Positions 1 to 36,767 of a stretch of 36,767 nt of DNA are shown piece by piece. The first letter of the stretch is position 1, and each line of letters begins with the position of its first letter. Both the position numbers and the translations under genes were made by a program. The notes beneath the pieces are model-generated. The model ran no database searches. It was not told the DNA's origin and saw only the letters and a program-made list of their open reading frames with translations. Location: positions 1 through 36,767 of the forward strand of contig CALWMN010000025.1 of the NCBI GenBank assembly GCA_944381935.1. Direction: 5' to 3'. Origin of the DNA: an uncultured Mediterraneibacter sp. Lineage in GTDB: Bacteria > Bacillota > Clostridia > Lachnospirales > Lachnospiraceae.

Positions 1-207
1 TACCAAACGCTTACCGCTTTGTCAAGGACTTTTTTCTTTTTTTCTGTTTCCAGCCTCCCCTCACGGGTCAGCTTAAACATAATATCATCCGTTTCTGCCA
101 TTTGTCAACCATTTTTTACAACTTTTTCAAAGTTTTCTTTTGGTCACTATATCTGGTATTGCCACATGATATCATCCACAATTTTCCCACATTTTACATT
201 GATATAC

Positions 208-234
208 AAAAACTACCGGATAATCTCCGGCAGT
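208..234 (-). terminator. Intrinsic terminator of tRNA-Ser(GGA)
   Basis: On the minus strand, just after the tRNA 3' end, a 9-bp stem (ACTGCCGGA pairing with TCCGGTAGT, one G-T pair) with a 5-base loop is followed by a run of five T. Read directly from the sequence. Positions 1-207 beyond it show no convincing gene. Confidence 0.8.
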
Positions 235-246
235 CTTCCTATCAAG

Positions 247-336
247 CGGAGAAGGAGGGATTTGAACCCTCGCGCCGCTATTAACGACCTACTCCCTTTC
301 CAGGGGAGCCCCTTCGGCCAGCTTGGGTACTTCTCC
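247..336 (-). tRNA. tRNA-Ser (anticodon GGA)
   Basis: The minus strand folds into a class II tRNA. The 7-bp acceptor stem is GGAGAAG with CTTCTCC and the discriminator is G. The anticodon loop CTGGAAA places GGA at 301-299, there is a long variable arm, and the T arm carries GGTTCAAATCC. The 90-nt length and the long variable arm fit serine, and the anticodon reads UCC/UCU codons. CCA is not encoded. It has its own promoter and terminator, so it is a single-gene unit. Confidence 0.96.
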
Positions 337-352
337 AAAATGTCCGCTATTT

Positions 353-381
353 AATATACACGATATTCCTTTTCTTGTCCA
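353..381 (-). promoter_or_regulatory. Promoter of tRNA-Ser(GGA)
   Basis: Minus strand: -35 TGGACA (381-376), 17-bp spacer, -10 TATATT (358-353). This sits about 17 bases upstream of the mature tRNA 5' end, as expected for a housekeeping sigma factor. Confidence 0.65.
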
Positions 382-477
382 GTACTTTTTTTCAGAAATG
401 TAAAAAACAGCGAATTTGTCCCGGTTGAAGTTTTACTCCCCGTCACGAGATTAATCTGTCTGAATCCCATGCCGCTA

Positions 478-1500
478 TCATTTTTTCAGAAATATGCTGA
501 AGATATTCCCCATTCCTTTTGCACTGCTGACCTTAATATAGCCCCCCTGTTCGGAGATAATCTCCCTTGATAAGTATAATCCAAGCCCCACGCCTTCCTT
601 GATCAATGCGGCATTTCTTCCTCTGTAATATCTCTTAAATATCCTGGGGTATTCTTCCTGGGGAATCACATCCCCATAATTCATGATATCTATTCTGGCA
701 AACAGTTCATAAGCTGTCAGCCTTATGCAGACCGGCATCTTTTCTTCCCCATATTTTACCGCGTTTTCCAGGATGTTGAACACCGCTTCTTCCGTCCACC
801 TCCTGTCATACATCGCCTGGATATTCTGATCACCTGCAAGCTCGATCTCGTTTCCATGCTTCTTTGCCTTAAGAGATATTTGATCTACTGCTGAGAGCAC
901 CATATCCAGAATCGGCTGTTTTCGCGGATTGAGCTTTCTTATATCAGTCTCGAGACGCATTGTTTTGACGAACCCTTCTGCAAACCATCCCATTTTTTCA
1001 ACCTGGGCGTCGATCACCTCCTTGATCTGAAGCTTTTCCTCCGGCGACAGGTCATCCTGGGTAAGAAATCCTGCATACATCTGAAGATTGGTAAGAGGAG
1101 TGTTGATCTGATGCACAAGATCTGCCACAAGTCCGCTTAGTTCTTCATGCTGTTTCTCTTCCTGCTCTCTGGCCGCATCCAGGATCTGATACAGTTTCAT
1201 GATCTGTGACTGGAACTTTCCAAGCAGCGATTCCTCCTGGGGTGGGAATAACTGCCTGGGTTTTCCGTCAATTATGCTTTGTATGCAGGCATCTATCCCC
1301 TGAAGGACCTTGTTTACATTTTTGCTTATTTTAAGATATGCCGCAAAAAAGACTACCAGATTCCATACCCCATATATAACCGAAGCCATCAGAGTATTTC
1401 CCGTGCCCAAATACAGCCAGATAAATACAAGAAGGGATATCAGCCATACCGCCGCCGCGGCAATTATAATACGCCTGACTTCTTTTTTGTTATCCAGCAT
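478..1500 (-). CDS. Intramembrane-sensing sensor histidine kinase
   Basis: Membrane sensor kinase that would phosphorylate the response regulator encoded just upstream. The N-terminus has two transmembrane helices (about residues 11-30 and 38-57) with almost no external loop, as in kinases that sense through a partner ABC transporter. An H-box with His130 is followed by an N-box (NILENAVKYGEE), a G1-like NYGDVIP segment and a GVGLGLYLSREI G2 box. I chose the ATG at 1500 (340 aa) because GGAG lies 8 bases upstream; an ATG at 1506 is too close to it, and 1572 lies deep inside the previous gene. It overlaps the response regulator by 11 bases, so the two are translationally coupled. The ligand is unknown; the neighbouring exporter suggests antimicrobial peptides or envelope stress. 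Confidence 0.88.
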   Translation of the reverse strand: MLDNKKEVRRIIIAAAAVWLISLLVFIWLYLGTGNTLMASVIYGVWNLVVFFAAYLKISKNVNKVLQGIDACIQSIIDGKPRQLFPPQEESLLGKFQSQIMKLYQILDAAREQEEKQHEELSGLVADLVHQINTPLTNLQMYAGFLTQDDLSPEEKLQIKEVIDAQVEKMGWFAEGFVKTMRLETDIRKLNPRKQPILDMVLSAVDQISLKAKKHGNEIELAGDQNIQAMYDRRWTEEAVFNILENAVKYGEEKMPVCIRLTAYELFARIDIMNYGDVIPQEEYPRIFKRYYRGRNAALIKEGVGLGLYLSREIISEQGGYIKVSSAKGMGNIFSIFLKK

Positions 1501-2173
1501 CCTCATCACTCCATTTGTAGCCGATTCCGAATATTGTCTGGATCCATTTCGGATTCTTCCTGTCTTCTTCAATCTTGGATCTCAGTCTCGCTATGTTCAC
1601 ACTCAGTGTGTTCTTATCCACGAAATTCCCATCGATATCCCATATCTTCTCCAGCATAATCTCCCAGGTCAGTACCTGCCCCCGGTTCTGGATCAGAATT
1701 TCCAGAATTTTGATTTCTGTCCTGCTCAAGGCAATCCCGTCGCCATTGCGGGTCAATATCTTACTCCTGAAATCATAGGAGAGTTCTCCCGACCGGTATA
1801 TATGGCTGTCCTCCTTCCTGTTTCTGCGCAGCACGACGCGCAGACGCCTTAAGAGAAGGGGAATGGAAAACGGCTTTGTCACATAGTCGTCTGCCCCGGC
1901 ATCAAATCCCCATATCATATCCCGCTCTGTATTCCGTGCAGTCAGAAAAATCACAGGTACATCAAGGCTGTCCCGGATCATCTCGAGGAAAGTACGGCTG
2001 TCCCCATCCGGCAAAGAGATGTCGAGCAGAACCGCATCAATCGGTCCGTCCAGCGCCTCTTTTATTTCCTTTATATTTCCCGCTGTCGCGGTCTCATAGC
2101 CTTCCTTTTTCAAAGTGTATACGATGCCGCTTCTAAGAGCCTGGTCGTCCTCTGCCACCAGAATCCGCTCCAT
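1490..2173 (-). CDS. OmpR/PhoB-family response regulator
   Basis: Two-component regulator of 227 aa. The receiver domain (1-115) has the acidic pair at 9-10, phospho-acceptor Asp51 in LLDISLPDG, Thr78 and Lys100 (the VTKPF motif). A winged-helix DNA-binding domain follows (about 125-225), ending IQTIFGIGYKW, typical of the OmpR subfamily. It lies 35 bases after the exporter permease and overlaps the kinase gene, so exporter and two-component system are probably one operon. The direct repeats upstream of the ATPase gene (5454-5491) have the 11-bp period expected for its binding sites, suggesting autoregulation. That target is inferred. Confidence 0.92.
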   Translation of the reverse strand: MERILVAEDDQALRSGIVYTLKKEGYETATAGNIKEIKEALDGPIDAVLLDISLPDGDSRTFLEMIRDSLDVPVIFLTARNTERDMIWGFDAGADDYVTKPFSIPLLLRRLRVVLRRNRKEDSHIYRSGELSYDFRSKILTRNGDGIALSRTEIKILEILIQNRGQVLTWEIMLEKIWDIDGNFVDKNTLSVNIARLRSKIEEDRKNPKWIQTIFGIGYKWSDEDAG

Positions 2174-2208
2174 CCTTCCATCCCCCTCTCTTTTGTTCCC
2201 GGCAGATC

Positions 2209-4731
2209 CTACTGAGCTTCCCTCAGCCGTTCCACCACAGTCTTCTTATTCAGCACCCGTGTCAGGATATATGCCACTGCTATTGAAAGTCCGGTTCCCG
2301 CTGCCGCAACCATACACAGGGACGCCATGTACAGAGACGGGACAAATCCCGTCGAAACCGGATATTGTGCTACCAGGCGTGTTACAAAATATCCCACAGG
2401 AATTATGAACACAAGGCTGGTCAGGATCATCCTCATCCCCCTGGCAAAAATATTCCCCATCATCTGTCGTCCTGTCATTCCGATTGACTGAAGTGCGGCA
2501 TATTCGATTTTTCTCGAGAGTACGTCTGTTACAAGTGTGTTGACGATATTCGCCATGCCGATCAGCCCTGCCACGATACCTACAAAAATGCCGATGCATA
2601 CTTTCTGCGTTTTCTGCACTTCCTCGCTTAGCTTTGTCTCATACTTTGATGCAACCAAAACCTGGGAGTTCATACTTTCTTTTACAATCTCTTCCAGTTC
2701 TGCCTGGCAGGCAGCCTCATCCTGGTCTGATGTATTGATCAGGATACTGGATACCATCTCATCCGCCTGTTCCCCGTAGATCTCCCGAAACGCGCTGTCC
2801 GAGATGGCAAACTGGATTATCGGATCGATCTCCCCGGCATAGTTGTCCGGCTTCACACCCACGACAGCCATGACGGTAAAGGTTTTGTCCACATAGCTCT
2901 CTGTTGCATAATTATAGAAAGACAGGGTAAGCTCGTCTCCCGCTTTCAGTATATTATATTCATAGTCTTCCCCCGCAAACGCGGCATTGTACGGCTGGTA
3001 AATCAGATAATTGCCTGACGCAAATTTGCCGGCGTCCAATGTCCCGTCGTAGACGTTAAGGTTTGCGGCTTCCATCCCAAGCGCGCCTGCGTCCATTCCG
3101 AGTATCCCCGCTTCAAAATCCCGCTTGTTTCCCACTGCCTCTGATACTGCATTCAGCCAAAATTCATTCACATCGGCAGCCTCTGCCTCTTTTTCCAGGA
3201 TCTCCCCATACTGCCCGTCCGTTTTCACTCTTGAGAGAGACTCGGAGTAGCTTCCATAGTCCGGATCCTGGCCTAGGTCAGCGGCACGGTAGAAAATATA
3301 ACTTTCCCCTGCAAAATCCACATCGGACACCCTCTCCACCAGCTCCTGATCCATCGGTTCATACGGTGCATCCATAAGCTGAACCGCGTGATATTGATAA
3401 ACTTTAAAGTCCGCTTCATTCATCCTGTTCACCATCCATTGTGTATCATACCCCACCAGGGAGGTATACAGGGCACAAAAGAGGATTCCGCTCAGGGTGA
3501 AAGACAATACTGCGAATACGGTCTTTTTCCTTCCAGATGCCCGAAATCTCGCCGCTTCCACAGGAGATACCTTCGCCGCAAGCGACAGCGATTTTCTGCT
3601 GCTGATCCACACGGTGACTGCGGCAAACAGGATTCCGATCAGTGAAGCAAGCGCCAGGGATATCCCCCCTTCATAGTAACGGGAAAAGGAAAACTGTGAA
3701 TCCTTCAACAGGCGGATGACCAGCACGTTAATTCCCGCGCCCCCTGCTGTGCCGAGCAGAATGCCCGCAGCCCCCAGGCGCATCACCTGGTAGTTGAGCA
3801 TGGCACGAATCTGCCTTCCCGTCATGCCGATCGTCTTCATGCTTCCCATAAACCGGATGTCGTTCACAACCGAGATGTAGAAAATATTGTAGATCAGGAT
3901 ATACCCATATACGATGACCAGGAGCAAAAGCGCTGCCCCTCCGACAAAAATCATTGTATAATCCTGTGTCGATATCAGCATAACCCCATTACCGCCTACA
4001 GCCTCATTCAGCGCTTCCAGCTTTTCCTGCACCTGGGCAGAAGGGGTCTGGTGCGTAACACCGGTAAGCTTCGTATAGATGACAGAATTTGCATCCCCCA
4101 ATTCCGGATTGTAAAGATCCGGGAAATCTTCCGTTGTATAGAGTTCCTCATAATCTCCGATCGCCTCCAGGGGATTATCATAGAATCCGCTGATTGTGAC
4201 CTCCACCGGTCTTTCCACCCGCTCTTTGTTTTCCTGCACAACAAGGTTCAGTGTCATCTTCTGCCCCGGAGTCATCTCCCTGCCCGTCTTTCCGGCAAGT
4301 GTATCTGACATCAGGACTTCACCGGCATTTTGGGGATACCTGCCGCTGATGAGGTCCACATAGTTGTGTATATAGTATCCATCGCTTACCGCAAGAAATT
4401 TCACGACATTCCCGGAAAACTCCTGGTTCCGGGGAGTGCCCTGCATACACGGCCGGGCGATATCTGCCCACTCTACTCCCGGCTGTTCCTGTATTGCCTC
4501 AAGCAGCTCGGGGCCGCCGCAGATTCCTGCCCCGTTAGTCCCGGGCGCCGGATTCATCTGCGCTTCCGTCATAAAAGCTTTTACCGTACTCACTCCTGCC
4601 CCGCAGATGATGGTAATCAGAATCGTAGTCAGCGCGATGGCAAGGCATGCCATAATATTGCGGAGGCGATGGACTTTCATTGTTCCTTTTGCGATATCCC
4701 GGACGATTCCTCTGTTAGAGTTCTCATACAT
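2209..4731 (-). CDS. FtsX/MacB-type ABC transporter permease (large)
   Basis: Membrane subunit of 840 aa forming an exporter with the ATPase encoded immediately upstream. One transmembrane helix lies near residues 25-47 and is followed by an extracellular domain of about 200 residues. A block of three helices (about 260-380), a further helix near 400-430, a second large extracellular region, and three helices at the C-terminus (about 700-835) follow. The two FtsX cores each carry the family pattern (for example [18 protein letters not shown] and [14 protein letters not shown]). BceB-type permeases are usually about 650 aa with one extracellular domain; this is longer and has two. The start overlaps the ATPase stop as TAATG. 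The substrate is probably a peptide, lipid or lipoprotein rather than a nutrient; this is inferred from family. Confidence 0.88.
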
Positions 4732-5405
4732 TACCGATCACCTCCGACAATCCGTCCGTCTTCAATATGGATGATACGGTCCGCAAGCTGTGCATTTTCT
4801 TCATTGTGTGTGATCATGATGATCGTCTGGCTCAATTCCCTGCTTGTCATTTTCAAAAGTCCCATTACTTCCTGGCTTGTCTTGGAGTCAAGATTCCCCG
4901 TAGGTTCATCGGCCAGGACAATCGATGGTTTGGCTGAGAGCGCCCTGGCAATGGCAACTCTCTGCTGCTGCCCTCCCGAGAGCTGGTTCGGATATGCCTT
5001 CAGTTTCTTTTCTATTCCCAGCATTTCAGTAATCCTGTGGATATATTCCCTGTCCACCTGATTCCCGTCCAGCTTTACCGGCATAACAATATTTTTATAT
5101 ACATTCAGAACCGTCACCAGATTATAATTCTGAAAAATAAATCCGATCTTTCTGCGCCGGAATATCGTCAGCTCATCCGGTTTCATATCGGAAATATCCT
5201 GCCCGTCTATCGTGACCCTTCCCTCATCCGGCGCATCCAGTCCTCCGATCAGGTTCAAAAGCGTTGTTTTTCCCGATCCGCTTGTCCCGACAATTGCCAC
5301 AAACTCGCCTTTTTCCACTGAAAAGCTGCTGTGGTCCACCGCCTTTACAAGACTCTCGCCTTTTCCATAATACTTTACAAGTCCTTCTGCTGTCAAAATC
5401 TCCAT
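4731..5405 (-). CDS. ABC exporter ATP-binding protein (MacB/LolD/BceA type)
   Basis: ATPase of 224 aa. Walker A is GTSGSGKTT at 40-48, the Q-loop is FQNYNL near 91, the signature is LSGGQQQRV from 142, Walker B is IVLADEP at 162-168, the D-loop is GNLDS, and the switch His is 200. Size and motifs match the ATPases that pair with FtsX-type permeases. It is the first gene of the four-gene minus-strand unit (ATPase, permease, response regulator, kinase). The upstream region carries response-regulator-like direct repeats. Confidence 0.93.
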
Positions 5406-5453
5406 TGCCGATTCTCCTTTTTCTTTTCCTGATGCTTCTATTGAACCAAAGAC

Positions 5454-5491
5454 TTCTTACAAAGTTCTTACAGATCTGCTTTTTCTCTTAC
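5454..5491 (-). promoter_or_regulatory. Direct repeats, probable response-regulator box
   Basis: On the plus strand TTCTTACA occurs at 5454-5461 and again at 5465-5472, exactly 11 bp apart. A third copy of the TCTTAC core lies at 5486-5491. Read on the minus strand this is TGTAAGAA repeated upstream of the ATPase gene (start 5405). Direct repeats one helical turn apart are the usual target of OmpR/PhoB-type regulators, and such a regulator is encoded in this unit. The link is inferred. Confidence 0.5.
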
Positions 5492-5536
5492 GGATTGGAA
5501 ATGAAGGCCTTCAAAAAAGAGTCTTGGAAATCACAG

Positions 5537-5584
5537 CCGGCCCCATCCGCTGTTCTCCCTGTGGAGTTTTCCGGATGGGGCCGG
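5537..5584 (-). terminator. 13-bp perfect inverted repeat, probable terminator
   Basis: Perfect inverted repeat 5537-5549 and 5572-5584 (CCGGCCCCATCCG and its complement) with a 22-base loop, just after the kinase gene that ends at 5592. No T-run follows directly; six T lie about 14 bases further on the minus strand. It may end the kinase/nucleotidyltransferase transcript or have another role. Confidence 0.5.
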
Positions 5585-5591
5585 ACATCGC

Positions 5592-6704
5592 CTACCGATA
5601 TTTATTTACAATTTCATGCATAGTATCCCATTTTTCTTCCATATCTTTCACAAGTTTAAACTGTGTCCGGCATCGGTCAAGATTGTGTTTCTCCCTGTAA
5701 ACCTTAAAATAATGATCGCCTTCCAGATAATCTGCCAGAAATCTCATGCCGCACTCAAATGTCATGACTTTTGCTCCCATGGGAAGGAGCTCTGTCTCTT
5801 CTGCCGTAAGGCTTCCGGCACATCCTTCGAGGAATCCTCTCACATAGCAGTCATAGAGTTCCATGCTGCATGATACTTTGTCAAGATCCTGCTCATCCTC
5901 TGCAGCCGTGCTTGCCCCAAAGCGGATCGAGTCCCCAAAGTCATTCATCGCAAGTCCCGGCATCACAGTATCCAGGTCTATCACACAGATCCCCTTCCTG
6001 GTCTTGTTATCGATCATAATGTTATTGAGCTTGGTATCATTATGCGTGACCCTCAGCGGAACTTCGCCCTTTTCCTGAAGTCCTGCAAACACGTTGGCGA
6101 CATCCTCATGCGCCAGCACAAAGTCGATCTCTTCCTGTACTTCCGCCGCCCGGGAACATACATCTTTCTCAACCGCTTCCTGAAAAACTTTAAATCTTGC
6201 CTTCGTATCATGGAACCCCGCTATCGTCTCATGAAGCGTCTCGGCCGGATAATCGGCAAGAAGTCTCTGGAAATGTCCAAAGGAGCGCGCACTCTCGTAA
6301 AAATCTTCCGGTCTCTCTACCCGGTCATATGAGGTGGCGTCCGTAATATAAATATAGGATCTCCAATACTCGCCTTTCGAGTCTACATAGTATGGCTTCC
6401 CATCCTTTGCAGAGATCAGATTGAGTGTCTCTCTGTCCGGGTCTCCCCCGTTGGCAATAATCTTTTTTCTGAGATGGGACGTCACTCCTACAATATTCTC
6501 CATCAGTTCCACCGGATTTTTGAAGATTTCTCTGTTCATTTTCTGAAGGATCACCTTCATGCTCCCCATCTCAGCAATCTCATATGTAAGAAGATATGTG
6601 TCATTGATATGGCCGCTGCCATATACTCTGCGGTCCAAAAGCCTCCCTTTAAATTTAAAATTCGCCGTTGCCTCCCTTAACTGTAACTCTGATACAGGCT
6701 GCAT
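5592..6704 (-). CDS. nahK: N-acetylhexosamine 1-kinase-like phosphotransferase
   Basis: Predicted cytoplasmic kinase of 370 aa with an aminoglycoside-phosphotransferase/choline-kinase fold. The catalytic loop reads HNDTKLNN at 221-228 (Asp223) and the metal-binding DLDTVMPG is at 243-250. NahK (LnpB) of bifidobacteria has the same fold, about the same length and near-identical motifs; it phosphorylates GlcNAc or GalNAc at C1. A GH112 phosphorylase at 12065-14227, whose product is HexNAc, supports this role. I chose ATG 6704 because GGAGGAAAG lies 7 bases upstream, inside the last codons of the previous gene; the ATG at 6722 has no such site. It lies 2 bases after the nucleotidyltransferase gene, so they are one operon. 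Substrate preference (GlcNAc or GalNAc) cannot be read. Confidence 0.82.
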   Translation of the reverse strand: MQPVSELQLREATANFKFKGRLLDRRVYGSGHINDTYLLTYEIAEMGSMKVILQKMNREIFKNPVELMENIVGVTSHLRKKIIANGGDPDRETLNLISAKDGKPYYVDSKGEYWRSYIYITDATSYDRVERPEDFYESARSFGHFQRLLADYPAETLHETIAGFHDTKARFKVFQEAVEKDVCSRAAEVQEEIDFVLAHEDVANVFAGLQEKGEVPLRVTHNDTKLNNIMIDNKTRKGICVIDLDTVMPGLAMNDFGDSIRFGASTAAEDEQDLDKVSCSMELYDCYVRGFLEGCAGSLTAEETELLPMGAKVMTFECGMRFLADYLEGDHYFKVYREKHNLDRCRTQFKLVKDMEEKWDTMHEIVNKYR

Positions 6705-6706
6705 AC

Positions 6707-7633
6707 CTATCTTTCCTCCCATAATCTCTCAGGATAAACTCCTTCATCCTTCAGTGCCCGGACAGCTGCCATAACGACCGGCTTGTCTTCTTTATATGTT
6801 ACCCCATACCATTTGTCCTCCGATTCCAGGACAGACACTGACGCCCTTCCCTCTTCCAGAAGACCGCTTACAACAGCCGGGAGGAAATACTCGCATTTCA
6901 GAGGATTTTCTCTGAGCCCCTTTTCAAGAAATCCCGGGAACCCTTCTCTGATTTCCTTCAGAATACTCTTTGTAAATCCCCACATGTTCATGGATACGAT
7001 CGTATCTCCGTCAATCTGTGTCCAGGTCGCTCCGTCATCCTCAGAATAGGCAATACCCCCGTCTTTCTTTTCTATTCTTGTTCGCTCTACAACCCGGATG
7101 AGCTCTTTTCTGTCGTTGAGTTCGCAGATTCCCCTTGCAACATGCCCATTGTCCGTCACAGTATTCTTCAGGCGGTAACCGACCATCGTATATCGGTATT
7201 TATCGTCATCTTCGTGGGTTGTAAGATAATCGTAAATCTTCTGGAACGCATGCCGCCCATAGTAATCGTCCGCATTGATGACTGCAAAAGGCCCGTCTAT
7301 CTCATCCGCCGCGCTCAAGACTGCATGCGCGGTTCCCCACGGCTTTACACGGTCCGCCGGAACCTCAAACCCTTCCGGTATACTGTGAAGATCCTGGAAA
7401 CAATACGCCACTTCCATGACGCCCTCCATTCTCTTTCCCACCGCTTCTTTGAAATCCGCCTCATTTTCTTTCTTTATGATAAAAACCACTTTTTCAAATC
7501 CTGCGCGCCTGGCATCATAAATAGAAAAGTCCATAATGATATGCCCCTCTCCATCTACAGGATCAATCTGCTTTAACCCGCCATATCTGCTTCCCATCCC
7601 AGCTGCCATAATTACCAGAACCGGTTTCCTCAT
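6707..7633 (-). CDS. Sugar-1-phosphate nucleotidyltransferase
   Basis: Predicted NTP transferase of 308 aa. The N-terminal Rossmann-like signature VIMAAGMGSRYGG with Lys21 corresponds to the nucleotide-binding loop of the NTP_transferase family. The Mg-binding position is INADDYYG. The gene is paired with the HexNAc 1-kinase, so the likely reaction is HexNAc-1-P + UTP to UDP-HexNAc + PPi. In the bifidobacterial pathway this step is done by a GalT-like uridylyltransferase (LnpC) using UDP-Glc, which is absent here. ATG 7633 is preferred because GGAGG lies 9 bases upstream. The leader contains a small hairpin (TCCGCC at 7655-7660 with GGCGGA at 7667-7672). Substrate and nucleotide are inferred from context. 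Confidence 0.82.
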   Translation of the reverse strand: MRKPVLVIMAAGMGSRYGGLKQIDPVDGEGHIIMDFSIYDARRAGFEKVVFIIKKENEADFKEAVGKRMEGVMEVAYCFQDLHSIPEGFEVPADRVKPWGTAHAVLSAADEIDGPFAVINADDYYGRHAFQKIYDYLTTHEDDDKYRYTMVGYRLKNTVTDNGHVARGICELNDRKELIRVVERTRIEKKDGGIAYSEDDGATWTQIDGDTIVSMNMWGFTKSILKEIREGFPGFLEKGLRENPLKCEYFLPAVVSGLLEEGRASVSVLESEDKWYGVTYKEDKPVVMAAVRALKDEGVYPERLWEER

Positions 7634-7776
7634 AATCTGAATCCTCCTTTCACATCCGCCAGCTCCGGCGGACACCCTCATCATTGTCTTATTGTTGCTA
7701 TGCTTATTTTATGATAAACGGCATAAAAAATCTTTATCCTATATTCCATTTCCTTTGCACTATCTGCACTTTAAAT

Positions 7777-7805
7777 TTGCATTTTTGTCTTCTTTAGACT
7801 ATGAT
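7777..7805 (+). promoter_or_regulatory. Promoter of the AraC gene, with repeated TGCA sites
   Basis: Plus strand: -35 TTGCAT (7777-7782), 17-bp spacer, -10 TATGAT (7800-7805), placed 40 bases before the AraC start. Just upstream, TTGCAC (7755-7760) and CTGCAC (7764-7769) resemble the -35 element; these repeated hexamers in a divergent region could be activator half-sites. The site role is speculative. Confidence 0.5.
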
Positions 7806-7845
7806 AACATTACACTTTACCACAATATGCGGGGAGGAAAGCGAA

Positions 7846-8772
7846 ATGAAATATCAGGGAATCACTCTTACTGACGCCTTTCGGATCGAGAACCTCTATT
7901 CCCTCCATTATTTTGAATACATGAACAGTTTCTTTTTTCCCGGTGAATCACATAATTTCTGGGAATTTGTCTGTGTCGACAAGGGAGAGGTGACGATCGG
8001 GGCAGGCTCCCACACCCATACACTAAAACGCGGGCAGATTATATTCCACAAACCGAATGAATTTCACTGGGTAAAAGCCGGAACGGGCGCTGCGCCCAAT
8101 CTGGTCGTCATTTCCTTTTCCTGTTCCGGGCAGCTTATGGATTTCTTTGAGGGAAAAATTCTGCAGGTCACATCTGACGAGCGGAAGCTTCTGGCGAAGG
8201 CTGTTATGGAGGCAAAAGAGTATCTTTCTGATCCCTTGGGAGATCCCTACCAGACAGTACTGCGGGCGATCCCCGGTGCATCCCCCGTATCCGGGCAGCT
8301 TATACGCCAGTATATCGAGCAGTTTCTGATCAGCCTCTACCGCCGCTGCATCGCCCAGCACCCTGCTGTTGCCTGCCCCGCCCCTGTCTGCCCTCCTGCC
8401 AAGATGACAAGGGAGAACACCAATGAGGAGATTTTTTCTGATATTATCCGATATCTGGAGAGACATGTGCCTTCCCATGTCACAATTGAAAAAATCTGCC
8501 GGGACAACCTGATCGGACGCTCACGGCTGCAAAAGCTTTTTCAGCAAAAGTGCGGACAGGGAATCATAGAATACTATACAGGTATGAAAATAGAAGCCGC
8601 AAAACAGATGATCCGCACTGAAAAAATGAACTTTTCACAGATTTCGGAAAATCTCGGGTATTCCTCCATCCACTACTTTTCCCGACAGTTTAAAAAGAAA
8701 ACCGGAATGACGCCGTCCGAATATGCAGCCTCTATAAAAGCCATCTCCGAGCGCCCTTTTGACTCTCCCTGA
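7846..8772 (+). CDS. AraC-family regulator with cupin sensor domain
   Basis: Transcription factor of 308 aa. The N-terminal cupin (about 15-100; FWEFVCVDKGEVTI, then an HKPNEFHWV stretch) is likely to bind the sugar. The C-terminal AraC domain has two helix-turn-helix units (about 205-300) and ends with the family signature ISENLGYSSIHYFSRQFKKK. ATG 7846 follows GGGGAGG by 7 bases; upstream starts lack a site. It is divergent from the nucleotidyltransferase/HexNAc kinase operon, which it probably activates. The effector is unknown; HexNAc or the disaccharide is plausible. Confidence 0.9.
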   Translation: MKYQGITLTDAFRIENLYSLHYFEYMNSFFFPGESHNFWEFVCVDKGEVTIGAGSHTHTLKRGQIIFHKPNEFHWVKAGTGAAPNLVVISFSCSGQLMDFFEGKILQVTSDERKLLAKAVMEAKEYLSDPLGDPYQTVLRAIPGASPVSGQLIRQYIEQFLISLYRRCIAQHPAVACPAPVCPPAKMTRENTNEEIFSDIIRYLERHVPSHVTIEKICRDNLIGRSRLQKLFQQKCGQGIIEYYTGMKIEAAKQMIRTEKMNFSQISENLGYSSIHYFSRQFKKKTGMTPSEYAASIKAISERPFDSP

Positions 8773-8789
8773 CAGAGATGCCCACCGGT

Positions 8790-9578
8790 TCAGGTGATGC
8801 CAAACCTGACCGCATTGTATATATTGACCACGATTATCACTGCCATAAGCATTATAAAAAGCCTGTCGACCCCTTTTTCATCGATCCTCCTGTTTACCTT
8901 GCTGCCCAGCGTCCCACCTAATATTCCCCCTATAACCATTGCAAGGAAATACGCCACGCTGATATCCGGTACGGTCCCCGACACACAGGTCTGAATCAGG
9001 CTGGTGATCTGTGAAAACATGATAATATAGAGAGAACTCAGCGCTGCGTCTTTTGTGTCCATTGAGAAAAAATACGCAAGAACAACGAGATTGATTGGAC
9101 CTCCTCCTATTCCGAGAAAACTTGACATAATGCCCAACAGTGCCCCAACCACAAGGCACAGCCATATCTTCCCATATGATTTTGTCCTGATACGTTTCTT
9201 ATACACTGTATACAGCAACGTACCAGCTGTTATGGCAATTAGCACAAGCGCCTGGACCATCCCCACAAAATTTTCATCTCCTACACAGGACTTAAGGGAC
9301 TGAAACATACTTTTTCCCAGGACACCGCCAACTGCAGCCCCGACAGCAAGTCCCGTCGCCGTGCGTACATTGAGCCTTGCCGAACCGGACCGGATATTTT
9401 TATACACAGAAACCACAGACATCGCAAGCACCGTGCAGCCCGACAGCAAGCTGATACTGCTTACATCCATGATTCCCGTGGCATCCAGGACCGGCTTGAT
9501 GATAACGCCTCCTCCTATCCCACAGACCGATCCCACCGTCGATGAAAGGATGCTCACAATAAAAAAAACAAAAATCAA
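8790..9578 (-). CDS. TauE/SafE-family anion exporter
   Basis: Integral membrane protein of 262 aa with about eight hydrophobic segments and the duplicated glycine motif of the family (CGIGGGVIIKP near residue 20 and LGIGGGPINLVV near 155). Family members are linked to export of sulfite, sulfoacetate and related anions. Translation probably starts at TTG 9578, preceded by AAGGAGG at 9 bases. It is divergent from the sulfatase gene, 90 bases apart, so the two probably share control. Since the sulfatase has no signal peptide, this protein could remove sulfate from the cytoplasm. That function is inferred from context; other anions are possible. Confidence 0.8.
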   Translation of the reverse strand: MIFVFFIVSILSSTVGSVCGIGGGVIIKPVLDATGIMDVSSISLLSGCTVLAMSVVSVYKNIRSGSARLNVRTATGLAVGAAVGGVLGKSMFQSLKSCVGDENFVGMVQALVLIAITAGTLLYTVYKKRIRTKSYGKIWLCLVVGALLGIMSSFLGIGGGPINLVVLAYFFSMDTKDAALSSLYIIMFSQITSLIQTCVSGTVPDISVAYFLAMVIGGILGGTLGSKVNRRIDEKGVDRLFIMLMAVIIVVNIYNAVRFGIT

Positions 9579-9668
9579 GAACTACTACCTCCTTTTCTTG
9601 CTTTTCCCCTGTGATTGTATTATTGTGAATATAGAATTGCCAAACAATAACTGACAAGGAGCAAAAAC

Positions 9669-11129
9669 ATGGGAAAGCCTAATATTGTCCTGATCATGAC
9701 AGATCAGCTCCGGGGCGACTGCCTCGGATACGCCGGGCATCCGGACGTAAAAACACCTTATCTTGATACACTTGCCTCAAAAGGCATTGTCTTTGACCGC
9801 GCATACAGCGCCTGCCCGAGCTGTATTGCAGCCCGTGCCGCCATACATACCGGAATGGAGCAGAGCCATCACGGACGTGTCGGATATGAGGACGGCATCC
9901 CGTGGAATTACGGGCACACACTTGCCGGTGAACTATCCCAAGCCGGCTATTACACGCAATGTGTAGGGAAAATGCATGTCCACCCGCTGAGAAACTATCT
10001 GGGATTCCACAACGTAGACCTCCACGACGGTTATCTCCACTCTGCCAGATACAGCAGTGTCCCCTACTCCGAATCCCAGTTTGTGGCAGATGACTACTTC
10101 TATTTTCTCAGGCAGGAACTCGGAATCTCCGCCGATGTGACAGACACAGGAATTGACTGCAACAGTTTCCTCGCGCGCCCCTGGATGCATGAGGAAAAAT
10201 ATCATCCGACCAACTGGGTGACAGAGCGCAGCCTCGATTTCCTGCGCAGACGAGATCCACGGCAGCCGTTTTTCCTGATGGCATCCTATCTGCGTCCGCA
10301 TCCGCCATTCGACGCGCCGCAACACTATTTTGGCCTGTACAGCGGAAAAGATCTGCGCCCGCCGTTTATCGGCACATGGGAATCAGACATCTGTCTGCAT
10401 CGGGACGGCAGAATCTTTGATTCCAAAACCGGACCGGCTGATCCTGAGCTTATCAGGCAGGCGCAAATTGGATATTATGCATGCATCACTCATCTGGACC
10501 ATCAGATCGGGCGGCTGATCATGGCCCTCATTGAGCACGAAATCTATGAGGATACCGTTATCCTTTTCACGTCAGATCACGGGGAAGAACTGTGCGACCA
10601 TCATATGTTCCGCAAATCAAGGCCTTACGAAGGCAGCTGCCATATTCCTCTGATCCTGTCTGCGGGGAACAATGCCCTGCCTGATATGAAACGCGGCTCT
10701 GTCTGCCACAGCATTGCAGAACTGCGCGATATCATGCCCACGGTTCTTGACATAGCGGGAACGGATGTCCCGGCTTCCGTGGACGGTTCCAGCCTGCTTC
10801 CCCTTTCGGAAGATCCCAACAGACAGGTGCGTCCGTGGCTCCACGGAGAACACTCCTATGGTGAGTTTTCCAACCACTGGATTGTCACGGAACACGATAA
10901 GTATATCTGGCATTCCATGACGGGCCAGGAGCAGTATTTTGACCTTGCCGGCGACCCCCACGAGCTGACTGACCTTATTTCCGAGGAGGCATATAACGAA
11001 CGGGTCTCTAAGCTGCGTCATTGCCTTATCCAAAGCCTTGCAGACCGGCCTGAAGGGTTTACTGACGGTACCAGGCTGATTGCCGGCACTCCCTATCCCC
11101 CTACCCTTCCCTGCGCCGAGGACAGATAA
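9669..11129 (+). CDS. Cytoplasmic Cys-type sulfatase (S1 family)
   Basis: Sulfate ester hydrolase of 486 aa. Asp12 lies in the metal-binding start (IVLIMTDQLRGD). The catalytic segment reads CIAARAAIHTG with Cys52 and Arg56, fitting the C-x-(P/A)-x-R signal for formylglycine formation, although Ala replaces the usual Pro. A second metal site is Asp303-His304 (FTSDHGEEL). There is no signal peptide or lipobox; the protein begins directly with the sulfatase core, so it should act inside the cell on imported substrate. The maturase is encoded at 17600-18745. AAGGAG precedes the ATG by 8 bases. An AraC gene follows at 53 bases. The substrate is unknown; sulfated galactosyl-HexNAc from mucin fits the locus. 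A phosphoesterase role is less likely given the Cys motif. Confidence 0.9.
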   Translation: MGKPNIVLIMTDQLRGDCLGYAGHPDVKTPYLDTLASKGIVFDRAYSACPSCIAARAAIHTGMEQSHHGRVGYEDGIPWNYGHTLAGELSQAGYYTQCVGKMHVHPLRNYLGFHNVDLHDGYLHSARYSSVPYSESQFVADDYFYFLRQELGISADVTDTGIDCNSFLARPWMHEEKYHPTNWVTERSLDFLRRRDPRQPFFLMASYLRPHPPFDAPQHYFGLYSGKDLRPPFIGTWESDICLHRDGRIFDSKTGPADPELIRQAQIGYYACITHLDHQIGRLIMALIEHEIYEDTVILFTSDHGEELCDHHMFRKSRPYEGSCHIPLILSAGNNALPDMKRGSVCHSIAELRDIMPTVLDIAGTDVPASVDGSSLLPLSEDPNRQVRPWLHGEHSYGEFSNHWIVTEHDKYIWHSMTGQEQYFDLAGDPHELTDLISEEAYNERVSKLRHCLIQSLADRPEGFTDGTRLIAGTPYPPTLPCAEDR

Positions 11130-11182
11130 TCTTCGTTTCCGGCAGGAAACGGATACTTTTATTTCATCAGGAGGCGAATTTT

Positions 11183-12019
11183 ATGGCACACCGACATTAT
11201 TCTGTACACAATACCAACATGGAGAAAGTGGACGCCAGGCTTTTATCTGTCACCCTGTCCAAGGACGAGGAAGACTGGGCAAACCTGCTGCACACACATT
11301 CCTTCACCGAAATTTTCTACGTTTTAAACGGAAAGGGGAAGTTTCTCTTCCGGGATGAATCCTACCCCATCAGCCAGGGGGACCTCGTCATTGTCCCCCC
11401 CTACCTGGAGCACACCGAGCGGTCCATCCCCGGAAGGCCCCTGAAATACTATGTATTGGGCATCGACGGCATTACATTGCGCCCGGACGGGGAGCCTTCC
11501 ACCAGACAGATTTTCTGTAATTTCAGCGCAACTCCGTTTATAGCGGAATTATTTGAAGAAATGCTCTATGAAATGCGAAACAGCGACTATGGTTCCGACT
11601 CTATCTGCCAGAAACTTCTGGAAATCCTTCTGGTCAAGCTCATACGGAGAGAGCATCTGCTGCTGCTTCCTGCCGCCCAGACTTCAGGGCGGATGACAAA
11701 AGAATGTGCCCAGATCAAGGAATATCTGGATACGAATTATGCGGAACACATCACGCTCGACAGCCTGACCCAGCTGACCCATATGAATAAATATTACATG
11801 GCACATTCCTTCACAAAATACACCGGTCTTTCCCCGATCCAGTATCTGAATGAACGCCGTCTTGAAACTGCCTGCCGCCTGCTGAGGGAAACCGACTACT
11901 CCATATCGGACATTTCTTCTTCTGTCGGCTTCTCCTCACAGTCGTACTTCACACAGATCTTTCGCAAGAAATATGATATGGCACCGCTGAGATATCGTCA
12001 GACAAACAGCGGAAAATAA
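11183..12019 (+). CDS. AraC-family regulator with cupin domain (second)
   Basis: Regulator of 278 aa. An N-terminal cupin (about 30-100, LLHTHSFTEIFYVLNGKGKF) is followed by a C-terminal double helix-turn-helix (about 180-275) with the family signature ISDISSSVGFSSQSYFTQIF. It starts at ATG 11183 with GGAGG 9 bases upstream and is probably co-transcribed with the sulfatase. It faces the GH112 gene tail to tail across a shared terminator. It is a candidate controller of the sulfatase, the exporter and the binding-protein/GH112 operon. Why the locus needs two different AraC proteins is unclear; they may sense sulfated and unsulfated ligands, which is speculation. Confidence 0.9.
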   Translation: MAHRHYSVHNTNMEKVDARLLSVTLSKDEEDWANLLHTHSFTEIFYVLNGKGKFLFRDESYPISQGDLVIVPPYLEHTERSIPGRPLKYYVLGIDGITLRPDGEPSTRQIFCNFSATPFIAELFEEMLYEMRNSDYGSDSICQKLLEILLVKLIRREHLLLLPAAQTSGRMTKECAQIKEYLDTNYAEHITLDSLTQLTHMNKYYMAHSFTKYTGLSPIQYLNERRLETACRLLRETDYSISDISSSVGFSSQSYFTQIFRKKYDMAPLRYRQTNSGK

Positions 12020-12059
12020 AGCTTTCCCAGATTTTATATATCTGCGAAAGCTTTATTTT
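12013..12059. terminator. Bidirectional intrinsic terminator
   Basis: A perfect 14-bp stem, 12013-12026 (AAAATAAAGCTTTC) with 12046-12059, has an inner 5-bp stem (CAGAT 12028-12032 with ATCTG 12040-12044). A/T runs at both ends serve both strands. It ends the AraC gene (whose stop codon lies inside it) and the convergent GH112 gene. Confidence 0.92.
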
Positions 12060-12064
12060 ACCGG

Positions 12065-14227
12065 CTATATTTCATACCAAATGATTTCGTTCGCATCAAG
12101 CTCCAACTCAAAACTCGTGCCGTCCCCTTTATAAACCGTTGTCCTCTGGGGCTCATAGGTATTATTGACAACACAGTACTTCCCGTTTTTCACATATGCA
12201 TGGACCTCTACATTAAAGTTTGAACTGAACCATTTATGCAGATTCTCTTCATCATGTGCCGCCCATATGATAGAGCGGTATAAGATACGGCTGTTCTCGA
12301 AACTGTACGGAAGCCCGCTTATATATACACAGCGTCCCCTGCCAAATTCATTTACAGCCATCTGTACCTCTTTCTCATTCTGAACAAGAATCCGGGTTCC
12401 ATCAAGCGCATAAATATTTTTCTTGCCCTCTCCAAAATCAATTTCCTTTGTGCAGTCCTCTTTTATGAAATGGTCATGTTCATCCCAGTTATATTTATCC
12501 ACATTCAAGGTAAAGCCGGTCTCTTTTTCCACACCCATCACAGATGCAAGCTGGAAGAAACGTCCTTCATGCTGATGGGCAGCCGGCTCTCCCACGCCGA
12601 TAAATCCTCCTCCGTTATAGATAAATCTTTTCACTGCCGTCACAATTTTTTCATCTGTCCAGTTCTCCCCGCCGGTGTACGCCGTATCTGCATCACCGAT
12701 ATTGAGGATGACGTCCGCATCGTCAAGTATCTCAGGATTTTCCCTGATATCGTCAAAACTTATGAAGCGCACATCAAACGGTGCCCCGCTTAGCGCCTCT
12801 GTCACACCGGCATAGGAATAATTTTGCTTATGGTAGATCGCGTGATGGACCATATGATTTCCCCATGCCCTCATCCTGCCCCAGCAGTTCAGAATACACA
12901 CTTTTTTTATGCAGTACGGAGTCGCCCCTTTAATATTGTCATAAAGCGTCCTGAATTCATTACACACGCTCTCCACGTAATCGATAAACTCCGGAAACTG
13001 CATCGCGAGCTTCAGGTATCCGCCGTATCCGATTCTGTCGATCGGTTTCCTCAAGATCGCCCTTCTGGCTGTCACCCAGTTTATTTTCGCTTCTTTCACC
13101 GGATCGCCGCCCTCATGGAAGGTGTCGGGGAAAAAATAGGGCAGAAAACGTCCCTCTGTATATTTCACGCCTTCTATATCGCTGATCAGCCGCAGTGTAG
13201 ACCCGTTTCCTACGCTTCCCACAACCGCATCAAGACCTATGGTCTTAAATTCATCCATAAATGGTTCCATCCCGATCCAGTGGTCCCCAAGGAACATCAT
13301 CGCCTCTTTCCCGCACTCATGTGTAATATCTACCATCTCTTTTGCAAGCTTCGCGACTTCCCTTCTCTGAAAATCCTGGAAGTCCCTGAACTCTTTTGAT
13401 GGAATCCGGTATGTATTGTTCATATATCCCTGGTCAATGATAAATTCCGGGCGGAACCTGTAGCCGACTTCCTTCTCAAACTGCTCCAGGATATACGGGC
13501 TGACCGAGGCAGAATAACCATACCAGTCTACATATTTCTCCCTCGCCAGTTCGTCGAAAAGCAAAGTGAACTGATGGAAGAATGTGGTATAACGGATCAC
13601 GTCTATATGAGGATTATCCGCAATATATTTTCTCAGGCGCTCCATAGAATATTTGTGTGTCTTCGGCTGGCGCACATCAAATGTAATCTGTTTTTCAAAG
13701 TCGGTCCAGCCGTTTGTAACCGCATTGTACATATGGACAGGATCCCACATAATATAAGCAAGAAAGCTTACCGTATAGTCATGAAATTCCACCACATCAG
13801 AGACCGTCACATTTCCGGTCTCACCGCTGTATGCCCAGCGCGATGGCGGGACAACCTCTCCTGTTGTCCTGTCTATCACTTCCCACCATCTTGTTATATC
13901 ATCATGGTCGTTTACCTTCAGCATATCTGGATACAGATGATCCATCAAGTGGATTGTCAGATTATTTTCCGTCGCAGTATAAAACGGCGTCATAATGTAC
14001 ATCTGCTGAATCTCATCAGGGTTTGCTTTCGCCCATGCGTTGTCTTTTCTTGTGGTATAATATGTGGAATACACCTTTGCATCAACATTTTTTAACTCTT
14101 CCGGGTAATCTGTCCCATCGCAGTCACGGATCGCATCCGCGCCCCACCGCTTCAGAATCTCCAACGTTTCCGGAACTACATCCACGTCTGTGGGAATGGT
14201 CACTCTTCCGGTTGATTTCTCTTGCAT
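12065..14227 (-). CDS. lnpA: 1,3-beta-galactosyl-N-acetylhexosamine phosphorylase (GH112)
   Basis: Cytoplasmic phosphorylase of 720 aa that splits galacto-N-biose or lacto-N-biose with phosphate to Gal-1-P and GalNAc or GlcNAc. The whole length follows the GH112 pattern: STGRVTIPTD start, WWEVIDRTTGEVV near 115, TVSFLAYIMWDPVHMYN near 152, a catalytic segment FLGDHWIGMEP (Asp315, matching the position I recall for the catalytic acid of the bifidobacterial enzyme), and YTEGRFLPYFFPDTFHEG. A glutamine-amidotransferase-like middle domain and a small beta domain end the protein. It is preceded by AGAGGAG 9 bases from ATG 14227 and lies 39 bases after the importer permease, so it is co-transcribed with the importer. 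Preference for GNB or LNB cannot be read from sequence. Confidence 0.95.
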   Translation of the reverse strand: MQEKSTGRVTIPTDVDVVPETLEILKRWGADAIRDCDGTDYPEELKNVDAKVYSTYYTTRKDNAWAKANPDEIQQMYIMTPFYTATENNLTIHLMDHLYPDMLKVNDHDDITRWWEVIDRTTGEVVPPSRWAYSGETGNVTVSDVVEFHDYTVSFLAYIMWDPVHMYNAVTNGWTDFEKQITFDVRQPKTHKYSMERLRKYIADNPHIDVIRYTTFFHQFTLLFDELAREKYVDWYGYSASVSPYILEQFEKEVGYRFRPEFIIDQGYMNNTYRIPSKEFRDFQDFQRREVAKLAKEMVDITHECGKEAMMFLGDHWIGMEPFMDEFKTIGLDAVVGSVGNGSTLRLISDIEGVKYTEGRFLPYFFPDTFHEGGDPVKEAKINWVTARRAILRKPIDRIGYGGYLKLAMQFPEFIDYVESVCNEFRTLYDNIKGATPYCIKKVCILNCWGRMRAWGNHMVHHAIYHKQNYSYAGVTEALSGAPFDVRFISFDDIRENPEILDDADVILNIGDADTAYTGGENWTDEKIVTAVKRFIYNGGGFIGVGEPAAHQHEGRFFQLASVMGVEKETGFTLNVDKYNWDEHDHFIKEDCTKEIDFGEGKKNIYALDGTRILVQNEKEVQMAVNEFGRGRCVYISGLPYSFENSRILYRSIIWAAHDEENLHKWFSSNFNVEVHAYVKNGKYCVVNNTYEPQRTTVYKGDGTSFELELDANEIIWYEI

Positions 14228-14266
14228 AATGCTTCTCCTCTCATCATGATATGAAGTTATATGCTG

Positions 14267-15139
14267 TCATCCTTTCACACCGCCGCCGGTAACACCTGCG
14301 ATAATCTTCTCTGAAAGGAAGATATAGAGCAGGAAGGTCGGCAGGAACACAATGATGACTGCTGCAAACAATCCGCCGTAATCTCCCGTGTATCTCATGG
14401 AATTTACGATCTGAAGCAGACCGACGCCGACCGGCATCGTATCTGTGGAACTCGCAAAGATCAATGCCATGAAGAACTCGTTCCATACACTCAGGAAGTT
14501 AAAAATCGTAACCGTGATGATCGCAGGCTGTACAAGGGGAAGCATAATCTTCCAGAATGTCTTTGCCGGCGTACATCCGTCGATCGCCGCCGCCTCCTCA
14601 TAGCTTCGCGACAGGCTGGCGAAAAAGTTCAGCAGATATGTTGTTGTAAATGGCACCCTTATAAAAATATACAGGAGAATCAAAAGAATCCTTCCCCTGA
14701 TATGAAGCTCTGCCGTCAGGGCATAGATCGGCATGATAATCATAACCTCGGGAATACTCATTGCAAGAATCAGGCTGGTCTTGATCGGCTTATTCCCGAG
14801 AAACGTGAATCTGGACAGAACATATGCGGCAGGCGCCGAAATCAGAATCACGCATGTACAGGAGACAACAGAGTAGAGCAGCGAATTCATAAAGTAGCTT
14901 GCCACATCATTCCCAACCCATGCATTCGCATAGTTTTCCCAGTGGAATCCCGATTCAAACTTGAATACTGCCCCGGAAAATATCTCTTTTGTCGTAGAAA
15001 GGCTTGCCCCCAGTATCCAGATCAGAAAAGCCGCAGTAAATACGATCCAGATCAAAACAATAACGTATCCCGGGAGAAGCGAAACTTCTTTTTTCCAGTT
15101 AATCTTTTCTTTATATTTTACCTTCTCTTTTTTACTCAT
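14267..15139 (-). CDS. Sugar ABC importer permease (MalG/MsmG type)
   Basis: Inner-membrane permease of 290 aa with six predicted helices and the EAA loop typical of the second permease of CUT1 importers (EEAAAIDGCTPAKTFWKIMLPLVQPA). It lies between the first permease and GH112 in the same orientation, which points to a galacto-N-biose/lacto-N-biose-type substrate. The ATG has GGAG 7 bases upstream. The window contains no importer ATPase, so a shared MsmK/UgpC-like ATPase elsewhere must energise it. Confidence 0.92.
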   Translation of the reverse strand: MSKKEKVKYKEKINWKKEVSLLPGYVIVLIWIVFTAAFLIWILGASLSTTKEIFSGAVFKFESGFHWENYANAWVGNDVASYFMNSLLYSVVSCTCVILISAPAAYVLSRFTFLGNKPIKTSLILAMSIPEVMIIMPIYALTAELHIRGRILLILLYIFIRVPFTTTYLLNFFASLSRSYEEAAAIDGCTPAKTFWKIMLPLVQPAIITVTIFNFLSVWNEFFMALIFASSTDTMPVGVGLLQIVNSMRYTGDYGGLFAAVIIVFLPTFLLYIFLSEKIIAGVTGGGVKG

Positions 15140-15213
15140 ATTTTCACTCCATTCTCAGGACAATCCTGCAAAGGTATGCAGATATTCATCCTGTCCCACA
15201 CCATATCAGGAGA

Positions 15214-16107
15214 TTAGAACTCCAGATCGTCGTCCTTGATCAGCCTGTTTGTAATGAAATATACAAGAGCAACGAAAATCGCAAGGGTCACGCCAATCGC
15301 TGCACCGGCTCCGGCATCTCTTTGGACATTTCCTTTCGTTCCGAACACAACGTCATAGAGATATACAACCGGAACAACCGTTGACGCCTCAGTTGAGACA
15401 GACGAGAACATTCTTGACCACAGGAAGAATGTAATACAGTTTACACTCCAGAACGTGATATTCGTCTTGAAAATGCTTTTCAGCAACGGCAGGGTAATGC
15501 TTGCGAACTGCTGGACCTTATTTGCCCCGTCAATGGTCGCCGCCTCGTAGAGATCCGATGGAATACGCTCGATCCCACTGATAAAGATCAGCATATAATA
15601 TCCGACTGCGCCAAATACAAAAGCGATGAGCATTGCCCAGAATTTCAGGTCTGTTCCCAGCCAGTTGATCCCCGTAATCCCAAAAAATCCAAGGATTCTG
15701 GTCAGCATACCGTAGTCCTGGTTATACACGTACTGGATCCACATGGTAGCCAGCGCCACGGCACTGATTACGTTCGGCAGGTAGATCGCAGCGCGGAAGA
15801 ACTTCTTAAACCGTATTCCGCTGGTCAGTATTACAGCGAAGAGAAGTCCAATGCTCAGTGTTGCGATGCCCCCGATAACCCAGATCAGCAGCATGTTCTG
15901 CATCGCCCTGATATAAGTAGCACTTCCAAAAAGTCTGAGATAGTTATCAACACCGTTAAATGTCCAGTCAGAAAAATCAGCCGTCACACTTTCGATGCCA
16001 AAAAAGCTCATAACTACTGTCCTGATGACCGGATACAGATACATGATAAGCAGCGTCAGCACACACGGAAGGGTAAAACATATGATAAATCCTTTGTTTT
16101 TTTTCAT
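15214..16107 (-). CDS. Sugar ABC importer permease (MalF/MsmF type)
   Basis: Permease of 297 aa with six predicted helices and an EAA loop (DLYEAATIDGANKVQQFASITLPLL). I chose ATG 16107 (protein begins MKKNKGFIICF) because GAGGTGA lies 8 bases upstream. The longer frame to 16176 would run back through an intergenic hairpin. It is the second gene of the importer operon, 71 bases after the binding-protein stop. Its ribosome binding site can pair with one arm of the upstream hairpin. Confidence 0.9.
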   Translation of the reverse strand: MKKNKGFIICFTLPCVLTLLIMYLYPVIRTVVMSFFGIESVTADFSDWTFNGVDNYLRLFGSATYIRAMQNMLLIWVIGGIATLSIGLLFAVILTSGIRFKKFFRAAIYLPNVISAVALATMWIQYVYNQDYGMLTRILGFFGITGINWLGTDLKFWAMLIAFVFGAVGYYMLIFISGIERIPSDLYEAATIDGANKVQQFASITLPLLKSIFKTNITFWSVNCITFFLWSRMFSSVSTEASTVVPVVYLYDVVFGTKGNVQRDAGAGAAIGVTLAIFVALVYFITNRLIKDDDLEF

Positions 16108-16114
16108 TTCACTT

Positions 16115-16160
16115 GTCACCTCTTCTGACAAAATGAGGTGACGCCATCGGGCGTCACCTC
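16115..16160 (-). promoter_or_regulatory. Intercistronic hairpin with alternative RBS-pairing arm
   Basis: The minus-strand RNA contains an 11-bp perfect stem (GAGGTGACGCC at 16160-16150 with its complement at 16145-16135, loop of 4). The second arm (GTCACCTC, 16142-16135) is also perfectly complementary to GAGGTGAC at 16122-16115, the ribosome binding site of the next permease. The RNA could fold either way. The T-run after the stem is short (ATTTTG), so this is a leaky terminator or a stability/translation switch between binding protein and permease. Confidence 0.65.
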
Positions 16161-16178
16161 CGGTTTTTAAAATCACTC

Positions 16179-17450
16179 CTAGTATAAAGCATCCAGCGCG
16201 GCAGTAACTTCTTCACCACTGCTATACTGTCCCTCATACATTTTGATCACAACATCCTGAATGCTGGACTGAAGGTCTGCATTGGAGTTCAGGCCCATGT
16301 TCCATGTAAGCGGACTGCTGTCCAGAGACTGCAGGACTTCAATTGTACCATTCTGAGATTCCGGTGCTGTGTTATTCGGGTCTGCCGGAATCTGGTTTGC
16401 CGTATCAGCCATCTTCTGGTCATACTCGCCTGTTACAAGGAACATTGCAAAATCAAATGCTGCCTGCTGATTCTCGCTGTAGCTTGTGATCGCGATAGAG
16501 TTTGATCCGGCGTAAGCGCCTGTCGGGTCTGCTCCTCCGTCAACTGCCGGATAGTTGAACATATTCCAGTTCAGCTCTGTGCCGCTGTTCGCGTTTACTT
16601 CTGATGTTACGTAGTTCGCGCAGACAACCATAGCCACGTCTCCGTCGATTCCCATGGAATTCTGGCTTGCCGGGTACTCGTCCGGTGCTCCATCAGCAAG
16701 ATATCCCGCATTGACAAAGTCAACCATATCCTGTGCCGCCGAAACAGCGCCTTCATTGTCACTCCAGCCGCCGTTTGTCGTCAGCTCTGCAACCGCTTCC
16801 TCGCCAATCCATCTGTCAAGATGGTATCCGAAGAAGAACATTGCATAAGCGCTGTCCAGAGCCATCGGCTGATATCCTGCATCAACAAGCTTCTGGCATG
16901 CCGCCAGAAAATCGTCCCATGTTGCCGGTGCTTCTGTGATTCCCGCATCATCAAAGAGATCCTGGTTGTAGAAAATACCTCCTACCTGAGGCTGCTCCGT
17001 AATGCAGCAGAGGAATCCTGCCCACTCTGTCGCCTTATCGTTAAAGATCTGGTAGCTGTTGTCCGCATATCCTGCTGCTTCTGCCATGTCAGTCAGGTCA
17101 GCAACATAGTCCGCATAGTTCAGTGCAATTCTGTTGTAATCTTCCTCGAACAAATCGATCTGCTCCTCCGCCTCAAGGGATGCGGAGATCACTGTGCTGA
17201 TATCACGTCCTCTGAACTCGATATTTACAACTGCACCTGTCTGTTCCTCAAAAGCGTCTGCTGCCTCCTGAAGAACCTTTCCCTGAGGTTCATTGTTGTT
17301 CCACATTGACCAGTATGTAAGTTCCACGCCGTCGTATTCCCCGCCTGAGCCGGAATCTCCGCCTGAGCCGCCGGATCCGTTTCCACATCCAGCCACAAGA
17401 CCTGCTGTCATAGCTGTAACAAGCAGAATACTCATCAGTTTCTTTTTCAT
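16179..17450 (-). CDS. Sugar-binding lipoprotein of ABC importer
   Basis: Extracellular solute-binding protein of 423 aa (SBP_bac_1, CUT1 type). A lipoprotein signal (Lys-rich start, hydrophobic stretch, lipobox GLVAGC with Cys at 22) is followed by a Gly/Ser linker and a two-lobed binding fold. GGAGG lies 7 bases upstream of the ATG. It is the first gene of the operon SBP, permease, permease, GH112, so it most likely binds the galactosyl-HexNAc disaccharide, perhaps in sulfated form. The upstream AT-rich leader (17451-17599) contains a CAATATATTG palindrome (17513-17522); I could not assign a clear promoter there. Confidence 0.92.
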   Translation of the reverse strand: MKKKLMSILLVTAMTAGLVAGCGNGSGGSGGDSGSGGEYDGVELTYWSMWNNNEPQGKVLQEAADAFEEQTGAVVNIEFRGRDISTVISASLEAEEQIDLFEEDYNRIALNYADYVADLTDMAEAAGYADNSYQIFNDKATEWAGFLCCITEQPQVGGIFYNQDLFDDAGITEAPATWDDFLAACQKLVDAGYQPMALDSAYAMFFFGYHLDRWIGEEAVAELTTNGGWSDNEGAVSAAQDMVDFVNAGYLADGAPDEYPASQNSMGIDGDVAMVVCANYVTSEVNANSGTELNWNMFNYPAVDGGADPTGAYAGSNSIAITSYSENQQAAFDFAMFLVTGEYDQKMADTANQIPADPNNTAPESQNGTIEVLQSLDSSPLTWNMGLNSNADLQSSIQDVVIKMYEGQYSSGEEVTAALDALY

Positions 17451-17599
17451 TTTTCTTCCTCCTTCTTTTTATGTTAGACTCATTATATTCCTCCCCTGAT
17501 CTGCATTTCAATCAATATATTGTTTTGTTTTTTATGTTTATTGTCATTCCTTCGTCTTATATAACAATATTTTTCTAATTTTATCATTAATTCACACAA

Positions 17600-18745
17600 T
17601 TATTTTTTCTCATACGGCACTCTTTTTTTATATTTTAGACAATATTGCGCTATCTCCCGGATCTGATCCGCACATTTTTCAAAAAAGGTTCTGTAGGAGC
17701 CGCAAAAATATTCCCGGTATGTCTCTCCACCTTCCTCCGGCACCCTGCGCCTTCTGCATCCTCCCCTGCATAGCCTGTACCACCGGCATTTCCCGCATGT
17801 TTCCGAAAGGTTTCCCGACTCTTTTATAAAAGCCTTTCCTGTGCTGCTTTCCAGGAAATCCCGGACTCTGCCCGTATGGAAATCTCCCAGCCTGTATTCA
17901 TCCAGCACGTAGAAATCACAGGGATATACGCTGCCGTCCGCCTCTGTCACACACTGCACGCTGCACACCCCCCGCTGTTCACACGCCTCGGGAGGAAACC
18001 CCATCAGAATCCCCACATAGTTTTCAAACTGGCGGATATACGGGGCCTTTCCTCTCTTCCAGTCCTTGTGCCAGAGCCGGAAGAGTTCCGTCAAAAACTT
18101 CCCGTACATTTCAGGAGTAAGCGAATACTCTTTTTCCCCCGGCGCTTCCCACAAAGGGTCAAGGCAGGCAATATACTGTTGATAATGCCAGCCGTTCCTC
18201 TTATACTCCTGATAGATTTCCCGGATCTGCTCTGCCGCCTGCCGCGTAACCACCGTGAGAATGTTGTAGTCCACCTTATATTGTTCCAGCATCTCCACTG
18301 CCTTGCGCACCCTTGCATAGGTCGGGCTGCCGTCTTTGCCCCGCCTGTACCTGTCATGTATCGTTTCCGTTCCGTCAACCGATATCCCGACAAGGAAATG
18401 GTGTTTCTGAAACAGGGCGCACCACTCTTCATCGATTAAAAGACCGTTTGTCTGAAACGAATTACTTACACGGACATGATTCCTGTTAAATCTTTCCTGC
18501 ATCTCCACTGCCTTTTGAAAAAAGGCAGGTCCCCTTAACGCAGGCTCTCCCCCCTGGAATGCAAAGCACACCTCGCCCTGCGCCTGAAACAACACCTTCT
18601 TTATAATCATTTTCAGGGTCTCCTCCGACATCATTCCATAAGACGGTGTCTCCCTCTTTTCTGCTTCATCGCAGTAAAAGCAGTAATCACACTGCATATT
18701 ACACAATCCAGAAGCCGGTTTGATCAAAATTGTCTGTAATGGCAT
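17600..18745 (-). CDS. Anaerobic sulfatase-maturating enzyme (radical SAM)
   Basis: Cytoplasmic radical SAM enzyme of 381 aa that oxidises the active-site Cys or Ser of sulfatases to formylglycine. The SAM cluster motif is C15-x3-C19-x2-C22 (CNMQCDYC), followed by FAFQGGEPAL. The C-terminal SPASM region carries Cys for two extra Fe-S clusters (YPCDFYVLDE, CGKCRWYRLCRGGCRR, YFCGSY). Length and motifs match the characterised Clostridium perfringens anSME almost throughout. It is in the same orientation as, and 149 bases upstream of, the binding-protein operon; the only sulfatase in the window (9669-11129) is its likely client. A small GC-rich hairpin (18760-18782) lies just before the ribosome binding site. 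Confidence 0.95.
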   Translation of the reverse strand: MPLQTILIKPASGLCNMQCDYCFYCDEAEKRETPSYGMMSEETLKMIIKKVLFQAQGEVCFAFQGGEPALRGPAFFQKAVEMQERFNRNHVRVSNSFQTNGLLIDEEWCALFQKHHFLVGISVDGTETIHDRYRRGKDGSPTYARVRKAVEMLEQYKVDYNILTVVTRQAAEQIREIYQEYKRNGWHYQQYIACLDPLWEAPGEKEYSLTPEMYGKFLTELFRLWHKDWKRGKAPYIRQFENYVGILMGFPPEACEQRGVCSVQCVTEADGSVYPCDFYVLDEYRLGDFHTGRVRDFLESSTGKAFIKESGNLSETCGKCRWYRLCRGGCRRRRVPEEGGETYREYFCGSYRTFFEKCADQIREIAQYCLKYKKRVPYEKK

Positions 18746-18840
18746 AGCTATTTTCTCCCGCCGGGGTATCTTCTTTCCCGGCGCCCCTTTCTGATCCGTA
18801 ATTCAAATAGACATCCTCAGGGCTTTGGCTCGCTGCAATT

Positions 18841-18868
18841 AAAAAAGGAAGCCCTTCCAGACTTCCTT
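18841..18868 (-). terminator. Intrinsic terminator of tRNA-Ser(UGA)
   Basis: Minus strand: stem AAGGAAG (18868-18862) with CTTCCTT (18851-18845), a 10-base loop, and a run of T directly after. It follows the tRNA 3' end by 4 bases. Confidence 0.85.
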
Positions 18869-18872
18869 ACAG

Positions 18873-18958
18873 CGGAGAGGGTGGGATTCGAACCCACGCG
18901 CCCTTTCGGACAAACGGTTTTCAAGACCGCCTCGTTATGACCACTTCGATACCTCTCC
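18873..18958 (-). tRNA. tRNA-Ser (anticodon UGA)
   Basis: Class II tRNA of 86 nt on the minus strand. The acceptor stem is GGAGAGG with CCTCTCC and the discriminator is G. The anticodon loop CTTGAAA gives UGA at 18923-18921, there is a long variable arm, and the T arm contains GGTTCGAATCC. It reads UCA and related codons. CCA is not encoded. Confidence 0.96.
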
Positions 18959-19005
18959 TTATTTACGCCGGCTGGATAAATCCAGTCGGTTTTGCGACGC
19001 TGTTA

Positions 19006-19035
19006 ATTCTATCATATACAGGAAATGACTGTCAA
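19006..19035 (-). promoter_or_regulatory. Promoter of tRNA-Ser(UGA)
   Basis: Minus strand: -35 TTGACA (19035-19030), 18-bp spacer, -10 TAGAAT (19011-19006), followed by a leader of about 47 bases with a CTGGA/TCCAG hairpin before the tRNA. It starts just past the ispD stop. Confidence 0.65.
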
Positions 19036-19044
19036 TATGTTTTT

Positions 19045-19752
19045 CTACATTTGCAGAAATACTTCCGCGGTCTTCAGGTCCTCCGGCGTCGTAATCTTAA
19101 TGTTTTCATACGAACCATAAAACATTTTAATCGGGAAGTTCAGCATCTGCTCTACTGCCATAGCGTCATCCGTCACTGTTATAAAGGGTTCCCCCATGAG
19201 AAGAGAATATGCGCTCTTGACCAGCTTTGTCTCAAATACCTGCGGCGTCTGCACGACCCACAGACTTTTCCTCTCCGGCGTATCCCTCACAAATTCGTTT
19301 TCATCCACGATCTTGATGGTGTCTTTCGCCGGGACGCCTGCCACGCATGCCTTGTATCTGCCGACACAGGCGTAAGCCCTCTCGATCATCGCCCCATCCA
19401 CAAAGGGCCTTGCCCCATCGTGGATAAACACATATCCTTTCTCTTTTGCTTCCTGTAATCCGTTCCACACAGAGGCATAGCGCTCCGCGCCGCCTGCCAC
19501 AATTTTTGACACCTTAGAGAAACCATATTTTTCTATAATCTCAGTCCCACAGTACGCCTCTTCCCCTTTCCCCGCCACAAGGATGATCTCATCGATCAGC
19601 GGGGAAGACTGAAATGCTTTCAGGGAATAATACAACACCGGTTTCCCTCCCATGAGGAGATATTGCTTGTGAATCCTGGTCCCCATTCTCCTTCCACTGC
19701 CCGCCGCAAGCACGACAGCCGTACAATATTCCTTCTCCGTTCCTTTTCCCAT
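19045..19752 (-). CDS. ispD: 2-C-methyl-D-erythritol 4-phosphate cytidylyltransferase
   Basis: Converts MEP + CTP to CDP-methylerythritol in the non-mevalonate isoprenoid pathway. The 235-aa protein has the signature AVVLAAGSGRRMG near residue 13, HKQYLLMGGKPVL, the HDGARPFVD motif and a C-terminal KITTPEDL stretch, all typical. The start ATG 19752 shares one base with the tsaD stop (TGATG), showing translational coupling and fixing the start. It is the last gene of the housekeeping run before tRNA-Ser. Confidence 0.95.
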   Translation of the reverse strand: MGKGTEKEYCTAVVLAAGSGRRMGTRIHKQYLLMGGKPVLYYSLKAFQSSPLIDEIILVAGKGEEAYCGTEIIEKYGFSKVSKIVAGGAERYASVWNGLQEAKEKGYVFIHDGARPFVDGAMIERAYACVGRYKACVAGVPAKDTIKIVDENEFVRDTPERKSLWVVQTPQVFETKLVKSAYSLLMGEPFITVTDDAMAVEQMLNFPIKMFYGSYENIKITTPEDLKTAEVFLQM

Positions 19753-20780
19753 CAGTGTTCTCCCAATTTCAGATTCGGGACAGCATTGAGATCCCATCCG
19801 TGCCTCGTACCGGAAAGGAACTCATAGTAAGCCGCCGCACCTATCATCGCAGCATTGTCCGTACAGAAGACCGGGGATGGATAATAGAACCGTATCTCCC
19901 GCTCTGCGCACGCCTCTTTCATTGCCGCCCTCAGGGCAGTATTGGACGCAACTCCCCCGGCGATCGCAAATTTGTACATACCGTAATCTTCCGCCGCTTT
20001 CATGGAATTATCCACCAGCACATCAACCACTGCTTTCTGGAAGGAGGCTGCAATATCGGCGGGATCATAGCTCTCCCCTTTCATCCTGCATCCGTTGATA
20101 TAATTCAGGACTGCCGATTTAAGGCCGCTGAAGCTGAAATCGTATTCCGCCCCTTCTATGTGCGCTTTCGGGAACTTCACTGCATCAGGATTTCCCTCTT
20201 TCGCGATACGGTCGATCTTTGGCCCTCCCGGATATCCCAGCCCGATGGCCCGGGCAACCTTATCGTATGCTTCCCCCGCCGCATCATCCCGTGTGCGTCC
20301 CAGTATCTCATATTTTCCATATTCCCTGACGCATACCAGGTGGGTGTGCCCGCCCGAAGCCACCAGGCACAGGAACGGCGGTTCCAGTTCAGGATGCTCA
20401 ATATAATTTGCAGAAATATGCCCCTCAATATGATGTACCCCGACCAGAGGAAGGTTTCTGGCATATGCGATGGCCTTCGCCTCCGCCACGCCCACCAGAA
20501 GAGCTCCGACAAGCCCCGGTCCGTACGTCACCCCCACCACATCGATGTCATCAAGGGTCACTTTTGCCTCCTTTAAGGCTTCCCCGATCACCTGATTGAT
20601 CTTCTCAATATGTTTTCTGGAGGCAATCTCCGGCACAACGCCTCCGTACAGCTTATGCAGGTCTATCTGGGACGAGATAATGTTGGAGAGGACTTCCCTC
20701 CCGTTATGCACGACTGCGGCTGCAGTCTCATCGCAGGACGTCTCGACTGCCAATATATTGATATCTCTGATTTCTTTCAT
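19752..20780 (-). CDS. tsaD: tRNA N6-adenosine threonylcarbamoyltransferase TsaD
   Basis: Catalytic subunit (342 aa) of t6A37 synthesis; it transfers the threonylcarbamoyl group to A37 of ANN-decoding tRNAs with TsaB and TsaE, both encoded upstream here. The ASKHA signature [16 protein letters not shown] is at the N-terminus, the metal-binding histidines are in [12 protein letters not shown], and [10 protein letters not shown] and CTDNAAMIG lie near the end. ATG 20780 has GAGAGG 8 bases upstream, overlapping the rnz stop region; there are 11 bases between the genes. Confidence 0.97.
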
Positions 20781-20791
20781 ATACGTGCCTC

Positions 20792-21700
20792 TCAATCTTC
20801 AAACTTCAGCTTGGCCGACATGGAATCTCTGCCGGCTTTCGCCGACGGAAAGATCTTCCGCACCTCATTCATATACTGTTCCGGACGGGTGAGGGATGGG
20901 CTGTAGTGTGTAAGCCACAGCTCTTTCACCTCTGCCTCCCTGGCAAGCCCTGCCGCCTCATAAAAAGTCATATGCTTATATTCCACCGCTTTTTCCGCCT
21001 TTTCCTTCTCCCCGTACATTCCTTCACAGATAAAGAGGTCTGAATTCCTCGCATTTTCCCGGATTGAGCTAACCGGCCTTGTATCTGTCGTGTACGTCAG
21101 CTTAATCCCTTTTCGGGGCGGACCGAGCACCATATCCGGCGTCAGGACGCCCTCCTCTGACTCAACAGTCTCTCCTCCCTGCAGGCGGCTCCAGTATTTC
21201 TGGGGGATATTTTGGGATATCGCCCGCTCCACGTCAAATTTTCCGTTCCGGTCTATCTCCAGCGTATAGCCGTAACAAAGCACATTATGATTGACCTTGA
21301 ACGCCTTCAGCCGGTATCCGTTCATTTCAAACGTCTGCTCACTGCCTTCGATTTCCTTAAAAACAATCGGAAAAGGCAGCTCCGGCGCAATCACCCTCAG
21401 ATTCCCCACAACCTTCTGAAGCCCCTTCGGTCCGATCATCGTCAGGGGTTCCCTCCTGTCGGCATTTCCCATCGTGAGAAGCAGTCCCGGGAGCCCGCTG
21501 ATATGGTCTCCATGAAAATGCGTGAAACAGATCACGTCGATCGGCTTAAAGCTCCATCCCTTTTCCTTGATCGCCACCTGCGTGCCCTCTCCGCAGTCTA
21601 TGAGAAGGCTGCTGCCATTGTACCGCGTCATAAGCGCAGTCAGGAAACGATAGGGAAGCGGCATCATACCCCCGCTTCCAAGCAAACAAACATCTAACAT
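20792..21700 (-). CDS. rnz: Ribonuclease Z
   Basis: tRNA 3'-processing endonuclease of the metallo-beta-lactamase superfamily, 302 aa. The zinc motif HFHGDH (His61, His63, Asp65, His66) and the N-terminal FLGSGG-like start (LLGSGGMMP) are visible, with THYSPS near the C-terminus. Because tRNAs in this window lack encoded CCA, RNase Z would be the enzyme that trims them before CCA addition. It is part of the t6A/tRNA gene run. Confidence 0.93.
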
Positions 21701-21729
21701 AATACCCCTCTGTGTTATCTTTTCTATCT

Positions 21730-21963
21730 CTATTCGGTAATTTCTGCCGGGATCAGAAAGGAATCCAACAGTTCATCGTAGCAGGACTCACAGAGATCAA
21801 AACTGTGCCTCTCTCCGTCTTTCTCCGAAAAATATCCCCATGTCTGATCCACACTGAACACGCCTTCCCTGGCATGTCCATTTACCACGGAAATCTCTTT
21901 TCCGCATTTATTACATACAATTTTTTTGACTTCTTTAGTTTCTTTCAACTGATACTGGCGCAT
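21730..21963 (-). CDS. Small zinc-ribbon protein of unknown function
   Basis: Protein of 77 aa with two Cys pairs, CNKC near residue 17 and CESC near residue 58, spaced as in a zinc ribbon, and a highly acidic C-terminus. ATG 21963 has GGAGGAG 7 bases upstream. It sits between tsaB-rimI and rnz in the same orientation. A TATAAT-like -10 at 22015-22010, and a weak hairpin after tsaB-rimI, suggest it may also start its own transcript. I do not recognise a specific function. Confidence 0.75.
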   Translation of the reverse strand: MRQYQLKETKEVKKIVCNKCGKEISVVNGHAREGVFSVDQTWGYFSEKDGERHSFDLCESCYDELLDSFLIPAEITE

Positions 21964-22064
21964 ACAATCTCCTCCTGTGCAATACAGTTTTTCTTCTTGT
22001 CACGCCTACATTATAAAGACAAGGCTTTAAAAATCCTACTGGGAACTGCTTCCGCTGTTATGGT

Positions 22065-23249
22065 TTATCTCCCAGTGCCCCTGCTCATCAGTATGCCGTC
22101 TTCCTGCGGTTCGCTATAAAAATGCTGACGGATTCCATCTACCTTAAATCCCTCTTTCCCGTAAAGCGAGCGCGCCGCCTCATTGCTCTCCCGGACGTCC
22201 AGAAGTACTCTTGCAATATTCCTTTCCCGGCAGAGCTTATCCAGCTTTGATAAAAGGGTATGGGCTACCCCCTGCCTTCTGAACTCCTTCACAGTGGCGA
22301 TCCTCGTAATCTCCGCTTCGTCAGCCGCCGTGTAGGCAAGCAGGTATCCTGCAATACGCCCTGCTTTTCTGGCCGTCAGGCAGATCGTATTTCTCTGCCG
22401 CACCGTCTCAAGGATGGATTTCTCGCTCCAGGCATCCGAAAAGAGCGCATGCTCCATCTCCGCCACCGCAGCCGCGTCCTCCGCCGTCATCCCTTCCACT
22501 TCTGTTCCGGCATTTTTCTCCCGCTCCGCACGTTCTCTCTCCGCCTGTGATACCCGCAGATATTCCGGCTTATGCTCTGCGGCGGTCTCAAAGCGTCCCG
22601 CTTTGTAATAGCGGATTCCGAGAGCACCGACCGCTGCCGCCCTCTGACGGTTCATATAGGACGGGGCAAAAGAATAGGGCACCTTCAGTCCATCCGCCAG
22701 CATGTCCCGGCAGACAGGCACGCCGTCCCCCAGGAAAATGACCGGACGGGCATAGTTGTTGAGCCTCCGTATCAGGTCTTCCACTGATATTGCCATCTGC
22801 ATTTTCAGCACCTGGAACACAGGCTCGGTCAGGTTCTGTCCGCCCTTTTTCCCCGCTTTTGAAGAGAACGTATAAATCCCCGTATAGACCTGCCTGCGCC
22901 TGGCATCCATAATCGGACAGATTAACCCCTCATAGGGGAACACATTGTAGGCAAGAGCATCCACCGTGGGAACATTAATCAATGGCTTATCAAGCGCCAG
23001 CCCCAGTCCTTTGGCAGTGGCTGATCCAATCCGGAGACCGGTAAAGGAGCCGGGGCCTCCCGAAACCGCTATCGCATCAATGTCAGACAGGCTTATGTCC
23101 ACCATCCTTATCATCTCGTCGATCATCGGGAGCAGCGTCTGGGAATGGGTCTTTTTATAGTTCACCGTATATTCCGCAATCGTCTGTGTCTCCTCTACAA
23201 CCGCGACTGTCGCCGTCATGCCGGAGCTGTCTATCGCCAATACTTTCAT
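22065..23249 (-). CDS. tsaB-rimI: TsaB-RimI fusion protein
   Basis: 394-aa fusion. Residues 1 to about 230 are TsaB, the non-catalytic partner of TsaD: MKVLAIDSSGMTATVAVVE start, HSQTLLPMID and AVSGGPGSFTGLRIG. Residues from about 245 are a GNAT acetyltransferase of the RimI type (ribosomal protein S18 N-terminal alanine acetylation), with the acetyl-CoA loop RRQGVAHTLL and LDVRESNEAARSLYGKEGF. A charged linker of about 30 residues joins them. The frame is continuous, so this is a real fusion and not a frameshift. ATG 23249 marks the usual TsaB N-terminus with AGGA 5 bases upstream. Similar fusions are known in Firmicutes. Confidence 0.92.
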   Translation of the reverse strand: MKVLAIDSSGMTATVAVVEETQTIAEYTVNYKKTHSQTLLPMIDEMIRMVDISLSDIDAIAVSGGPGSFTGLRIGSATAKGLGLALDKPLINVPTVDALAYNVFPYEGLICPIMDARRRQVYTGIYTFSSKAGKKGGQNLTEPVFQVLKMQMAISVEDLIRRLNNYARPVIFLGDGVPVCRDMLADGLKVPYSFAPSYMNRQRAAAVGALGIRYYKAGRFETAAEHKPEYLRVSQAERERAEREKNAGTEVEGMTAEDAAAVAEMEHALFSDAWSEKSILETVRQRNTICLTARKAGRIAGYLLAYTAADEAEITRIATVKEFRRQGVAHTLLSKLDKLCRERNIARVLLDVRESNEAARSLYGKEGFKVDGIRQHFYSEPQEDGILMSRGTGR

Positions 23250-23325
23250 AAATCCTGCCGTTCCTTTCATACTGGTAAACGCCGGCGCAAAGCCTGTGCC
23301 TTGCGTCCGGCGCAAAAGCGCTGAT

Positions 23326-23754
23326 CTATTCCAGCTCTTCAATCGTTATCCTTCTGTAGTCGAATCCTCTCTCCAGATCTTTTTCAATCAGGACTTCCGT
23401 CCGCTTTGCAGGCAGGATTTCTTTGATCAGATCCGCCCACTCTATCAGGGAGACCCCGTCTCCCATTACATAATCGTCAAACCCGACTTCCTCCATTTCC
23501 TCCACGTCACTGATCCGGTAGACATCAAAATGGCAGAACGGAAGCCGTCCCCCGTCATATACCTGGACAATCGTAAATGTAGGGCTGCTGACCGGCTCTT
23601 CTATCCCGAGCCCCTTTGCAAGACCCTGTGTAAATACAGTCTTCCCGACTCCCAGATCCCCTGTCAGGGTGAATACCTGCCCGGGATAAGCTTCCTCACC
23701 GAGCTTCATCCCTACACGGAATGTCTCTTTTGGATTATGGGTTTCTATCAGCAT
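23326..23754 (-). CDS. tsaE: tRNA t6A biosynthesis ATPase TsaE
   Basis: P-loop ATPase of 142 aa required for t6A37 formation with TsaB and TsaD. Walker A is GDLGVGKT at 32-39, followed by SSPTFTIVQVY and the HFDVYRI motif typical of the family. Usual length. ATG 23754 has GGGAGG 9 bases upstream. It is followed by tsaB-rimI after 76 bases. Confidence 0.95.
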   Translation of the reverse strand: MLIETHNPKETFRVGMKLGEEAYPGQVFTLTGDLGVGKTVFTQGLAKGLGIEEPVSSPTFTIVQVYDGGRLPFCHFDVYRISDVEEMEEVGFDDYVMGDGVSLIEWADLIKEILPAKRTEVLIEKDLERGFDYRRITIEELE

Positions 23755-23787
23755 TTGGTTTTTCCTCCCACATACACCGGCGGCGGA

Positions 23788-24966
23788 TCAGTGATGGAAC
23801 AGACGGATCCCCGTAAATGCCATCGCCATATCATGCTTGTTACAGGCTGCGATCACATTGTCATCTCTCACGGAACCTCCCGGCTGAGCCACATATTTCA
23901 CACCGCTCTTATATGCGCGCTCGATGTTGTCCCCGAACGGGAAAAATGCATCTGAGCCAAGCGAAACGCCCTGCAGCCTGTCAAGCCACGCCCGTTTCTC
24001 CCCGCGGGTAAACACTTCGGGTTTCACCCGGAAGGTATTCTCCCAGGCGCCGTCTGCAAGGACATCCATGTACTCTTCCCCGATGTAAAGGTCAATTGCA
24101 TTGTCCCGGTCTGCACGTCCAATCCCGTCCCGGAACTGAAGCCCCATCACCTTCGGACTCTGGCGGAGCCACCAGTTGTCCGCTTTCTGTCCGGCAAGAC
24201 GTGTACAGTGGATACGGGACTGCTGCCCCGCCCCGATGCCGATCGCCTGTCCATCCTTCACATAGCAGACAGAATTAGACTGGGTATATTTGAGCGTGAT
24301 CATAGAGATCGCCAGATCAAGCTTCGCCGCATCCGGTATTTCCTTATTTTCCGTCACCACATTGGAGAAGAAATCCCGATCGATATTCAGCTCATTCCTT
24401 CCCTGCTCAAAGGTAATCCCAAACACTTCCTTGTGCTCAAGCTGCGCCGGAACATAGTCCGGATCGATCTGTATGATGTTATAATTGCCTTTCTTCTTCT
24501 GCTTTAAAATATCCAGTGCTTCCGGCTCATATCCCGGGGCAATCACTCCGTCGGACACTTCCCTCTTAATGAGCCTCGCCGTATCCACGTCACAGACATC
24601 CGACAGCGCAATAAAGTCGCCAAAGGAAGACATCCTGTCCGCCCCTCTCGCTCTCGCATATGCACATGCCAGCGGGGAGAGTTCCCCAAGGTCATCCACC
24701 CAGTATATCTTCGCCAGTGTCTCCGTAAGCGGAATCCCTACCGCTGCTCCCGCCGGTGAGACATGCTTAAATGACGTGGCAGCAGGAAGGCCGGAAGCCT
24801 TCTTTAATTCTGACACAAGCTGCCAGCCGTTAAAGGCGTCCAGGAAATTAATATACCCCGGGCGGCCGCACAGCACTTCAATCGGCAGCTCGCCCCCATC
24901 GCCCATGTAGATCCTGGACGGCTTCTGGTTCGGGTTACATCCATACTTCAGTTCCAGTTCTTTCAT
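23788..24966 (-). CDS. Stand-alone AICAR transformylase (PurH C-terminal type)
   Basis: Formylates AICAR with 10-formyl-THF in purine synthesis. The 392 aa correspond only to the transformylase half of PurH: SFKHVSPAGAAVG near residue 65, the LKYTQSNSVCYVKDGQ segment, GIGAGQQSRIHC, and the C-terminal DNVIAACNKHDMAMAFTGIRLFHH. The N-terminal IMP cyclohydrolase (MGS-like) half is absent; a separate PurO-type cyclohydrolase is encoded 15 bases upstream and would do the last step. The two genes therefore replace bifunctional PurH. Confidence 0.93.
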   Translation of the reverse strand: MKELELKYGCNPNQKPSRIYMGDGGELPIEVLCGRPGYINFLDAFNGWQLVSELKKASGLPAATSFKHVSPAGAAVGIPLTETLAKIYWVDDLGELSPLACAYARARGADRMSSFGDFIALSDVCDVDTARLIKREVSDGVIAPGYEPEALDILKQKKKGNYNIIQIDPDYVPAQLEHKEVFGITFEQGRNELNIDRDFFSNVVTENKEIPDAAKLDLAISMITLKYTQSNSVCYVKDGQAIGIGAGQQSRIHCTRLAGQKADNWWLRQSPKVMGLQFRDGIGRADRDNAIDLYIGEEYMDVLADGAWENTFRVKPEVFTRGEKRAWLDRLQGVSLGSDAFFPFGDNIERAYKSGVKYVAQPGGSVRDDNVIAACNKHDMAMAFTGIRLFHH

Positions 24967-24981
24967 CTTTTCATCCGCTCC

Positions 24982-25695
24982 TTAGTGATTTTTATTTACA
25001 ATCTTCGTTTCATATTTTCCTGTCTCTATCTCAATGTAGCGGACAAAAAGCGAAACCTTATTGTCCTCATCCAGACTTGCCCACAGAGTGTCTGTAAAGG
25101 CTTCCATATCATCCGGGATTCCGATCCGTTTCGGCTCCCCCTCAAAGCTGGGGAGAGGATCGCCATCACACAGATACGTGTGGATAAAGCGCCCTTCCCC
25201 TGCCGCCGGGTTCTCATAGGCAAATGTATATCTGCAGCAGCTGTCGGGGCTTCCGTTGCTGCTCTTTAAAATAGACATGGCAAAATTATACGTCCCGTTC
25301 TCGATATGCATGATGCCGGAAATGCGAGGCGTATAGTTTGGGCCATCCGGCTCAAACTCCCTGGTTCTTAAAGACTGTTCAAACGTAAGCTGCTTATCCA
25401 TGCCCTCATAAATGGTATCTGTTTGATCGCCGTTTGTCACAATGGTCTTATTGCCAAGCACCCTCACAGGAGCATAAATAACAAGGCTTGGGTCCGTCAG
25501 CTTTGCAGGGTCGAACGCCTGCGTGCGGATCCCCTCGCCGTCTTCGACAAAAATGCGGTTTCTGCTGTTCACACTGCGGCCCATGATAAAGTATGCAGTG
25601 ACAGCTTTCTTCCCGTCAGGAGTCTTCCCGATGATGATCCCTCTGCCCGGATAAGAATTGTTTTTCAGTTCTTCCTCGATCGACAACATTTTCAT
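24982..25695 (-). CDS. IMP cyclohydrolase, PurO type
   Basis: Cyclises FAICAR to IMP, the last step of purine synthesis. The 237-aa protein matches the IMP_cyclohyd (PurO-like) family by NNSYPGRGIIIG near residue 12 and YFIMGRSVNSRNRIF near residue 35, rather than the MGS-like domain of PurH. ATG 25695 is chosen because AAAGGAG lies 10 bases upstream; the frame upstream overlaps the corC-like stop. A tiny ATG frame of three codons lies between the ribosome site and the start. Placement directly before AICAR transformylase supports the assignment. Confidence 0.88.
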   Translation of the reverse strand: MKMLSIEEELKNNSYPGRGIIIGKTPDGKKAVTAYFIMGRSVNSRNRIFVEDGEGIRTQAFDPAKLTDPSLVIYAPVRVLGNKTIVTNGDQTDTIYEGMDKQLTFEQSLRTREFEPDGPNYTPRISGIMHIENGTYNFAMSILKSSNGSPDSCCRYTFAYENPAAGEGRFIHTYLCDGDPLPSFEGEPKRIGIPDDMEAFTDTLWASLDEDNKVSLFVRYIEIETGKYETKIVNKNH

Positions 25696-25711
25696 ACCAA
25701 CATTTCTCCTT

Positions 25712-27055
25712 TCAGTCATCTGCTTGCGTTTCCTTTTCCTCTTCCGGGAGGATCCGGAGATTTACACGGCTGATCCGGTTGTCCTTCACCTCTTCCACCG
25801 TAAAGACAAGATTATCCTTCTCAATCACATCGCGGTCCTCTTTCGCCGGGATGTGCCCCAGATGCTCGATCAAATAACCCGAAAGCGTATCGTAGTTCTC
25901 TGTCTCCAGCTTCAGTCCCAGCTCCTCGTTGAGGTCCTCAATCAGAATCCCGCCATCAAGCCGGTACTCTCTCTCGCTTATCGCCTCAATCTCCGGCGTC
26001 ACCTCCTCATACTCCTCATTGATGTCTCCCATGATCTCCTCGACCAGGTCCTCAATCGTCACAATACCTGAGAAGCCTCCATATTCATCCACGAGAAGCG
26101 CCATATGATGCCTGGATTCCTGCATGGAATGGAACAGTTCATCCGCTTCCTTTGTCTCTGGCACAAAGAATGGCTTATGGAGCATGGAGCGTATGTCAAT
26201 CTGTTCCAGGCCGGACTTTCTCAGCTCGATCATGACATCCTTTACATGGAGGACGCCTATGATATTGTCTATATTCCCTTCATAAACCGGAATCCGGCTG
26301 TGCCTTGTCTCAAGAATCTCGTCAATCAGTTCGTCGAAAGGCTCCTCAATATTTATACTGACAACCTCCCGCCGGGGAACCATGACCTCTCTGGCCGTCC
26401 TGTCGTCAAACGCAAAGACAGAGTCTATCATCTCCCGTTCCTCATCGTCAAAAGTTCCGCTTTCATTCCCCATTTTCAGAAGCGCTTTGATTTCCTCTTC
26501 CGTCACGGCTTCCTCCTGGTCTTCCGTCTTCATGCCAAGCAGCCTGAGCACAAATTTTGTTGAGATGGAAAGAAATTTTGTAAACGGTGAAAGAATGACC
26601 GAAATGTAATGTATCGGCATCACCGTCAGCATACAGAATGATTCCGCTTTCTGCAGCGCAATTCTCTTCGGGACAAGCTCTCCGAATACAAGATTGAAAA
26701 ACATCAGAATCAGCGTTACGCCGTTATGGGCGATCTGGCTGCTGTAGGGAATATGAAACCCCTGCAGCCACTCTGCAAGGACAGGTGAGATCCCAGCAGC
26801 CGCAGATGCAGAAGAATAGAACCCCGCAAATGTGATTGCAACCTGGATGGTCGAAAGGAACTTCGTTGAGTCCTCAAACAGTCCCTCGATCACTTTTGCT
26901 TTCCGGTTCCCCTCTTCGGCAAGGGTACGTATCCTGTTCTTGTTCACAGATACGACCGCCATCTCCGCCCCGGCAAAATAAGCGTTCATCAAAGTAAAAA
27001 ATAACAACAGTAACAATTCAAACAATACCGAGTTCCCGGCAGGGTCTGCGTCCAT
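25712..27055 (-). CDS. CNNM/CorC (HlyC) family membrane protein with CBS domains
   Basis: Probable divalent-cation (Mg/Co) transport protein of 447 aa. It has an N-terminal DUF21/CNNM region with four hydrophobic segments (about 1-190), two CBS domains (about 215-335; for example VMVPRREVVSI and SGIVTIEDLVEEIMGDI) and a C-terminal CorC_HlyC domain (about 350-435). Often annotated as hemolysin; evidence for family members favours Mg homeostasis. The ribosome site GGAGGAG lies inside a hairpin (27068-27091). Confidence 0.9.
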   Translation of the reverse strand: MDADPAGNSVLFELLLLLFFTLMNAYFAGAEMAVVSVNKNRIRTLAEEGNRKAKVIEGLFEDSTKFLSTIQVAITFAGFYSSASAAAGISPVLAEWLQGFHIPYSSQIAHNGVTLILMFFNLVFGELVPKRIALQKAESFCMLTVMPIHYISVILSPFTKFLSISTKFVLRLLGMKTEDQEEAVTEEEIKALLKMGNESGTFDDEEREMIDSVFAFDDRTAREVMVPRREVVSINIEEPFDELIDEILETRHSRIPVYEGNIDNIIGVLHVKDVMIELRKSGLEQIDIRSMLHKPFFVPETKEADELFHSMQESRHHMALLVDEYGGFSGIVTIEDLVEEIMGDINEEYEEVTPEIEAISEREYRLDGGILIEDLNEELGLKLETENYDTLSGYLIEHLGHIPAKEDRDVIEKDNLVFTVEEVKDNRISRVNLRILPEEEKETQADD

Positions 27056-27067
27056 AAAAAATAACTC

Positions 27068-27091
27068 CTCCTAAAAAACATATTTTAGGAG
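27068..27091 (-). promoter_or_regulatory. Hairpin masking the corC-like ribosome binding site
   Basis: A perfect 9-bp inverted repeat, 27068-27076 and 27083-27091 (CTCCTAAAA with TTTTAGGAG), has a 6-base loop. The minus-strand second arm overlaps the AGGAGGAG ribosome site used at ATG 27055. A run of six T follows after a few bases, so it may also act as a weak terminator after carD. Confidence 0.6.
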
Positions 27092-27114
27092 AAGTATATC
27101 ATGCACATGGCGTT

Positions 27115-27615
27115 TTAGCAAGATGCGATTCTCTTCTCCGCATGCTCTGCAATAAAGTCTGCCAGTTCTCTCTCCGGGATACCCAGGGCAAAAGAAAACT
27201 CACTATAAAGCGCATGCTCGAGAAGCATCTGATATTTTTTATCAACACTCGTAATGCTTCCTCTGCTCTTTGTTCTCTTATAAAGAGTTTTGAGCACCCT
27301 GACCCAGTTCTCCGGGCAGTAGTCCGAAATACAGTTCTTATACTCCTGCTCCCTCAGCTTTTCATTCTTCACATTTAAAGTTTCAATATCCGCCATCTTC
27401 CCGATCAGTTCCATCGCCTCTTCCCTGCTTACAGGTTTCCGGATATTCGTCTCGTCGTCTGTCGGGACATAGGCTCTGTCTTTTGAATCTTCCATAGACT
27501 GAAGCGTATAATAATTCTTCTTTCTGTCCGCAAATGAGAAATCCAGCGTGCCGATTTCTTCTACCTTGTAAAGGCCTCTGCACTTATATACGACCGCGTC
27601 ACCTCTGCTGAGCAT
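27115..27615 (-). CDS. CarD/CdnL-family transcription regulator
   Basis: RNA polymerase-interacting regulator of 166 aa. The N-terminal CarD domain begins SRGDAVVYKCRGLYKV (about 3-60, the beta-sub-unit-binding Tudor-like fold). A helical C-terminal region (about 75-160) follows, with the basic stretch LKTLYKRTKSRG that normally contacts promoter DNA. ATG 27615 has GGAGG 6 bases upstream; a TTG directly before it is less likely. It is the first gene of the run towards ispD. Confidence 0.9.
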   Translation of the reverse strand: MLSRGDAVVYKCRGLYKVEEIGTLDFSFADRKKNYYTLQSMEDSKDRAYVPTDDETNIRKPVSREEAMELIGKMADIETLNVKNEKLREQEYKNCISDYCPENWVRVLKTLYKRTKSRGSITSVDKKYQMLLEHALYSEFSFALGIPERELADFIAEHAEKRIASC

Positions 27616-27664
27616 CAAAATCCTCCTTTTTCTTTTTCTGGTTTACTTGAAGTATAGCCAAAGA

Positions 27665-27694
27665 AAGACCGGTACAACGCTGTAACGGTCTTTT
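27665..27694. terminator. Bidirectional terminator-like hairpin
   Basis: An 8-bp perfect stem AAAGACCG (27665-27672) with CGGTCTTT (27687-27694), loop of 14, TTTTT on the plus side and CTTT on the minus side. It lies between the PfkB gene end (27837) and carD. A weak minus-strand promoter (-35 TTACCT 27744-27739, -10 TAAATT 27721-27716) lies upstream of it, so it may sit in the carD leader. Confidence 0.7.
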
Positions 27695-27836
27695 TCGTGG
27701 GTCCCTGTAGGATTAATTTTATCACATTTTTATATGCCAGGTAAGATTTTTCTGATATATCCATATAATTTCGGCATTTTTCACTATCTTATACCCCATT
27801 CATTTTGTTCAAGGTGACAATACTCTTTTCGGAGAT

Positions 27837-28736
27837 TTACAGATTTTTCTCCCTTTCCAGAAAATCCAGGACATCCTTTGCATACGGGATTGAGTCAACC
27901 GCCCCCTTTTTCGTCACAGCAAGCGCAGCAGCGGCCGAACTCCTCTCCAGAATATCTTCCGGCAGCATTTCCTGCAGAATGCCGGCAATGAAATACCCCG
28001 TATAGGTGTCTCCCGCCGCCGTTGTATCCACCGCCTTAACCGAAAAGCTTTCCCTGGCGATTCTGCTACCGCCGCACTGGTAAACAGACCCCTTCTCTCC
28101 AAGTGTCAGGACGACGTCTGCCTTCGGATATTTTTCTTTCATTTTATCCAGTATCTCCTCGGGGCCCCTCTTTCCTGTGAGCTGCTCCCCCTCCACTTCG
28201 TTGATAAGAAAAAGGGAGACCTTCCCCAGGTCGCAGATTTCCAGGTTATGGTCGCAGGGGGACGGATTCAGGACGATCTTCATCCCTCTCTTGTATGCCC
28301 GTTCTATGATATAATCCAGGCAGTTTATCTCGTTTTGGAGAAGGATCATATCTCCCGGAGAAAAGTCCAAAATCACCTCGTCAATATGCTCTTTTTTCTG
28401 TTCTCTGTTTGATCCCCCATAGAGAAGGATACTGTTCTGCCCGTCTTGATCCACCTGGATCACCGTATGCCCGCTTGGTCCCTCCGTTTTCCGGACATGC
28501 CGGATATCGACATGGTCCCTGCCGCAAATCTTAAGGAAGTCATCCCCGTCCTCTCCTACTGTCCCCGCCTGACAGACACAGGCACCTGCCCGTGCGAGTG
28601 CAATCGACTGGTTAAACCCCTTGCCGCCCAGAAACTTCTGCCTCTGCCGGGAAGACTGTGTTTCTCCCGGAAGCAGAATGTGGTCGACCGCGTATACATA
28701 ATCATAATTCAGGGAACCAAAATTCAAAACTTTCAT
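27837..28736 (-). CDS. PfkB/ribokinase-family sugar kinase
   Basis: Sugar kinase of 299 aa. It has an N-terminal sugar-binding region (NFGSLNYDYVY), GGKG at 37-40 with Asn42, TLGEKG at 211-216 for ATP, and an intact anion hole/catalytic motif DTTAAGDT with Asp243. It should phosphorylate the sugar, or the product of the aldolase encoded just upstream. ATG 28736 has AAGGTG 9 bases upstream; a GTG at 28769 abuts the previous stop but has no ribosome site. It is the last gene of the minus-strand operon. Ribose or a 2-keto-3-deoxy acid are both possible substrates. Confidence 0.88.
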   Translation of the reverse strand: MKVLNFGSLNYDYVYAVDHILLPGETQSSRQRQKFLGGKGFNQSIALARAGACVCQAGTVGEDGDDFLKICGRDHVDIRHVRKTEGPSGHTVIQVDQDGQNSILLYGGSNREQKKEHIDEVILDFSPGDMILLQNEINCLDYIIERAYKRGMKIVLNPSPCDHNLEICDLGKVSLFLINEVEGEQLTGKRGPEEILDKMKEKYPKADVVLTLGEKGSVYQCGGSRIARESFSVKAVDTTAAGDTYTGYFIAGILQEMLPEDILERSSAAAALAVTKKGAVDSIPYAKDVLDFLEREKNL

Positions 28737-28769
28737 TTCTCTTTTCACCTTTTCTCTCCTCCCAGGCAC

Positions 28770-29705
28770 TTAGGATACTTCCATCTCTATCCCCGCATCT
28801 GAGCAGATCTCTTCTAATTCTGCCTTCAGCTTTTCCTTCTTGCTGTCCTGGATATCAAGCTGCGGCCTTCTCATATGACCCGCATCGATTCCCCTAAGCT
28901 TCAGCCCTTCCTTGAAATACGACATATTGCAGCCGCCTTTCAGGGCGTCCACAAATCTGACGCACACCTTCTGTAACCGCATTGCCTCTTCCAGCCTTTT
29001 CTCCTGATAAGCCTTATATGCCGCGATAAACGGTTCAGGGAATACTCCTGCCACCCCCGATACCGTCCCTCTGCACCCTGCCGCAAGCATGGATATCATC
29101 GCCCTGTCACAGCCGTGAAGGACAGAGAAGCCGTCTCCGATATTTATATAGTCGATCGTTCTGTTGATATCGGGCCAGCTATATTTTAATCCAACCACGT
29201 TTGCACTTCTTTGCCTGATTCTCTTCACCGTCTCAACCGGCAGGTCATTGGAGGCACACTGCGGGATATTATACAGATATACCGGGAAATCGCTCACGCT
29301 GCCGGCCACCGCCACAAAATATTCCTCCAATTCCCTGTTATTCTGCCTGAAAAACACAGGCGTCACCACCCCCGCGCCGTCTGCCCCGGCAGCCCTGGCG
29401 TGCTGCAGCAGCGTGACCGTATCTTCCTGGTTCATGCACCCGCAGTGGACAAACGTAGTCGCCCTGCCGCCTGCCGTTTTGATCACAGTTTCCGCAACCT
29501 TCATCCTCTCTTCCAAACTAAGCCGGAGCATTTCCCCCGTTGTTCCGCATGGATAAAGGCAGTCAACCCCCTTTTCTATCAGCATGTCTGTCAATTGAGC
29601 CAATCCTTCATAGTAAACCTGCCCATTCTGTAAAAACGGCGTTACCAGCGGGATTGTTATACCATATAGTTGTTTCACCCGGATGCCCCCTTCCTTGTTT
29701 TTCAT
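28770..29705 (-). CDS. DapA/NanA-family Schiff-base aldolase
   Basis: Class I lyase of the dihydrodipicolinate synthase/N-acetylneuraminate lyase family, 311 aa. GTTGE is at 54-58, catalytic Tyr145 is in VYLYNIPQ, and Schiff-base Lys174 is in VVGLKYSWPD. Location in a sugar operon with a kinase suggests cleavage of a keto-sugar acid to pyruvate plus an aldehyde, not lysine synthesis. Start is uncertain: ATG 29705 has AGAGG 7 bases upstream, while GTG 29678 after AAGGGGG would fit the usual family N-terminus better. It lies directly after an intrinsic terminator, so its expression depends on read-through or a private promoter. Confidence 0.85.
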   Translation of the reverse strand: MKNKEGGIRVKQLYGITIPLVTPFLQNGQVYYEGLAQLTDMLIEKGVDCLYPCGTTGEMLRLSLEERMKVAETVIKTAGGRATTFVHCGCMNQEDTVTLLQHARAAGADGAGVVTPVFFRQNNRELEEYFVAVAGSVSDFPVYLYNIPQCASNDLPVETVKRIRQRSANVVGLKYSWPDINRTIDYINIGDGFSVLHGCDRAMISMLAAGCRGTVSGVAGVFPEPFIAAYKAYQEKRLEEAMRLQKVCVRFVDALKGGCNMSYFKEGLKLRGIDAGHMRRPQLDIQDSKKEKLKAELEEICSDAGIEMEVS

Positions 29706-29720
29706 TTCTATTCCTCTTCT

Positions 29721-29750
29721 AAAAAAAGGCACCGCCATATCAGCGGTGCC
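29721..29750 (-). terminator. Intrinsic terminator inside the sugar operon
   Basis: Minus strand: perfect 8-bp stem GGCACCGC (29750-29743) with GCGGTGCC (29735-29728), 7-base loop, followed by seven T (29727-29721). It lies between the binding protein and the aldolase gene and should make the downstream aldolase and kinase less expressed than the importer. Confidence 0.9.
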
Positions 29751-29851
29751 AGTTTATTTTATTAAGGATCTTTTCTTCTCTTCTTACAGTCTGAACTCAC
29801 CGATAAACCGTATCATTTTTAAGTTATGTTATCTCAATGCGCAACCTGTCC

Positions 29852-31222
29852 TCACTCGAGCCCGTTCGATTCATTAAATCTGGTAATCGCCTCGTTCGTA
29901 TCGTTTACTATGGTTTCAAGCGCTTCATCCGTCGTATAGGATTCATCATCCAGGAGCTTTTGAATTTCGCTCGGAATGATGGCACGCATTTCATTCGTAC
30001 ATCCGATCAGAGCCAGAAGCCCTGCCTCCGAAGTCTCATCCAGCTGATGGAGGATGGACTCGAATCCCGGATTCTCTTCCAAATACGCCTGGTAAGTTTC
30101 CGTCTCCTCAGCACTCAGCCGCAGAGGGAGATAACCTGTGGTGCTCACCCATTCTGCCTGAATTTCGGGATCTGTACAGTATTTGATGAACTCCCATGCT
30201 GCGTCCGCTTTTTCATCATTTCCATTTCCGTTGTTGATGATCCAAAGTGCTCCGCCGCCGTTTGACCCTGTAAAGACATCGCCCTCATTGAATTTCGGAA
30301 CACAGCGCTGCCCAACCGTAAACGTCCCGTCAGCTCCGTCCTGCACATCCCTGTAGATTCCACATGTGGAGATCAGCATCGCAACATTGCCTGCCCCAAA
30401 TTCCTTCTTAGCTTCCGCAGTTCCGGAAAGTCCGCCGCCGTATGTCACCGCGAACGGATGGGAGGAAAAGTCACGCCAAAATTCCAGAATTTCTTTCCCC
30501 AGTCCGTTTTCGTCAATAATAAGCTTAGTCGCTATACCATTACGGCCGTTCTCGTGATCTGTCAGGTATCCGCCTTTCATGGAAACAAACTCTTCAAACA
30601 GCCATGCATCATTATCCAGGCACACGCCGTACTGGCACAGTCCTGCATCCGCAACTTTTTCCGCAGCCACAAGAACATCGTCGAATGTCTCAAGATCCGT
30701 CTCAGGATCAACCCCTGCTGCCTCCAGCGCTTCAATGTTGTATGTAATGGCAGGTATTGATACGTTAAACGGCATACCGTATAAAGTATCGTCCACTGTA
30801 TACCAGTTCAGGATCATCTGGTTGTAATCGGACAGGTCATAGCTTTCCTTGTCGATATAGTCCTGGACTGACAGGAAATAATCGCTGTGGATCATCTGGA
30901 AGCAGCCCTGCTCATAGATCTGCATAACATCCGGCCTCTGGCCTGCCGGAGTCGTCTTCAGCTTTGCAAACGCATCGTCGTATGACCCCTGATATTCAAT
31001 ATTCACATGCACGTCATCCTGCGATTCATTGAAGGATGCCACGATATTTTCCAGCGCTTCCCCATTGCGGTTCCCCATAGAATGCCAGAATGTAATTTCA
31101 ACGGGACTGCCGTCTTCTGTCCCTGACGTATCTTCTGAACCCGAGGAACCACATCCTGCAAGCATCAGCATTGCCATTGCAAATACAGCCAGGCAGCTCA
31201 CCCATTTTCTTATTTTTTTCAT
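29852..31222 (-). CDS. Sugar-binding lipoprotein of second ABC importer
   Basis: Extracellular binding protein of 456 aa (SBP_bac_1, CUT1 type). It has a lipoprotein signal with lipobox LMLAGC, then an acidic Ser/Thr linker and a binding fold starting VEITFWHSMGNRNGEAL, which resembles glycerol-3-phosphate/oligosaccharide binding proteins (UgpB-like). ATG 31222 has GGAGG 7 bases upstream. It follows the two permeases of the same operon. The ligand is unknown. Confidence 0.92.
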   Translation of the reverse strand: MKKIRKWVSCLAVFAMAMLMLAGCGSSGSEDTSGTEDGSPVEITFWHSMGNRNGEALENIVASFNESQDDVHVNIEYQGSYDDAFAKLKTTPAGQRPDVMQIYEQGCFQMIHSDYFLSVQDYIDKESYDLSDYNQMILNWYTVDDTLYGMPFNVSIPAITYNIEALEAAGVDPETDLETFDDVLVAAEKVADAGLCQYGVCLDNDAWLFEEFVSMKGGYLTDHENGRNGIATKLIIDENGLGKEILEFWRDFSSHPFAVTYGGGLSGTAEAKKEFGAGNVAMLISTCGIYRDVQDGADGTFTVGQRCVPKFNEGDVFTGSNGGGALWIINNGNGNDEKADAAWEFIKYCTDPEIQAEWVSTTGYLPLRLSAEETETYQAYLEENPGFESILHQLDETSEAGLLALIGCTNEMRAIIPSEIQKLLDDESYTTDEALETIVNDTNEAITRFNESNGLE

Positions 31223-31300
31223 AAGTTTCCTCCTTATCATTTTTATCTCATCGCCAAGTCACATTTTGAAGAGAAGTTATCCGTCAGTATGCCAATACAT

Positions 31301-32131
31301 CTATCCCTTTACCGCGCTTCCGACCATTCCTTTGATCAGGTATTTCTGCCCGATTATAAAAATCAGAAGAACCGGGATAAGCGTGAACATCGCACCTGCC
31401 GTTGCATTTCCGTAGTTAACCGCCTCCGCATCAAGAAGGATTCCCATACCGATCTGAATGGTTCTCATCTCCGTCGTATTCGTCACGAATAAGGGCCACA
31501 TATACTGGTTATACGTTGTAACAAACACATAGACTCCCAATGACGCTATAATCGGCTTGGAGATCGGCATGACAATGGACAGGAGGAACCTGAAATCCCC
31601 ACAGCCGTCAATGTAAGCCGCCTGCTTCAGCTCAATCGGTATCGTCAGGAAGAACTGCCGCAGCAAGAACACGCCCATTCCCGCCGCCAGATATGGCAGG
31701 ACCAAGGCCAGATAAGTATCTACAAGCTTCATGTCACACATGGTGCGGTAATTCGAGATAATGATCGTCTCCGCCGGAATCATCATCGTTAAAAGTACAG
31801 TGCCAAACAGAAGCCTCTTGCCAGGAAATTCAAAAAAGGCAAATGCATATGCTGCCAGGCTGGATGTAATAATCTGTGCAACAATTACCACAGCACATAC
31901 AATCAGGCTGTTTTTCAGGAAAGACAAAAGCGGAAAGCGCTCCAGCACTGCAAGGTAGTTTTCAAGGTTCAGTCCGTCCGGAAAAATCTTCGGCGGGTAT
32001 GCCGACACTTCAGACGGCTGCATAAAGCTGACCATCAGCGCATATACGATCGGACTGATAATCAGAAACCCGACGGCAAGTTTTATAATAAATCCCAGAT
32101 ATTTCAGCAATCGTTTCGTTTTCTTTGTCAA
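31301..32131 (-). CDS. Sugar ABC importer permease (UgpE/MalG type)
   Basis: Permease of 276 aa with six predicted helices and an EAA-type loop (ELKQAAYIDGCGDFRFLLSIVMPISKP). I place the start at TTG 32131, which overlaps the previous permease stop as TTGA (4 bases), with AAGGACGG about 10 bases upstream. A longer reading frame to 32218 would overlap the previous gene by 91 bases and adds a non-family, Cys-rich N-terminus. Confidence 0.85.
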   Translation of the reverse strand: MTKKTKRLLKYLGFIIKLAVGFLIISPIVYALMVSFMQPSEVSAYPPKIFPDGLNLENYLAVLERFPLLSFLKNSLIVCAVVIVAQIITSSLAAYAFAFFEFPGKRLLFGTVLLTMMIPAETIIISNYRTMCDMKLVDTYLALVLPYLAAGMGVFLLRQFFLTIPIELKQAAYIDGCGDFRFLLSIVMPISKPIIASLGVYVFVTTYNQYMWPLFVTNTTEMRTIQIGMGILLDAEAVNYGNATAGAMFTLIPVLLIFIIGQKYLIKGMVGSAVKG

Positions 32132-33006
32132 TTGTAATGCACCGTCCTTTTTTCTAAAGCAAACTGAATCCTGGTCACGAAGAAAATAATGACAAACAGA
32201 ATCAGCGACAATACACATGCATAGTCGAAACGCCCTTCCAAAAATGCCGATCTGTAAATGTTATAAACCAGAATATCTGTTGTATAAGCCGGTCCGCCGA
32301 GCGTCAGGAGCTTTATCTGCGCGAACGCCTGGAAGGAGACAACGATATCGAGAAAGATCACAAAGAAAAGCTGTCCCGATGCCACCGGTATCACGATGTG
32401 GAACAGTCTCCTTAAGTATCCTGCCCCATCCAGTTTTGCACTTTCAATCAGCTCATCCGGCACATTTCTCAGTCCAGTGACAAGGAAAATAAAGTTTGCC
32501 CCCAGATTCATCCAGACCGTTACCCCTGCCACTGCAAACAGGGTATATTTCGTCGAATCCAGCCATTGCAGGTCTGTGTGCAGAATATAATTCAGGATTC
32601 CGCTGCCCGACGAAAAGATCAAAAACCAGATCGCAGCAGCCGGGGCGGACGCCACCGCCATAGGAAGAGAGTACATCGTCTCATAGAGCCTTGATCCCCT
32701 CATCCTTTCATTTGCCATACATGCGAGAATGAAACTGACCACAAACGTAGGCACAAAAATCAATACTGCAAACTTAAGGCTTACAAACAGGCTGTTCCAG
32801 AATGAATCTGATTGAAATATCGCCACAAAGTTCTGAATACCATAAAACTTGACAGCCTCCCCGCTTGAATTTGTCAGATGGAACGACAGGTAAATCGTCC
32901 TGACAAACGGGAAAAACACAAAGGCTATAAATATGACAAAACAGGGGATCAGCATCAGGTATGGGGTAATGTAAACCTTTCCCCACTTTTTCGTATGTAT
33001 GCTCAT
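32128..33006 (-). CDS. Sugar ABC importer permease (UgpA/MalF type)
   Basis: Permease of 292 aa with six predicted helices and an EAA loop (DELIESAKLDGAGYLRRLFHIVIPVA). ATG 33006 has AAGGAG 9 bases upstream, which lies within the last codons of the FAD oxidoreductase gene. The two genes are 4 bases apart, so they are one operon. As with the other importer here, no ATPase is encoded nearby. Confidence 0.92.
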   Translation of the reverse strand: MSIHTKKWGKVYITPYLMLIPCFVIFIAFVFFPFVRTIYLSFHLTNSSGEAVKFYGIQNFVAIFQSDSFWNSLFVSLKFAVLIFVPTFVVSFILACMANERMRGSRLYETMYSLPMAVASAPAAAIWFLIFSSGSGILNYILHTDLQWLDSTKYTLFAVAGVTVWMNLGANFIFLVTGLRNVPDELIESAKLDGAGYLRRLFHIVIPVASGQLFFVIFLDIVVSFQAFAQIKLLTLGGPAYTTDILVYNIYRSAFLEGRFDYACVLSLILFVIIFFVTRIQFALEKRTVHYN

Positions 33007-33010
33007 ACTC

Positions 33011-34381
33011 TCAACTCCTTGCAAAATATACGTTCTGTTTTTCCAGCTCTTCCCGGAGCTCTTTGTATGGAAGCTGACGGATCTCCACGCCTTTCTGGGC
33101 AGCCAGTGCAGCTGCCACTCCCGCGCCCTGCCCCATGCTCATGCAGTTGGATATGCTCCTCGGAGACCCGATCGCGTCCGTCTCAACTGCGATATTTCTT
33201 CCCGCTACTATAACGCCGTCAATCGCTTTTGGAAGCATGCAGCGCAGCGGAATGTCATATGCGGTTCCCGGCTCCATTCTCCTGAACTCGATATCTTTTC
33301 CGTCAGGGATATGGTATCCCAGAGGCGCCTGATAACTGCATACGGCATCCGGGAATTTCGTGGCGTTCATGATGATATCTGCCGTAAGTTTAATGTCTCC
33401 CACCACTTTTCTGGATTCCCTGACTCCTACCGCCGGAGCCGTGGCAGAAATATAAGCTTTTTCAAACCCCGGAATATATTTGTTAAACACTTCCATCGCC
33501 TGGTAAAGCCGGATACGGCTCGTGTGCTCTGCCCGGCTCAGGTCTTTTGCATCGGTTCCGTCGATCGCGATCTCACCAGTCATATTGAGCACCATCTCGC
33601 CTGGATTCGGGGTAGAATAGAACAGGATGAACCAGTCTCTTAAATACTCCAGTTCCTCCGGCAGCTCTATCCCTTCCAGTTCCTCATGAAGACGGTAATT
33701 ATATATTCCCGCATGGGGCAGCCCGCCAAGGTACTTTTCACCTTTCCAGAGTTCCGGCCTTGCCGCATAATACTCTCTGACTTTTTCCACATCGACCCCG
33801 CCCATCTTGGCAATCAGGGATACCGGGTGCAGCCTCTCCTTTGAAAGGAGTTCAAACTCAGCGCCTGCAAATTCCAGAAGATCTGAGTCTCCGGTGCAGT
33901 CTACGAATTGTTTTCCCCACGCAACCTGCCTTCCGGACTTATTCTCCATTATAATGCCTGTGACTTTATTCCCCTCCTTGATCACATCCGCAACCATTGT
34001 GAGATAAAGCACTTCCAGATTCTTCTCTTCCTCAAACATCTGCGTGATCACGTATTTTGCTCGCTCACTGTCATACAGGATGTATGCGTCTTTCGCATAA
34101 TCCGGATTTTCTACGCCGCCGATTTCTTCCACTCTTTTAAAATACTCGTACGGAATCCCCTTGACCACCTGATGGACCTGATCCCCAAATGTCCATGCCG
34201 TGTTCATAAATCCCCCGAGCTGTCCTCCCAGAGAACCAAGCCGTTCCACCACCAACGTCCTGGCCCCGGCGCGGGCTGACGCGATACCGGCAATCATGCC
34301 GGCCGTCCCCCCGCCTGCTACAATAACATCATATTCCCCGTATACAGGAAGCTCCTTTGCCGGTTCAACATATGTGTTCAT
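33011..34381 (-). CDS. FAD-dependent oxidoreductase (FAD_oxidored family)
   Basis: Flavoprotein of 456 aa. The N-terminal Rossmann motif VIVAGGGTAGMIAGIASARAG (about 20-40) ends in the ribose-binding Glu of LVVE. QFVDCTGDSDLLEFAGA near 165 is the second FAD-contact segment typical of the FAD_oxidored (PF12831) family, and GVIVAGRNIAVETDAIGSPRS with MGQGAGVAAALA at the C-terminus completes the FAD site. No signal peptide, so it is cytoplasmic. It is the first gene of the operon; the family is found in sugar loci but the substrate is often unknown. It might oxidise the imported sugar before the aldolase acts. ATG 34381 has GGAGG 9 bases upstream. Confidence 0.85.
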   Translation of the reverse strand: MNTYVEPAKELPVYGEYDVIVAGGGTAGMIAGIASARAGARTLVVERLGSLGGQLGGFMNTAWTFGDQVHQVVKGIPYEYFKRVEEIGGVENPDYAKDAYILYDSERAKYVITQMFEEEKNLEVLYLTMVADVIKEGNKVTGIIMENKSGRQVAWGKQFVDCTGDSDLLEFAGAEFELLSKERLHPVSLIAKMGGVDVEKVREYYAARPELWKGEKYLGGLPHAGIYNYRLHEELEGIELPEELEYLRDWFILFYSTPNPGEMVLNMTGEIAIDGTDAKDLSRAEHTSRIRLYQAMEVFNKYIPGFEKAYISATAPAVGVRESRKVVGDIKLTADIIMNATKFPDAVCSYQAPLGYHIPDGKDIEFRRMEPGTAYDIPLRCMLPKAIDGVIVAGRNIAVETDAIGSPRSISNCMSMGQGAGVAAALAAQKGVEIRQLPYKELREELEKQNVYFARS

Positions 34382-34418
34382 ATTCCTGTTCCTCCATTTC
34401 CATACGTCCTCTTTTTAC

Positions 34419-34430
34419 GAAACATGTTTC
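34419..34430. promoter_or_regulatory. Palindrome, candidate LacI-type operator
   Basis: GAAACATGTTTC is a perfect 12-bp palindrome about 20 bases downstream of the predicted minus-strand -10 and 38 bases before the FAD oxidoreductase start, a roadblock position for a repressor. Which protein binds is inferred. Confidence 0.5.
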
Positions 34431-34449
34431 CTAAACCTTTTTCGCTTTT

Positions 34450-34478
34450 ATCTTAACACTTCATCTCGCATAACGCAA
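34450..34478 (-). promoter_or_regulatory. Promoter of the FAD-oxidoreductase sugar operon
   Basis: Minus strand: -35 TTGCGT (34478-34473), 17-bp spacer, -10 TAAGAT (34455-34450). The imperfect -35, with repeats directly upstream, fits an activated promoter. Confidence 0.55.
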
Positions 34479-34486
34479 CATCATAA

Positions 34487-34516
34487 TTATCACAATTTTA
34501 TCACAAAATTTTTGTG
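34487..34516. promoter_or_regulatory. Direct repeats plus palindrome upstream of operon promoter
   Basis: TTATCACAA occurs at 34487-34495 and 34498-34506, 11 bp apart. The second copy runs into the palindrome CACAAAATTTTTGTG (34502-34516, 7-bp arms). The cluster lies just upstream of the minus-strand -35, the usual place for an activator site. Confidence 0.45.
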
Positions 34517-34647
34517 CATTTTATACAAGCCTCATTTTGTTTCAGCACATATTCTATTCTTTTTGCCCATATCTCTTTTATCCCCTTCTCCATGATTGCC
34601 ATAATGGATTTCCACCATATTTTTTCCCAAGAATCTTTTAATTACAA

Positions 34648-34676
34648 TTGACATTTTCCCAATTTATTCCTATACT
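34648..34676 (+). promoter_or_regulatory. Promoter of the LacI-kinase fusion gene
   Basis: Near-consensus housekeeping promoter on the plus strand: -35 TTGACA (34648-34653), 17-bp spacer, -10 TATACT (34671-34676). The start codon is 40 bases downstream. Confidence 0.8.
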
Positions 34677-34715
34677 TTTTATATCAATTTAATTGGAGGA
34701 ACGAGGTGATTTGTA

Positions 34716-36653
34716 ATGAATATAAAGGATATCGCCGCCGCCGCAAACGTCTCTGTTTCCACCGTTTCAAAAGTCCTCAACCACAAAGACCACGATATAA
34801 GCGAGACGACCAAAAAGCGGGTCCTTGCCGTAATAAAAGAAAATAATTATTCCCCTTACTCCAATATCAAAGATGTTTCCCCTTTTAAAACCTTTCTTGT
34901 AGCATTGATGATCGATCCTCCGCTGATCGCGGAACCTTTTGTTTCAACACTGGAAAACTATTTTGCAAGGGACGGATACAGTCTCATGATCTGCCCTTTG
35001 TCAGCAGATGGATCATCCATAAAAAAACAGTTGAATATCCTGGGTGCCAAACATGTGGACGGAATTATTTTTTATACCTTTTCGGAGGAGCTGGTTAAAC
35101 TGTTCACTTCAGCTAACGCCGGCAAGATTCCTTCTGTATATCTGTTCCCGACGCCGGTGGCGAATCATGCCACAATCTGCTGCAATCCAGCCGACCTTTC
35201 CCATCAGGCAGTACAGCTTTTTATCGAAAAGGGGCATACCAAGATCGGATGTCTGATCGACTCAGAAACAGGTGATCACGAATTGATCAAAAAAGGGTAC
35301 CTGGAGGCATTATTTGAACATTCCCTTACTCAGGATAACGCGCTTATCATCGACAGCTCACAAAGCTCTTCGCTCCAGGTCCAGCTCAATTCGCTGCTGG
35401 ACAGCGAAATCACTGCTTTATACTGTCAAAATTTACCCCTGGCAACCACTGCCTGTTCGTATTTTGACAAGAAGAGCATCCCTGTGCCGGACAGAATATC
35501 GGTTGCCGCAGGAGAAGCCGGAATCATTTCCTCTCCCGCCTCTCCCCCGGTCTGCCTGACCTTTTTTCCCTGGGATGAAATCTGCAAAAGCACTGCGCAT
35601 CAATTGATCTCACAGATGGAAACAAGGAAACGCAAGATTGCGAACCTCTCTATCCCTGTCCGTATTTCAGGGCAGGATTTTATCCGTATACCATACACGG
35701 ATATAGTAAAGATCTTAGTTATCGGAAACATTGACATGGATACCATTATCTCAACGGACCATCTCCCCCGTTCAGGCGATCTGATCACTGCCGGCAGCAT
35801 TGTCACTGCCCCGGGCGGAAAGGGCGTAAACCAGGCGGTTGCATCCTCGCTCCTTGGCGGCGACGTATCCATTATCGGACGTGTCGGCGACGATATTGAG
35901 GGGCATGCTATTATCGACACTCTTTTAGAAAACAATATAAAATCCGACGGCGTATATATCGATACGATGTGTTCTACCGGAAAAACCTTTATCAACTCTA
36001 CACAGGGCGAACACAGCGCAGTCGTTGCTTACCCCGGCGCCAATATGCATCTTGACATGCAGCAGCTAAGAGATCTGGAGCATCTGTTCCACAATATCGG
36101 TATGTGCCTGATCACAACAGAAATACCGCAGGAAATCATCACCTTTGTGATAAATAAATGTTTTGAATCGGGAATCAAGATTTTCTTGAAACCGTCCCTG
36201 AACACCGGCGTAGATTCTGCCCTCCTTGGCAAGATCGACTATCTCATCCCAAATGCCCAGGAGCTGAATCAGCTTGTCCCGGACGGTCGGACGGTTCCTG
36301 AAAAAGCAGAAAGGCTTTTTCAGCTATGCAGCAACAACATAATCGTCACACTGGGAGACAAAGGATGTTATGCGAAAAACAGCGAGATAGAAAGCTATTT
36401 CCCGGCTGCCAATTTCTCTCCTGTGGACACGACCGGCGCTGCTAATTGCTTTATTGGAGCGCTTGCCGTCTCTCTGGGAAAGGGCAACACGCTTCCCTAT
36501 TCGATCTGCTATGCTACATATGCCGCCGGCTTCAGCGTAACGCAGACCGGAGTACAGACCTCTTTCCCGACCAGAAACCAGCTCATGGCATATCAGGATG
36601 ATATCCACAGAATGTATATGAATTTCCTGAAATCTCAGCGTATAACAGAATAG
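34716..36653 (+). CDS. LacI-type regulator fused to ribokinase-like domain (probable pseudokinase)
   Basis: 645-aa fusion. Residues 1-50 are a LacI helix-turn-helix with hinge (MNIKDIAAAANVSVSTVSKV). Residues about 57-325 are a periplasmic-binding-protein-like effector domain. Residues about 331-630 are a full PfkB/ribokinase domain: VIGNIDMD at 335-342, PGGKGVNQAV from 366, Glu469, NAQEL at 513-517 and TLGDKG at 545-550. The usual catalytic DTTGAGD reads DTTGAAN at 571-577, so Asn577 replaces the catalytic Asp and Ala576 a Gly of the anion hole. Sugar-binding Asp342, GGKG and Asn372 are kept. It probably binds sugar, perhaps with nucleotide, without phosphorylating it, giving the repressor a second sensor. 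AGGTGAT lies 8 bases before the ATG. It is divergent from the sugar operon, which encodes its own intact PfkB kinase. Residual kinase activity cannot be excluded. Confidence 0.9.
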   Translation: MNIKDIAAAANVSVSTVSKVLNHKDHDISETTKKRVLAVIKENNYSPYSNIKDVSPFKTFLVALMIDPPLIAEPFVSTLENYFARDGYSLMICPLSADGSSIKKQLNILGAKHVDGIIFYTFSEELVKLFTSANAGKIPSVYLFPTPVANHATICCNPADLSHQAVQLFIEKGHTKIGCLIDSETGDHELIKKGYLEALFEHSLTQDNALIIDSSQSSSLQVQLNSLLDSEITALYCQNLPLATTACSYFDKKSIPVPDRISVAAGEAGIISSPASPPVCLTFFPWDEICKSTAHQLISQMETRKRKIANLSIPVRISGQDFIRIPYTDIVKILVIGNIDMDTIISTDHLPRSGDLITAGSIVTAPGGKGVNQAVASSLLGGDVSIIGRVGDDIEGHAIIDTLLENNIKSDGVYIDTMCSTGKTFINSTQGEHSAVVAYPGANMHLDMQQLRDLEHLFHNIGMCLITTEIPQEIITFVINKCFESGIKIFLKPSLNTGVDSALLGKIDYLIPNAQELNQLVPDGRTVPEKAERLFQLCSNNIIVTLGDKGCYAKNSEIESYFPAANFSPVDTTGAANCFIGALAVSLGKGNTLPYSICYATYAAGFSVTQTGVQTSFPTRNQLMAYQDDIHRMYMNFLKSQRITE

Positions 36654-36675
36654 CGATGCATCTTTTGTTTCACAT

Positions 36676-36691
36676 AAAAAGACCGGTACGG
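36676..36691 (+). terminator. Truncated terminator of the LacI-kinase gene
   Basis: AAAAAGACCGGTACGG starts about 22 bases after the stop codon. It looks like the left arm, GTA loop and first bases of the right arm of a hairpin whose remaining CTTTTT arm is missing, because insertion-element sequence begins here. The motif matches the intact hairpin at 27665-27694, which starts AAAGACCGGTAC. Confidence 0.5.
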
Positions 36692-36767
36692 TGATATGCT
36701 CCCCTTTAGGTAGACAGTTGAAATAATAAAACTGTTTATCTGGAGGGGAGTTTTATTATGCCTAGAG
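36692..36767 (+). mobile_element. Left end of an insertion sequence, IS3-family-like (IS150 group)
   Basis: The end TGATATGCTCCCCTTTAGG-TAGACAG resembles the terminal repeats of the IS150 group (TG...CCCC...TTAGACA). An internal, partly complementary copy follows at about 36730-36750 (AACTGTTTATCTGGAGGGGAG), forming the long imperfect stem usual at these ends, just before the transposase start. The element continues past the window, so family and completeness are not certain. The left boundary could shift by a few bases. Confidence 0.65.
36758..36767 (+). CDS. Start of probable transposase OrfA (partial)
   Basis: ATG 36758 (Met-Pro-Arg) lies 7 bases after GGAGGGGAG inside the insertion-element left end. 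Only three codons are present, so the product is inferred from position alone. Confidence 0.45.

Follow-up and report, generated by a model that had tools for sequence, protein, structure and literature searches.

What does a regulator sense when its LacI repressor part continues in frame into a ribokinase that has lost its catalytic aspartate? The gene that raises this question lies near the end of the window analysed here, the whole contig of 36,767 nucleotides from an uncultured Mediterraneibacter sp. A preliminary description of the sequence had proposed a regulator with two sugar sensors, one of them a dead kinase. Comparison with relatives leads to a partly different answer: the missing Asp marks one lineage of a larger family of LacI-derived regulators, in which the ribokinase fold is the probable sensor.

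The fusion protein and its relatives

In the ORF list the fusion gene is a single unbroken frame at 34716-36653 of the forward strand, stop codon included, and encodes 645 amino acids. Along this strand it comprises a LacI-type helix-turn-helix at residues 2-47 (34719-34856; Pfam PF00356, 1.3e-16), a hinge segment YSNIKDVSPF at residues 48-57 (34857-34886) that on sequence comparison does not carry the PN..ARSL hinge-helix signature, a periplasmic-binding-like LacI core at residues 58-318 (34887-35669; Peripla_BP_3, PF13377, over 166-316, 3.4e-14) and a PfkB/ribokinase domain at residues 332-619 (35709-36572; PF00294, 9e-49; ribokinase structures 6znx, 1vm7 and 1gqt). The single ORF and its three Pfam domains confirm the earlier view of a LacI protein running in frame into a PfkB fold. 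Counted along a phmmer alignment to 1gqt, D342 falls on D16 of Escherichia coli RbsK, G368-K369 on G42-K43, E469 on E143 and T545 on T223; the roles used here for numbered RbsK residues other than Asp255 and its motif are those we assume for them. The domain has the sugar-site D16, GGK and E143 positions and carries Asp at the N14 position; the sugar-binding Asp342 and the GGKG had already been recognized in the preliminary description, whose coordinates and motifs are correct. The same alignment places the motif DTTGAAN at residues 571-577 (36426-36446), with N577 on D255 and A576 on G254. The catalytic Asp is indeed lost, as had been noticed before, the base position being Asn and the preceding anion-hole glycine position Ala. 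Passages of PMC10339645 give Asp255 of ribokinase as the catalytic base and the surrounding motif as the anion hole, and a related anion-hole motif, DTNGAG, is given for adenosine kinase in part of PMC6086891. A sequencing error is an unlikely source of the Asn, as the same residue, with codon AAT or AAC, occurs in four other proteins, two of them 50% and two 36-37% identical to that of the window. A chance fusion was rejected, both the architecture and the Asn being common to relatives.

Exact copies of the last 76 bases of the window (36692-36767) are present in contigs C7 and C2 of its genome, and for this reason the window contig probably breaks within a repeated element that starts just after the fusion gene. 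The contig holds a second domain fusion at 22065-23342, one ORF in which a TsaD-family (perhaps TsaB-like) domain is followed by a GNAT acetyltransferase domain. Further upstream, at 9669-17450, genes for a sulfatase-family protein, a lacto-N-biose phosphorylase and a solute-binding protein lie close together, a set that suggests the use of host glycans.

The LacI-ribokinase fusion is not unique to the window but common in related bacteria. Of 397 genomes from the same family, with only three candidates scored in each, at least 31 contained a full-length match free of stops, counting the genome of the window itself; the 12 matches found in that genome (3.04 Mb, 54 contigs) included no second fusion. 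The 59 non-redundant fusions compared comprise that of the window and those from searches of the family (28), two genera (10), the order (13), the class (two) and genome contigs at large (five); they were set against 57 separate PfkB proteins that these loci also encode. The partial fusion L038 and the near-duplicates L095_f0, L055_k2 and L117_k1 were excluded, and the full-length matches G283 and G408 and an Enterococcus raffinosus fusion (L175) stand outside the 59. Six PfkB rows (L056_k0, L064_k11 and two each from L065 and L066) were omitted from the pocket-residue table; the Gly and Asp counts use all 57. Controls for the LacI half were 17 unfused RbsR proteins whose genes directly precede a separate rbsK (three near-duplicate pairs among them) and 20 other LacI proteins, six rows from the window's own genome, wrong ORFs among them, having been omitted. 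When the family search was repeated with a profile of the Asn proteins no further Asn member appeared, and matches at E <= 1e-150 came only from genomes already in the set. A viral origin was rejected, a single scan of viral contigs having given no relative. The E. raffinosus fusion (L175 5956-7899), located on a megaplasmid, is of the Asp type (DSTGASDAF) and has a nucleoside hydrolase gene as well as transporter-like ORFs in its vicinity.

Motif and pocket residues of the kinase domain

Asp occupies the base position in 54 of the 59 fusions and in all 57 separate PfkB proteins, and its loss was rejected as a hallmark of the fusion. The five Asn proteins are those of the window, L011 (G085), L012 (Dorea sp. 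D27), L058 (a Blautia MAG) and L062 (a Lachnospiraceae MAG). The motif columns were excluded when a tree of 111 kinase domains was built, and in this tree the five make up one clade, with support 100/99 and a single D to N change, whose sister group consists of 14 fusions with GAAD or GGAD. The preliminary description had asked whether homologues conserve the Asn, and had held a prevalence of Asp against its own reading. Family-wide Asp does prevail, but within the clade the Asn is conserved in five of five; because it is fixed in so well supported a group, it can be regarded as a real derived state.

The Gly before the Asp is present in 6/59 fusions versus 56/57 separate PfkB proteins. The fusions have 6 Gly, 40 Ala, 7 Ser, 3 Cys and 3 other residues at this position, six changes in the Gly state are needed on the kinase tree, and a Paenibacillus fusion (L060) keeps the full DTTGAGD motif. 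It seems that catalysis was impaired at an early stage of the family and came to an end in the Asn lineage, and we infer that it is abolished in the kinase domain of the window. As six fusions keep the Gly and 54 the Asp, many relatives might retain activity, and together with the intact motif of L060 these residues could speak for a trigger enzyme that still phosphorylates slowly. However, the window protein and its four relatives have no base, and a separate, intact-motif PfkB gene is found in all 14 sister-group regions (11 with DTTAAGD or DSTAAGD, three with DTTGAGD), a separate PfkB gene lying within 9.5 kb in 13 of them, so that catalysis in that group does not depend on the fused domain. 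We consider retained phosphorylation highly improbable as the function of this protein.

A non-catalytic kinase domain could also be a passive module for stability or dimerization that senses nothing, and the loss of catalytic residues would agree with such a role. Yet D16, G42 and K43 of the sugar pocket are each present in 59/59 fusions and E143 in 57/59, and on the nucleotide side T223 and E190 are each found in 57/59, although the 48 fusions that were aligned with that of the window are only 27-50% identical to it; the kinase domain is, besides, more conserved than the LacI core. A passive module is for these reasons very unlikely. The kinase domain of the Asn clade is under purifying selection, with pN 0.069 and pS 0.682, the latter near saturation, between L011 and L012. 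At the same time the sugar site of this clade has drifted: the N14 position, which reads D, N, T, S and N across the five proteins, is Asn in 2/5, N46 and G44 are each retained in 3/5, and L058 and L062 also have GGKA. The Arg or Lys of TRxG has become Gln or His in 5/5 members, compared with Arg in 50/54 Asp fusions and Arg or Lys in 49/51 kinases.

Aberrant motifs were seen outside the Asn clade as well. A deeper branch of fusions, L063 (10001-11896) and L107, has the wrecked motif SHTAG[VI]DCF, with GGKAS where GGKG is usual, but keeps the Asp; judging from these residues, its kinase domain has degenerated independently. At L056 (G085:C1 2618896-2620808) a LacI gene adjoins a separate PfkB gene with the motif DMSGVTDFF; the two may be a split regulator whose kinase partner is dead.

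The LacI half and the operator-like site

In LacI, the classic example of allostery, a signal passes from the sugar pocket through the hinge helix to DNA. We take the usual effector Arg (R..GY) to be LacI R197/PurR R190 and the usual effector Asp, the first of GFDD, to be LacI D274/PurR D275. The Arg is present in one of 59 fusions, the Paenibacillus L060, versus 17/17 unfused RbsR proteins encoded beside rbsK and 18/20 other LacI proteins; the Asp in 0/59 versus 17/17 and 17/20, so that both are frequent, not universal, among LacI proteins. In the window they are replaced by I191 and E267. The hinge is likewise altered. The window protein reads PYSNIKDV, which does not fit the PN..A..L signature, and Leu or Met at the signature's Leu position, which corresponds to LacI Leu56 of the hinge helix, occurs in 5/59 fusions versus 15/17 two-gene RbsR and 16/20 other LacI proteins; the signature Asn occurs in none of the 59, versus 13/17 two-gene RbsR proteins. 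The fusion core is on average less conserved than both the helix-turn-helix and the kinase domain. Core identity is below PfkB identity in 1707/1711 fusion pairs, versus 86/120 comparisons among 16 two-gene pairs, and at a PfkB identity of 0.40-0.65 the mean core identity is 0.28 for fusions versus 0.39 for two-gene pairs.

These differences bear directly on the two sensors of the preliminary description, in which the LacI core would still bind a sugar and the dead kinase would add a second sugar or nucleotide-state input. The core has been retained in full and is detected by Peripla_BP_3; moreover, the effectors of LacI proteins are chemically varied, so that the missing Arg and Asp are no proof of an empty core pocket. 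Against this stand the absence of both residues from all fusions bar the one Arg, the largely lost hinge signature and the lower conservation of the core relative to unfused RbsR at similar kinase identity, and a second sensor in the core is unlikely. The two-sensor proposal was probably half wrong: its dead kinase used as a sensor probably stands, as does the intact-motif kinase in the divergent operon, and its LacI sensor probably does not. A regulator with the kinase fold as its single sensor would account better for these data, and the simplest reading is that sensing would have moved from the LacI core to the kinase domain.

Concerning the DNA target, an operator-like palindrome, TTACGAAA-CATG-TTTCCTAA, was located by pattern match at 34415-34434 and begins 34 bp upstream of the first start codon of the divergent operon (34381). 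The palindrome TTMSGAAA-N4-TTTCSKAA recurs upstream of the fusions in 35 of the 58 regions with flanking sequence (one of the 59 had none) at up to two mismatches and a spacer of 4, compared with 0.15 in shuffles; no such site was found in the other 23. Because these regions were also the source of the pattern, the comparison of spacers is the cleaner control: spacers of 3 and 5 gave 9 and 8 of 58, above shuffles, and spacers of 0-2 and 6-8 gave 0 or 1. The copy in the window is exact and the sole exact match of the 20-base pattern in its genome, where two further places match at one mismatch. With up to three mismatches allowed, a related pattern of 23 bases matched the genome only at 34415-34434, and 100 shuffles of the window gave 0 matches. 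Two Asn members fit the operator pattern poorly, L058 with three mismatches and L062 with no site at up to three. The spacer-4 site, at up to two mismatches, was absent from all 18 upstream regions of two-gene RbsR, eight of which carry the CpG-centred AAACGTTT (shuffles 0.25), versus 1/58 for the fusions. The hinge Leu of LacI reads the CpG centre of its operator, and the loss of the CpG-centred site would fit the loss of that Leu. A promoter-like TTGACA-17-TATACT for the fusion gene was found at 34648-34676 of the forward strand by consensus match only, in a region where three promoter-like sites compare with a shuffle mean of 2.0. One of the places at one mismatch, G000:C3 149976-149995 (L186), has a CpG centre, lies about 200 bp from a LacI-type gene (C3:148911-149777) and may belong to that neighbouring regulator.

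Operon context, proposed mechanism and known systems

On the reverse strand, the divergent operon that faces the fusion gene starts with an FAD-dependent oxidoreductase (33011-34381; Pfam PF12831), followed by two ABC transporter permeases (32128-33024 and 31301-32218; both PF00528), a UgpB-like solute-binding protein (29852-31240; PF13416, with the NCBIfam UgpB model below its cut-off), a DHDPS/DapA-family lyase (28770-29738; PF00701) and a separate PfkB kinase recognized by Pfam and motif (27837-28769). The motif of the latter, DTTAAGD within DTTAAGDTY, is intact, which bears out the normal kinase noted earlier in this operon. The context also bears on the reading of the kinase domain as mainly a sensor of nucleotide (ATP/ADP) or K+, through which the regulator would follow the energy state and not a sugar. 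The nucleotide-side positions are kept about as well as those of the sugar side, in the Asn clade even a little better, as such a sensor would have them. Nevertheless, an inducer from the pathway fits better than energy sensing, because D16, G42 and K43 of the sugar site are retained in all 59 fusions and the regulator adjoins one catabolic operon bearing the only exact site of the genome; an energy sensor is quite unlikely.

The neighbourhoods separate the Asn clade from the rest of the family. After omission of L097, L109, L113, L120 and L122, for which flanking sequence was lacking, 5 Asn and 49 Asp fusions could be counted. A DHDPS/DapA-family lyase is encoded in the facing divergent operon of 5/5 Asn fusions and nearby in only 1/49 Asp fusions (L017), with a Fisher p of 1.9e-6 that is not phylogenetically independent and overstates the association, since this may be one inherited event. 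A nucleoside hydrolase or PnrA-like protein is encoded near 0/5 Asn versus 29/49 Asp fusions; such genes lie near 10 of the 14 sister-group fusions, and 10/49 Asp regions have no nucleoside or ribose marker gene at all. The rest of the divergent operon varies between the loci of the Asn clade. Those of L085, L057 and L062 hold the DapA-family lyase with a ribose-type ABC transporter, an M24 peptidase and a 2-hydroxyacid dehydrogenase, L085 and L062 adding the dihydroxyacetone kinase DhaK, and that of L058 has a TRAP-type binding protein. The best explanation of these neighbourhoods is that the Asn clade was re-targeted, having left nucleoside or ribose salvage for a DapA-family lyase operon, and a change of ligand from ribose to a compound of the lyase pathway is likely to lie behind its altered sugar pocket.

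With moderate confidence, we propose that the window encodes a LacI-derived repressor whose sensor has moved into a non-catalytic ribokinase fold, and that its lineage, with D255N, responds to a ligand of the DapA-lyase pathway. An RbsR-like LacI protein would have become fused to the ribokinase encoded next door, after which its core would have lost effector residues and hinge signature and would now serve mainly as a dimer scaffold. The kinase fold, with its conserved sugar and nucleotide pockets, would have become the effector domain, its catalysis first impaired by loss of the anion-hole glycine and then abolished in the lineage of the window by D255N. The dimer would act as a local repressor on the palindrome in front of the divergent operon and would release DNA once the kinase domain has closed around its ligand. 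This is probably a compound of the DapA-lyase pathway, either a sugar or a sugar acid, to which ATP or ADP may be added. For the family as a whole we would give about even chances to the complete series of events: a widespread rbsR-rbsK fusion, loss of sensing and transmission through LacI core and hinge, an operator changed from a CpG centre to a 4-bp spacer, a progressively disabled ribokinase as effector domain and, in the Asn clade, a ligand changed from ribose or nucleoside to a compound of the lyase pathway.

A natural family appears to have discarded the LacI pocket and hinge, with an enzyme fold plugged in as the sensor. Its intermediates form a testable series, from the two-gene pair through a fusion with intact kinase motif (the Paenibacillus L060) and fusions without the glycine to fusions without the base, and suggest a domain swap for the construction of sugar biosensors. 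For annotation, these genes should be taken neither for ribokinases nor for ordinary ribose repressors. Full-text literature searches of open-access papers, aimed at such fusions or at regulators derived from kinases, gave no title on LacI-ribokinase fusions among those listed, and the words "fused" and "ribokinase" are absent from PMC4052901, on LacI regulons.

Among known systems, the RbsR and LacI-GalR repressors share with the fusion a LacI helix-turn-helix and periplasmic-binding-like core and a position beside a catabolic operon, and RbsR is the best-scoring NCBIfam LacI-type model for the window protein, though below its cut-off. Unlike RbsR, the fusion has no PN..ARSL hinge or effector Arg and Asp, bears a C-terminal kinase domain and is preceded by an operator-like site with a 4-bp spacer instead of the CpG-centred one. 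By sequence, E. coli RbsK (1GQT) corresponds to the whole kinase domain and to most pocket positions, whereas the window protein differs from it in G254 to A, D255 to N and N14 to D and in being joined to a repressor. In the rbsR-rbsK pairs, as in Acetoanaerobium noterae (L176), both components occur in this order ahead of ABC transporter genes, and such an adjacent pair is the likely source of the fusion; the pairs differ in being two proteins, with an intact DTTAAGD kinase and canonical LacI features. In the ROK-family repressors NagC and Mlc a helix-turn-helix is also joined to a sugar-kinase fold turned sensor; that fold, however, is unrelated to the one in the fusion, and no LacI core lies in between. 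Yeast Gal3, which binds ATP and galactose and has no activity, and the plant PfkB-type proteins FLN1 and FLN2 are treated in sections of PMC3409070 as kinase-like proteins in the control of transcription. In contrast to the fusion, Gal3 and the FLNs are eukaryotic and are not fused to a DNA-binding repressor.
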